Under the pieces are notes generated by a model that was not told where the DNA came from, ran no database searches, and was given only the letters and a program-made list of their open reading frames with translations. The position numbers and the translations under genes were made by a program. Shown in pieces: positions 1 to 64,000 of a DNA stretch of 64,000 nucleotides (within the stretch, counting starts at the first letter, position 1; each line of letters begins with the position of its first letter). Source of the DNA: Heterobilharzia americana (Eukaryota; Platyhelminthes; Trematoda; Strigeidida; Schistosomatidae); assembly GCA_944470555.2 (NCBI GenBank), contig OX104134.1:114942701-115006700 (forward strand). Reading direction: 5' to 3'.

Positions 1-435
1 GTTGTTCTTTGGGTGACAATATCTGTGTAGATTATTGACTCTCCATTTGACAGTCTGGAGAGTCCACTTGCATTCCACCTGCTTTCGCAGATTCCTAGCA
101 CTTCTATGCCATATCTTCTCATCTCGTTTGCAATCTGGGCAGCCTTGCTAGGTTCAAACATAGTGCGGACATTCCATGTCCCCATGCTTACTTTTGCTTT
201 CATGAAGAGGAGAGAAGACACATCGGCCAATTGGCTTTCCGAAGGCTTTCACCACCCGGTGTCATTTCATCTCTCCTATTCCAACGAGGAATAAGTTTGT
301 TTTTATTTTTTATATTTTGTCTGTGCTTTGAAGTTTCTGTAGTGGTTGGATTAGTTTTCCGTGGTAGGGTTGCTAGCCCTATGCCCAACCTTCCCTTTTT
401 ATCCGGGCTTATGACCGGTTGGTAACTAGTGAACT
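1..435 (-). mobile_element. Family A (RTE-type) retrotransposon, 5' end, cut by window edge
   Basis: On the minus strand this encodes the start of an apurinic-type endonuclease with the motif GTWNVRTM, followed towards the left edge by residues typical of RTE/L1-like endonucleases. It matches 33154-33591 nearly base for base, and both copies diverge abruptly just after a shared stretch containing gtaactagtgaact. That point is therefore taken as the 5' end of the element. The body continues left of the window. Confidence 0.8.
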
Positions 436-2560
436 AGTTAACCAGGCGAGGTTAACTATAATTTATACTAGTAGAATTTAAAAGCGATGATTTATAGGAG
501 ACTCTTTTCAGTGAATTTTTGTATTAGTCACTGATCTAGTGGCCTGTTTAAACTTTAAGCTATCGATAATTTTCGACGGAATTTATTTCATCGAATCCAT
601 CCATCTAATTTGTTTTAATCTTATAAATGTCTTTTAAGCACATTAAGTACTCTGGTTCACTTTTAAAATGGTTTCAAACTGCCTTTTTTCAAGTTATCGG
701 TAAAATGAATAAACGATACATCGGTCAGAGATGGAATTATGAATTCAAGAGATACAATTTTGATACTGGATAAATAAACTACCAGTACCAAATCTATGCT
801 CGATATTCTATTCATTCACCAGTCTAAAGCAGATTTTAATGCAATACTACGTTCCCGCTTCAATCTGTGGCTTTTGTTACTGTTATTATTAACATTGTTC
901 AAACACAATGATTATTTTGCCTGGAGATATTGTACAAAGAATGGATTTATTGGACTATTATATGCTGAGAATTCTATTCTGTATCACAAGTCTTGTTTGG
1001 AATAAAGCTATTATTATTGTTATTGTTGCTAAGTCTATTATTTTGTAGTTAATAATGGTGTTGCAAAAGAGTGTGCTCAACTCTATCGTGGAGTTATCGG
1101 CTTTGAGTTGCGTAGAAGTGGTAGGCTCTAGGTTCGAATTCCGATGGAAATGTCATGAAAATGTGAGCAAGATATGAGATTACTTATAACTAAGCAGTAG
1201 CGAACAACACGTTTCAGTAGAAATCTACAAGTATTCGCATAATCACTTGTGCATTATGTTTCCAACAGATATAATCAGTTTCGGACATTTGTAAATTGGT
1301 TAACATCCACTTAGAAAATCCGTCCAGTTATGCTGAGAAATACTCAGAATAATAGACACTCATTAAGCCAAAATAAAAGCATGTAATTTCTTTCTTGGAG
1401 AAAAAGTTAACACGTACACGACTTATGGTTTCATTGAGTAGAGTTTTACGTCACCCAAAAGTAGTTCCCAATTTCTGGATGCAGTATTTACCAAATATAT
1501 AACTAATCTATGTGGTTTTAATTAGTTGATGGTGTATGTGTCACTTTTAAATGCTATACTGCTATATATTGCGTGTAATTACTCTCCTTTGGTCAATGAG
1601 AAATAATTGGTAGTTTACTTAAAAGTAGAATTATAAATTCTCTCTCTCATTGAATGATATTGCAAGTGACCTTGACTTGGTGATATTAGTTTTCATTCAA
1701 CGTTCACGCTGATGATGATCAATATCTGTCAAAAAAGGCAATAAGAATTTGCAAAACAGTTTGCATAACTTGGGTGTCCATGAAAAGCTGTGCGGGTGTT
1801 AACCTGTTAAAGACAGAGAAAATCAGAAAAGGAATGTATTCTAAAAGTAGTAACTCTACACTTAATTCTCTAAACTTAATAATGACTCCAAATTTCACCC
1901 TTTCAACCTAGCTAAAATCTTAACTCCTTTTCCGTATGTTCTGTTACCTTACAGCACGAATGTATGCTAATTTAACTTTTGTAAAAGTTTCTCGTTAGAA
2001 TTCTACATTATACCATCTTCAGTCAGACGTGAGAAAACTGAGAATAATAATTTTTTGTCGAGAATTAGCATAATGCATTTAACTTTCAACTGGCCACTTA
2101 AAATATGATGCAATTTTGCGTTTCTACCAATTTTTTTCTTCATTTACTCGTCGTCCGTCAGAGATACTTGAACCCATTTCACAAGTCCCGCACACATCTC
2201 CATTGAAGATTCTTTTTATGATAGGCCCCCATAGTAAACCAAGCGGAATATCAGCTACTCCAGTACTATAGAAAGTGGTGAATTTCTTCTCGTTCACTGC
2301 ATTGCTATTTCAAGTGTAAGTGGTTTTCTGTTGAGCCTCAATGTCTATCAAAATGCACCATGATGATAAGTCTCTTAACTTGGTAATCAGATTGCAGAAC
2401 GATCCATTACTCTCCAGTGACTGCTCAATATATCTAATCCATTTTCATAAGAGGTTCACTATATCACGGAGTGACGTGTGTTAGAATCTTACAGGGAATA
2501 TCAATCCTTATATGGATCAAATCCTCAACTACAATAGCAACAACCCAACAGCACAAAATA
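436..2560. other. AT-rich intergenic DNA, no gene seen
   Basis: I see only short random reading frames. A tRNA-like segment with a B-box-like ggttcgaattcc lies near 1075-1165 and may be the head of an old short retroposon. Confidence 0.5.
1075..1165 (+). repeat. tRNA-like retroposon head (degenerate)
   Basis: The stretch contains an imperfect A-box region and a good B-box (ggttcgaattcc), spaced as in a tRNA, but it lies in a non-tRNA context and has no obvious cloverleaf. It most likely comes from a tRNA-derived SINE. Confidence 0.35.
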
Positions 2561-2569
2561 TCAATTGCA

Positions 2570-3265
2570 TTAAAACATTGTTCAATAGAGCGTGGACACA
2601 CCGTAGTGCATCAACCACCAGTGGAGAAAACAACATAACTATTTGATGACTACTTTCCAGAAGAGTGGCTATCCATGCAATTTCGTTCAATGATGTTTAC
2701 ATAATTCCTGATCAACCAAGAAGTCAGACTCGAAAATCAACAAACGAATTGTTCTATTCCCCATGAAGAGCGTCTCCGAGATTGCAACTGGATTATTGAA
2801 GCCTTTCGGAATCGCTGTATCTCACGAACCCACAAAATCTCTCCACTCTCTGTTATACAGACCAAAAGACACAGTAGCAAAGGAAGATAAACCAAACATT
2901 ATCTACAAAATAAACTGCATAAAAACATGACATTTAACAGAGTGGTCGTCCAATTCCTGTTCGTCTACATGAACACCAACAGTCAGTGAGGCGTCATGAC
3001 ATATGTTCGCTCATATCAATGCATACGGACAACTATGAACATGAATTTGACTGGGAGGATGTGGAAATAAATCATGGCTGGATAGAGGAAATACAAAGAA
3101 TGTCAGGGAATGTTTAGAAGCTTGGTATTCATGTCAGTCAGAAATCAACAGATATTTTGACATTGACTCAATCTACCAAGCAATAAGAAACAACAAGAAG
3201 ATTAAATTTCAAGTCATCGAGACAACCAATCAAAGTAAACATGGAGACAATGACAAGACCATGTT
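2570..3265 (+). mobile_element. Penelope-like element fragment (C-terminal part)
   Basis: Translating across stops and frameshifts on the plus strand gives fragments such as LKPFGIAVSHEPT, IYKINC and HEFDWEDVEI. These follow the order seen in Penelope-like elements: end of the reverse transcriptase, then the GIY-YIG endonuclease region (IYKINC opening, later a HEFDWE segment). The copy has many stops and cannot be active. It differs from the better-preserved Penelope-like copy at 20.0-21.9 kb, so two subfamilies are present. Confidence 0.6.
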
Positions 3266-3739
3266 AGAGACGACTAATCACACACAAGGCTATTAGGATG
3301 AGCTATTGAATAAATTGTGGAGAAAATCTTATCAGTTGTTTTTTGTTTAAATGTTTGAATATAAATGGTCTGGTCACAGCCAACTGTGTTTACCAGATTA
3401 CGCTTTTGTTTTAACGCTGACACAGGAGGACTTATCGAGATATATGGTTGTGTGTGTACGAATCAAGCTCCATTAGTAGGCGTGGGTAGTGGACAATCAT
3501 TTTCATCTCTTGGAAAACACATTGTTGGTGAGTGTCACAGGATTAACATGGATCCTGCATCTACATTTTTGTATGGAATCTTTCAGTCGGAGTTTGCAGG
3601 TGTGCTACGCATATGCAGAATTAAGTCTGTTTACTTGCTCATGAGAAGTTTTTCTTTAGGCTAACCCTACCTTGGTTTTACTTAAGCTGTTATCAAGATT
3701 GCCTTCAAATCATATTTTTCTCCCTTTATCAACCTTTCC

Positions 3740-4005
3740 ATTAGGAATAAATTTCTCAGCTAAAATCACTTGGATGGATAAAAATAAACTTCCTCGGTTC
3801 ATCTTCCTAACTAGGAGTGGGTTCCAGTATGCATGTCTCTTCCCACTTAAGACTCGTCAGCTGGATATACCTGGATCCCAGTGAGTGAGGCTGTCCTCTC
3901 CAAAACTTAAACCCAGTACCCATCACCTCAAATGCCATTGTGTTTCTCAGTAGACCACTGAGTAATCCGTGCAAGAGCCCATACTGCAGCTGAACCTAAG
4001 TTCCA
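3740..4005 (-). mobile_element. Sm-alpha-type SINE with degenerate hammerhead tail
   Basis: Read on the minus strand, a tRNA-like head (A-box region near 3955-3945, B-box gggtttaag near 3910) is followed by an intact hammerhead catalytic segment, ctgacgag, at 3860-3853. The second core segment, normally gaaac, is changed to gagac, and the cleavage triplet near 3827 is altered. Tandem order of tRNA head and hammerhead is the known layout of the schistosome Sm-alpha retroposon. Self-cleavage is unlikely here. Confidence 0.7.
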
Positions 4006-4009
4006 CACT

Positions 4010-7000
4010 AGTCTTTACTTGATTAACTATGTCAGTTGGATCGATACCTATTTTAGAAAAATAATAATTTACGAGACGGTCTTGAGCAAATAACTTACTA
4101 GTCACCCCCTGTCAATACTTTTTGAGATACTGGATCTCCAGAATATTAACAGTTGCAAGGATTAACATCAGTCACTGGCCTACAATCCTTGCCCTGGAAG
4201 ATTAAGACTAGTTCAAATAATTATATGGCTATTTTGAGAGTTCGGTATATGGTATTCTTATTTATCTACTTAGCAATTGTTTTGCGCTTCTTATATTTAA
4301 ATATTATTGTATACTGGACAAATGTTTATCTGAACTGTAGGCTTTAGTGGGGGATAAAATTAATGCCGGTGTGATAACACTATGACCTTTCCATTCCGTG
4401 CTTAGCAGTCAAAACAATTTATGCGATATGATTGCGCATAAAACAACCTGATAATGCTTCATACAGCGTAGTTAGACTTTTTCTATCCTTCAAGGCCAAT
4501 ACGCCAGCCAAATCAATCACCTGACGTTCGAAGGACAATAAAAAATTACTGCGCTGTAATTGGTTGGTAAAATATTGGCCTATAAGAAGCATGAAAGGCA
4601 GGTAGTCATGATTGGTCAAACTATTCTACTGAATTCATTTGAAAATCCAAAGGTCAGTTTACTGAAGGCCGAATGAAGTGTAGGAGGTAAAAATCATTTG
4701 TAAATCAAGTCACAAACTCGGTGGATTTGTGGGAGTAGGTTGGTGTTCTTGGTCTTGCTGGAGTGACGTGGCCGTGCTTCTTTTGGAAATAAATAGCGCC
4801 AGATTTGCTCGATACCACAGTTGAAATGTCTTGTTTCCAGAACTTGTCTCACGTACTTGACGACACCTTTTCTGCAACTGTCCAGTCAGAAGACGAGTTG
4901 GACTACTCATCCGCGACTCTCATCTTGGGTAAGATTGAATTCAAAATAGTATCATTATCGATTTCAAATGTTAAAATGGTGTGACGTTAGACTTATATTC
5001 AGTGTGTCTACCTCAGTCTGTCTTAGATTCACACATGTTGCCCTAACGTCTACATAGATGGGTGAAATGGGCATCTCAGGATATATTAGCTTAATAATAT
5101 ACCCTTAGCATTGGCTATTGCTGGGCAACCATCAGAATAATCTGATGCTTTGTTTTCGGGTCTGGTATATGTAGGATAAATTGGCTTGTGGTTAAGAGAC
5201 TTAAACTTTTTAGGGTTCAGTGGTTTGAGGAACGACTTAAATTAATTAACATTAGCAAAAGTGAATGTTCTCCTTACTGAAATTTTATGTCCGCCTGCGT
5301 AGAATATTACTATGCGTTGCATGTGATTGCCATTCAGAAAACGTTCTAGGCTACTTGAGCCCAGTTAGTTAGCAACTTATAAGATTTGCAAAATTATGAC
5401 CACATTTTGTCTGTCCAGTTGTTTGAAGCCTTCAAAAACTAGTTTTTAGTTATGTTCTTGTATAGTTGGAACTGCCTTTGGCCTAGATACTCAATACAAA
5501 TCTTGAGTTTGGTATCAAGGGCTGAGAAATATCTTTGACCTTGTTAACTATGTAGGGCCAAGAGCTTTTTGATAGGCTACAAGAAGAATGGGAGCTGACA
5601 TATAAATTACTATACAACATAAGTTGGTGAATTAAGAGGACGTGAACCAACTAAAGCAAACGGGCAAATAATCACTTTTTTAAAATTTAGGAGAATAGTA
5701 GCGGTTCCACCTATTTGCTGTCAATTTTGATGCATGTCATTCAGTGTCCCTACGTCGTCCTTAAATCAAAACTAGTAGTCCGTTCTTTGGGTAAAAGTCA
5801 GTGGCTTTATAGACTGACTATGTATGCATCTTACGACCAGGTAGGTGTTGGCTGTGTATGCAAAGTAGGTTTACTGTTCACCTTATGCAGTATTTGTTCG
5901 CAACTTTACCAACTCATCTTTGTTTAAGAGAACTCTCCATCGATAACTAACGCTAGGTTCACGAGTGTATCCGAGATACTAATGGGATGGTATGTGTACG
6001 GTATAGTTTGAAATTCATCTCTATAAACGCAATACTTGCTTCTCATGGTGAGGCTGCAGAGCTTCCGCTTTTGAGGCGAAAACTTGCATGTAGTCTGGTG
6101 GAGTTGTGACTCTTTGGTCTAGCCACTTGACTTTCAACCGATCCACCGCAGATTCGGACTCCACCCCTACCCTGGACAACCAAGTAGTATTATAAACCCT
6201 TAAAATTAGTTTGGCTCATTATCTACTGCACGTATATGAGCATGCTTGACTGAGTAGGTTCTTCGCACATCAGGAATTATAACGTTAATTGGGAATTAAG
6301 ATATGACGCTTAAGTATGTAGTATCGGTGTCTATGTGATAGGATTTACATCTTGTAAATGCATGGATTCTTCCACTGACTTCAAAATCTAACCCGTCCGA
6401 GTAAAAGTTGCTCAGTGGTTCGTTTTTCATTCTTGGTTAACTAGCGCTAGGTGATCCCAAAGTTAAAAGTTAATGGTCTGAATTTTCCTCACTAATATAT
6501 GTGTTTCAGTATCCATAGTCAATATCAACTTCATTTTTTCTGTTCATTAGTTCGGTTTACATTATTGCAACACCTCTGCTAGATTGAGAGTGTAGAATGC
6601 TTTTGTTGCATAAATCTTCGTACTTAAGACCTTATAAACTAACGGAATCACAAAGTAGCTCATTTTGCACCTTTATTCTGCCTGCTTCCGTCGTTCATGA
6701 TCATATGCGAATGCGCAACGATACTTTCAAGAGTTGTATTTCCATGAATGTTATGTTTTTTCACACTATTGGTAATTATGTCTTTTGGCGACTGTTTATT
6801 TATCTCTCCAGCCAACTTTCATCCGACTTGTTTTATTTTTATCTTCATTATCAAACTGAGGATCTAATCCAACGTTCATGACAATGCTGGCATTTCTTGA
6901 GATTTGGATACTTACAAGGAAATAGTTGTCAACGCACGGTTGTTGTCTCCTAACCTGGCATCTTCTGTTTCAGTCATAAGAACTTCTACTTATAGTTTTT

Positions 7001-7250
7001 ATAATTTATATTTTTGCAGAAATCACTTCACATTTCAAGTAATTAGGTATTTAAAATAATAATATTGATTGCTTTATGGTGACACTTAGCGTCTCCATAT
7101 TTTACCGAGTTTTTACTTCGGTAAGTAAAAAAAAACTGCTTATCACTAGCAAAATCGAATATTCTGCAGCATGTTGATCGACAAAGGTTTGCGTGTAGAG
7201 TTGCTAAGGTTCACTTGTCATGACAAAGGGTATTCGTTACTGAGTTACTT
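4010..7250. other. Intergenic DNA, no gene supported
   Basis: Only short open frames without recognisable domains are present. A tRNA-like repeat lies at about 6085-6175. Exons of the BIR gene that starts near 7291 may be hidden here, but I could not identify any. Confidence 0.4.
6085..6175 (+). repeat. tRNA-like SINE head
   Basis: The segment starting gtggagttgtgac and ending agattcggactccacccc has paired ends resembling an acceptor stem, and a B-box-like agattcggactcc. A related unit occurs at 35222-35300. No hammerhead follows. Confidence 0.4.
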
Positions 7251-7290
7251 TGTGTGAAATTTCAAGTGAATTACTTTGTTTCTCTTGATA

Positions 7291-8369
7291 TAGCTGGATT
7301 ATTGCAAATACATGCACGTACGCCGCGTTACGCATCTCACAAAGCACGACTAGAATCGTTTCCAAAGAGCATCTATTCAAAGGATTTTGTGAAGGAGTCA
7401 TCAATTCAGAGATCAATATCTCCTATTCCATCTGCTTCTGAGTTAGCCTCAGCGGGATTTTTCCACACTGGTTCTGGAGATGAAACTGTCTGTCCTGCCT
7501 GTGGTCTAGGCCTGCGTGATTGGCAGGTCACAGATCAACCCGAAGCTTGCCATATTGCATATTCTGCTGCAGCTACAGCCGCTATAGAGATGAGTTCCGG
7601 AGACGGCCTTTGTCGTCCGCCAGTACCGACTATGCCATGTCTCTATCTCATTGTTCATCGTCTTCTCGTTTCCGAAATTCCTCTCGCTCGTAAATGTTTG
7701 GTTCCAGTTGGACAAGTGCAATCAGTTCGAGGTCTTCCTGGCGTAACCTCACGACCTGTAGTTCATGTCACCGACCAGTCTTCTCAAAATTCCACCTGTG
7801 AATATCCATCTTTAGCAGATAGACTCTATGCGATTGCTCAGATAATGACTGCATCTCCAGCACCCCAAGCTTGGCCAGTAGAAAACGCACGTGCGTTGGG
7901 TCATTCAGATGACCTAATCGTTCTTGCTTTATGGCGCTTACAAGCAGAAGCTGCTGGAATGGGACTTGCATGTCCACCAATGAAGTCGATACACATTGAC
8001 CCTCAAGCCACTACAGAATTACTGAAAGCAATACTTCGAGTCCAAGAATGTTACGATACGTCCCTAAGGAATAATCTCGAATTTGATCTAGATGATTTTG
8101 ATGATGAAGAAGTGCATTCCACTAGTGAGTCACTAAGTGGAAGTAGTGAAGGTGATATAACAGCAGAAGATGCGGAAACAGCAGCTTTATCACGGTGTCG
8201 TCGGTGTTTGCGACCACCACAATCATTTAGTGACTCCGCTTCATCTCCACGTTCAGTGGAATCATATAGACTACAGATGAAGAGAATTCGCCTCCCACGG
8301 TTTTATCAATTCCTGGTTTGGTGGGCGCACAGATGGCCTGCATCTCAGAATGGTTATCCTATGAAATAG
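7291..8369 (+). CDS. BIR-domain protein (inhibitor-of-apoptosis-like), exon
   Basis: One long open frame encodes a BIR-like domain followed by a UBA-like helix region. The domain opens with RYASHKARLESF, then ASAGFFHTGSGDE, the zinc pair CPAC (codons at 7491-7502), a conserved W in LRDW, and a histidine codon at 7551-7553. The spacing from the second Cys to the His fits the family, but the fourth zinc ligand expected seven residues later is Ala. Residues near 7876-7945 (ENARALGHSDDLIVLAL) resemble a UBA domain, as in several IAPs. An acidic/serine stretch and a CRRC motif follow. The frame has no ATG upstream of the domain; a likely 3' splice site (gatatag) precedes 7291, so earlier exons are missing. 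The 3' end is uncertain because a second frame continues from 8318 to 8503. Such proteins bind caspases or act in cell division; which applies here is unknown. Confidence 0.7.
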
Positions 8370-8615
8370 CCCAGGTACTTTTAGCTACTGATCATCTTAC
8401 CCAAAAGACTTATTCTATAGAGAATGCACGTGCTACTCACTTTGAAAGCTTCAACACCTGCTCCCAACTGTTCATAAATTATATTCATTCGATTTTAAAA
8501 TAATATTCATCTCCATTTGTATTAGGCAACATTATCAGTTTCTTCCAACATACTTCACAAATTCGCTCTTTACTTAATATACTTTATGAATTGAGTTTGT
8601 AATTTCCCCTGTAAA

Positions 8616-8621
8616 AATAAA
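8616..8621 (+). promoter_or_regulatory. Possible polyadenylation signal
   Basis: An aataaa hexamer lies about 250 nt after the BIR open frame and about 115 nt after the alternative frame that ends at 8503. It is a plausible 3' end signal for that gene, but the motif is frequent in AT-rich DNA. Confidence 0.35.
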
Positions 8622-8639
8622 TGATTCCATTTTCGGAAA

Positions 8640-10140
8640 TGTTCCGTTTATTGTTTACCATCATTGTTATCTGGTTTAAAACGTAGGGTTCTCACTATGA
8701 GATGCAGTCATGCATTCCGGCCTATATTTTATTGGGTAACGAAATTTTATATGCTGTTTTGCCATAAACTGACAATAGTTAGTAGTTTACTGATCAGTAG
8801 GCTGCTTTTTCGTCCTATGTCGAGTCTCCATGTTAGTCTCCAGATAACCGTTCTTTTCATCCTACCAAAAGCATTTTTAAGTCAATGTGTTGCCTTCAGG
8901 ATCTGAAGCTCAGCATACTATAACTTTTCAATCAATTTTTGATACAGTTCAACTGTCATCTGATATTACTGGCGTGTATGTCTTTTCTCGTAACTCCACT
9001 TAAAAGTTGTTCATATCGCCAACCTGTGGTGTATTTTAATCGCTTCAAATACACTTAGTTGAACAGTGGTTTATGATGTACTCGGCGTATGTACTGCGGT
9101 TTTGTTTAGGGGAGCTCCAGGTTTTCTATCTTGTTCATCACCACGGTAGGTGACCAAAACAAAATTTCAACCCACAAAGTTATTGTCTGATTCGTGTGAA
9201 CTGTTCAGTTTTAGTCCTGGAGATGTTAATCTTTCATTGAGAACCCTGTGAAACAGTAGCACCATTTTGTCTACAAAAATCCCGGACATTGCAATGGTTA
9301 CGTATCTATTCTCTGTCCTTTTGTTTCATTATTTTCGCGTGCGTACTCATTGGTTTTGTCTGCTATTACGAAGTGTAGTCAGTTCGATGTGTCAAGGCGT
9401 GTCATTTCGTTAGAAAATCAAACGAATGCGGTAGGTTAGCCGGGAAATAGGGTTTGGTCGTGCTTGTGAACACTTCTATGTGGTTTTCTCAGCTATTCTC
9501 CAAAGCCATTTTATGATGTTGTTTTCAAAGGTATGTTCGCACTGTGGTCATGTTGCATCACTGTAATCAAATAATTCAGATAACAAAGTAAAGACTCACT
9601 TTACGATTAGAGCAATGGTCTGTCAACATTGGCATAAATTATGTCTGCAACAACTCTGAGTTTCATTTCAAGAAATAATGCACCTGAGAGTATCAGTTCT
9701 TTGTATTTTATGGGGTTTAGCTGTCGAATACATGAGATATGTTGCGTAAGGACACCAGCATTGGTAGGATGAGGTAAAAGAATGGTCGTCTTACTTTTGT
9801 ATGATATAGTTGACCAGATTGGAATTGTGTACTCTTTTTCTGCATGACTTGTCCCTATTTATTTCGAAAGAGAGTTGCAGCGAAGAAAATTTTTTGATTA
9901 TTTCAGCCCCAATTGTATGCTGTCGTAAGCATATACTAGGCATGGTGGGTGACTTAAAAGTAATAAGCGGTCAGGAGTCAAAATACAATAATAAGCGGAC
10001 AGACAAAGTCAGCGTAGAAACTCGCATAGAAGTGCATCAATTCAAGTTGCTACACTTTACAGCAGCATGCAAAGAACAAGTAGGTAGAGAAAATGTGATA
10101 TCAAGGTAATCAAGGGCGTATGGGGACAAAAAGAATTTGA
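8640..10140. other. Intergenic DNA, nothing recognised
   Basis: Short frames only (for example 9810-10109), with no domain, codon pattern or repeat that I recognise. Confidence 0.4.
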
Positions 10141-10149
10141 AAATTAAAT

Positions 10150-10475
10150 TTGGTGGGAAGGTTCAAGCCTTAGGAGGAACCATTGCGCTATCGTGACCGA
10201 TTTTCGGTCGTTTTACCAAGGATGTCGAACCATTGATTTATCTTACCTTGAGAACCCCAGACAGACTACATCACCCTCCATGGCTCGAACCAGGAGCTAG
10301 AAACTTCCTGGACTTTCTTGGTCTGGTCATCTTGAGCCTTGTCCCAACCCAGTCCCGCTTCGGCTAGCACTGCACGTTGATATAGGTGGTGGCGCGGTAT
10401 GTACAACTCACATCCAAGTCACGTCAGTCAGTGAAGGCTCACAACCTTGCGTATTTCCTTTTGCTTAAGCCCGAC
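10150..10475 (-). mobile_element. Family B retrotransposon, 3' fragment (decayed)
   Basis: The minus strand resembles the end of the family B ORF as seen at 30486-30760: the segment around WLGHVLRMP and the following Trp/Lys-rich tail can be followed with stops and indels. No intact frame remains. Confidence 0.45.
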
Positions 10476-10479
10476 GTGA

Positions 10480-11785
10480 ACAGTGCCGAGAAGCGAAATA
10501 TAATATATTACGGGTTTATATAGGATGGTGAGTTGCGTAGCGGTTGTAGCATAGACAATTTTCTGAACACAGTAATCGTGTGAAGTCGGGTTGGATTTCT
10601 GATGCTTTAGTCATACCTGAATGCTTTATTATTCACAACTCCTAAGTAGCTCGGTCAACTTGTGTGATTTCGAAGGACTTCAGAAGAATGAGTGAAAAAG
10701 TCAAGGAGTGTTGTCCTATAGAATGGGAGATGCGCTTTTCTGCTTCCTATTCAGAATGCTTATGTTGTTCACGAGTGCGTTTTGCTAGTGGGGACGTTGT
10801 GAGATATAGTCAGCTCCAAAAGAGTAAGGAAACTTACGTTTATATTAGGTGTATGGGAGTAGTTTTCTCTCTATCATTGGGAATAGGATATCGTACTATG
10901 AGCCTCGAGGATGTTACTGAGGTAGTAAAGTGTATTTAAAGTGATGTAAACTCTCTAGATGTTAAAAAGTATCTCATCATTCGGTTTTCGACTAAAAGTA
11001 GACATAGGTGATCTAGATTCTTGATTGGACAGTTCTGTATACTTGTTTAAAAGGAACGATATTTCTTGCGAATAAGTTCCAAGCACTGAGTTTTTAAGTA
11101 GTCTAAATAATTCACTTCATAAGTGAGAAAGTGAGCGAATCTGGGGAACGAACAACAGAAATACGGAGGCATTATGTACATCACGAACGAGAATTCTATT
11201 GTTTTAGCACGAAAGTGGAACCTATTTCTTCTGGTAACGACTTTGTTTTCGTTCTTAGTAAAAAAGTCAGAAATCTTAGCCAGTTGATTTTGTCACACAT
11301 CTAGGGTCCTCTTTTTAGTGTACCTGCACTATTGAGTGTATTTAAATTTCGCCTGGTAGCTTCATGTTACTAACTAGTGATGAGTAGTAAACGAATACAA
11401 ATGGGTTTTACGGAAAAAGATGTCACCAGTTGTTGCAAATTCACAGCACAATTTATTTTCCTCAGACAAGCTACATGTCTCTGTTGCTTCTAGAGATTTT
11501 GTAAGTTGACCGATTCGGTTTTACGAGTTGTATTAGTATTCTGTTAAAAATTGTATGGTCAGTATATTTACTAGCACCCTATTCCCAAGTAACTGTCAGA
11601 ATACAGGTATACTTACCGGTGCCTAATACTTGCCATATCTTTTGACTTAACTATGTTGACCGAGACGTATTGTAGCAGAGGTTAGCTGTGAGGAGAGTAA
11701 CGAGCAACCATGATATGCTCGTCAAAGCTGTCTACTCGAGCTCAATCGTGTAAAAGCTTATGATGCGTTATCATCTGAAATGGCG
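10480..11785. other. Intergenic DNA, no gene supported
   Basis: Contains only short frames, including 10664-10939 (+), which has no recognisable motif. Nothing else stands out. Confidence 0.35.
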
Positions 11786-11787
11786 AG

Positions 11788-12232
11788 TATCGGGAGTAGG
11801 TTGCCACCTAACTGTCTTTACCGCTGTTTCTACAGCAGACTTAATATAACGCAGCAACAGGTTTCCTCAGGATGAATACTGTTGTCACGTTCAGATAAAT
11901 GCTTGCCTATCTTCTCTCTGAGTATGTACTTGACTTTCTCTTTTTCCAGTGGAGAACAGACAGGCTTCACTCCCACTGTCTTTTGCTACCAGTGAGAAGC
12001 AGACGCACACACACCTGTAATAGCGTATGATCGGAGTCCAAACTGGTACTCTATAGAGATCGGCAATCCTCCACCGGTCCTCTCCAACGATGGCTTATAG
12101 CAGTGTGATCTACCTGTATCCATCGTTGGTTTGAAATCAGCGGATGCGTGTGAGACCATATTTTCTGATATCTAAAGTAAGTACTGGTCAGAAAAAAGTG
12201 ATTATCGGAACAGAACTGCAAGACATGGTCAT
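11788..12232 (-). mobile_element. Family B endonuclease fragment, inverted copy of 36680-37112
   Basis: The minus strand matches the plus strand of 36680-37112 closely over more than 400 bases. It includes the region coding for the endonuclease C-terminal residues (QRW.Q.DH.AISHRWRG pattern). Both ends are sharp: the left at the sequence around cgggagtagg and the right after gaacagaactg. Confidence 0.75.
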
Positions 12233-12510
12233 CAATATTTGGTTATCTGCTGGTCGGCTTTAATGAACAGATGTGTCTCTCATGATGCGGTTACCTTTGG
12301 AGTAAGGTGATTTCAAACGTTCTGTACCAACTGAATCTTCACATCTATTTCTCTCGATTATATAGAATCTCTCGTGCCGCTTGAATACTTTGAATGGTCC
12401 ACTTTGAGTGTTTCAAGTGGTCCACGAACGGCATCGTGGCATATGAGAACGTGTGATGTTGAAATGATGGAGAATTTTTGCAGCTCGGGTGGATGGTCTG
12501 GGTTGTATAG

Positions 12511-12604
12511 TGTTCTCTGGGCTGAGATGTCTAGACGACATCTTCAGCACTTCATAATGAAGTTAGTGCTGAAGATGTCATCGAGACATCTCAACTCAGA
12601 GAAC
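12511..12604. repeat. Short hairpin (fold-back) repeat
   Basis: Two arms of about 44 nt, beginning gttctctgggctgagatg and ending catctcaactcagagaac, are near-perfect reverse complements around a small taat centre. It lies at the 3' edge of the gypsy fragment. Related segments with gacatcttcag or catcagcac near 15670-15765, 18765-18850 and 39632-39725 suggest a dispersed module. Confidence 0.65.
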
Positions 12605-14470
12605 ACAATACAACCAAGACGTATGATGTCTTTTGTAAAATGGGGTGGACGAAGACATCAGTTGTCTGAAGTCGAACAGGAGTAGACCTAACTGAACGCA
12701 ATGCGTTTGCAAGCCTAGTCACGTAAGATGTCCTGTCAAAAACATTTGCGAAGGTTGAAGAGGAAACGAACTCACCTGGAAGGCGAAGAGTATTCCCATT
12801 GACGAGTTCTGCAGAAATGCATCCAACGTCAGCTTTCAACGCGTTCCGAATACGCAGTAGGACTAGAGGCAAAGTCTCGGTCCACTACGATATGTTTGCA
12901 GCTGAAAGGGAAGCGTGAGATAATCCACACTTGGATTGTTACGTAAGATGGGCATCCAAAGTTTGCGATCCACCTTTCGACGAAAACGCGAGCCACAGTT
13001 TCAGCAATAATATCCTTCATAGCTACTGCTTCTGACCATCCCTTAAAATGATCTACGCAGGTGAAAAGACAAGTGCATCCATTCGATTCTGGTAGAGGTC
13101 TTACAATACCTATATGCACGTGGTCGAAACGCATGTCTGGGGCTAAGAAAGAACCTAAAGGGCTTTTCGTATGTCTTTACACTTTTGAAAAGCTAAGCAC
13201 GGCTGAGTCCACTCTTTAACGTCTATGTTCATTCTCAGCCAGCAGAAACGTTGTGCAGTAAGCCTGATGGTGGCTCGTGCACCTGGATGGGATAATTGTG
13301 CAACGTATTGAATACGTTGGGTCGACATCTCCGGAACTATTAGGTGTGGTTGACTAGCAGAGACATCACATGAAATTTTGTCTTCGCCTGATCCTCCTGG
13401 ATATCGCTGTAGCTTAAGAGTTATGGACGGAAACTCATGGTTCAGCTCAAGATCTTTTGAACACTGAGCTGATTCAACAAGATCACTACCTTCGATACGG
13501 TTTATCGAGGCTGTTCGAGATAATGCATCGGCTACGGAGTTATTTGCTTCAGGTATGTGGCAGATGTCTGAAGTGAACTGGGAAACGTAATCCAGTTGCC
13601 GCGACTCACACGGGGAATATTTACCAGATACTGAGCCAAGAGAAAAAGTTAGCTGTTTGTGGTCTGTGTGAATGATGAAGTCACGACCTTGGAGCGAATG
13701 TCGAAAATGGCGTACAGAACAGTAAATATCACATTGTTCCCTACCAAATGTACTGTACCTTGTTTCCGCCTGTTGCAGCCACCCAAGTAAAAGGTTAAAG
13801 GCTGCCACTGGTTTTCAGTCAACTGTTGCAAAACTGCTCGGATTGCTGAGTCAGATGCATCAACAGCAATACTCAAAGGAGCATTGGGGTCGTGATGCAT
13901 CAGCATGGTTGTATTCGAAATGGCTTCCTGGATCTTCGAGAAACCAAGTCTACACACGTTGTCTAGAGTTACTCACTTCGTAGTCCCTCGAAGTAGATCT
14001 GTGAAAGGTCTCATAACAGAGGCACAGTTGAGAATGAACCTTCGGCAATAACTTACCAGGCCATTGAAAGTGCGGAACTGCTGCACACTCGTCGGTTTTT
14101 GACAGGCAATGATAGCCACCACTTTATCTCTCAATCTGCGTATGACTTTATTGTCAATAGTATGCCAAAGGAAGCTGAGTGACTCAACTCCTATTTCACA
14201 CTTCTGTAAATTGACTGTGATCCCATGCTTCCGAGTCTGCTGAATGCAAGGTCCAAATGTTTAAGGTGATTTACTTTATCTGGACTCTCAATGAGACAGT
14301 CACAGATGTAGACGCGGACAAAATCCAAACCACGGAAGACATCATCCATAAAGCGTTGGGGTATTTGTGTTGCATTCCGAAGACCAAAATGCATGGGCAT
14401 GAATTCAAACAAGTAAATTGCCGATCCGTAACCTGGGTGTGTTGGATTTACATGTGTCAGAGACGAGTCA
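12591..14470 (-). mobile_element. Gypsy-type LTR retrotransposon: RT (part), RNase H, integrase
   Basis: The minus strand reads in gypsy order. First comes an RT segment with FGLRNATQIPQRFMDD (near 14400-14330). Next is an RNase H region with SIAVDASDSAIRAVLQQ (near 13880) and HTDHKQLTF (near 13660). Then the integrase zinc region with HPGA and a CxxC-like pair (near 13280-13190), the integrase core with FTCVDHFKGWSEA (near 13060), and a post-integrase tail. The frame is broken several times, so the copy is dead. The upstream part (gag, protease, RT start) is absent here; a matching piece in the same orientation lies at 33690-34560. Boudicca and the Saci elements are known schistosome gypsy families; I cannot say which this is. 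Confidence 0.8.
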
Positions 14471-15205
14471 AATGTAAGCTGATGCTTCAGGACTGGTCTG
14501 CTGCAAGTACTCCCAGTTTGATAATAGTTAGTGAAGTGGTGGAATGTGTAGACCACTTCACTGATTTGAGGAGTTGCATCAGTCGGAATGGACTTATTGC
14601 TGACGAAATCTCAGCTCGTAAACAAAACACCCGTTTGACATTTGCCAACCTGCCTCACCTGTGGCTCCGACTAACGAGATATACGACTATCAATTCAAGG
14701 ACGAATATATTGGGGTGCAGTCCGTTCTGTCCTGTTGTACGTCTGTGAGACACGGGCGTTGAAGTAGAAGACATGAAGTGGTTACATGGTTTTGATCACA
14801 CATGTCTTCGTAGCATTGCTTGCGTTTAGTGGAATCACCGTATGAGCGATGTTGAGGTCAGGCGAATGGTACAAGGCAAGACAGGCAAGTCAATTGATGA
14901 GGTTGTGAAGCTTTGTCGACTGAGATGGCTTGGACATGTGCTGTGCATGCCTCGCCTATCTCGATGTGCCATGCTAGAGGAAGTTGGAAGACGTTCAATG
15001 TGGCCAGACCAAGATCTGGCACCAGTCGATGAAGCCTCTTACTGTTGGTGTGAGCAGTGTGGGGCAATGTGGACTGTCTGGTTGGTGTCTCCGAGATGAA
15101 TGGAATGGAATCAGTGGTCGAGGACTCTTGTTGACATGGCTGAGAATCGGTCTCAGTGGTGCAGATGTATTCACTGTCCGACGTCATCTGAAGCTTGAAT
15201 ATTCG
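14470..15205 (+). mobile_element. Family B retrotransposon, 3' end of ORF
   Basis: Plus-strand translation gives KCKLMLQDWS, then ISRNGLIADEISARKQN, later VEVRRMVQGKTGKS and LCRLRWLGHVLCMPRLS, and ends near the ENR/RRY-like tail. These match the same stretches of the B copies at 17.0 and 31.0 kb. The frame is broken. At its 5' side it abuts a gypsy fragment running the other way. Confidence 0.75.
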
Positions 15206-16165
15206 CACTAACCTTTATCTGCAAATTGTTTATTCTCTCACACAACTTTTTCTACTTCGATATCACTTTTTCTATCCACCTGTTCTTTGTGTACTGCTCT
15301 GAAGTGTGGCAGTTTGAAGCGATGCACCTGTATGCGAGGTTTTATGTTGATTTTTTCAGTCAGTCAGTCTTATGTCCTCTTGAAAATTGTCAGGTGTTCT
15401 AAGATTCGGAGAGCTTGTTGCAGGTTTCCATTCACGATGGGACTATGTATTGGCTTACTGAAAATTCTTTGGTCAGTTCATCTGTCTTTTTAGATTGTTT
15501 GCTCATGGTTTTAGAGCGATGTTGTGAGCGGACTGTGCATGTGTCCTTCTGATCGATACTTTTACTGACCACTAATTTCATGTGTTTGTAATTGAAATGA
15601 TGGAAAAGATTTTTAGCTCAGGATGAGGATGATGGTGGTGGTTTGGTGTTCTCTAAGCTTTGATATTTTGTCATAAGCGTTTCATCACCAGTCTTTGTGA
15701 CATCTTCAGGACTACCTTCCTAATGAGGTGAAGCAGATTCGATTCCTATAAGAATGTTCAGATCGTGCTTTTATTGACCTTTGGTGTTGTCTAGTTGTAA
15801 GTTGGGGAGTGTTTGTAATTATCTATCATAACTGTCTTCTCTGTCACTTCATCCGGATAGTGGTCTGAGGGAATTTGGGTGCCAACAGAGTTGTGATTGG
15901 GATTGACACTTGCCGGCTGCCCACACCGTGGAAGTCTAGGTCTTCTTGAGGTACCTGAAAGAGAAAGGTTAGTGTGTGACAGCAGAGCCTAAGAGGCATC
16001 TGCTTGAGGCCGGTCATGTATAGCCTTTTCGAACCCACGAAAATTCTCCTGTATTATGGAAGGTGTAATCGGACATACGTCTTGTAGTTTTGGATCACCA
16101 CTGATGACTGATCAAAGCCACCATACTGCATAATTTCTTTGTTTAAGAAAACATGTTAAGGGTAA
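15205..16165. repeat. Unrecognised 1-kb sequence shared with 39167-40130
   Basis: It lies between the family B stop region and an inverted B leader and is present in both copies of the 1.88-kb repeat. It contains a module (tttcatcaccagtctttgtg region, 15690) that recurs in diverged form at 18765-18850. No coding signal is seen; it could be a B 3' untranslated region plus other repeats. Confidence 0.4.
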
Positions 16166-16169
16166 GGGT

Positions 16170-16322
16170 AACCTTTGTGGTATGGTAGGACTTCGAGGGT
16201 TCAAGCGTTCCATCAGCATAGCTCCTTGGGTCATCGTGATATACAAGCCCAACCACTACGTCAGGGTAGCTGTTATCGGTCCCGGTGCAACATTGGCCTC
16301 AATTGAATCCTAAAGTAGTTGC
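16170..16322 (-). mobile_element. Family B 5' leader fragment
   Basis: The reverse complement matches 35377-35516, the leader of the long B copy: ggattcaatt..., cggtcc, cagctacc, ggttgggcttg, ccctcgaagtcct in order. Confidence 0.7.
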
Positions 16323-16690
16323 TTTGTCTTCTCTTACTGTTCTAGTTTCTTCTCATTGTCAGGACAACTTCATACTGCTCTCACCTCTCAGCCGTATGTG
16401 ACAATCAACTAATGTATTATCAAACGAGCGTTTGTTTTCACACACCGAAGTAGTGATAATTGAAACTAATTTTACTTATTCTTTTTCTACCAGTATGAAA
16501 ATCGAGGTAATAATATCCAATTAACTACAATTCCACGTAACCATTATGTGCAAAAGTAAGCTCTTAATAAAACCCTGTGGAGACATTGTAGGTACGTTCA
16601 GTACAGGACAGTGTAGGCTTGGTTCGGCATCATAGTCATCATCAAGACCAACATAGGACCAGGCATTACTGCGTAACGGTCCAAACTGCC
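16323..16690. other. Intergenic or unrecognised repeat DNA
   Basis: No coding or repeat signal that I recognise between two family B pieces. Confidence 0.3.
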
Positions 16691-17640
16691 ACATCTAATA
16701 CCAGCACATTAAGTAACTAGGCAGTAAAATGGAAGATGAAGAAGGAAAGAAAAGGTATACGTCTGACTTCTGCTTATTCACGTGGCGACACCACGAAGCA
16801 CGGCCTACGTAGGCGACGGTGATCAACATCTGAAACCTTCTCATGTCCACTACCTTTAGTGGCCATGTTTCCCAGACATACACTAGAACAGAGCGGACTG
16901 CAGTACAGTACACTCAGATATCGCTGTCGCGCCACAGATGGCGTAGGTTGGCAAAAGGCAACCTAGCCTTTTGTTTTCGTGCAGAGATTTCACCGGCCAC
17001 TGAGCCACCAGGGCTGATCCGACTTCCCAGACAAGTGAAGTGTTCGACGTGCTCAACCACTTCATTTTCTATTGTCAGCCGGTGTACCGTTGAAGACCAA
17101 TCCTGGAGCAATAATTTGCATTTGTGTGTCGAGAAACGCATCTCAAACATCCTCAAATTACCATTCAAGGTGTCCAGAAGACTGCATCTTGTCAGCGTCT
17201 TCACTTAACAGAACTAAGTTATCTGTGTATTCTGGGTCTACCAAAAGTTCTCCTGTGATTTGGTTAATCCCTGTGTAGTCAGATGACGAGAGAGAGAACT
17301 CTATGAGAAAGTCTACGATAAAATGAACAAGAATGGAGTGAGTGGGCATCCTTGATGGACACCACTTGACGTACACAACCCACCGAACTTCTCACCCTAG
17401 GCTCTAACATGCCTACAGGTGTTCGAGTAGAGAGCCTTTAATAAGTTGATGTACCTACTCGGTGCCCCTTTCAATGAGAGACACTACCACAAGACTTCTC
17501 AATCAACGGAGTTGAATGACGTCTTCAGGTCGATACGCGTTGGTTCGATCACACGTTTACCTTCAACTGACAGGGTGAAGAAAGACGAAAGCACCAAGAT
17601 CACTTGAAGAGCATTATCATGACGACAATACTAAAGCTAT
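16690..17640 (-). mobile_element. Family B retrotransposon, reverse-transcriptase part (decayed)
   Basis: Minus-strand fragments follow the RT domain in order: a D-L-K start near 17540, ALYSNT near 17430, SGV.QGCPLTPFLF near 17370-17340, the catalytic box as YTDNLVLLSEDADKMQ (YADD changed to YTDN), KCKLLLQDWSS, VEHFTCLGSRISPGG, and YCTAVRSVLVY towards 16900. Several frameshifts and a changed catalytic box show that it is inactive. Confidence 0.8.
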
Positions 17641-17646
17641 TCTCCA

Positions 17647-18640
17647 TGATGGACAGGACGAAAAGTTATCATCCTCAAGAAGACTGGCACCATCTCTGCT
17701 TTACTATCGAAAGAGTGTCAAAGACCCTAATTGACCCTCAAAATGTGGTTACAAAGGGCCAGTAGATCTCGGCAGCTTATTCTGAATTAATGAGTGAGCG
17801 TGAACGCATCCCTACAGGCTTCGAGCACAATGAAGCACGGAAACAGCTCAAATGTAAACTGAAGAAAAGTTTTCCCAACGACCACAAGCAGTGGTGGTTA
17901 CGGAAGGTCAACGAGATGAAGAGATCTGAGCAACAAACCCTAGTTCACTGTCATTCAGACTTATCAAGGAAACCACGGTGAAAGAACCAATGTTTAGTGA
18001 GACGACAGTGGAGACAAATACTTCTGCAATCCGCTCGCATGGAAGACGACTGGAACAATGGATACAAAACTAAAATGGGCTCCGCCTACCATCCCGTTAT
18101 GCACTATCCAGTCGCGTCCCCAATACAACATTTGAGATAAGGTGTCCAACACTTGCAGAATTCGACAAAGCTGCAAGTAACCTGAAACAACTAAGGACAG
18201 CTGGCACTGACGGACTAGCTCTGGAGGTATTTGAGTACGGTGTTTGCGTACTATTATGCAGGTTAAATTAAGTGTTAGCTAATGTGTGGGAGCCAGATAT
18301 CATTCCTTCTGAATGGTAAGGAAATGCAGTCCTCTCTCTTGGGTTCTACGTGACAACATAAATCAATGGGTGTAGACTCTAGGTGATGGAGCTCAGAGTC
18401 GATCTCTTTGGCGCAGATATATCCACACATTGCCTTCATCTTAGTCATCAAATAGAGTTCCTATATTCTCTCATTATTCCTTGCTATCATCTTATTGCTT
18501 TCTTATGTACACCTTTGTCTTCCATCACAGTGCATTCTCACTTGATGTGGCGGTATGAGGTGTGATAACTTGGACCGTTACTCAGCATCGTTAGGTCCTG
18601 TATTGCTACTGACGAAATAAAATGAATAGATAGATAATTG
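17647..18640 (+). mobile_element. Family B copy with large internal deletion
   Basis: The plus strand encodes the stretch before the RT (GFEHNEARKQLKCKLKKSF, then CPTLAEFDKAASNLKQLRTA, then GTDGLALEVFEYG). It then jumps near 18330 straight to the ORF end (RVDLFGADIST) and a 3' tail ending in an atagatagata-like run. Nearly the whole RT is missing. The part 17647-18270 recurs inverted at 45118-45742. Confidence 0.7.
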
Positions 18641-20000
18641 CAATCTCTAACCAACGATTTTGAACCCATAGTCACACTTATTCCCAACATGGATGATTTT
18701 AGGTGGCTGCTGAAACTACGCTGTGATAAACGTTTAGTGTTACCAGAGCTTTAAAGTTTGTTCTTGAGTGTTTCATCACCAGACTAGATGACTTCATCAG
18801 CACTTACTTCATAAAGAAGTGAAGCATTTTCAAGTCCTATTAATGTTGATGAGCAATATTTTCTGACTTTGACAGTAATTAGCTTATGGATAGGGATGAC
18901 TGTTTTCTCTTCTTTTCACCAGAGACTGAACTTCATAGATACTGCGACTATCTGACCTATGGTACTGACCTAATTTCTGATTTATGTGGTTGATTTGATG
19001 GTAGTTCGTATATTGAGTCAATGTTCATCATTCCAAGAATGCTCTTGAAATTTACAACTTTGCATGCTGCAGTATTTCTATATTGTCTCAATTGAAGCCT
19101 TAGTCGTGCTCATCTACTTGCATCGATACGAATGATGATATATCATGTCCTTTGACTGCTAGTTGGTGCTCATAAATGTTTTGGACTATTTTACTGATGG
19201 ACTGACGAACAAACTCTGGAGTCTCAGGTCATGGACATGCTCTGTCTTTGAGATACGCATGCAAGATCTAAGTGACATTATTCATCTAATCTCCTCCAGC
19301 CAATGCGATCAGTCTAAGAAACTGATACTTCCAGCTTCTGGAAACCAACGGGTAGTCCATGCATCCTTAAAGCTATAAGTATGGCGTTTTTCTAAGGCAG
19401 AAAGCGCATTACTCGACTAGATACCGGTTGGCTGCTTTCAGTGAGGAACAGGATAGACACTCGTAAGAAGTGGACAATTTCTCTAATCCTGAAGAAGACT
19501 CATGCCATCTTCAGTCTGCTGTAAATAGAGCACGAATGCTTATAACTGACTCATATAAAAAGGTTAGAAAAGTCCTTCAACATCTGAGATAAAAAGCAGA
19601 ACACATTTTATTAGTATTCTATTCAGATCAAATGTTTGGTTAAGAACTAGAGCCCGACAACATTACAAGTGTTTCAAACCGATTCATTGTCATACGAACA
19701 AGAAGGTACTTAATGTGCATTTTGGTCACAGTGAATACAACGAAAATTTTCCCATAGTAACTAATAGGTAACTGCATCTCTATTGTAATTACCATTCTTT
19801 TGAACAAATCAATCCAAAAAAAATTAACCTTACACGTTAACCACTGTGAAGAAACAAATCCACATTCACGGGTTCCTGTAAGCTGGACGGGAGAGGAAAT
19901 TTTGATATACAATGAAATATTTATATGAACTATGATCAAGATTTAACTGCTTCATCAGAAACCAAGTCTCCAAACCCACCGCAAAGGAAATAAATCCAAT
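18641..20000. other. Intergenic DNA with one repeat module
   Basis: A module near 18765-18850 (gtgtttcatcaccagac..., gaagtgaagcattttc) resembles 15670-15765. The rest shows no gene I can support. Confidence 0.35.
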
Positions 20001-20002
20001 AG

Positions 20003-21895
20003 CTTCAAAATGAGTAAGGTGGTAGTGAATCTCTTTGATCGGAATTTGTCTGAATGTGAATTATCCCTTCTTCAGAAATATTTGAATTTTATCTGAAACA
20101 AACCATGTCTACCAGCTTTTGAAATTGCATCTGCAATCGAACCATCTTTAAAAATTCTATCAAATGAAACAGCAAATGAGGTTAGACAAAATATCAAACA
20201 TACTACTTCGTCAGAAGCTTAACAAGTCAAGCATAATTAAGAAGGAACACTCTGGTATGGAGCAGTTATGCAAAGATAGGACAATTATCATCACAAAAGC
20301 AGATAAAGAAAACCCCACAGTGATAATGAACCCAATCACTTGTGAGAAAAAGCCAAAGGAACAGCTTAATGCTGATCCCTACCAGAAGATAAATGCTACA
20401 AAATCACGACCATGCTTAAAAAGCTGAAACCAGCAAACTCATACAATCTATGAAGGACAAGTGAGGTATCTTTTTATGGTTCTCATTAGCACCAGAAAGT
20501 TGCAACCCCTATGGATTCCTTTGGCTGCCAAGAATTCATAAGACAAATATACCTCTCAGACCAGTTGTGGATTTTGTCAACTCATAGACATACAGTTTAG
20601 CAAAGTATATATTATGAATCTTCGAACCATACGAAAAGGAATTAAAATTTGTAATAGAAAACTCGTCTGAATTGGTGGACAAAATCATTTCATCTTACAT
20701 AGAAAAAGATGAAATAATGCCAAGTTTTGTTGTTTGTTTATTACATACTAACGCATCTACTAAAGATGCACTAGATATTGTTCTCAACCTACTAGTGTCA
20801 GATACTGACGTAAGTTCACATTGCCCATTAGATACAGGATAAATTCTGAATTCTCTGGAATTATGCTTACGTTCGAATACATTCACGTTTAGAGATCTAT
20901 ACCGATAGATATATGGTATAGCAATGGGATCTCCAGTATCCCCGCTAGTAGCTAACTTGTTCATGCATCCATTAGAGACAAATGCAAAAATAAAAAGTTC
21001 TACACCTCCAAGAATTTGGTCAAAGTACATAGACGATACATTTGTCATCACTAAGCGCAACTTTCTGGATTATCTTTTCCGTCATACAAATAATGGGTGC
21101 GGAAGTATTACTTTCACAAAGGAATTTGAATCCAACTTATCGAAATTAGCCGTTATATACCGTATGATGGAAAGACAGCATTACAATAGACCACAGATTA
21201 GGACTTTTAGAACAAAATAACACATTCTAGCAGATAACTAGATTATAAGTCTGTACATTTTTTGATCACTAAAGTAACAGTCGCACAGAATCTTATCAAC
21301 AGAATCTTATCACAACGAAGGAGGATAAAGAGGAAAAGTTAGAGTCAGTTAGCCGCTTACTGGAAACAAACGATTATCCCAAAGATTTCGAAAAATGAAA
21401 TTAAGGATACACCGAAACTCCTTCCGAAGAACTGGATAAACACGGTCATGATCCCATACTGTAAGGAGACCTAGGAAGAAATAAGAAGGATTCTCAACAA
21501 AAATGACATAAGAGTTTCCTTTCATGCAACAAACACCCTTCTCTCCAACTTAATGAAAGTTAAAGATGTAGTACCTAAAGAAAATCAACAGAACTAACTG
21601 CGTTTATGAAATCAGATGCGTACATTGTACTGCAGTATATGTAGGGGAGATAGCCAGGCAGGTAAATGTAAGAGTGAAGGAGCATAAACTATGCCTAAAG
21701 CAGATTCTGAAAACCTCAGCAGAGGTTAAGCTAGAAAACAAATCGGGAATTGCGCTACACTCCATGGAAATGGGCCACACATAATTGACTTTGATGGGAC
21801 CAAACGTTTTTGGGTCATACCAAAAAAGATTGATAGCCGAAGCCCTACATATATATACACTTTGAACAGATGAGATGGAGGACAGTTAGCTGCCT
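20003..21895 (+). mobile_element. Penelope-like retroelement, RT plus GIY-YIG (decayed)
   Basis: The plus strand starts with VVNLFDRNLSECELSLLQK near 20020 and runs through the RT. The segment GSPVSPLVANLFM (20924 onward) and KYIDDTFVI (catalytic box, near 21030) are typical of Penelope-like RT. The C-terminal GIY-YIG endonuclease is visible as CVYEIRC, then AVYVGEIARQVNVRVKEH (21600-21690), ending with RLIAEALHI near 21850. Stop codons and frameshifts occur throughout. It ends where an RTE element's TAA tail begins. Confidence 0.8.
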
Positions 21896-21896
21896 C

Positions 21897-21897
<1 letters not shown>

Positions 21898-21938
<41 letters not shown>
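21898..21938 (-). repeat. (TAA)n tail of family A RTE element
   Basis: A run of tta on the plus strand is (TAA)n on the minus strand. It directly follows the last codons of the family A ORF, as expected for an RTE-type 3' tail rather than an independent microsatellite. Confidence 0.75.
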
Positions 21939-24116
21939 GTCCCTTGGGTTCCTAGTGGAACATAGGGCTTCAGTAGCACGCCTCCAGTGACCTCTGTTCT
22001 CTGAGATCTTTTGAACCTGGTCCCACGACAGCCCAGAAGCTCTCATTTCCTCCTCGCACGACCTCCTCCATGTCACCCTCGGACGTCCAACTCGTCGCTT
22101 CCCATCGGGGTTCCACTCGAGCAACTGGCCTGACGCGTGATGTCCTCAGTCGGCCTTCTCAGTGCATGGCCAATCCATCTCCACTTCTTCCTGAATATTT
22201 GTTGCGTGGTAGGTCCTTGGTTGGTTCGTTCCCAGAGTTCCTTGTTGCTTATTCTTTCTGGCAATTCATCTGAGCTTCAGTAGCGAGCGTAAGCAGTTGT
22301 TGATGAATGTCTGTAGTTTATTGGAAATGCCTTTCTTAACGCGCAAAGTCTCTGAACCATACAGAAGCACTGACTTGACGTTGGTGTTCAAAATCCACAT
22401 CTTGTTCCACATGCTGAGTGGAGTGCAGAAGATCTCCACACTGGTTTCAGGCTAATGAACCCCTGTCTTGCTTTTCCGATTCTGACTGGCTTTGACATCC
22501 TCATCTGTGCCTGTCCCGCCTGTAGTTGAAACAGTGCTTCCTAGATAGGTGAAGGAGGTTACTTCCTTCAAGTTTCTCCCGTTGACGGTGATTGAAGTTT
22601 GTTGTTGTTGGTGGTGGTGGTGGTGCGGTATCTTCATCACCTCTGTCTTCTCTATATTCACCTGAAGTCCCGTCTTCGCTGCCTCTTCTATCAACTTGTT
22701 AGTTTTTGCCTGCAGATCTTCAAGTTTGTGTGACATTAGGCACAAGTCATCGGCGAAATCCAAGTCTTCTAGGTTCTTTTCCGTCGTCCAGTGTATCCCC
22801 CTCTTCTCGCTGCCTACTGTTTGCTGCATGATCCAGTCCACCACAATAAGGAATATCATGGGGGAATAGTAGGCAACCTTGTTTCACTTCTGTCTTCACT
22901 TCAAAGGCATCACTGAGCTTCCCATTGTGAATTACTTGGCTGGCATGTGGCATCTTCATATAGTTGTTGAATGAGGCTGATAAAGGTTTGCGGTACTCCG
23001 TAGTATTGAAGCAGTTTCCAAATTACCTCTCGGTCGACGCTGTCAAAGGCCTTTTCAAGGTCGATGAAGTTGAGGCAGAGAGCTGATTGCCATTCTATGC
23101 TCTGTTCTATGATGATACGAAGCGTTGCAATATGGTCTGCACATGATTTGTACTTCCTGAAGCCTGCCTGTTCCGGTCGTAGTTTTGAATCCAGTGCGTC
23201 TTTAAGCCTCTCCAGGATGATGCGGCTTAATATTTTACTTGCTCTGGGTGGACAGGAGAGTGATTCCGAGCCAGTTCTTGCAAGCACTGAGGTCTCCCTT
23301 CTTCGGCAGTTTGACAAGGTAACCCTTCTTCCAATCACTAGCCAGGTACCTTCTCTTCCTTCCACACCTTCTGCAATAGTGGTGTGAGCATGTTTGCTGT
23401 TGTCTCTGCATCTGTTCTCAGTGCTTCTGGCGGTATCCCGTCTGGTCCTGTTGCTTTCCCGCATTTCAGTAGCTTTATGGCGTTCAGGACTTCCATTTTC
23501 GTTGGGGGATTTATGTTCACTTGTAATTCAGCGGCTGCAGGTGGTATTTCTGGACGAAGTGCAGGTGGTGGTCGATTCAAGAGCTTCCTGAAGTGGTCGG
23601 CCCATCGTTTCCTCTGTTTCTCTTCTTTTGTAATTAAATTTCCTTCTTCATCTTTTATTGGTTTCATCTGTGTTGGTCTCTTCCCTGATAGCAACCTGGT
23701 TATTTGATACAATGTCGTCAGGTCTCTATCTCTCCTACCAGCAGTCTGTTCTGCTTCACTTGCCAGTGTTTCGTAGAAGTGTCTTTTGTCTTTCCACGCA
23801 CTCTTCTTCACTTCTTTGTCCAGTGTTTTATACATTGTGCTCAGTTCCTCTTGTCGTTGAGCATCCTTGCACTGGTTTATCTTCTGCTTCACCATCCTCC
23901 TCTCCCTCCTCTATCAGCTTCCAGGTACCCGTCGAGATCCATTCCTTGTCTTCCACCTTCTTCCTTCCTAATACTGTTGTGCAGGTTTCTTTCCACATAG
24001 CTTTCAAAGACTTCCAGTGTTCTTCCACACAGGTTTCTTCAGGGATGTTCCTCGATATCTCCCATTTTGTCTTGATGGCTGGCTGCCTTGAAGATCTCCT
24101 TTGTAGTTTCATCCTT
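21936..24116 (-). mobile_element. Family A (RTE-type) retrotransposon, RT and C-terminus
   Basis: On the minus strand the order is as follows. First a linker (EISRNIPEETCVEEHWKSL near 24080). Then the RT start (KCGKATGPDGIPPEAL near 23460), the SRIILERLKDAL and RPEQAGFRKYKSC region, and FIDLEKAFDSVDREVIWKLL near 23050. Then the catalytic box FADDLCLMSHKLEDLQ near 22740, a His/Gln-rich slip (near 22620), FTYLGSTVSTTGG, and a C-terminal tail with RRVGRPRVTWRR. The FADD box and the tail suit the RTE clade (SR2-like). The frame is broken at three or more places. The 5' part runs into the assembly gap. The stop codon is the first TAA of the tail. Confidence 0.85.
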
Positions 24117-24616
24117 NNNNNNNNNNNNNNNNNNNNNNNNNNNNNNNNNNNNNNNNNNNNNNNNNNNNNNNNNNNNNNNNNNNNNNNNNNNNNNNNNNNN
24201 NNNNNNNNNNNNNNNNNNNNNNNNNNNNNNNNNNNNNNNNNNNNNNNNNNNNNNNNNNNNNNNNNNNNNNNNNNNNNNNNNNNNNNNNNNNNNNNNNNNN
24301 NNNNNNNNNNNNNNNNNNNNNNNNNNNNNNNNNNNNNNNNNNNNNNNNNNNNNNNNNNNNNNNNNNNNNNNNNNNNNNNNNNNNNNNNNNNNNNNNNNNN
24401 NNNNNNNNNNNNNNNNNNNNNNNNNNNNNNNNNNNNNNNNNNNNNNNNNNNNNNNNNNNNNNNNNNNNNNNNNNNNNNNNNNNNNNNNNNNNNNNNNNNN
24501 NNNNNNNNNNNNNNNNNNNNNNNNNNNNNNNNNNNNNNNNNNNNNNNNNNNNNNNNNNNNNNNNNNNNNNNNNNNNNNNNNNNNNNNNNNNNNNNNNNNN
24601 NNNNNNNNNNNNNNNN
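24117..24616. other. Assembly gap (500 N)
   Basis: Exactly 500 unknown bases, which suggests a fixed-size scaffold gap rather than a measured length. It interrupts the family A copy. Confidence 0.98.
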
Positions 24617-24679
24617 TGTGCCGAGCATATTTTCCCATAACCTTCTTTGACAGTGTTATTACGTGCTGGTTTTTTCATT

Positions 24680-26190
24680 ATGTATATATCTAGGGCACCT
24701 ACTCGTGATCGGCCCTTATTCAGAAATCATCGGAAAACTGACATTGGAAAGATCGAGAAAGAACTAAGTGGTTCGGCTTCCCTGAATCTCAGTAACTCAC
24801 TTGATCTGGACAAAAGGTGGGAACTTCCGAAGAATACAATACTTCAAACTACTACTAGTAACACTCCCTTGGTCTTTTCACCATCAAAAGGTCTACCTTT
24901 GCTGGCTTAAGTCAAGTGCTGGTAGACTTATACGGTGGAGGCGGTAAGCTGGAATCAGTGGAAGGTTTCTGACGGTCCGAGTACCTGAAATTTTTACGAG
25001 GACGTTTAAAACAGATGCACAGTAAAAATCAGAAGAGACGGAGCACGCTACCAGACACGTCAATGCAGAACACCGCAGGGGAATCGTGGGGCATTGTACT
25101 TTCTGATAAAAAAGGGTGAAGTTTTACCCATTATGCAAGACCCAGCAGTTCGGTAATTCATCAAGTTGATCCCTCCAAAATGGTTAACTTCTTGGCTCGT
25201 GAGTTTCAAAATAATTTCTGCATGTGGAAAGACCACCATAAATCAAGCAGACGCTAGTAATGCACAGGAGTCAGGTTGTATGGAATTTGAACACCTTAAT
25301 ATAGGGGGAATCTTAGACAGCTTAAATCCAAAAGGTCCTCAGGAATTGATGGCATCCACCCAGAAGTAGTCAGTGTTCTTAGTGCCCCACTTGTGAGTTT
25401 CTTAATATATTCCTCCCTATAAGGCAGACCGCCTCTGAATGGAAAGGAGTGGCTGTCGTCTCAGCATATAAAGGTGAGAATGACCTAATTGTCTCTGACT
25501 ATAGATCAATCTCATTAGTCTTTCAGTTGCACAGGTTATGGAAAGAGTTGTAGGCGACTCGTTTCGTGACTGTTTACTTAGGAATACATTTCTAGCTGGC
25601 TGTCACCATGAAACTTCTAGCAGCCCCAACTTAGTGATGGCATGGAATAGTTAGACTCACCATGTTGACCAGATCAAGTTGAGTCATATTGGGTTCCCCT
25701 ACCTTTTGAAGGCTTATGACAGGGTTAAGGCATTTCAGCCGTCGGGGTGCATGCAAGGCCAATCAGCTGGCTGACAGGTCACCTAACAGCGACTACGATC
25801 GGTAAGAGGAGGTTGTTTCTTACCTAAATGAGTTCCGGCACTGGATGGGCGCCTCAGCGTTCCACTGTCGGTCCAGTATTGTTTTTCCTCCTACAAACGA
25901 CCTATCAGAGAGCGTAAGTTCCCACTCACTTCCATATGCTGACAATCTCAAGATTTGAGAGATACAGGGGCCAACGGATATCTTCGTTCCACGGGAGGAC
26001 CTTCATAAAAGTCGTCGGGTGGGCAAGCGAAAATCTGCTTCCTGTAAACATGGAGAAATGTAAGGTGATAATTGTGGCAAATACAGGTGCAATTCTGAGG
26101 GAAATAAATATATCACTCAAACACCAGAAGTTCATAGTGATTTATTCTCAAATTTCAGGTCGGTATTCACCGTGAACCGATACCATTAGG
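24680..26190 (+). mobile_element. CR1/SR1-like non-LTR retrotransposon (decayed)
   Basis: Plus-strand fragments in several frames give the RT blocks in order: SLNPKGPQELMASTQK (25316, corrupted), SLSVAQVMERVVGDSFRD and LRNTFLAGCHHE (near 25520-25610), LVMAWNS (25640), a KAYDRVKAF box (25705), the catalytic box as YADNLKI (near 25940) and VVGWASENLLPVNMEKCKV (26010). The pattern (MERVVGDSLRD, WASENLLPVN) is that of CR1-clade elements such as schistosome SR1. Many stops make it inactive. Confidence 0.7.
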
Positions 26191-26209
26191 AGAACCGATG
26201 AGAACCTGT

Positions 26210-26258
26210 GAGCACTGGATGGCTGTTTCTTCCTGGCGTGGAACTCCTCAGCAGAGCC
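26210..26258 (-). ncRNA. Hammerhead-ribozyme-like sequence (type I, SINE-borne)
   Basis: The minus strand reads gctctg, then the first core block ctgagga, stem II gttcc/ggaa, the second core block gaaac, a short stem III, and triplet atc followed by cagtgctc that can pair with the start (ctg/cag plus further pairs). All invariant core bases are present. The stem II closing pair (G-A) and one stem III pair (C-A) are lost, so activity would be weak at best. No tRNA-like head is obvious next to it. Confidence 0.55.
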
Positions 26259-26419
26259 TAGGTGACGCTTTTGGGGGTCCCCCTATGGTCTTTTCGCACT
26301 AAACGGAGAATATGGAGGTCCGGGGTTTCTTCCTCAAACTCTAGAGAGTCCAACTCTGGGCATTTTCACTAAAGTGCATAATAGTCAACACCTGGAGAAA
26401 AACTGGCTGGTGGTATTTC

Positions 26420-28390
26420 CATAAGTGAAGACGAGCATGGACGTCCTACAGCAGGTTCGCAGCAGCGAAAAGAAGAAAGTGGTTGGGCTACGACACAAAT
26501 CTTATCTAGATAGCTTAGTTACTCTTAAGCTGCATCTGAAGCAATGAGAGAGGATTAGAAGGGGTATGGTCATAGTTTATCATAACCCGCTTCATCTTAA
26601 CTGACCTTGTCGAAGCTCCGATCAGGCACACAACCTTGTGCAGTTATCCTTTGAAAGCGGAGCAAGACAGTGCGTGCGATGATACGTGCTAGCCCATTCT
26701 CAGAGTACGTAAACTGTGGAACTCCGTTCACGACGCAGCTGTTACGTCCTCCTTCCCTGGTGCTTCCGAGAGGCTTGATGAACACGTAGCTTACTATGAT
26801 ACTGAGGGACTGTGCCCAAGAAGTCATTCATCACCTCAAAAAACCATAACTAGAAGCACTCCTTATACCAAGTCGACCAGTTAATTAAATTGTTATTTCT
26901 ATCCCCCCAGTTTAATTCCATTTTGGTTCATTTATTGGATATATCACGCAGTGGAACAGTGTTACTCAATGGATTAGGTTTCAGACAACTAATTGTCCGT
27001 AGTAATATCAAGATCCTGATATTAAAATTACAAAGAAGAGAGTTTTTCCATCATTATAAATTTAAAGCCCAAGGAATCTTTGTCCCCCATCTCTAAAACA
27101 AGAATTTCGAAGCTTATACGGCGCGCCGATAGCACCAGAAAAAGGTGAGGCAGCTACCGGTGACGTAAGCGTTGCGCTTATCTCCCTGCGACTGAGACAA
27201 CTAACTGGCGCCTCACCAGAGTCACACTTTGTTACCGAACGCACTTCCCACCACCATCATTACGAACTTGATTGAATCAACGATTCTCCTGTTAGGCTTC
27301 TTACATTTAGTCACCTCCTCATTATTACTCTAATTCTTGTCCGTGTTTCTATTGTTCTGCTTCGTCCCTTCCCTGCAACTTCCCCTTCCCCTTCCTCGCA
27401 CTCTTGTTGCTTGACTCCATTTATCAGGATTTTCTACAGGATCACCTTCCCTGTCACCTTCACTAAATTAACATAGATGGTTATTCTTATGTATCAAATC
27501 GCATTCCCTCCATTCAGGCTTCTCCGGTTATCTCATGGATTCCCTTAAAGCGGCTACCCTGAACAGCCCATAAGCGACAGCGTACGAAGTGACCGTGGGC
27601 ACCAAGGTACTGGTAGAAAAAATGGTAAGCCATATACATTAACCGACACATACGCAGGCAGTGTCATCCGGCGAACTTGACAGACGCAAAGGCCGATCAG
27701 TAACTATTCGTACTTATTATATACCCACGAATACGAGACCAAGAAAGAACACAATAGCGTAGTCAGATGGAATAGTATATTTGAGAGGTCGTGCTAAGAT
27801 ACCGATGCGTTCCAACTAACTGGCTAGAGGGTCGATTACGAAACGTAACACAACAGTATGCCAAATGGCGAGGATGCCTGACCTGGTGCCTTCAGCTTAG
27901 CGAGTCCAGTTAAACTGTGAAGGTCAACACCAATGTTAAATCTCGTCCAAACCCTAGGCTACCCATCACATTAACGATATTCACACTACACAAGCGGCCA
28001 AACGTTGTGCGTGGATATCGTTTAAAGCCTGGAACCTTTCCATGAGACCTAAGAGCAAATGCGAAAAAAGAAGCTTGTTAACTCAGGCATGAGAGCAGAT
28101 ATTGGATATTGGATTTGGAAGATGTCATCACGAGTCTCTTCAACATGAACTCGATTTCAGTTTAAAATTACAGCGTCAGCATAAAGGCACAGTTTAGAAC
28201 AACTCGGTATCCCCCATTATTGATAATTTCCTCTTACGCCTAATTTCTAAGACACAGAAAACGGTGGCACAATGATTCGATGTATGGAAGGCAGCCCTGA
28301 AAAATCTATCCCTTCGTCATCTGCTGCAAACCATTTGAATAACCATCTAAGAAGCTAAGATAGGCAAAATAGAAAATTCTTGCAAGTTTT
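26420..28390. other. Intergenic DNA, nothing clearly recognised
   Basis: A GC-richer patch at about 27100-27260 stands out in composition, but its short frames show no known domain. Diverged repeats are likely. Confidence 0.35.
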
Positions 28391-28530
28391 CTACAGAGGT
28401 GAAGTCGAACAAAAAGGACCAGGAAGAAAGGCCGAGACAAGGAAGTTTGTACGCTAATAGTTTACTGCACTTGTTGTTGGACGTTGAAGGTCATAGCTCA
28501 AAAATTGTCTGTGCGCGGGCATGTTTTGAT

Positions 28531-31500
28531 ATGATTTACGCTGTGTTCGTTTTTTGTACTTGTATCAAGTTTACTCATTCCTTTCAATCTAACGAAGGTC
28601 TTAAATGTGAAGATCTGTTACCTGGTCAGTATTTGTGTGACTCCCCAGCCATAGATGAACTGACTCAACAACCACGGAACTGCTCATCACTAAAAGCCCC
28701 AGGTATTGCATAAATTGCTTGTGATACGTACCCTTAAGTTGATTGTAAACCAGCTCCTGGGATTCTCTGTGACGGAAAGCTATTCAGTGGCTCTGAAATT
28801 GGTTTCCAGAAATTAGTAGATTGTCGTCGAGTGTAATTTCACAATTTTGCATAATATGTAAACCATAATGTAGCACTGGATATAAATTCGACTTGGCATT
28901 ACTGCTGTCAGTATTTGGTGGCGTATTTGGATTGGATCGATTCTACCTGGGGTACCCAGCTCTAGGTTAGTGTTACTATATCCATGCCTGTATACAATAG
29001 TATAGGTTGCCTGAAGCTCTTCACTTTCGGTGGGTTCGGACTCTGGTACCTCTGTGATATCCTACTAATTTCACTTGAAGTGAGTGTTAATACTTCATTT
29101 TGCTTCGATTGGACAATTGTTTCGTGGGTGTTAATTGACGACTTATTTCTTAAGCTACGAAGCTTTTGCACTGCGTTGTAAATGGTATTTAAGTCGAGGC
29201 AGTGCTTGTTTGTATTACAGCGGATAATTCTTGACATTCGTAGTATGTAAAGGATATCAAGTCCACTTGAAAAAAGCAGGGAAAATTACGTCCTGGTATA
29301 TGGTGTATTTGAAAAGAAATAGGAATAATGGTTTTGAAGCACAGTCGTCTCATCAACCACTCGAAACGTTTGGAAGTCCTAATATGGGATGAAACTGTAG
29401 ACTACTCACATATTGTGTACCGTGAGGAATAAATTAAAATGGAATTTTCAGGAACATGGTGGGCTTTTTTATATAGCAAGTGGCCATATTCATGGTCTTA
29501 TACATTATGGAGATAATCAATTTTGCTCAAAATATTACCAAAGCTAAATAACCACCGTGTAAACATTCGCTATATATATATATACATATATAACAAAGTC
29601 GCATGTGGTCTGGTCATTAAGTCACAGACTTCTGAAATTTTAGGCGCAGTCTATGTTCAAGTTATGACTAACGGTAGAACACCTTGTGTTCACCAGCTTT
29701 ATGAAGTTTTCTCTTCAATAAACATTAACTGATAAGGATCACGTGTTTTATGGAACCGGATACATTGTAACCTATAATCAAAACATGTTCAACATTGTGA
29801 TCCATTTATTTAGACTTGTAGAAAAACTAAAAAGTTAGAGTAAATACTCGTAAGAAGTGACTTTATTCCAGGTCCTTAGTTTATCTATACTGCTTGTATC
29901 CACTTGTTTAACTTTCTCTTCCTCAGCTCTTTGTCATGTTAATTCTCTGTATTATTCTAGTTGATATTTGTATTGTTTTGATTTGCCTAAAACATTAGGT
30001 GCTAAGTAAAACACCGTCGAAATTCCTAGAGATTTCATCTTACGATTGTGCTTTGATTGTTCAACCGCAACTAAAGTAACCTCTGAATAAACTTTCATGG
30101 TACTACTGCTCTCCATGTCTGGTGAAATATGACCACTGGGTAAGGACCTTAGGTGGTACGTAACTCCTATTATCTTTATCGGTGTGTGGAGCTGCGGGTT
30201 ATTCGTCTAAGCGGTCGACTTTTAGTAGGTCGGTGGTTTGAATCCCGCTCTCCATAACTGGGACTCAGGCCGTGTTCATAAAGCCAATTAGAACTTAAAG
30301 CTGTTAGATTTGCATTTTTCATCGTCACGTAAAACTAGCTTGATATACGACTTTCCGGACATATACTAATAAACTGTTTAGGTTTTGTCGGCATCTAATG
30401 CTATTTTTAGGGTCAGTAAATTTTCCTCACTTTCTCCATCTGGTGAGCATTTAACAATGCATCTTCACGGTTGTAGCAAGAGACTTCAGTGATCACATCT
30501 ACCACATACCTGATAGGCACCACTGCTCACCCAAGACATCTCATCGGATAGCCAACCATCGGCTCTGACACGATCTGACATACATTGGTGCCATGTTTTA
30601 GTCTGGCCACCTCGGGCCTTTTTCCAGCCTGGACCCACCTCAGCCAACATTGTGTGACGAGGCAATCGATGACTAGGCATACGTAGTACGTGTCCCAACC
30701 ATCTCAGTCGATGAAGGTTCACAATCTCGTCGACTGACTTACCTCTTCTCCCCAAAACTCTACACCTAACTTCTGCATTACTTACATGGTGACACCACGG
30801 AATACGTCCTATACTACGAAGGCAACGGTGGTCAAATACCTGTAACCTTCTCATGTCTTCCACTTTCAATGGCCATGTTTCACAGCCATACAGTAGAACA
30901 GAGCGGACTGCTGTGCAGTACACGCGACCCTTAATAGACAAACGAATATCACGGCGGCGCCATAGGTGGCGCAAATTGGCAAAAGCCAATCGAGCCTTTT
31001 GTATCCGTGCAGAAATCTCATCGGCAACTCACCCACCAGGGTTGATCCTACTTCCCAGATAAGTGAAGTGGTCAACACACTCAACCACTTCACTCTCTAT
31101 TGTTAGCCGCGGTGGAGCACCGCTGAAGACCAGTCCTGGAGCAAAAATCTGCATTTGGGTGGTGAAAATCGCATCCCAAACATTCTCAAATTGACACTCA
31201 AAGTGTTCAGAAGACTCTGAATCTTCTCAGCATCTTCACCTAACAGGACTATATCATCTGCATATTCTAAATCTAAAGAAAATTCACCTGTGATTGGGTC
31301 AACGTCTGTGTAATTAGGTGACGAGAGGGAAACCTCCATAAGAATATCTATGATAAAATTAAATAAGAATGGGGATAGTGGGCATCCTTGACGGACACCA
31401 CTTGATGAGTAAAGCTGTTCCGGTCGTAGATTTGAATCCAGCGCATCCTTTAGTCTCTCCAGGATGATGCGGCTTGATATCTTGCTTGCTTGTGGTGGGC

Positions 31501-34500
31501 AGGAGTGGAGCATGATTACGCGCCAGTTCTTACAATGACTTATATCTCCCTTCTTCGGGAGTTTGACAAGGTAGCGCTTCTCCCAATCTCAGGTACCTTT
31601 CCTTCCTTCCATACCTTCTACAATAGTGGTGTGAGCATGTCCACTGCTGTTGTCTGTGTCTGTTTTCAGTGCTTCTGGCGAGATTCCATCTGGTCCTGTT
31701 GCTTTCCAGGATTTCAGCAAGTTTATGGCATTCAGACCTTCACTTCTGCTTTTGTCGGAGGGCTTGTGTTCACTGTTTATTCTTTGGCTGAGCAGCTGGT
31801 GGTATATCCGGACGAGTTGGAGATGGTAGCGGTGGTGGTGGTGGTGGTGGTGGTGGTCGATTTAAGAGATGTTCGAAGTTGTCAGCCCATCGTTTCCCTT
31901 GTTTCTCCTCTCTCGTAACTAACTACCTTTCCTTCACTATCTTTCATTGGTTTCATCTGCGTTGATCTCTTCCCTCTCAGATATTAACCTGGTTATTTGA
32001 TACAATGTTGTCAGGTCTCTGTCGCTCCTACCTGCAGCCTGTTCTGCTTCACTTGCAAGTATGACGTGGAAGTGTCTTGTGTCTTTCTGTGCACTCTTCT
32101 TCACTTCTTTGTCCAGTGTAGTGTTTTATACGTTGTTCTCAGTTCTTCTTTTCGTTGGTCATCCTTGCACTGCTCTGGTTCATCTTCTGCTTCACCATCT
32201 CCCTCTCCCTCTCCCTCTCCCTGCTCTATCAGCTTCCATGTGTCCGTCGAGATCCATTCCTTGTCTTTTTTCCCCTTTCTTCCTAATGCAGTTATGCAGG
32301 TTTCTTTCCTCATCCCTTCCAAAGAATTCCAGTGTTCTTCCACGCCCGATCCTTCAGGGATGTTGCTCAGTGTCTCCCATTTTGTCCTGATGGCTGGCTG
32401 ACATGAAGATGTCCTTTGTAGTTTCCTCCTTTGGTCCAGTTTCTGTTCTGGGTGGTTGTTCAACTTGAACTGTCGTCTATCACCAACTTCTTTCGGGGTT
32501 TTCAACTTGATTTGGAAGGTAGGTTCCTTGCACTAGATAGTGAAGTGAGTGGTGTGAACCTACATCTACTCCCTTTCTTGATGTGATCATGTGTCAAGTA
32601 GGCTGGCCGCGTCTCCACTTTCTTCACATTGAGATGAAGTCGATCTGATGTTTAGTGTAGTGTGTCCTGGTGTCTGGTGAAATCAAATCCATGCCACTGT
32701 CTTGTGAATATCCTTGTGTTTGTACACAGTGCCTGACTGCAATCACCAAATCGTTGAATGCTCAGAATTCTGCAAACAATTCTCCATTCTCATTCATCGT
32801 TTCACTGAGCGCTTTTTGACCTATGCACAGTTCTCTTCCTGTGTTGTCTGCTCCCAGTTTGGCATTCATGTCATGCATTAAAATGAATTTAGATGTCACC
32901 AACTGGATTCTTGTCTAGTAGTGACTGCATTTGTCTGTAGAACTCCTCCTTCTTCTCTTGATCTGCATTATTTGTGGGTGTGTAGCGTAATGTAGCGTAG
33001 CGTGGGATTGTGTGATTGTGACTTTCCTTAATTTTGAGTTGAACCTTGCTGTTATGATCCTGCATGAGGAGATTGGTTCCCACTGCACGGGAGGGAACCC
33101 TTGATGCTTTAGTGGTCATCATGATAGCCACTCCAAAACAGAGTTTGCTCGTGGTTGTTCTCTGGGTGACAATATCTGTGTAGATTATTGACTCTCCATT
33201 TGACAGTCTGGAGAGTCCACTTGCATTCCACCTGCTTTCGCAGATTCCTAGCACTTCTATGCCATATCTTCTCATCTCGTTTGCAATCTGGGCAGCCTTG
33301 CTAGGTTCAAACATAGTGCGGACATTCCATGTCCCCATGCTTACTTTTGCTTTCATGAAGAGGAGAGAAGACACATCGGCCAATTGGCTTTCCGAAGGCT
33401 TTCACCACCCGGTGTCATTTCATCTCTCCGATTCCAGCGAGGAATAAGTTTGTTTTTATTTTTAAATTTTGTCTGTGCTTTGAAGTTTCTGTAGTGGTTG
33501 GATTAGTTTTCCGTGGTAGGGTTGCTAGCCCTATGCCCAACCTTCCCTTTTTATCCGGGCTTATGATCGGTTAGTAACTAGTGAACTGGTTAGCACATTT
33601 TAAGTCACATTACTTAGTTGAGTATGTATTTAGGTAATCCGAGAACGTGGTGGTTCGACCTGATCGTGTTTTTTGTTGTATCTGTATATTACCTAACGCG
33701 TCAAGAATTTCGATAACTGGGCTACCATTTTTGTAAATTATATTCAGTAGTGATGCCCAAGGACCACTTCAAAGTTTAATAATGCCCAGTCCTAGCATGT
33801 GGTCGAATTCACTGTTCGCCATTTTGAGCTTATCAGGGGCTAAACGGCGTGTTTTGGATGCCACAGGTGGACCTGTGGTTATGACATGATGCATAACATT
33901 GCTGGTTATGCACGAAAGAGTATGCTTTGGTTGTTGTAATTCTGGATATTTCCCTTATACTGCGTGATAGGACGCGTCGCCTGACTGTTTAGTTGTAACG
34001 ATGACTAAACTTGGACCTAAGTGGGTGATGCCATCAATAGATGACTTCGTGTTGTTATGTCAGTCGTTGACAATGAGCGTCTACGAGTAGGTCGTAGTGG
34101 TTCAGCGAATCTATGCCAACGATGGGGATAGAAACATCAGCTGGAAAGAAAATTCAGTGAATAGGTTTACGTAAACCTCAGTTGAGGTAGGCATACCGTC
34201 TCCCAAAGGTTGTGATCGCCTTGGCGTTAGCTGCTTCACGATTGAAGGATGGGTCATGATGACGCTCTTTTGTCGGCGCGGGAAGAACGCTCACCTCTGC
34301 GTCGGTGCCGACGAGATAGCGGACTTTCGTTTTTATACCGGTGACGTAAGGCTGTTTCAGCCGGCTACGGTTGCCGTGAATGCGTGCCGTTGTAACAGTT
34401 TCCCGAGTTTGTGTTGAAACTCCGTGACTTCTGGCACTTTCTGGCTTCGTCCCCGTAAGTATTGTGAAACCAGGACCATTTAGGGTTCTCCACCCTGTTA

Positions 34501-37500
34501 GGTTTAGTTTTCGGGCAACCACATGAGTTGCTGCGATGGGCTGAGACGCAGAAAATAGACAGCAATGTTTAAGTAAGGTATTCCGATTGAAACAAATAGC
34601 ATTTTATTTCTGATCCTGGCTTCAGCCTACATACAATTCATGGATTTAGAACAAACACTTTTGTCGAATAATAAGTCTTGTTGTAAATTATTGCCAGTTT
34701 TTCTAAAATCTTCTTAGTTGTCTGTAAATTGGTGTCTTATCCTTTTGTCATGTGTAATTGTTCTATTATCATTCGCCAGCTTACTGTTTGAATACATCCA
34801 GCCGAACTTCACGTATCTCTTGTTCGAACCTAACTGTTCTAATCTCATTGGTTCTACGTATATTTTAGGCTTTCAGCAGCTAGTGATGGTTCAAAATCTG
34901 ATTCTTTTTGAATTGGTGTAAAGAATTAAGGCAAAAAGTTGTTTGAAATTTCGAGTCTTTATGAAATGTTGAAAACAACTTGTTGAAACTAAGTCATAGC
35001 TACTAAGAGCCAAACTAACAGGTGTTCAGATAATGTGGATGTTGAAAGTGGTAGTCGACTTATCCTGTTTGTTATTACTGAACTCTCACTCAAGGCAAAA
35101 TTTTAGAACACTGTAGATAACAGACAGTTTACTCTTAGATTGAATTGAATTAGTTATAAGCATTCTGGACAAAATTGTTTATATTACTAATAACAAATCG
35201 CTCATTCATTTATTAGTGTACTACGTGGTGGAGCTGTGACTCACTGCTTTAGGAAGTTGATTTTCAACCGATGTCACTGGTTCGAGCCACGCTTCGCCAG
35301 GGGAGATGAATGCAGTGTAAAGTTCTAACAGTGAGAGGAAAGTAGAAAAGCAAGAGGAGATATAGCTAGCAACTACTTTAGGATTCAATTCCAACCAATG
35401 TTGTACCGGGACCGATCGCAGCTACCTTGACGTGGTGGTTGGGCTTGCATATCACAATGACCCGATGAGCTGTACTAGTGGAACGCTTGTTCCCTCGAAG
35501 TCCTATCATACCGGAAAGGTAAGTTGGATAGTGGTTAGACGAGCAGCAGTTGGTGTTGTAGTGTAAGTTACCGCATTAGGATGGGGGTCTGAGGGCGAAG
35601 TCGTAAAGCTGCTGGATAGGTTGTGACGGCAGTAAGGTGTTTCTGTTGGATGACCAGCGATGCCACGCTGATTCCGCCTTGCCTATGGATATTGAAGGGA
35701 GGAATAGAAAAGGCCAGCCCCAAAAATATCACTCTCACACCTTGAGGCATGCTGATAGCCTGCAACTGGAATCGTACTCGCATTCAAATGGCAAAACCAA
35801 ACGGCCGAAAGCAGATGTCCCATGGGCTCTGCAACCACACGAATCTTTTTCTCTTTCTGGTAACTCAAGTAGAAATAGCCATCAACAGTCTGGACAGCGG
35901 AGAAGTGTCAACCGCCCACACGCTTCCAGCAGTATTCAAGACTCGATTAGGCATAACCTATCCACCCCAACTCTGTTTCCTCCTTTGCCTCCACCTCAGA
36001 AGAGTAATATTAAACCTCCTACACTACCCTTAACCTTTCACTCTGCAACGATTACCAACGATCAAAGCCTTGTACTTAGTCTCCTGAAACCTGGAAATCA
36101 ATTTCATCTTGTGCCTTCCAAATTACAAACTCTGCTGAATCCGGCAGCAAGTACTGCTCACCAGAACTCTGGAATCTCAAGCAATGGATGTATAGTGCTT
36201 GTATATAAGACATATATACAGGATCCGAGTGTGGTTACTATGTTCACCTCACCTGGCCATAGTAGTGAATCTTCGAAATTCACCTTACGAGAATCTGGAG
36301 ACCGAATGGCTAGCTCTCGTGAACTCACTGGTGTAAGCATAGCATTGAGTTGTAGAGCAGAAGTTGCGCTTATCAACTGGATACCAGTCGATAGCGGTCC
36401 ATGTGCTATTCGACTGTAAGAACTAGGAAGGGTCATGAGACTAAAGCGATGTGTATTCGTAGTATCCACCTATACACCCAGCGAGTGCAGTTCAGATGAT
36501 GCAAATGATGAATTATATGAGAACGTGTCAAGCTCGCTACAGAAAGCAAAACCTTCAGAGGTAGTCATAATGGGCTGTGGCTATAACGTTCAAGTAAGGA
36601 AGCTGAGCAGAATCAATTGGAAAGACATCTTGCGGGTATTTTCAGAATCCCTTGCTAACAAAAAGACGGAGATGATCATGTGTTACAGTTTTGTTCCGAT
36701 AATCACTTTTTTCTGACCAGTACTTACTTTAGATATCAGAAAATATGGTCTCACACGCATCCGCTGATTTCAAACCAACGATGGATACAGGTAGATCACA
36801 CTGCTATAAGCCATCGTTGGAGAGGACCGGTGGAGGATTGCCGATCTCTATAGAGTACCAGTTTGGACTCCGATCATACGCTATTACAGGTGTGTGTGCG
36901 TCTGCTTCTCACTGGTAGCAAAAGACAGTGGGAGTGAAGCCTGTCTGTTCTCCACTGGAAAAAGAGAAAGTCAAGTACATACTCAGAGAGAAGATAGGCG
37001 AGCATTTATCTGAACGTGATAACAGTATTCATCCTGAGGAAACCTGTTGCTGCGTTATATTAAGTCTGCTGTAGAAACAGCGGTAAAGACAGTTAGGTAG
37101 CAACCTACTCCCGAAGATTAGCAAACGTCATTGGATTTCCGCGACATCATCCGAACTGATTGATGCGAGAAGACTGATTCTGACTTGCTCACACTTCGAT
37201 GGAGAGCGAAAGCAACGTGAACGTAAATTGAGCAAGAGTCTTCGCGTCGACCGCGAGCAGTAGTGAAAATGAGAGGGATGGAGAAGACATCATAGTTAGG
37301 TAACATCTGGTAACCATTTAGGCTTATTAAAAATACCGACAAGAAGACGATGGTTAGTGAAACCATCACGGAAAACGATATAATCCTGATAGCCTTCCAC
37401 GACAGGTGGTCAGAAAGTTTGGCGAAACACTTTAAAGTACCGGTCAGTGGGCTCGCATCAATGCTTCAGTTGCCTATAGCCTGAATGGGACGTGGATATC

Positions 37501-40500
37501 GGTCGCCTAAATATCGTTGAAGTTAAGAAAGCTGTATGGAACCTGGAACGATGCATAGCAGAAGGGTCTGACAGACTGCCACGTGAAGTTTACATGGATA
37601 TCGGTAGGATATGGTTGATTAGATTAATGGAGGTACTATGTGGTGTATGGGAATCAGAGGTAGTGTCGTCAGACTGATCTACTTCACTGATCATCCCAGT
37701 CTATAAGAAGGGGAGGGATCTTCTTGTGAAAACTGAAATGGAATTAATCTGACTAATATTGTGCCCATTATCCTGTGGTCCATGGTTATCCAACGCTTAA
37801 GTAGAGGCCGAAAACTGAAAATTCGAGGAAGCCAGGCAGGCTTCAGACCTGGACAACGGTGCACCGTTCATATTTTTATCCTATGGCAGGTTCTAGAACA
37901 CAGGTATACGTGCCGGCATGTGACTCAGTCGACTGCAAGGTGTTGTCGCAGTGTCTGACTGTGAAGAGAATACCAAGGAACAATGTAGCTCTAATCCAAG
38001 ACCTTTACTCGAACTCACGCGGCCGTGTAAGGATTCATGGAGAGTTGTCGTGTGAATTGACGACAACTAATGGTGTCCGTCAGGCATGTCTGCTGTCACC
38101 CACTATTCCTGTTTAACTTCGTTATAGACGTACTAATGGACATCACCTTAGGTATTTCTGACTTCACAGGGATTGATCTACTACATGGATGTCGTCTGGT
38201 TGACTTAGAGTATTCAGACAATATTGTTCTGCTAGGTGACGACGTTGATGTAATGCAGGGTCTTGTGAAGGCCGTGAGGCGAAATCTAAACCACGGAAGA
38301 CATCATCCATAAAGCGTTGGGGTATTTGTGTTGCATTCCGAAGACCAAAATGCATGGGCATGAATTCAAACAAGTAAATTGCCGATCCGTAACCTGGGTG
38401 TGTTGGATTTACATGTGTCAGAGACGAGTCAAATGTAAGCTGATGCTTCAGGACTGGTCTGCTGCAAGTACTCCCAGTTTGATAATAGTTAGTGAAGTGG
38501 TGGAATGTGTAGACCACTTCACTGATTTGAGGAGTTGCATCAGTCGGAATGGACTTATTGCTGACGAAATCTCAGCTCGTAAACAAAACACCCGTTTGAC
38601 ATTTGCCAACCTGCCTCACCTGTGGCGCCGACTAACGAGATATACGACTATCGATTCAAGGACGAATATATTGGGGTGCAGTCCGTTCTGTCCTGTTGTA
38701 CGTCTGTGAGACACGGGCGTTGGAAGTAGAAGACATGAAGTGGTTACATGGTTTTGATCACACATGTCTTCGTAGCATTGCTTGCGTTTAGTGGAATCAC
38801 CGTATGAGCGATGTTGAGGTCAGGCGAATGGTACAAGGCAAGACAGGCAAGTCAATTGATGAGGTTGTGAAGCTTTGTCGACTGAGATGGCTTGGACATG
38901 TGCTGTGCATGCCTCGCCTATCTCGATGTGCCATGCTAGAGGAAGTTGGAAGACGTTCAATGTGGCCAGACCAAGATCTGGCACCAGTCGATGAAGCCTC
39001 TTACTGTTGGTGTGAGCAGTGTGGGGCAATGTGGACTGTCTGGTTGGTGTCTCCGAGATGAATGGAATGGAATCAGTGGTCGAGGACTCTTGTTGACATG
39101 GCTGAGAATCGGTCTCAGTGGTGCAGATGTATTCACTGTCCGACGTCATCTGAAGCTTGAATATTCGCACTAACCTTTATCTGCAAATTGTTTATTCTCT
39201 CACACAACTTTTTCTACTTCGATATCACTTTTTCTATCCACCTGTTCTTTGTGTACTGCTCTGAAGTGTGGCAGTTTGAAGCGATGCACCTGTATGCGAG
39301 GTTTTATGTTGATTTTTTCAGTCAGTCAGTCTTATGTCCTCTTGAAAATTGTCAGGTGTTCTAAGATTCGGAGAGCTTGTTGCAGGTTTCCATTCACGAT
39401 GGGACTATGTATTGGCTTACTGAAAATTCTTTGGTCAGTTCATCTGTCTTTTTAGATTGTTTGCTCATGGTTTTAGAGCGATGTTGTGAGCGGACTGTGC
39501 ATGTGTCCTTCTGATCGATACTTTTACTGACCACTAATTTCATGTGTTTGTAATTGAAATGATGGAAAAGATTTTTAGCTCAGGATGAGGATGATGGTGG
39601 TGGTTTGGTGTTCTCTAAGCTTTGATATTTTGTCATAAGCGTTTCATCACCAGTCTTTGTGACATCTTCAGGACTACCTTCCTAATGAGGTGAAGCAGAT
39701 TCGATTCCTATAAGAATGTTCAGATCGTGCTTTTATTGACCTTTGGTGTTGTCTAGTTGTAAGTTGGGGAGTGTTTGTAATTATCTATCATAACTGTCTT
39801 CTCTGTCACTTCATCCGGATAGTGGTCTGAGGGAATTTGGGTGCCAACAGAGTTGTGATTGGGATTGACACTTGCCGGCTGCCCACACCGTGGAAGTCTA
39901 GGTCTTCTTGAGGTACCTGAAAGAGAAAGGTTAGTGTGTGACAGCAGAGCCTAAGAGGCATCTGCTTGAGGCCGGTCATGTATAGCCTTTTCGAACCCAC
40001 GAAAATTCTCCTGTATTATGGAAGGTGTAATCGGACATACGTCTTGTAGTTTTGGATCACCACTGATGACTGATCAAAGCCACCATACTGCATAATTTCT
40101 TTGTTTAAGAAAACATGTTAAGGGTAAGGGTAACCTTTGTGGTATGGTAGGACTTCGAGGGTTCAAGCGTTTCATCAGCATTGCTGGTCAGGTCATTGTG
40201 TTATGCATGGCCGACCTCCACGTCAAATTAGCAGATATCGGTCAGGAGTTTCATCTGTCAATGATTATCATAACTCCACTAAAGTATGATTGCAAAACTA
40301 TCACTTATTTCTTTGCGCGTAGTCTTCCCAATTACGCATTTAAGTCACCTTCGAGATTTATTTGCATCTGAACATTTGGCTTTTAGCAGACTTCTGGACA
40401 ATTTTTGTAAAAATCCGAGTCGCAACCACTGGGTACTTGGGCATAGAATACGAAAAATTCTTGTTTGTCTTAATATTTCTTAGTTTTCATTTTAGCATTC

Positions 40501-41932
40501 AATCGAACATTACATAATGCAATACACACATGCCAGGTTAAATGCAGGCATGCGGGCACTTCCTTCTGCCCTTGAAAAGCTGTAGTGCTACTTGGTCCTG
40601 CCATTGTAATATCCTACGAATCGTATTTTGATACAGCGTTGGACTAGATACATGCTTGTAGCGGACTCTTTAAGTGTGTTTCTGTTAGTACCGTAGCCCA
40701 ATAAGTAAGCTCTTAGTGAAATAACAGCTTCGAAGATACTTTTCATCCCAGTACTTCAAGCTGCATGAAATAATCTGGGACGTAGTCAGTTTCCTGCCCA
40801 GCACTGTGGCATGATTCTCTGGGTGAAATTCGAAAAATGATATACGACTTATTGATCAAAAATCTACCAGATATAGAATCAGAACCGGCTGCGACCGTAC
40901 TGTAGTTTTCTTGTCTTCTAGACTAGTATAGGACTAGTGAACGCTCGAATGTTTCTGCTGTGATTACTTCTATGATCATTCTGTTAACATGCTTATCTTT
41001 TCCACTATATCTTCAGTTTCACACTATTTTGTCTGTCGCGTTTTTCGGTGTTCATGTTGTACTGAGTCAATAAAAACAGCTATAGTAGTTCACCTCTCCC
41101 TTCCTTTTTGAAAAGAAACGGCTAGGACTTTTTTGCTTGTCTATTTTTCCAAACAACAACAAGTATAAACTTATGTTTTTCTTCTGATTGGATCCGAATG
41201 CCTAGTACCACATGGCAAAATTGGAAATACTTATTGTAAACGATTCCACTACTGTTGCTTTCGTCTTGATGCCTCACATAACTTGTCTGTCTATCTATTC
41301 ACAGACAACTTATACCAAAAGTCCAATTAAAACTCAGCTGTTGGAACCATTTCATCTGTATGTCACTCCAGATAGGGACTAGTTTATATATATGATAAAC
41401 ATACGTTCGTTTGCTAACAATTTAGTGTCGACAGCAGTTTATTGACACAGTCACTAGACAAAACCACTTAATCGCTTTATACGTTGTAAGATTGTGGCTC
41501 ATTGGCTTGGATTTTCAGTTTTCAAGTAGTGGATCGCTGTTTTGAACAACAACAACCAAGTTTCATGATATCTCTCAAGCCGTTGGTGCAGCTCGCAGCC
41601 TAATGTACGAAACTGCATGTGGTTAGAATTTCCTATTTGAAGAATTCGAAACGTGTAACTTGCTACTTTAAATACATCAGAACCTTTAAAAAGCAAAATA
41701 TCCGGACAAAAATTACTTTACAATCAATGATTAGCTTACAAATACTGATGAACGTGATTGACAGATTTAACCATTGTCATAAACTACAGTTTACGTCAGC
41801 CCTAAACTAATTGGTTTTTAAATCTATTTTCAGACTGTTGGTCCTGCTGACGGCTCATCGTTTCTCCGGCCTTACTACGATCCTGCCCTGACTCTCTTGC
41901 GCCGGACTAACTACACGGTGTATTCTGGCTGA
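28531..41932 (+). CDS. TM2D1: TM2 domain-containing protein 1-like, five exons
   Basis: Exons are 28531-28702, 28739-28832, 28874-28965, 29006-29079 and 41834-41932, all with GT/AG borders; phases join to one 176-residue frame. The product starts with a signal peptide (MIYAVFVFCTCIKF). Next comes a cysteine-rich lumenal part with CEDLLPGQYLCDSPAID, TQQP and PAPGILCDG. Then two membrane helices separated by GLDRFYLGYPALG, the DRF signature of TM2 proteins, and after the second helix GFGLWYLCDILLISLE joined to TVGPADGSSF. GQYLC and FSGSEIGF fit TM2D1 better than TM2D2 or TM2D3. TM2D proteins are linked to Notch signalling (Drosophila almondex family). Introns 1-3 are 36, 41 and 40 nt; intron 4 is 12,754 nt and full of retroelements. 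The ATG at 28399 in the same frame is less likely because it would bury the signal peptide. The stop codon touches the next gene's ATG. Confidence 0.88.
30180..30265 (+). repeat. tRNA-like SINE head
   Basis: The segment tgtggagctgcgggttattc ... ggtggtttgaatcccgctc has an A-box-like start and a clear B-box (ggtttgaatcc). It belongs with the other tRNA-headed repeats of this window. Confidence 0.45.
30486..31410 (-). mobile_element. Family B part of an A/B chimeric retrotransposon
   Basis: The minus strand encodes SSGVRQGCPLSPFLFNF, the catalytic box YADDIVLLGEDAEKIQ (intact YADD), RFLLQDWSS, then MAFANLRHLWRRRDI, VYCTAVRSVLLYGCETW and LRWLGHVLRMPSH. It is a better-preserved stretch of family B, broken once near 31000-31100. 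Its 5' side joins family A in frame at 31405-31415. Confidence 0.85.
31411..33591 (-). mobile_element. Family A part (endonuclease and RT start) of chimera
   Basis: The minus strand starts at 33591 with the A 5' end, then encodes the endonuclease (GTWNVRTMFEPSKAAQ, EVLGICESRWNASG) from 33383 down. After linker regions it reaches ISSRIILERLKDAL and RPEQ at 31440. Repeat expansions interrupt it: a ggt run near 31826-31857 and ctccct units near 32198-32222. Two or more frameshifts are present. It matches 1-435 at its 5' end. Confidence 0.85.
33690..34565 (-). mobile_element. Gypsy element fragment: gag end, protease, RT start
   Basis: Minus-strand blocks run in gypsy order: a gag-end segment with SWFHNTYGDEARKC (near 34470), a protease-like active site reading GTDAEVSVLP (near 34290; family pattern DTGAEVS, so the catalytic Asp-Thr-Gly is scrambled), then GPPVASKTRRLAPDKLK and HMLGLGIIK (33870-33780), the start of the RT. 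It is inactive. It stops where family A begins. Together with 12591-14470 it covers most of one gypsy pol. Confidence 0.7.
34566..35220. other. Intron DNA without recognised feature
   Basis: AT-rich sequence between a gypsy fragment and a tRNA-like repeat; only short frames. Confidence 0.35.
35222..35300 (+). repeat. tRNA-like SINE head
   Basis: gtggtggagctgtgactcac ... cactggttcgagccacgc contains A- and B-box-like blocks (ggttcgagcc) and resembles 6085-6175. Confidence 0.45.
35377..38287 (+). mobile_element. Family B retrotransposon, leader to RT (longest copy)
   Basis: A leader (35377-35640) is followed by an open frame to 36419. This frame encodes a Ser/Pro-rich N-terminus and an endonuclease start with IQDPSVVTMFTSP and GVSIALSCRAEVALINWIPVD. 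The next frame continues the endonuclease (VFVVSTYTPSECSSDDA, 36462 on), and QRWIQVDHTAISHRWRG follows near 36770. Decayed RT blocks run from 37490 (NIVEVKKAVWNLE) through SQAGFRPGQRC (37830) to LFLFNFVIDVLMDI and a YSDN catalytic box near 38210. Frameshifts are frequent. At 38288 it is interrupted by a gypsy scrap and then resumes. Confidence 0.8.
38288..38430 (-). mobile_element. Gypsy RT scrap embedded in family B
   Basis: About 140 bases, minus strand, encode part of the gypsy RT (MHFGLRNATQIPQRFMDD) and are almost identical to 14330-14470. They replace roughly 30 bases expected in family B between the NNLRMF-like segment and KCKLMLQDWS. Confidence 0.75.
38430..39170 (+). mobile_element. 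Family B retrotransposon, ORF end (second copy)
   Basis: Same blocks as 14470-15205 (KLMLQDWSAAS, ISRNGLIADEISARKQN, VEVRRMVQGKTGKS, LCRLRWLGHVLCMP), differing at only a few bases. Here it follows the RT part of the same family in the right order. Confidence 0.8.
40141..40255 (-). mobile_element. Family B leader fragment (diverged)
   Basis: Order of blocks is as in 16170-16322 (ggacttcgagggttcaagcg, ggtcattgtg, ccacgtca, tatcggtc), but much more diverged after 40172. Confidence 0.55.
40256..41830. other. Intron DNA without recognised feature
   Basis: AT-rich, short frames only. A weak tRNA-like segment may lie near 41490-41540. Confidence 0.35.
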
Positions 41933-42237
41933 ATGTCTACAGCTGATTTACCTGGGACAGACAAAAATAAATCTAACTCCTTTCTGCGTCTGCGATATTT
42001 ATCTTTATTACAAAACCTTAGTGGTGGTTCTCCAGTTTTGATTTACTTAGCAGATTTGAAGGAGCCTCTCAGGGCCATTCTGGATATTTGGTGCCCTTCA
42101 GATATAGCCAACAGTTCAGATTTGCATTTAGAATCAGTTTTGTTTGTGTGAAAGACCTACACACTCCATTGGGTATTGTTCCCAAGGCCCGAATACGTGA
42201 GGCTGACGTAATAGCTATTCAAGCGTTCTTGAGCTGA
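41933..42237 (+). CDS. GEMIN7: GEMIN7-like SMN-complex subunit, probable frameshift
   Basis: The ATG follows the TM2D1 stop with no spacer. The first frame (41933-42151) holds FLRLRYLSLLQNLSGG, ILDIWCPSD and HLESVLFV; the second (from about 42148 to the stop at 42235-42237) holds VKDLHTPLGIVPKARIREAD and VIAIQAF. Together they follow GEMIN7: an LR.RYL.SLL helix, an Sm-like fold, and a strand with TP.G then R..D.I. GEMIN7 pairs with GEMIN6 in the SMN complex that loads Sm rings on snRNAs. The two frames are linked at gtttgtgtgaaag, where an extra tg (or one lost base) would explain the shift. Alternatively a 47-nt intron (42091-42137, gtgccc...atcag) keeps a single frame but removes residues that align with the fold. 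Length would be about 85-101 residues, against about 130 in mammals. The stop is 1 nt before the DcpS ATG. Confidence 0.65.
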
Positions 42238-42238
42238 A

Positions 42239-43412
42239 ATGTGTGATAGTTCATTTCGACTAGGTGATACTCCACCTGTTCCACCTAAGAAACGTGCCCG
42301 TCTAGATGCATCGACATTGAACTCTACTAATGGCTCAGCCGATTGTACCTCGTTCTACCCCGAAAATATGCATTTAGTTTCTGTGCTTCGGAATGACCCT
42401 AAGAGTAAGTGTTTAGTGCTCCATACACGTTTTGGCGACGACATAAAGGAAGCTATCGTAACACTTCAAAAGTCATCATTTCCTAGCGATGCTGAAACTT
42501 TAAAACGTTGTAAAGTAGTGAATAAAGTTCTTATTCCACATGCTGCACATGAAACTAAAGACCGCTGCAATGAACTAGATGAGAAAACGAAGATGACAAA
42601 TCCATCTCTTTTCCAGAATGGCAAGCAAAGTCAATTATGACCAATGATATCTATCATCGTTTTCTTGTAACAAATGGTTTGGAGTCCGTCAACGGTGTTG
42701 ACATGACGGTGATTTATCCAGCTGAATCACACCACTTTGCGAAGTTTTACTGCTTCTGGTCGCCGTATTATTCAAGAGACTCCAGAAATCTATAAAGATA
42801 TCATCGTTCCTTTCTTGTCCCAAAAGCCTAAAGATCTCACTTGGATCGACAATATAGTAACAGGAACTGCTGAGCAGGATCGTGTTCTTCACACTGATGT
42901 CGATGAACAGTTTGGTTTCACATTAGTACTAGATTACCGTGGGATGGAGCTCGTCTTCAAGAACTTCACTGCTTAGGTATTTCTCATGATCAGAAATTGA
43001 CATGTCTACGAGATCTACGCAGCTGTCATGTCCAATGCTAAAAAAGATTTTACAAATGGGGCGTAGTACACTTTTTGCCAAGTATTCTAAGCGAAATACT
43101 TCTGATGGCCAAGCGTCCCATGATGATTTCAAGGATGTTTTGTCAGAAGATCAAATCCTCGCGTATATACATTATCCTCCAACATTTTATAGACTTCATG
43201 TTCATTTTATGCACGTCGATTCTGGAGACAGCTATGGTACAATCGCAGGTCGAGCACATATATTAGAAGAAGTTATTCGTAATCTTGAGCAAAACGATTT
43301 GTATTATGCTGAACGTACAATCACAATCTTTCTACACGATCGTAGTCCCATGTTTGTCGCTGTTTGTGAAGACAGTTGCCAAAAGTCTACTGAAGATCCA
43401 ATTCCCAGTTAG
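42239..43412 (+). CDS. DCPS: Scavenger decapping enzyme DcpS, frame broken by indels
   Basis: Exon 1 is 42239-42506; an intron 42507-42616 (gttgta...ttccag) leads to exon 2, 42617-43412. DcpS hydrolyses the m7G cap dinucleotide left after 3'-5' mRNA decay. Visible blocks are an N-terminal basic motif PPVPPKKRARLD, then QWQAKSIMTNDIYHRF, MTVIYPAESHHFAKF, IIQETPEIYKDI, LTWIDNI, QFGFTLVLDYR, ELHCLGISHD, LTCLRDL, MLKKILQMGRSTLF, HYPPTFYRLHVHF (HIT motif) and GRAHILEEVIRNLE. The frame shifts at 42745-42748 (T run, one base too many), about 42938-42943 (one too few) and 43031-43033 (C run, one too few). None falls at a usable splice site. In the HIT motif the first of three His is Arg (codon 43191-43193); the catalytic middle His remains. 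It is either a decaying gene or a place with consensus errors. Confidence 0.8.
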
Positions 43413-43899
43413 ACGTTCTTTTGACTCGTACTTCTGGAAGAAAATATATGATTCAATATTACTGTTTAAACTTTTTGATAATGTTCTGTTCATAGTTGAT
43501 GTAATATAAAAATGGATTTTTTTAATTAGAATTTTTGACTTCCCATAAAGTGAGTATTTAAACTGTTCCAAGCCACATTGAAATTTACATACCAAAATGA
43601 ACTATTTTTTGTAACTGAAAGTGACATTTATACATCATTAGTATGGCTATAGATCCCTGGTCTAGGCAACAAGTTGTAGGACAGCATCAACGTAGGATAT
43701 ATCAATGTTGTGTACCATGTAAGTTGTCATGTCTCATATTAACCCATCAAGGCACTATGTTGAAAGTTAGAAATCAGAAAGAAAATAGTAGAAACTCTTA
43801 AAAAGAGAACAAAATGGATGAAATTCGGTATGATGATTAAAATGGAAATAATGCGTAGATGCGTCACATCATTCAGAGCCTCCAACCACCGGATTCGGT

Positions 43900-44935
43900 T
43901 TTCATGCGAACCGGAACCAGGAATCTACACGGCTCTGAACAACAGCTTATGACTTCGCACCATGTTTTTTGGTTTGACTGTCTCTCACCTTTTTCCATCC
44001 CAAATCCACTTTAGCTAACATTAGCAGATAAAAACTAGGCATGTGTGTGTAGCACGTCAATTGATGTTGGTCGGCAATCTAGGAACTGACTTAGCCATTC
44101 TGTCTCAAACTTTACGTCTGACTTCGACATAACCAATGTGGTGACACCACGACATGGCCTGTGCTACGAACGCGACGGTGGTTGACCCTCGGTAGCCTCA
44201 TTTCTTCGACATATAGTAGAGCAGGGCGAACTGCCGTGCACTCCACCCTTCATAGACAGTCAGATATCACAGTTGGCGAAAGCCAACCGAGCAGAGCTTT
44301 CGTTGTTTACTGACCAGACTTTTCAAGTGAAATTGTCAACGCTTTCAACCATTTTGCTCCATACTGTGAGACACCACTAAGGCAGACAAGTCCTAAAGAA
44401 ATCTCTATTTAGTTAGTAGGAAATGCATCCTGAACATTCTCAAATTGTCACTTAAGGTTTCCAAAAGACTGCATCTGGACAACCTCTTCACTTAACAGAA
44501 ATATGTCATCCGTACACTACGTCTACCAAGCATTCTCATGTGATAAATCAAACCCTGAAAAGTTGGACAACTGGAGGAAGACTTCGCAATAAGATTTATA
44601 ATAAAGTTGTGTAACTATGGAGGGATTGGATATCAATGACGGACACTACTAGAGGTACATCACTCACCATGGTCTTTATCACGCCCACACGTGTTTGAAT
44701 ACAGAGCCTTAAGCAGCATCATTTGCTCTCCTGTTATCCATTTCAATGAAGGATACTTTCATAAGACCTTTCCATCGCCGGAGTCGAAGGGAGCCTTAAG
44801 GTCGAGAAATGCAGCTAGTGTCGGGCGTTGGTAAGTGTGCATGTGCTCCATGACCTAACGGAAGGCGAGTATCCGGTAAACACACATGACCACTTTTGAA
44901 ACTTGCCTTGTGTTCTCGAGTTTGCTGTTCCTGAG
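43900..44935 (-). mobile_element. Family B retrotransposon, RT and ORF end (decayed)
   Basis: The minus strand matches family B segments seen at 30500-31400 and 16700-17600 (regions around the gypsy-free RT, for example 44200-44260 and 44400-44480), with many indels and no open frame. Confidence 0.6.
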
Positions 44936-44940
44936 CTACA

Positions 44941-44941
<1 letters not shown>

Positions 44942-45004
<63 letters not shown>
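44942..45004. repeat. (ATT)n microsatellite
   Basis: About 21 tandem att units. It sits between two minus-strand family B pieces. It may be an inserted RTE tail, as at 21898, but no RTE ORF adjoins it. Confidence 0.8.
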
Positions 45005-45117
45005 GTAGTACTTTCAATCTTGGATACAGTTAGTCAAACCATAGTTATCACAAGAAGTTATTTCTCCTTACTGAAGACAGACAGTTAGTGATTAGCAGCA
45101 GTTAGAAGAGACCATAT

Positions 45118-45760
45118 CTGATTCCCTTAACACTTAAGTTAACCTGCATAATAGTACGCGAACACCGTACTCAAATACCTCCGGAGCTAGTCCGTCACTG
45201 CCAGCTGTCCTTAGTTGTTTCAGGTTACTTGCAGCTTTGTCGAATTCTGCAAGTGTTGGACACCTTATCTCAAATGTTGTATTGGGGACGCGACTGGATA
45301 GTGCATAACAGGATGGTAGGCGGAGCCCATTTTAGTTTTGTATCCATTGTTCCAGTCGTCTTCCATGCGAGCGGATTGCAGAAGTATTTGTCTCCACTGT
45401 CGTCTCACTAAACATTGGTTCTTTCACCGTGGTTTCCTTGATAAGTCTGAATGACAGTGAACTAGGGTTTGTTGCTCAGATCTCTTCCATCTCGTTGACC
45501 TTCCGTAACCACCACTGCTTGTGGTCGTGGGAAAACTTTTCTTCAGTTTACATTTGAGCTGTTTCCGTGCTTCATTGTGCTCGAAGCCTGTAGGGATGCG
45601 TTCACGCTCACTCATTAATTCAGAATAAGCTGCCGAGATCTACTGGCCCTTTGTAACCACATTTTGAGGGTCAATTAGGGTCTTTGACACTTTTTCGATA
45701 GTAAAGCAGAGATGGTGCCAGTCTTCTTGAGGATGATAACTTTTCATCCTGTCCATCATG
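45118..45760 (-). mobile_element. Family B pre-RT fragment, inverted copy of 17647-18270
   Basis: The minus strand repeats 17647-18270 (GFEHNEARKQLKCKLKKSF and following) with few differences. It joins a plus-strand family A piece at about 45765. Confidence 0.75.
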
Positions 45761-45764
45761 GAGA

Positions 45765-46345
45765 ATTTCGGAAACTGCTCATTACTACGGAGTACCGCAA
45801 ACCTTTATCCGCCTCATTCAACAACTATATGAAGATGCCACATGCCAGCCAAGTAATTCACAATGGGAAGCTCAGTGATGCCTTTGAAGTGAAGACAGAA
45901 GTGAAACAAGGTTGCCTACTATTCCCCCATGATATTCCTTATTGTGGTGGACTGGATCATGCAGCAAACAGTGGGGAGCTGTGAGAAGAGGGTGATACGT
46001 TGGACTGCGGAAAAGAACCTAGGAGATCTGGATTTCGCCACCGATGACTTGTGCTGATGTCACATAAACTCGAAGATCAACAGGCGAAAACTAACAAGTT
46101 GGCAGAAGAGGCATGGCAGCGAAGACGGGACTTCAAGTGAATATAGAGAAGACAGAGGTAGAGGTGATGAAGATACCCAACCAGCACCACTACCAACAAC
46201 AAACTCCAATCACCATGAACTGGAGAAACTTAAAGGAAGTAACCTCCTTCACCTATCTAGGAAGCACTGTTTCAACTACAGGCGGGACAGGCACAGACGA
46301 GGATGTCAAAGCCAGTCAGAATCGGAAAAGCAAGACAGGTGTTCA
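45765..46345 (+). mobile_element. Family A retrotransposon fragment, RT part
   Basis: The plus strand encodes WKLL-like start, SQVIHNGKLSDAFEVKTEV, KQGCLL, a decayed catalytic region, KTGLQVNIEKTEV and FTYLGSTVSTTGG, parallel to 22490-23010 (minus). Frames are broken. Confidence 0.75.
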
Positions 46346-46364
46346 TTAGCCTGGAGATCTTCAC

Positions 46365-46620
46365 TTCAACCATCAAGACAAAATGGGAGATATCGAGGAA
46401 CATCCCTGAAGAAACCTGTGTGGAAGAACACTGGAAGTCTTTGAAAGCTATGTGGAAAGAAACCTGCACAACAGTATTAGGAAGGAAGAAGGTGGAAGAC
46501 AAGGAATGGAACTCGACGGGTACCTGGAAGCTGATAGAGGAGGGAGAGGAGGATGGTGAAGCAGAAGATAAACCAGTGCAAGGATGCTCAACGACAAGAG
46601 GAACTGAGCACAATGATTCT
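46365..46620 (+). mobile_element. Family A linker fragment out of order
   Basis: Encodes KWEISRNIPEETCVEEHWKS and following residues as at 23833-24085 (minus). In an intact element this lies before the RT, but here it follows the RT piece. Confidence 0.7.
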
Positions 46621-46900
46621 TCGTGTCACTCTAGCTAAATATCTTGATCTCTAGGTACAAGTTGCAATAATTCATTAGGTATTAGTATACTTAAGTTCTT
46701 ACTTAAGCGTTTATCTGGATAGTACACGGCTGATTTCGCCCAGAATCCTAGTTAGAAAGTACCACGATTTCGTTAGAACTTCAGTTATGGATACACTCTC
46801 AAAAGTATGAGTACTAGTAGTGGCTTTGTGGACTACAAGATAAAAATTGACGACGTAGAATGAAGAAACGTACCACTGGATAAGTGAGTTATAAAAAAAA

Positions 46901-46968
46901 AGTGTTTGTAAAATCCCAATAAAGTAGGAAAATAAATTTTGGACTCTTCACAACCTCATGGAAGCTAC
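46901..46968 (+). repeat. Short direct repeat, copy 1 (partner 47688-47752)
   Basis: Both copies share tgtttgtaaaatcccaataa-like and aaaataaattttt blocks followed by catggaagc. They lie just before each arm region of the large inverted repeat. A diverged relative is near 56430-56480. Confidence 0.6.
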
Positions 46969-46997
46969 ATGAATCTGTGAACCAAAAATCCTTGATA

Positions 46998-48265
46998 ATT
47001 AAAAGGTTTTACATCCAGTCTCTCCACATCCTGTTTTGAAATACTTGTCGAATGCACTACTGAAAGTCTGGTTACACTGTTTTCACTGTAAAAACCTGGT
47101 TTCTTTAAACTTCCCTAAAACGCTCCTTAGGTTGGTAAGCGTTTTACAAAGAAATGGAGTACAGTGAAGCTTCACCCCACTGTACCCGTTAGCGTGTCAC
47201 ATGGTAGCTGTCGCTCAAGTTCTCTAGTGAAAATCAGGAAAACCTTACTCTGAAATGCCATTTTAAACACTTACATAAAAATTTTTGACTTCACTAAATC
47301 TGTTTTCAATGAGTCACATCTACAACATATTGAATCTACTGGAACTTGCTAATGAATCGGTGTAGATTGTTTTGTCTCTGCTTAGCACTTACCAATTAGT
47401 TGTAAGTGAATATTTCAAACTTCTCAGTTATAGCTTTCACAGAATTATGGCACGTTATCGCAAAGCAACACAACAAGTTTCTCGCATCATGATTCTTATT
47501 GATTTATACCATTATTAGTGTCAGCTGCTACTGTTATGCTCTACAGTGTGGATGTTTGCTATGTTTCTGGTATGCTCCCTGAGGGTTTAATTGTGATTTT
47601 TCGCCCTACTTCACCTGGTAAATCTGAATAACTGGTATCTGAGGTATCTAAAGTACATAATAAGCTAGTCCTCATATAAGTGGAATGTATTTGTAAAATC
47701 CCAATAAGGTCGAAAAATAAATTTTTAACCTTTCAGGATCTCATGGAAGCCGCTTCTTCTCATAAAAAGCGGCATTGATGCTAGCCGCAAATTTGAAACT
47801 GTTTGTGTACTAAAGTATTCTGTGAAAGCTATAACTGAGAAGTTTGAAATATTCACTTACAACTAATTGGTAAGTGCTAAGCAGAGACAAAACAATCTAC
47901 ACCGATTCATTAGCAAGTTCCAGTAGATTCAATATGTTGTAGATGTGACTCATTGAAAACAGATTTAGTGAAGTCAAAAATTTTTTATGTAAGTGTTTAA
48001 AATGGCATTTCAGAGTAAGGTTTTCCTGATTTTCACTAGAGAACTTGAGCGACAGCTACCATGTGACACGCTAACGGGTACAGTGGGGTGAAGCTTCACT
48101 GTACTCCATTTCTTTGTAAAACGCTTACCAACCTAAGGAGCGTTTTAGGGAAGTTTAAAGAAACCAGGTTTTTACAGTGAAAACAGTGTAACCAGACTTT
48201 CAGTAGTGCATTCAGACAAGTATTTCAAACAGGATGTGGAGAGACTGGATGTAAAACCTTTTAAT
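46998..48265. repeat. Large inverted repeat, arms about 449 bp
   Basis: Left arm 46998-47445 and right arm 47817-48265 are reverse complements with only a few single-base differences (for example ttgtcgaatg against ttgtctgaatg). The spacer is 371 bp and contains the second copy of a short direct repeat (47688-47752). No coding frame or terminal transposase is seen. It could be a non-autonomous fold-back element or a local inverted duplication. Confidence 0.9.
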
Positions 48266-48299
48266 AATTGAGAACTTTCGATTCATAGTTAGTATTTGC

Positions 48300-50395
48300 A
48301 GACTGTCACTCAGAGCATTATTTATCTTAAGACTTACTCATCGTGGTTATTCTCTGTTTTTTCATTTATTTATATAGTGATAGTTTGATAAATAAATATA
48401 TTAAATTTGAGTTCAAATACTCATTGTAAAGATCACAAGTGGTAGCAATCAGGTGAATGAATTACTGGATGCAATATAAGCATGCACAAATGTTGATAAA
48501 ACAGCGGATCAGGTACTCTGAAAACTGCCATTGGATAGACCACTGTTTTAAGGTTGCTAAAACTTCAATTTTCACGTTGTGTTCGACAGTAAATCTTCTA
48601 AGTCAATAGCTAAACAACGTAATAACATTTTACAAGTATACAGACTTTTATAGTTTCACAGATTTGTAAACTTGAAGATATACAATAAGCACCTACGTCA
48701 TCCAGCATACCCTCATTTTATTCTGTGTTGCTCATGGATGTTGTTACTGGCTAGTTAGCTCATGCATCTTGGTTTACTGGCATACTTCTGAAAATATGCA
48801 ATCTCTCTCAGGCAACTAACCTGGTGTTCTTCATCGATGCCATCTCATGTGTTTTGACTAGGTGCAACAAGTTGTTGGTTGATGTTTTCATGCATCATAA
48901 CCATGTTAAGAGCCTCCAAATTTTCCCTGTTAACTATTTAGTTCAATAAAAAATGGCCAGTTGAAAGATATATACACTAATGGAAAACTTCCTACTGAAC
49001 TGACATCAGAAGACAGTAACCAATGAAAATAAATTTTGCAAAATACAAGACAAGCGATATAATAAGCAGGATTAAAACATATTTCACATATAGTGATGCT
49101 TAGGCAATTGAAGGTTATCATTTGGTTGCTGTCAGTTCAAATCGTCAAGGGAACATGACTCTGTTCAAGATAACTAATACATCTGCCTGATGAGAACTAA
49201 TAAGAACGAAACCAATGTCTCAGTGTTTCCTGCTGACTAACCAATAACACCAGAATACAATCCACTTGGTTACTTTATAGAAAACTTGTTTAACAGACGT
49301 TAGTTGATACTGAGAATTTGAAAGTTAACGCCTATATCAGTTACCAGTTGATCGCCATTTCGTTATCGACTAACCACTCATATTAGCCTAACTTATGACT
49401 TGGGAATAAATATAAAGTTGAAAATTACATAGTTACAGTTACTGCGCTTTCAGGATCGCCCTCCATAACTTATTTCAAATACTTTGTTATCTCATGTTTA
49501 GGCGCTGTGACATCACGAAAATATTTAGAAAATTAAGATGTCATGAATTAAACGTCGAAAAATCTATACTGTGTTGGATATTCACAAGTGGTAATCTTAA
49601 GAGTTTAAGGATAGTGAAAAATGTTAAATGCAGATGGCTCTTGAACATCAGTGTGATTCACTGGTGCCGTTGGGTCATAGATGCATATCAGATTAGGTTT
49701 ATAGAAGATAGTTGTGTCTGGTAAAATTGTTTGTCAGAATTCATTCATCGAGAGATTTAGTGCTCCCAGATAGGAAGGTGATGAGCACCTTGGACAGAAA
49801 AAGTCTCTTAAAATTGCCGACTAAATTGGATTTACTTGCATGTAACAGCAACCACTAGTGCTGCCAGAAGTTTACATTGATGGTGGTTATTTTAGTAGTG
49901 ATGAGGACCTAAAGGAATGAGCATCACTGTCTGAGGTTGAAATTGAAAGACTTTTAATCGTAATTGATGTCACATTAAACATTTACAACTCGAAATTCTA
50001 AAGGTCAAACTGATGAATAGTGCATAATGACTTAAAGGTATTGTCAGACTGTACTGACCAAGTTAAAAACTCAATAAAATTAGGGAGAAATTCCTTCTAT
50101 ACATATATCATCCGTTCAAATCATTGTAGAAGTAAGTTAAAATTGTTCTTCTTGGCAAAATCCAAACAGTAAATCGATTTTAAATTTGAAGTTCGTCGTC
50201 ATGCGGCATTGATGTGTACGAAAAGTCAAACGGTGTCTTCAGTCAACAAATGCAAACTATTAATTACGATAAGATTCAACGAAGCGCATAGTCTTAATAT
50301 TTATTTTTTGCAAAGATCGATTAATTGGAACAATAATGTGAATGTGCTTGAATTTACTGTGGAATCCACAACTTGCATTTCATCCTGTCTGTGAA
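48300..50395. other. AT-rich intergenic DNA, no gene seen
   Basis: Short frames only, none with a recognisable domain. Confidence 0.4.
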
Positions 50396-50399
50396 TCAT

Positions 50400-50580
50400 C
50401 ACCATCATTTATCCGCCTCTTAGTCAGTGTTTTTATTCCTACTTGGAATAGAGGCTAGCATCCATCACTTCAAACATCAGAGCGTTTCCCACTAGGGTAT
50501 TGAGTCACGAGATCCATCTGTTGTGCAACATCAGAATAAAACATGAGACAATATCGAGGCATTTGTTCAAAAAACCAATA
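50400..50580 (-). mobile_element. Sm-alpha-type SINE head (fragment)
   Basis: The minus strand has ctagtgggaaacgctctgat and gtttgaagtgatggatgc, which match the tRNA-like head of the copy at 56055-56290. The hammerhead part is missing. Confidence 0.6.
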
Positions 50581-50991
50581 CACAAACGGAAACTAATCAT
50601 TTTGGTTCATTATGATCATTGGTTTCTGCAAGTATCAGTAAATAATAATATAACTTTTTAAAAATGATCTAGCAGGAATTTTAATTACAGTCATTTAAAA
50701 GCAAGTACCTCTCCTAAAGTTGGTGGGATTATAATAGATTCTGCACCACTGTCAACTATAAAAATCGCTTCAGATTAAGTGTCAGAGAAAAGGGGGTAAA
50801 TCGGTGGCTTACTAGCTTCCTCAGTCACTGACGGATTCTTTCCCTCCTTCTAATCAGATGCACGAATTTGTATGCACCTAACAGTATCATATTTTTCGTG
50901 ATATTGGTGAACTACGGGCAGTAGTCTATACGAGGTAGAACGCTGTCTACTAGATATTAAAATAAAGTTAGAGGGGTGTGGAGTAGAGTTC

Positions 50992-51006
50992 TCTCTCTCT
51001 CTCTCT
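50992..51006. repeat. (CT)n microsatellite, short
   Basis: A run of ct units in otherwise unremarkable DNA. Confidence 0.8.
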
Positions 51007-51614
51007 TTAACGGTTGAGTTTCCATCTCCTTAAATTAAGAGAAGTACATAATTTTTACAAAATTTTATAAGTTGATATTAGTCCGTGAATAGATTTTTCT
51101 GTTTATCTCAGATACGAAAACAACTACTTACGTTTCAGAATGAAGCCTTGTGTTTCCATCTCCATAGGCAGCTAATCGCGACAGCATAAACTGACTGAAA
51201 GATGCGTTTGACTTACGACGTTAGCAAAACAAGTAGAATTTTTGCATACAGTGTGGTGGTTATGTTTGATTAAGGATCCAACTGCTCAGTCATAACATTT
51301 CTTTAAAATGAAGTTTAGGGGCAGTTGGCACTGGCTAGGTACACGCAAATGTCTACTGAAATAGTTCAAGAATTGAAACGTTAGCATTCTGGGGTAAAAC
51401 CAACGAATTGTAAACATTACTACAAAACGAAAACTTGAGGTTGTATAGTTGTATGGTTCTATCTTAAGGAAATTTGCGATAGTTTTCAGCACAGATGGGC
51501 GCTAGCCGGAAAACACTGAAAGCCTAGAAGAACTAAAAGTCAGCTTTGTCTAGTATGAGACTCTTGAACATTACTTAACGATGACTCCATGAGGCATTGA
51601 GCCAAAACCGGCCA

Positions 51615-51675
51615 GGTTTTTTAGTGAGCACTTTACCATTAGAACACTGGATTCGAATCCAATGGTCTATATATT
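51615..51675 (+). repeat. tRNA-like segment
   Basis: ttttttagtgagcacttt ... ggattcgaatccaatgg has a perfect B-box-like block and an A-box-like start, but no full cloverleaf was found. It is probably a SINE head. Confidence 0.4.
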
Positions 51676-52444
51676 TTCATTCATTTGATTGACTGTACAG
51701 CGTGACCATTATCTTATATGCATGGGTATAACCGTTATCTTTATCCTAAACAGTCTGTTGGTACTGATCACCGGAAATGAGATGAAAGCACGTTTATTCG
51801 GTCAAGTCATTAGAACTGCTTTGTGGTAATGGGTCAGAATAAATAATAATTTTGGCTAGGGTTTATAAAGCTAGTGGCATGGATGTAGATTAACTGGGGA
51901 GAAACTGAACGGGAAGGTGCGTACAACTGCATGGACGTAGGAAGAAAACGCTTTCTCAAACTTTTCGACTGAATTTTAGTCTCAAAATATCCAACGACAG
52001 ATTGTGATAGATGAAAAAGGGTTGTGTACTCAGGACATTATAAGTGAGATCCTGTTACCAAAATTATTGGTCTAATGTTTCGTCTGAGGCATAAAAACAA
52101 CATCTCCATGTTAGCCTTTGCGTGATGAATCCAACTTTATTTTGGTTCGAGTTTTGCAGTTTATGACAGGTTATGCGGAGAACCTTGTGAGAATTCCATT
52201 TGCCAACATTGCATAGAAATGAAATCGTTTATTTTTATTAACACTGCTTGACATGACCAGTTACAACTTTCTGAATTCTGTATCGCTTATCTACTGCTTT
52301 CTTTATTATAGTCGAACGTTGTGCTAGTATGTGCTGGGCTGAAGAGGTTAGGATATAAAGCCTATCCAGCTCATTGGGATGGTAGCTAAACTAATTATCA
52401 TTCTGATTCAGATGTTTCTAGCTAGTCGGTGAAACACTGAAGAC

Positions 52445-52500
52445 CCTGGAGCGCTGCACAGCTGTTTTCGTCCTCCTCTGAAACTCCCCAGCACTGCTAA
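52445..52500 (-). ncRNA. Degenerate hammerhead-like sequence
   Basis: The minus strand reads gtgctggggag, a stem II-like segment, aggacgaaaacagctg, then gcagcgctcc, the layout of the SINE-borne hammerhead. The core A6 is G and the cleavage site is gtg, so it should not cleave. Confidence 0.5.
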
Positions 52501-52792
52501 CCCACTGACTGTTCATTACTCTCGAGCTTTCATTAGTTCTCCGGCTGACATCAGTCCATGATGATTACTATCTGGAAATCAGTCAGTCCACCCAAAAGTA
52601 TAAACTGAATTACTGTCTAGTGCTCATTGGTGACACTTCGAGATGGGCTTCCGAAGTTCAAATGAAAAGCTGTGATCTATAGGGTCAAGCAAGTCAGGTG
52701 TGAGAACAAATAATCGCCAGTGCCACTGAATGATGGTTGCACTATATACCAAATTGAAAAAAGCTAGAGAATGTAGACCACTAGATTTCAGC

Positions 52793-52935
52793 CTAGTGGC
52801 TGAATGATAACAAGCTCATTGCAATACCTGACGGTCCTCAGCTCAATTTCTCGAGGGGTCATGGGTAAGCAACGCTATGGCGTTCCATACTAGGACGAAA
52901 CAACTCCTCAGCTGTCACAGGCTTTCAGAGATTCT
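52793..52935 (+). mobile_element. tRNA-headed SINE with degenerate hammerhead
   Basis: A tRNA-like head (cctagtggctgaatgat ... ctcaatttctcgagg) is followed by taggacgaaacaact, the second half of a hammerhead core. The first core block is corrupted (ctatggcg instead of ctgaggag). Confidence 0.5.
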
Positions 52936-52939
52936 CTGA

Positions 52940-53805
52940 ATAATGTCAGTCAGTGCTGAGAGAAAAAATGTTGACACCTTACCTTTACTACAGACAAACG
53001 TAGCGATGACACTACGTACCATTCTTTCTGCTTATAGTTATAATAAAAAGATCATTAAACGTCCGCATTAGATTGTTGCCTACAATGGTGAATACTAGAC
53101 ACTAATGACATCACTTTGTAAGGAACTATGGAGCCACAATCTTCTGTTCATAAGTACAAGTTAATCAATTACAGTTGTTTCAAAATACAAGCAGATTATT
53201 TTCAACGTTATACACCCTAACTATAGGTGAGAAAAACTGAACAGATTGAACAAATAAAAGTAGTGGAAACTAAGGTAGTATCATGTTACAACTGCTAATG
53301 TTTGCAAAAATTGAAATTACCTGAATACACATCCAATAAATTTAGCCAGCTGTGAGTTAACTGCCTGAGTTTAACGGGAATTAATTGCGGATGAGAGTAT
53401 CTACACACAGTAAAGTAGAATAAGTGAATAAAATAATGACCTGTTGAAGAAATTATCTGGGAATCTAATCAATTATACTAATCATATACAAATTGAAGAG
53501 AAGAATTGACATAATTTGTACCTATTCAATGCAGGTTACCATGAAAATTTCCTTAAAATATTCATTTTAGAACAGTGTACTTGACTATACAATATGAACC
53601 AAAAACAACCAGTGCCAACTGAAATCCTAAAAAGGATGTATTACGAAAAGTTAACACATAACTTGGCGCTACATTAAAAGTAATCTAGTCACTCTGCAAA
53701 AGATAAGTTACTTGAGCCAAAGGTTCAGCCTTCATATTCCCCAAAGGTTTAAGCATAAACCTTGTAACATTATTAATGTAAGTGTAAAACTTGGGCACTG
53801 TGGCA
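52940..53805. other. AT-rich intergenic DNA, no gene seen
   Basis: Nothing recognised. Confidence 0.4.
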
Positions 53806-53810
53806 GAATG

Positions 53811-54016
53811 TAATTCCATATTAGATTTCTTATTTGATATATAGTGCACAGTGATACAGTATTATTTACTTGATTACGTTTCGAGAATAAATTATTGCTC
53901 ATAATCACTACATTGATATGATTATGAGCAGTAATTTATGCTCGAAACGTAATCAAGTAAATAATACTGTATCACTGTGCACTATATATCAAATAAACAA
54001 ATCTAATGTGGAATTA
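53811..54016. repeat. Palindrome with 98-bp arms
   Basis: Left arm 53811-53908 and right arm about 53919-54016 are reverse complements with few mismatches around a loop of about 10 nt (ctacattgat). A transcript would form a long hairpin. No open frame of note uses it. Confidence 0.9.
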
Positions 54017-54019
54017 CTT

Positions 54020-56050
54020 GTAACATTATATCAAGTAGTTGTGAAGGCAGATTATTACCAATCTAGATTGATTACTGTAGGACTGGAATACGAAAGGGAC
54101 ATCTTGTACAGTTCCAATGTAAACAAATAGTAGCTGGATCGAAAAGGATGAAAACGTCAGAAAATAAATGAGACAAAATTCATCTCTGTTCAGTCGTTTG
54201 TCGTATTTATATTATTAACAAACATACCTCATCACATAGGTGTGAAAAAAGCTGTACAGTGTGAACAAAGTTGTTGAAGGAAATACCATTTAACTTTAGG
54301 AAGTGAAACTGTTTCTCCTCCTCCACAGACGGTACATGATATATTCACTCAAAATCCCGTTACTCCATTGTTTGGCAAACAGTCTACGGACGGAGGATGT
54401 TTGCCTATAACCCTCAAACTTCAGTTTATCTCTTAAGTCTTTCGACTGATAATTATGCAATAATGATTAGAACAATTGTGCTCTGTGAATCTTATCATAC
54501 AAATAATCTTATGTTCAAATATTTGATGCAATATAGAGAGAAGTTTTCATAGTCAGCTACACTTAGTGTGTAAAAAGGATAAACAGGACTTCTGTTCATG
54601 ACTGGTAAGCAAAAAAATGTCTAACGAATTACCACTTAACATTTATGATAACATGTTTTGATCACTATGACTAGTTACAGCATTTCTGTGTGCATAAAAA
54701 AAATCCAGTCGTAAAATGAAGGTGAATAAGCTGCCAAAAAGGTGAAGATAATGATTTTTATGCAGCAAGAAAAGTGAATCTCAAATGTTGGCATTCACAT
54801 TAGGCTTCTACAGTGTATCACTGTTAATAACAGTAGCAGTTCTTACTCATGTCAATAAATATCATTTTTATAGAAGTCATGTCAAAAGTGACATAAAGTA
54901 TATTTGCAAGAAAAGGAGGAAACACTAAAATCATTGTAAGGAGAGCAGAAATATGATGGCACTAAAAACAGGTAGATAAATGTTGTCAATTAACGGTGAC
55001 ATTTTCAACATTTCCTTACTGACGACATACAGAGAGACATCTTATTCATCTACTGTTATTAGGTTGATGTTGACACATCGAAAGGAGAGGCTATGGTTGA
55101 CATATGTGATCTTTTCTGTTTCAAAAAACTACCTAGGTTTGGTCAAGCCTAACATCAGTAAGGTATTTTCAAAACCTGAGAATAGATCAAGAAACTTGCC
55201 CAAAAATGCTACATCGTCGTGTAAAAATATACTGATGTGGTTTTATGCCCAAAAGATAACAGAAAGCCTTATAAACGTTCCACACTTATGATCTCTTGAT
55301 GTCATAATGATGCTACTCATGTGATCCAAGCAAAACAGGTGACTGCATTACACTGTTGATCTCCTGCAAACCTTTACTTCGACAGATTCGTTTTCTGTGT
55401 TAATTAGCCGTTGAAAAAGATTTACAAGACATTCCTTCCTCTAGCATCTTCTAGACGGGTATTACTATTTGGTTCAGAATAAGAGTTCCATGTTCCTAGA
55501 TGCAGTTTCCAGCTTTAAAAAGTTGTTATTGTACACGCCCCAGTTATTTTACTGAGTGTTGACACTACTCGGATTACTTCCTATTGTTGTTTGACGAAAT
55601 TACAAATCACTAAAGTTTTATCATCCTTAACAATCTAATTACCAGATACCAGTATTAACTCTCAAAACATCTTTCTTTGATACTCAACTGAAGAAGCCAT
55701 GTTGAACCTACTCAAATAAAAATGCCTGGAAAACTACATTCCGTCTACTTTGAAATATATTGTCAAATACTGAAGGAAAGCTTAGTAAATTATAACCTGT
55801 GAATCAGTTTATTCGGTACATTCTCAGGTAGGCATTGCGTGAAGCGGTTGACAGACAGCAAACACTTGTTATAAATGTGTTCTCAGTTGCAGGATGTAGT
55901 ACATTAAATTTCTTGGCATATACAATAGACTATGATAGACAAGCAGTCGATTGCGTCGAGATGCCTTGGTATATAAAATGTATGTCTTACAAAATGTGAC
56001 CGTGTTAATGTGAAACATGTAGCCACCAAATAGAATACAAAAAGGATTCA
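54020..56050. other. AT-rich intergenic DNA, no gene seen
   Basis: The longest frame (54980-55291, +, 103 codons) has no recognisable domain and no neighbour support. Confidence 0.4.
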
Positions 56051-56054
56051 GCCT

Positions 56055-56290
56055 AAATCAATTGGATGGATAAAACTAAACTTTGTTGGATCCATCTTGT
56101 TGACTAGCGGTGGAATCGAAGACGCAAGTTTCATTCTGTTTGGGACTTGTTAGCCCGATATGTCTGCACCTTAGTGAATAATGTTGTTCCTCCTGAGACT
56201 CGAACCCAGTATCCATCGCTTCAAACGTCAAAGCGTTATCCGCTATCCCACTAAGGCATTATAGCCACCTCTTGTGCAACGGGTATCAAT
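56055..56290 (-). mobile_element. Sm-alpha SINE, near full length, mutated hammerhead
   Basis: On the minus strand a tRNA-like head (gtgggatagcgg A-box near 56250, gggttcgagtc B-box near 56200) is followed by a hammerhead region (agtcccaaacag, atgaaacttgcgtc) at 56160-56110. Core block one reads ctaacaa instead of ctgacga, with two invariant G changed to A. It ends in a ggatccaac... tail. Confidence 0.75.
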
Positions 56291-56299
56291 TGTTGTGTT

Positions 56300-59200
56300 T
56301 GATACTTGTCATTTCCCGTTGCTATATAAGACCAGATTGCTTGACCTCTATTGGCAACTGGGCTCCTATGCGAATACCTTGACATAAATGTTTTATGAAA
56401 GGAATGCAATAAGACAATTCCGATGAAGTAAAAATGTAAACTTTTGACCTTCTGGAAGCCGCTTTTGACAGAATAAAACCTGTCCAAGTTATTGCATGTT
56501 TCAATAAATCAGATTACTCTTTTCATGCACGCATACATAAGCAACAAAATGGAATCGAATGATATCACCAGTAACTATTTATCAGTGGGCTCCAAGTGAT
56601 ATGAACTGACAAAAATGTGCACATATGTGATTAAGTATCAATGAGTATGAGAAAGGAGTATGAATAAGAAATTCCGTTTGTTTGCCATAGCTTGTACAAG
56701 TTTTATTCTCAGAACAAGTGAACTTCACGAAGTTGCAGAACGTCAGAAATTCACTTTCCTATTTCATTGGGATTATGCAAATATATTTCACCTATTTGAT
56801 CATAATTTTTTGACATTTGAAATATTCTGTATCTCATTGGTGTTTAGTGTGAGAACGACCATTTTACTTACGACAAATAATGACATTTAAGTAGTAATTG
56901 TAAGAATAATCATGCAAAATCAGAGAGGCATACAGATTTTAGCCATTTCATTCAATTTGAGACTGAAAACAGTTCGTTCAGTTGTTTCTTTCTGATATCC
57001 GTTTAAACGAATTTACTTTTGTAGTATTGTGATTTACAACAAGCCGAAACTCTACTTTACTTCGTTATAATGAGTGACTAGTAGGTGGTGCTAACGCCCG
57101 TATAAGATATTTAGACCACTACATGGTTCGCGGACATATATGTGTGAATGACCATTACATTCTAATTTATGTCATAAAATGATGAGTATACTACCTAGTC
57201 TTGGAGAAATTTCAAAGTAAAGCTGGTTTATTAGTTCCTTGATCCAATAGAAATGTAATGAAGTAAGCTAGTGTTGAATATTCTACTGCAGGAAAATAGA
57301 ATATTTCTGCATTCAGTCAATGGATTTATTCATAGCCCTTACGGGGAACGTAAACCATCAACCTCCAGGGTGCTGATGCTTTGGCAGTACAACCTGTTCA
57401 GTGCAGTATCAGTATTGTGGATGAGAGACAACAGCAGGAAACCTAGATCAAACTGAATCCCTCCTGTCAACTGCTTCCAACTATTCCGCACAATTTATCT
57501 TAACAAGTCCAAGCGGTTTAAAAGAGATTCATAAAAAATATTCATTCATTTATGAATCGTTTCATATTCATAAAAATGTTAAAAATATTAGTAGTTTGAG
57601 TATTAGTATTTATATGTATGTATATATATATATATGTATATATGGTAAAGTTGTGGAAAAATTGTATATAGAGAAACATGTTATCATTGAACACAATGAT
57701 TTTAGAGGACAAGAACGAACCCCCTCAAAAAAAGGAACTAAAAACAGTTCAGAAAATGAGTTTATAGTTCATAATTGTTCAACAAAATCCAAATGATCCT
57801 TCTTCTTTAACTGTGAACACTGAAGGAGTGAAACAAGGCATTTGTATGCACAGATGCATATGATGACCAGTGCGTTTTTCTTAAATCGTTGTTGGAAATT
57901 AGATCACAAACTACTACAATATGTAGTAAGTAGTATTCAAATGTCTTAAAGGGATAGACTATCAACTGTACGTTGATACATATTCATGTTGCTTAGACAG
58001 GAACAGGAACGAAAAATAAAAGAAGATAGATGCATTTATAAGTTGGAAGATTAATAAGGAAGGGACAAAATATAACTTTCAGGAAAAAATAAAACGTTTT
58101 TTAGATAGGTAGTTAGTGAATATGTGTATATATAGATATATGTTTGGATATACTTTGGACGACAGTGTGAATATTTATATGAAAAAGGGAAACAAATAAA
58201 GGGTTCCAGAAGAAATAAGGCTTTGGACAGTATAATATTATCATACTAGACCACAATTAGATAAATCAAGCGGATAGATATTCACATATAACTATGTTTT
58301 TGAGATTGGGGACTGGTAATGAAAACTGACAAGGAATCAGCTGGTGGATTGTATTCCAAAATTTCTTTTCGATCACGATTTTCTGTATGTAGAAAATGGA
58401 ATGAAGATTTGTAGCAGATAATATTTTAATAGATTTATGATACTGTCAGGCTGAAATGGAACTAAAAATTTTTTTTTTGTATATTTTTAAGGGTGAAAAT
58501 AAGGATTCAGTACTAGGATAGTTTTCAATACGATTGACTGACATACCATGGCCAGAAACCCAGTAGTCAGTGGTTCTGATTGTGTTGTGGCTGAAATTTT
58601 CATGTCACCTTCAATCCACACCTAATGTCAATACTAGTCTGCCAGACCGTCGCTATCTTAAACAGTCAAACTGATGACCTACAGATGCCGGTGCAAATGG
58701 TATGTGATCAGTATCGTATACACACTACATTTCGTGATCAGCAGACCTATATGAATAAGCATAGCTGGTGCACTATGGAAATGGCCAGACCGTGATTAGT
58801 CTCTGTGTGTGTAATTTATTCTCAAAAGAAGTCCACTGTAACGCGAGTAGCTCAATGATAATATCGCCAACTATGACCGCAAAGAGAACAGTTTTCACAC
58901 CATAAATGATTATGGGTCTCAAAAATGATGTCAGTAAATTTGGCCAACTTATGCAAAAAAACATTCAACGTTGATCCAAGGTATTTCACCGATAACTTTC
59001 AAACAACAAAGAAGTCAGATTTCCATACAGATCAACTTATCAGCACAAAGTATTTCAGTTCATCATCTCTGTTCGATAAATAGTGATATAAATTGAAATA
59101 CCATCACTTTCTAATCGAAATGTTCTACACGCTACATCAACATAAACCTTTTTAGATATATATTATGCTGATTTTTTAAGTAAAAGAATAGAAGCATTAA

Positions 59201-60975
59201 AATTTCAACAAGAAAGCACTCTTTTATTCGAGTAAATGCTAATTATACGTTATGACAATCAGTGTCGGGATTAAATAAAAATGGACACTCTATATGATGG
59301 ATGTGCTAGAATTTGAAAGTGATCACAATTAAATTCACACTAGGTTACTGAGGTGTAAATTGGACCCCATAAAACTTGAAGTTCCAAGGATGATTCCTAA
59401 ATGAAGGATAGGTATGGTTTTCTAACTAGTGTAGGTTAGTGGTGAGACTATTTTTGATGGGTCATTTTTCAAGATATCATAAAAGTGAGAAAAGTGAAAA
59501 TTTTCCGCTTGTACTTCACTGAACCTGCTGCTTTTGACCATCAAAATTACATTGCTGATTCGGAACTTACAGACCACTTTTCGAGTCGTTATAATTCTTC
59601 AAGAGAACAGTGAACATTTGTATGGTTTAAAACTAGTAGAGTACAAAACGTAGTATTTTACATGGTTAGCAAAGTGACATTTATAAATAGATGACGGTTT
59701 TACAGTTGTTCATTAAAAATTAAATGAAAATATATCTGAAAAGTCCAAAAATAGTTTTCATACTTTTTGAATTCGATCACTTGATTGAAACTTAGATCAT
59801 AGTTTTTAATACCGCTGTGTATCTGTTTTGAAGTATGGTAAAATGTGATCTTTTCATGTTTTCAATGGACATAAAGGTCGATCAGATGACCTAAACTTAA
59901 GCAATGACACTGGCAGTTTGTATTCGAAGGTATAAAGATGAATAAAAACGTTATGTTTGTACATCCTTTTCCCTTAACTAATTACATAAGAGTTGGAAGA
60001 AAAGGATTTACAATGTTAAAATGTTCATTTCTAATACAAAGATGAGTTTGTTTACCACTTTGTTCATTCATATATTCCTCACTGTCTAGTTATTTATGGT
60101 CATTAGATCATGACAGTATTAGGCTGGTTTATATTCTTGAAGAATTCGGTGTCTTCATTGAACAAACTAATGATTATGGCAACAGACTTGATAAAACTCG
60201 CCTATACTCATACAGCGATGTATGCAGCCAATAGAATTACTCTACTTCATCCTTCACTTTATTTGTCAAAACTGTTGTCTTGTCTGATGTTAAGCGAAGT
60301 GAGTTAATTGTAAAAAGAGAATTGTGCAAAATTGTAAGTGAAAAACTGTTCGATTAGAAGTGACTTATGCTAACTCCTGTTTTCCTGTGTATTAGTATTA
60401 GGTGGAATGAAGCTGTTACAAGCGCATAAGCCACCTCTGAGAAACAGCTCACTTGACCTTGATAAGCAATTATAAACAGTGTTAAAGTTTAGCATACTTG
60501 TTGAAAAAAAACCCCAACTACTTGCAACCTTTATGGAACGTGGTCAGGTGATTGTTAGCTGTTGCCTAATGAGATGAAAGATATAACCCCCGATATCGAG
60601 ATTATTTATACCATTACACTATGAGCTTCAGTTTCCATAGGCCGAACTTTCAGCATAAGTCTGCATCATCTTCAGCACACACTTAACGCCAAAAAAGCAA
60701 TGGTCACTTATTTTCTCCTAGTCTAAAACTTTCCGTTAGTAATCATTCATTCAAAACCCTACGATTTTCGAAACAAATTATCAACATTCTCGAAATTTAC
60801 GGAATTTATGATATGATATGTTCATTTTTCCAACTTCAGCTGATTCCAATTCCTCTTGAGGAGTATGCACAAATTGTCTTAAGATTCATCAGTATAGGTT
60901 ACTTTTTGCGCCTAAAATATAACAGATGGTGAATTCATTTCAGATTCTGAAATTTACTGATGATGAATTTCACAA
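56300..60975. other. AT-rich intergenic DNA, no gene supported
   Basis: A (TA)n-rich run lies at about 57615-57645. Short frames (for example 57271-57456 and 60110-60307, +) have no domain I recognise. The 3' exon(s) of the FoxF-type gene could lie here on the minus strand. Confidence 0.4.
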
Positions 60976-61010
60976 ATTTATAAAACATATACATATATAA
61001 ATATAATTAC

Positions 61011-62593
61011 CGTCGTTTTAATCTGATTGACTTCATCTCGGCTACATTTGGTGGTAGAGAGGTAATGGTCTTTCAAATGAATATTCATTTCACTATCTAT
61101 TGGACTCATTGAATAATTTACTCGATTTGATTCATCACAACTTGTTTGACTAGTGTTTTGCCTGTCTTGAACACTTTTTGATTCGAGTAATTGTGGATTA
61201 CATTTAGAGGATGGAGAAAATAACGCTTTGGTGTAAACTGAATTTTCATGATCATGGAACATTTCAACTAATTTCCTTTTAGTTTCAGTAATACTAAGGT
61301 TAGTATTACAGTTGTTAATACTGATTCGTGAGTCATTGAAATCCTCATTAGGGTACATGTTTGAATCGATAATATTAAGGACGTCTGTTTGATTATGTTC
61401 TTTCTTATTCAACAATTCATTTTGTTTGACTGATGGATTGCATGGCCAACATATTTGTTCACTAGACCAACGTAATTCAAAGTCACTATTCAATTGTTCA
61501 TTGTTTTGATTCAATGGATTTAAATCTTTCCTATTTAATAATAAACCCTGATAATGGTGTTCAGGAGGGTTAAAGTTGTCATATGAAAGGTGTTGGTCCA
61601 TTTTCATTGGCGTAGAATGTAAACCATTTGATTGTAAATCTTTTTCTCTGTTGTAGTAAGTTGTGAAATCCATTCTATTATGTTCATGATGCTGAGTACT
61701 ATTACTCATGTTCATTGGGGTATTGTATGCTTCCGAAATAATTGGCTTATAAAGAGGAGAGGCAACAGTAGGATTTGAGTTTCGAACACATGGTAGTGTC
61801 TTATGCATCATAGTTTGATAAATTGAAGGCAACTGTTGACTAACCGAGATGTTGTTATCATTTCTAACTTGTTCTGGTGGAGTTGTAAAAGCGAAAGGTG
61901 AACAATCTAATTCTGTTGAATATGTTTTTTGAACAGGTATACATTCTGTAAGATGAGTTGATGTTGTCGAGTTAATTAGTACTGGTGATGTGGATAGTTT
62001 TAGACCAAAAGAATCTGACTGCGTATGGAACACGTTATCAAAGGAAACTGCAGCTGGAGTACCGGACCTATGTGCTTGTCCATTTGTCGTAGCAGTGTGA
62101 ATACTGAAAACACTGTCAGTTGAAGATGAGGATGATGGTGCTACTTCTTCTAGTTCTAAACTTCTGCATGGTATAGTATTTGTAGAAATATTATTCATGT
62201 TTAAGTTGGGGATAGCTGACATTTCATTCGGGATAGGATGGAGTTTTGAAATATTGTTTATACTGTCATAATTCATTCCTCGCGTGTTCACCGCATTCGG
62301 GATTAGAAATCGTGTCATTTCTTTAGTCAAGATATCATGATTCATATTTCCTAAATTAAATGTGCTGAATGGAGATGATGTCATCTTATGCAGAGATGCT
62401 TCGTGACTCATTTGGGTGTAATTATTAGAAGATGAAATGTTTGCTGCGACTGCTGCAGCTACAGCAGCTGCAGCTGCTGATGCACACTTTCTGCGAAAAC
62501 CCCTTGGTCTTCTTCTTGATGCCCCATCTTGAAACATAAATTCCGCAGCTGGGTCAATAGTCCAGTAATGACCTTTTCCAGGGCGACCCATGC
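61011..62593 (-). CDS. FOXF: FoxF-type forkhead transcription factor, large exon
   Basis: The minus strand opens after a splice acceptor (ttatttag at 62601-62594) and encodes the second half of a forkhead domain: [34 protein letters not shown]. The GHYWTIDP and [10 protein letters not shown] signatures are those of FoxF, which controls mesodermal and muscle development in other animals. A poly-alanine run ([15 protein letters not shown]) follows at once. About 450 residues of Asn/Ser/Thr/His-rich sequence come next with no known domain, apparently a disordered activation region. The first half of the domain (helices 1-3) should be on an exon beyond the right edge of the window. Downstream, a donor site acg|gtaatt at 61010 suggests a further exon, although the frame stays open to a stop at 60978. 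The exon is intact over 527 codons, so the gene looks functional. Confidence 0.85.
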
Positions 62594-62599
62594 CTAAAT

Positions 62600-63910
62600 A
62601 ATGTGCGTAGAATTCAGGTAATAAGTATACAAAGAATAAGGTGTATTTGCTGTTTAGATTAGGAAAATAATTATACCAAATACTAAAAGACATTCAGAAT
62701 TAGTGGTCTCAAAAATTTCTACGAAAGGATCAAATCCTTTCATCTGATGGGATTTATTCCACAAATTCATGTACGCCATAATGCCTAGAATGAAAATAAT
62801 TTATTCTCCTCAGAAGAAGCTACAATTTTAGCTTGTGTCAATTATCACAGCTTAGTGCATAAAAAAGAATTCGTTCAATGAAGGATTCTGTTTGGCCTAA
62901 AAAAGTAGTCTCAAGTCTTCATAAGTTTACTAGGGTTAGAAAGTAATAAAAATGTAGACTGGGTTGCAGTACGTTGACTACAAAATAAGATTTTAAATAT
63001 TCTCATGCAGGCTATGTAAATAAAAGTTTCCCAATAACTCTCCGGTCACCAGCTGAAGTTGCTTGGAGAACTTTTAAATTAATCATTAAGGCTGTTAACG
63101 TTCGTTTGTTCCCTAGTATCCTTCAGTAAGATACTTCAACTTATACTTCATAGTTTAGAAATAAACATTGTAGAAACAGTTAGAATATAATAAGTTATAC
63201 AGAATACGCTGGTGTGCCACAGCTGTCATTGTTAAATGTTTGAACGAAGTTTACCTACGGCTTTGCTTCATGTATGTTTTTTACTTATTAACAGTGTTCA
63301 GTAGCGTGTCTCTCTAACCTTATGAAGATTGATACCCTTTAAGTTATGCGGATCTACTCTGCTTATTGTTTCAGCCTAAAGCGCTACGAATAAGCTATTT
63401 GAGCCGCAGCTGACCTGTAAATAAGTGAATTCAGTTCACTAATCAGTCACTTGGAAGTAGCCAATATAAGGTTCCATTGTCCGGTAGACTTAATAGATTC
63501 CATTTAACAAGACTATGTTAGTCTTGTAAATGAAGTTGAAACAGTTTTTTTATGAGCATCAATGTGCAAAGAACACAAGCAAAACAAAGCTTTATGATGA
63601 GAATGTTCAACTTCCTTGCATGGTGATAAAGAATAGCACATTAGACAGAATTTAATCATGACTAAGGACTACATAAATTTAGTTTCGTTACAATGTAGTG
63701 GTAAATATGTACATAGTACAGTACCCTAAGATAACCAATTTCATTTCTTACTAAATCCCGTAAACCTAGTCTGGAAACTTGAAAATTATTTTGGCAGTGC
63801 AACAGAGTTCCGTTTAACTTGATAGCTTAAATAAGATAGTTTTAGGTCCAAAGTACAGAGATGAATCCACCACAAAAGAAGTAGAAATGTGCTGCTGACC
63901 GGTGCTACCA
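62600..63910. other. FoxF intron or upstream DNA, nothing recognised
   Basis: On the minus strand this lies in the intron between the forkhead exons. No exon with the first forkhead half was found. Confidence 0.5.
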
Positions 63911-63914
63911 CTGA

Positions 63915-64000
63915 ATTATTCGAAATACAGTGGGAACAACACCACATACTGGGAGGCAGGTACATCCGGCGGACGAGTCCAAAATAGGATGAAACGCGCG
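63915..64000 (+). mobile_element. Sm-alpha SINE hammerhead tail, cut by window edge
   Basis: ggtacatccggcggacgag, then tccaaaataggatgaaac and gcgcg follow the Sm-alpha hammerhead: stem I, core block one, stem II (gtcc/ggat), core block two gaaac, stem III. Core block one reads cggacga rather than ctgacga, so the invariant U4 is G. The cleavage site and the 3' stem I strand lie beyond the window. Confidence 0.7.

Follow-up and report, generated by a model that had tools for sequence, protein, structure and literature searches.

In Schistosoma mansoni, unrelated genes that lie on the same strand and less than 300 bp apart are found in polycistrons that are resolved by spliced-leader (SL) trans-splicing (PMC3254664, PMC5832876, PMC12582326, cited here and below from excerpts). 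Splitting polycistrons in this way, into mRNAs of one gene each, is counted as a main function of SL trans-splicing in parasitic flatworms (PMC12582326). Long introns can serve as outrons (PMC5832876), and acceptors used in both cis- and trans-splicing are common in flukes (PMC5832876, PMC12582326); nearly every species examined has its lowest level of cis-splicing at the operon-resolving sites (PMC12582326). Operons without intercistronic sequence are found among the SL1-type operons of Ciona and C. elegans, and in predicted Ciona operons the median intercistronic distance is 1 bp (PMC7986045, excerpt). Green algae provide a further comparison, in the form of bicistronic mRNAs that are translated by leaky scanning (PMC11892635).

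The locus described here lies in a window of 64,000 nucleotides from Heterobilharzia americana. Genes resembling TM2D1, Gemin7 and DcpS follow one another on its forward strand, and are separated by 0 and 1 nt. The arrangement falls well within the definition of a flatworm SL operon, whose genes share a strand and are no more than 300 bases apart (PMC12582326), and is like the schistosome polycistrons in its long upstream intron, in a leader that ends in ATG, and in an acceptor that may be shared between cis- and trans-splicing. It differs from them in that neither an acceptor nor a poly(A) site could fit between the genes, whereas the 45 S. mansoni gene pairs with UTR predictions have at least 5 bp between transcripts (PMC12582326). 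The absence of a spacer is shared with Ciona and C. elegans, but there the distance is measured between annotated genes, so that UTRs can remain, while here the coding regions themselves abut. The likeness to the green algae lies in the depletion of AUGs before the last ORF, in a weak upstream-ORF context beside a better one, and in the short spacing between ORFs; the differences are that there are three ORFs, in a trans-splicing animal, with a fair start context at the first, and that the case is known here from sequence alone. A published S. mansoni tricistron was considered as the same locus and rejected, its second gene (Smp_210160) being listed as a DnaJ homologue. Among the papers listed by a literature search on Gemin7, DcpS, TM2D1 and Schistosoma, none appears to deal with this cluster.

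Arrangement and identity of the three coding regions

TM2D1 has five exons. The first four (28531-28702, 28739-28832, 28874-28965 and 29006-29079) are intact and are separated by mini-introns of 36, 41 and 40 nt. The last intron is much longer, at 12,754 nt (29080-41833, GTGAGT...TTTTCAG), and is a candidate outron for SL trans-splicing. It ends at the acceptor tctattttcag/ACT at 41833, which opens the last coding exon of 32 codons and a TGA (41834-41932). The predicted protein is 98% identical to the H. americana protein P0043 over the full 176 aa, which confirms the last exon. P0043 contains a TM2 domain (Pfam TM2, 4.2e-14), and TM2D1 is complete here, with this domain.

The TM2D1 stop codon (TGA, 41930-41932) is followed directly by the Gemin7 ATG at 41933. 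The Gemin7 TGA (42235-42237) is followed by a single A (42238) and then by the ATG of DcpS at 42239, giving the stop-start motifs TGAATG and TGAAATG respectively. DcpS is a single exon and terminates at a TAG at 43410-43412. Each junction sits within an unbroken stretch, and the 0 and 1 nt spacings are therefore independent of the frame breaks described below; each is also supported by homology on either side. The alignment with the Gemin7 protein P0041 begins at residue 1 at 41933, and that with the DcpS protein P0003 at residue 1 at 42239. The DcpS model of Trichobilharzia szidati (P0001) begins two residues upstream of the latter start.

The 3' part of the Gemin7 coding region (41933-42237) is recognised by Pfam PF11095 (1e-7, 32.2 bits, cut-off 25), and the 5' part falls under the cut-off (0.067, 13.6 bits); the orthologues P0041 and P0042 score 39.3 and 44.9 bits on this profile. 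A tblastn search with P0041, from S. margrebowiei, gives a match across both parts (1.67e-29). The DcpS region (42239-43412) has matches to Pfam DcpS (3.6e-4, 21.8 bits, below the cut-off of 25, and 2e-6) and DcpS_C (1.5e-6), and to solved DcpS structures (1.4e-11 and 3e-7). One of these, 3bl7, aligns through ...LHVHF, in which HVHF is the DcpS histidine motif, and both the N- and C-terminal DcpS domains are present. When searched separately against solved structures, the Gemin7 3' piece gave no match and the DcpS N-terminal piece an unrelated weak match only.

An earlier, sequence-only reading of this DNA had proposed both junctions and all three gene identities, and these are borne out by homology. 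The shared transcript that it proposed would be the natural reading of such tight packing. It had also argued that the packing rules out poly(A) sites, which does not hold: AATAAA occurs at 41966-41971 within the Gemin7 coding region, 34 nt beyond the stop codon of TM2D1, as a possible TM2D1 poly(A) signal identified by sequence match only, and again at 42521 within DcpS.

Internal ATGs and the acceptor at 41833

In a test picked after the sequence had been seen, TM2D1 and Gemin7 together were found to contain 2 internal ATGs, whereas their dinucleotide frequencies would predict 14.0 (P about 1e-4). ATG is the most depleted of the 64 triplets in these two genes. The ratio of observed to expected, 0.14 (2/14.0), compares with algal medians of 0.49 and 0.48 (PMC11892635). 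DcpS shows no depletion (32 ATGs against 23.6 expected from dinucleotides). Among the control ORFs, HSP70 has 40 ATGs (49.8 expected from dinucleotides, 38.6 from base composition). Another ORF of the HSP70 family (L010) has 38 against 38.5, and a BIR ORF 23 against 20.7 (codon usage). When the amino acids are held fixed, 5.3 ATGs are expected in TM2D1 and Gemin7 by synonymous shuffle (P 0.04) and 7.1 by pooled codon usage (P 0.0065). Taken singly, TM2D1 has P 0.054 in the synonymous shuffle, while the Gemin7 parts, in which there is no depletion, have P of about 0.75 each. Internal Met is absent from the 273 residues of the two genes (P 0.0045, given its rate in the control ORFs). A point on the other side is that TM2D1 has few Met in other matches as well (core mean 1.6, over 106).

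No other ATG is present in any frame between the Gemin7 ATG and the DcpS start. A purine at -3 makes a stronger start context, and the base at this position is G at the DcpS ATG and at the TM2D1 ATG, and T at the Gemin7 ATG and at both stray ATGs in TM2D1. The depletion of AUGs upstream of DcpS resembles what is seen with leaky scanning on a mature polycistronic mRNA. The TM2D1 ATG itself, having G at -3, is not weak, and scanning past it would therefore be limited.

The genome contains seven SL-like places within 3 mismatches, compared with none for a control pattern. Four of the seven were viewed. One of them (L006) is a leader-RNA-like gene with a 36-nt leader ending in ATG, followed by a GTAAG donor, and another (L008) is similar. 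An Sm-like site can be made out by eye in L006; a pattern search for such a site found nothing, and Rfam named no family for the four loci. The sequence-only reading had suggested that the acceptor at 41833 could serve both the last cis-splice of TM2D1 and a leader splice giving a Gemin7 mRNA. The dual use is credible, given that such sharing is common in flukes and that leader-RNA-like genes are present in this genome, but the product would be different from that envisaged: the terminal ATG of a leader joined at 41833 is in frame with the TM2D1 tail and not with Gemin7, which would therefore remain the second ORF. Within Gemin7 there are AG sites with pyrimidine tracts of 10/15, for example at 42053 and 42101; none has a higher pyrimidine count than 41833, though five come within one.

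Frame breaks in Gemin7 and DcpS

Five frame breaks are present across Gemin7 and DcpS, which the sequence-only reading had overlooked. That reading took Gemin7 as one frame. In fact, frame 2 runs from 41933 to a stop at 42149-42151, and a break near 42134 moves the coding sequence into frame 1, which carries the C-terminus and the TGA at 42235. The DcpS sequence changes frame four times, near 42584, 42745, 42938 and 43030, and occupies three frames in all. Neither gene has an open single frame. All five are one-base shifts, within about 1.48 kb, and other than through them no in-frame stop was found in either gene.

The breaks may be real, in which case this lineage would have lost the function of Gemin7 and DcpS only recently, and the packing would be what is left of an operon that once worked. 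The density of shifts is in keeping with this, since the TCP1 genes, used as a baseline for base errors, have no frame break in 12.7 kb of matched DNA, which argues against local base errors as the cause. It also fits that no second copy of DcpS or Gemin7 was found in this genome among the best candidates scored, and that no Heterobilharzia protein is among the 40 DcpS and 2 Gemin7 matches listed, yet its TM2D1 was found (in this protein search, matches of very different length were not candidates). The conservation of the sequence points the other way. All 105 DcpS columns that do not vary among nine other flukes (with eight or more of the nine filled) are kept here, and 20 relative-rate tests gave no significant excess of unique changes, the window having changed significantly less in four of them. 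These conserved columns, together with the lack of another copy, make neutral pseudogene decay unlikely, and the absence of in-frame stops apart from the shifts likewise counts against real inactivation. Furthermore, among 51 HSP70 matches in this assembly, array copies carry one-base deletions flanked on both sides by 97-100% identity, so that artefact-like shifts do exist in conserved genes of this assembly. An HSP70-like fragment on C5 (profile 1-158) has two more frame changes. A retrocopy or spare copy was rejected as an explanation, DcpS and Gemin7 having been found at this locus only, again among the best candidates scored. On this evidence we consider real inactivation improbable, and local base errors likelier than neutral decay as the cause of the breaks.

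Possible expression of the cluster

We hypothesise, with confidence that falls somewhat short of even, that TM2D1, Gemin7 and DcpS form a trematode operon-like cluster, laid out as their positions and homology indicate, in which a 3' exon holds the end of TM2D1 together with the whole coding regions of Gemin7 and DcpS, and which would be read at least in part from a single mRNA. We infer that the whole of this exon is joined via one good acceptor, 41833. Cis-splicing there would give a mature three-ORF mRNA, and SL trans-splicing would give an mRNA for Gemin7 and DcpS that begins with a 33-codon ORF, consisting of the leader ATG and the TM2D1 tail. Leaky scanning is proposed as the main route to the downstream ORFs, because the stretch before DcpS is nearly AUG-free and the Gemin7 AUG has a weak context, and the frame breaks would most likely be local base errors in this assembly. 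The internal poly(A) signals and the broken downstream frames count against the hypothesis. A stronger version is that of an animal tricistronic mRNA that is mature, uncut and leaky-scanned, with selection against AUGs acting over 831 nt, and with leader addition at the last acceptor acting as a switch that would drop TM2D1 and favour the two RNA-metabolism genes. This we regard as doubtful.

An ordinary flatworm operon is also a possibility to be taken seriously, if not a likely one. The pre-mRNA would be cut into separate mRNAs overlapping at their ends. Gemin7 would receive its leader at 41833 and DcpS at an acceptor within Gemin7, and the poly(A) sites would lie within the next coding region. 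The two AATAAA signals, the AG sites at 42053 and 42101 and the leader-RNA-like genes would all fit, as would the insertion of leaders in coding regions and at cis acceptors in S. mansoni (PMC5832876, PMC12582326). However, 45/45 of the S. mansoni pairs noted above are at least 5 bp apart (median 99; PMC12582326), the pyrimidine counts single out no better acceptor within Gemin7, and 41833 would have to be a cis site as well, although resolving sites are the least cis-spliced. The depletion of AUGs would also be left unexplained.

The same depletion, which extends far upstream into TM2D1, is not predicted by termination-reinitiation, in which ribosomes ending the TM2D1 tail or Gemin7 would restart at the adjoining AUG, as at viral stop-start signals. 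The motifs at the two junctions and the lack of any AUG from the Gemin7 start to DcpS are what such a mechanism would use, and an ORF on the scale of 33 codons is short enough to permit resumed scanning, but a restart within 0-1 nt normally depends on special RNA signals, and we consider this very unlikely. In influenza B, stop-start reinitiation involves about 10% of ribosomes (PMC3035654, excerpt). Equally remote is a separate promoter in the 12.75-kb TM2D1 intron, giving an unlinked Gemin7-DcpS transcript. The length of the intron would allow it, and there is a precedent in one S. mansoni gene, for which RT-PCR suggests a promoter feeding an internal leader site (PMC5832876), but alone it explains neither the translation of DcpS one base past Gemin7 nor the AUG depletion in TM2D1.

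On the adjacency of these genes in other flatworms, a question raised by the sequence-only reading, the relatives are divided. TM2D1 and DcpS are adjacent in at least S. mekongi, in which one gene model (P0031) fuses TM2 with DcpS_C. Contigs of equal size are listed for TM2D1 and Gemin7 of S. margrebowiei, and for TM2D1 and DcpS of S. turkestanicum. A 2342-base contig (source 'lgn') is listed for both TM2D1 P0051 (165 aa) and DcpS P0009 (401 aa), for each of which the closest of the matches compared are Opisthorchis proteins; judging by the equal size, these entries are probably one spliced RNA contig, on which Gemin7 was not seen. TM2D1 and DcpS are listed on contigs of different length in Fasciola gigantica (115,338 and 259,920), Fasciolopsis (152,181 and 23,140) and Paragonimus westermani (3,830 and 26,990), which argues against a conserved gene order.

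If the operon-like cluster read by leaky scanning is correct, a conserved spacerless cluster with AUG-poor upstream genes would imply that some flatworm operons are translated as polycistrons, as has recently been shown in green algae (PMC11892635). The cluster would join an snRNP-assembly factor and a cap-scavenging enzyme in one unit, and offers a direct test of polycistron translation in a parasite group whose gene models are often chimeric.

Three abutting genes

The locus lies in the window at 114,942,701-115,006,700 of contig C8, in a genome of 665 Mb, and holds TM2D1, a Gemin7-like gene and a DcpS-like gene on the forward strand (28531-43412). TM2D1 is 98% identical to a Heterobilharzia americana protein, with all 176 residues covered. 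It has five exons, the last of which (41834-41932) is preceded by an intron of 12,754 nt. The Gemin7-like ATG follows the TM2D1 TGA with 0 nt between them, and the Gemin7 TGA (42235-42237) is followed by a single A and then by the DcpS-like ATG; the DcpS-like region ends at 43412. These boundaries mostly agree with those of relatives. Gemin7 of S. margrebowiei (P0041) and DcpS of S. turkestanicum both align from residue 1, and TM2D1 has a matching final residue in H. americana and S. intercalatum, the exception being a DcpS model of Trichobilharzia szidati that begins two residues earlier.

The homology of the Gemin7 frame, on which the sequence-only reading depended, is borne out. Its 3' piece matches Pfam at 1e-7 and its 5' piece at 0.067, and both match P0041 (tblastn, 1.67e-29), which itself has a Gemin7 Pfam match at 6.4e-10; the 3' piece found no match among solved structures. 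The DcpS-like region has Pfam matches in three of five pieces, one below the curated cut-off. Two of the three DcpS pieces tried matched solved DcpS structures, and the third had no relevant structural match.

Elsewhere in the window there are a 381-codon open frame that encodes a BIR (inhibitor of apoptosis) domain (7224-8366; Pfam 5.4e-11), a reverse-strand open frame of 571 codons that matches nothing in Pfam (60981-62693), and a Type I hammerhead ribozyme truncated by the window end (63964-64000; Rfam RF00163). Remnants of retroelements, carrying domains of reverse transcriptase, RNase H and integrase, lie at 13158-13814, 22913-23527 and, on the reverse strand within the 12.75-kb TM2D1 intron, 31106-31588.

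Breaks in the downstream frames

The three-gene packing proposed from the sequence stands at its junctions but not in its frames, which had been taken as single and open. In a frame-shift-aware alignment Gemin7 is interrupted once, near 42134, and DcpS four times, near 42584, 42745, 42938 and 43030, each time by a net shift of one base; the aligned pieces contain no stop codons.

We favour base errors as the cause. Read through, with X placed at the breaks, DcpS retains every one of the 105 columns that do not vary in nine other trematode proteins (columns with at least eight of the nine filled). None of 20 Tajima tests gives it a significant excess of unique changes, and 4 of the 20 give it significantly fewer. 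Neutral decay with five indels should leave many substitutions, which argues for errors rather than for real breaks that inactivate both genes, an explanation we consider improbable. The same assembly also carries one-base shifts in its tandem HSP70 arrays (C1:119232019-119272285, C1:119392690-119409711 and C4:61078965-61106145): nine of ten copies are broken, ten times in all and at three places, one of which is common to seven copies, and the amino-acid identity on both flanks is 97-100%. Two further breaks occur in an HSP70-like fragment on C5. The assembly therefore contains such shifts, though their density in Gemin7-DcpS is unusual. Base errors are, however, made less secure by TCP1, whose 38 matches show no one-base break across 12,702 nt, part of it introns aligned through (six close neighbour pairs each have at least 32 inserted nt). 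Inactivation would also fit the finding that no DcpS or Gemin7 named as Heterobilharzia is among the database matches, in a search that restricts matches by length. No second DcpS copy was found in the genome, all three matches being at this locus.

AUG depletion and possible leader addition

In the spliced sequence from the TM2D1 start to the DcpS start there are two further ATGs besides that of Gemin7, both out of frame within TM2D1. In a test devised post hoc, TM2D1 plus Gemin7 has 2 ATGs against 14.0 expected from dinucleotides (P about 1e-4), making ATG the most depleted of the 64 triplets. DcpS shows no depletion (32 observed, 23.6 expected), and the control ORFs have 40 against 49.8 from dinucleotides or 38.6 from base composition (HSP70) and 38 against 38.5 (L010, a second HSP70-family ORF). 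With amino acids fixed the expectation falls to 5.3 (P 0.04), or to 7.1 (P 0.0065) with pooled codon usage as well. Internal Met is absent from all 273 residues; were Met as frequent as in the control ORFs, this would have P 0.0045. Synonymous shuffles of the genes singly give P 0.054 for TM2D1 and about 0.75 for the two Gemin7 parts, so that the missing ATGs of Gemin7 rest on its amino acids. The aligned TM2D1 core is without Met in 10 of 14 flatworm models, several of them partial, the four others being P0045, P0047 and P0048, which have irregular ends, and one from a tapeworm; at least one core Met occurs in 104 of the 106 remaining matches listed (both counts from the best 120 of 252). The shortage resembles the AUG depletion ahead of the second ORF in green-algal bicistronic genes, for which reporter tests favour leaky scanning (PMC11892635).

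A two-codon ORF (ATG TTT TGA, 28521-28529), whose ATG is the only one within 200 nt upstream of TM2D1, stops a single base short of the TM2D1 ATG, a further stop-start junction.

Leader-RNA-like genes are present in the genome: seven places match the S. mansoni leader followed by GT with no more than 3 mismatches, and a reversed control pattern found none. Among four places viewed, L006 has a 36-nt leader ending in GCATG and followed by GTAAG, with an Sm-like site recognised by eye only, and L008 has a similar leader ending in GTATG. Rfam named no family at these loci. In the interval 41700-42240 the acceptor at 41833 has the highest pyrimidine count of any AG site (11/15), five others having 10/15, and an acceptor at 42289, inside DcpS, has 12/15. 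A leader joined at 41833 would read ATG ACT GTT GGT, the TM2D1 frame, ending just before the Gemin7 ATG. Separate poly(A) sites, which the sequence-only reading held to be incompatible with such packing, are possible inside the coding regions, since AATAAA occurs at 41966 and 42521. In S. mansoni, the 45 pairs analysed for which UTRs were predicted all have transcripts at least 5 bp apart, with a median of 99 (PMC12582326).

We give most weight to a terminal exon common to the TM2D1 tail, Gemin7 and DcpS, which leaky scanning would allow to be read, in part at least, as a polycistron; leader addition at 41833 would supply an alternative 5' end. The spacing, the homology, the AUG depletion and the leader-RNA-like genes are observed facts, to which this reading adds that splicing at 41833 would occur in both modes, cis and trans, and that a mature polycistron would exist and be translated. 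The weak points are that the TM2D1 start is itself in fair context, which counts against leaky scanning, that the AUG test is post hoc, and that the downstream frames are broken in the window.

Gene order in other flukes

The evidence on adjacency in other flatworms is mixed. In the S. mekongi model P0031 the C-terminal half of DcpS is fused to the part of TM2D1 from exons 1-4, a chimera of the sort reported among the gene models of many flatworm operons (PMC12582326). TM2D1 is on a contig equal in size to that of Gemin7 in S. margrebowiei (82,708,858) and to that of DcpS in S. turkestanicum (77,818,958), which indicates at most the same chromosome. One contig size, 2,342, is given in source lgn for both TM2D1 (P0051) and DcpS (P0009), which are each nearest to Opisthorchis proteins among the matches compared. 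If this is a single contig, TM2D1, including its last exon, and the whole of DcpS fit into 2.3 kb, and the contig would represent spliced RNA, as a gene with introns like those of the window could fit no other way. By contrast, the contigs of TM2D1 and DcpS differ in size in Fasciola gigantica, Fasciolopsis and Paragonimus westermani, which may reflect drafts or different assemblies. Trichobilharzia szidati has two DcpS proteins (P0001 and P0006), identical at 245 of 258 aligned residues and on contigs of unequal size, which suggests a duplication or a haplotype copy.

The cluster is a variant of flatworm operons, a known kind; a mature tricistronic mRNA, if found, would make it of much greater interest.
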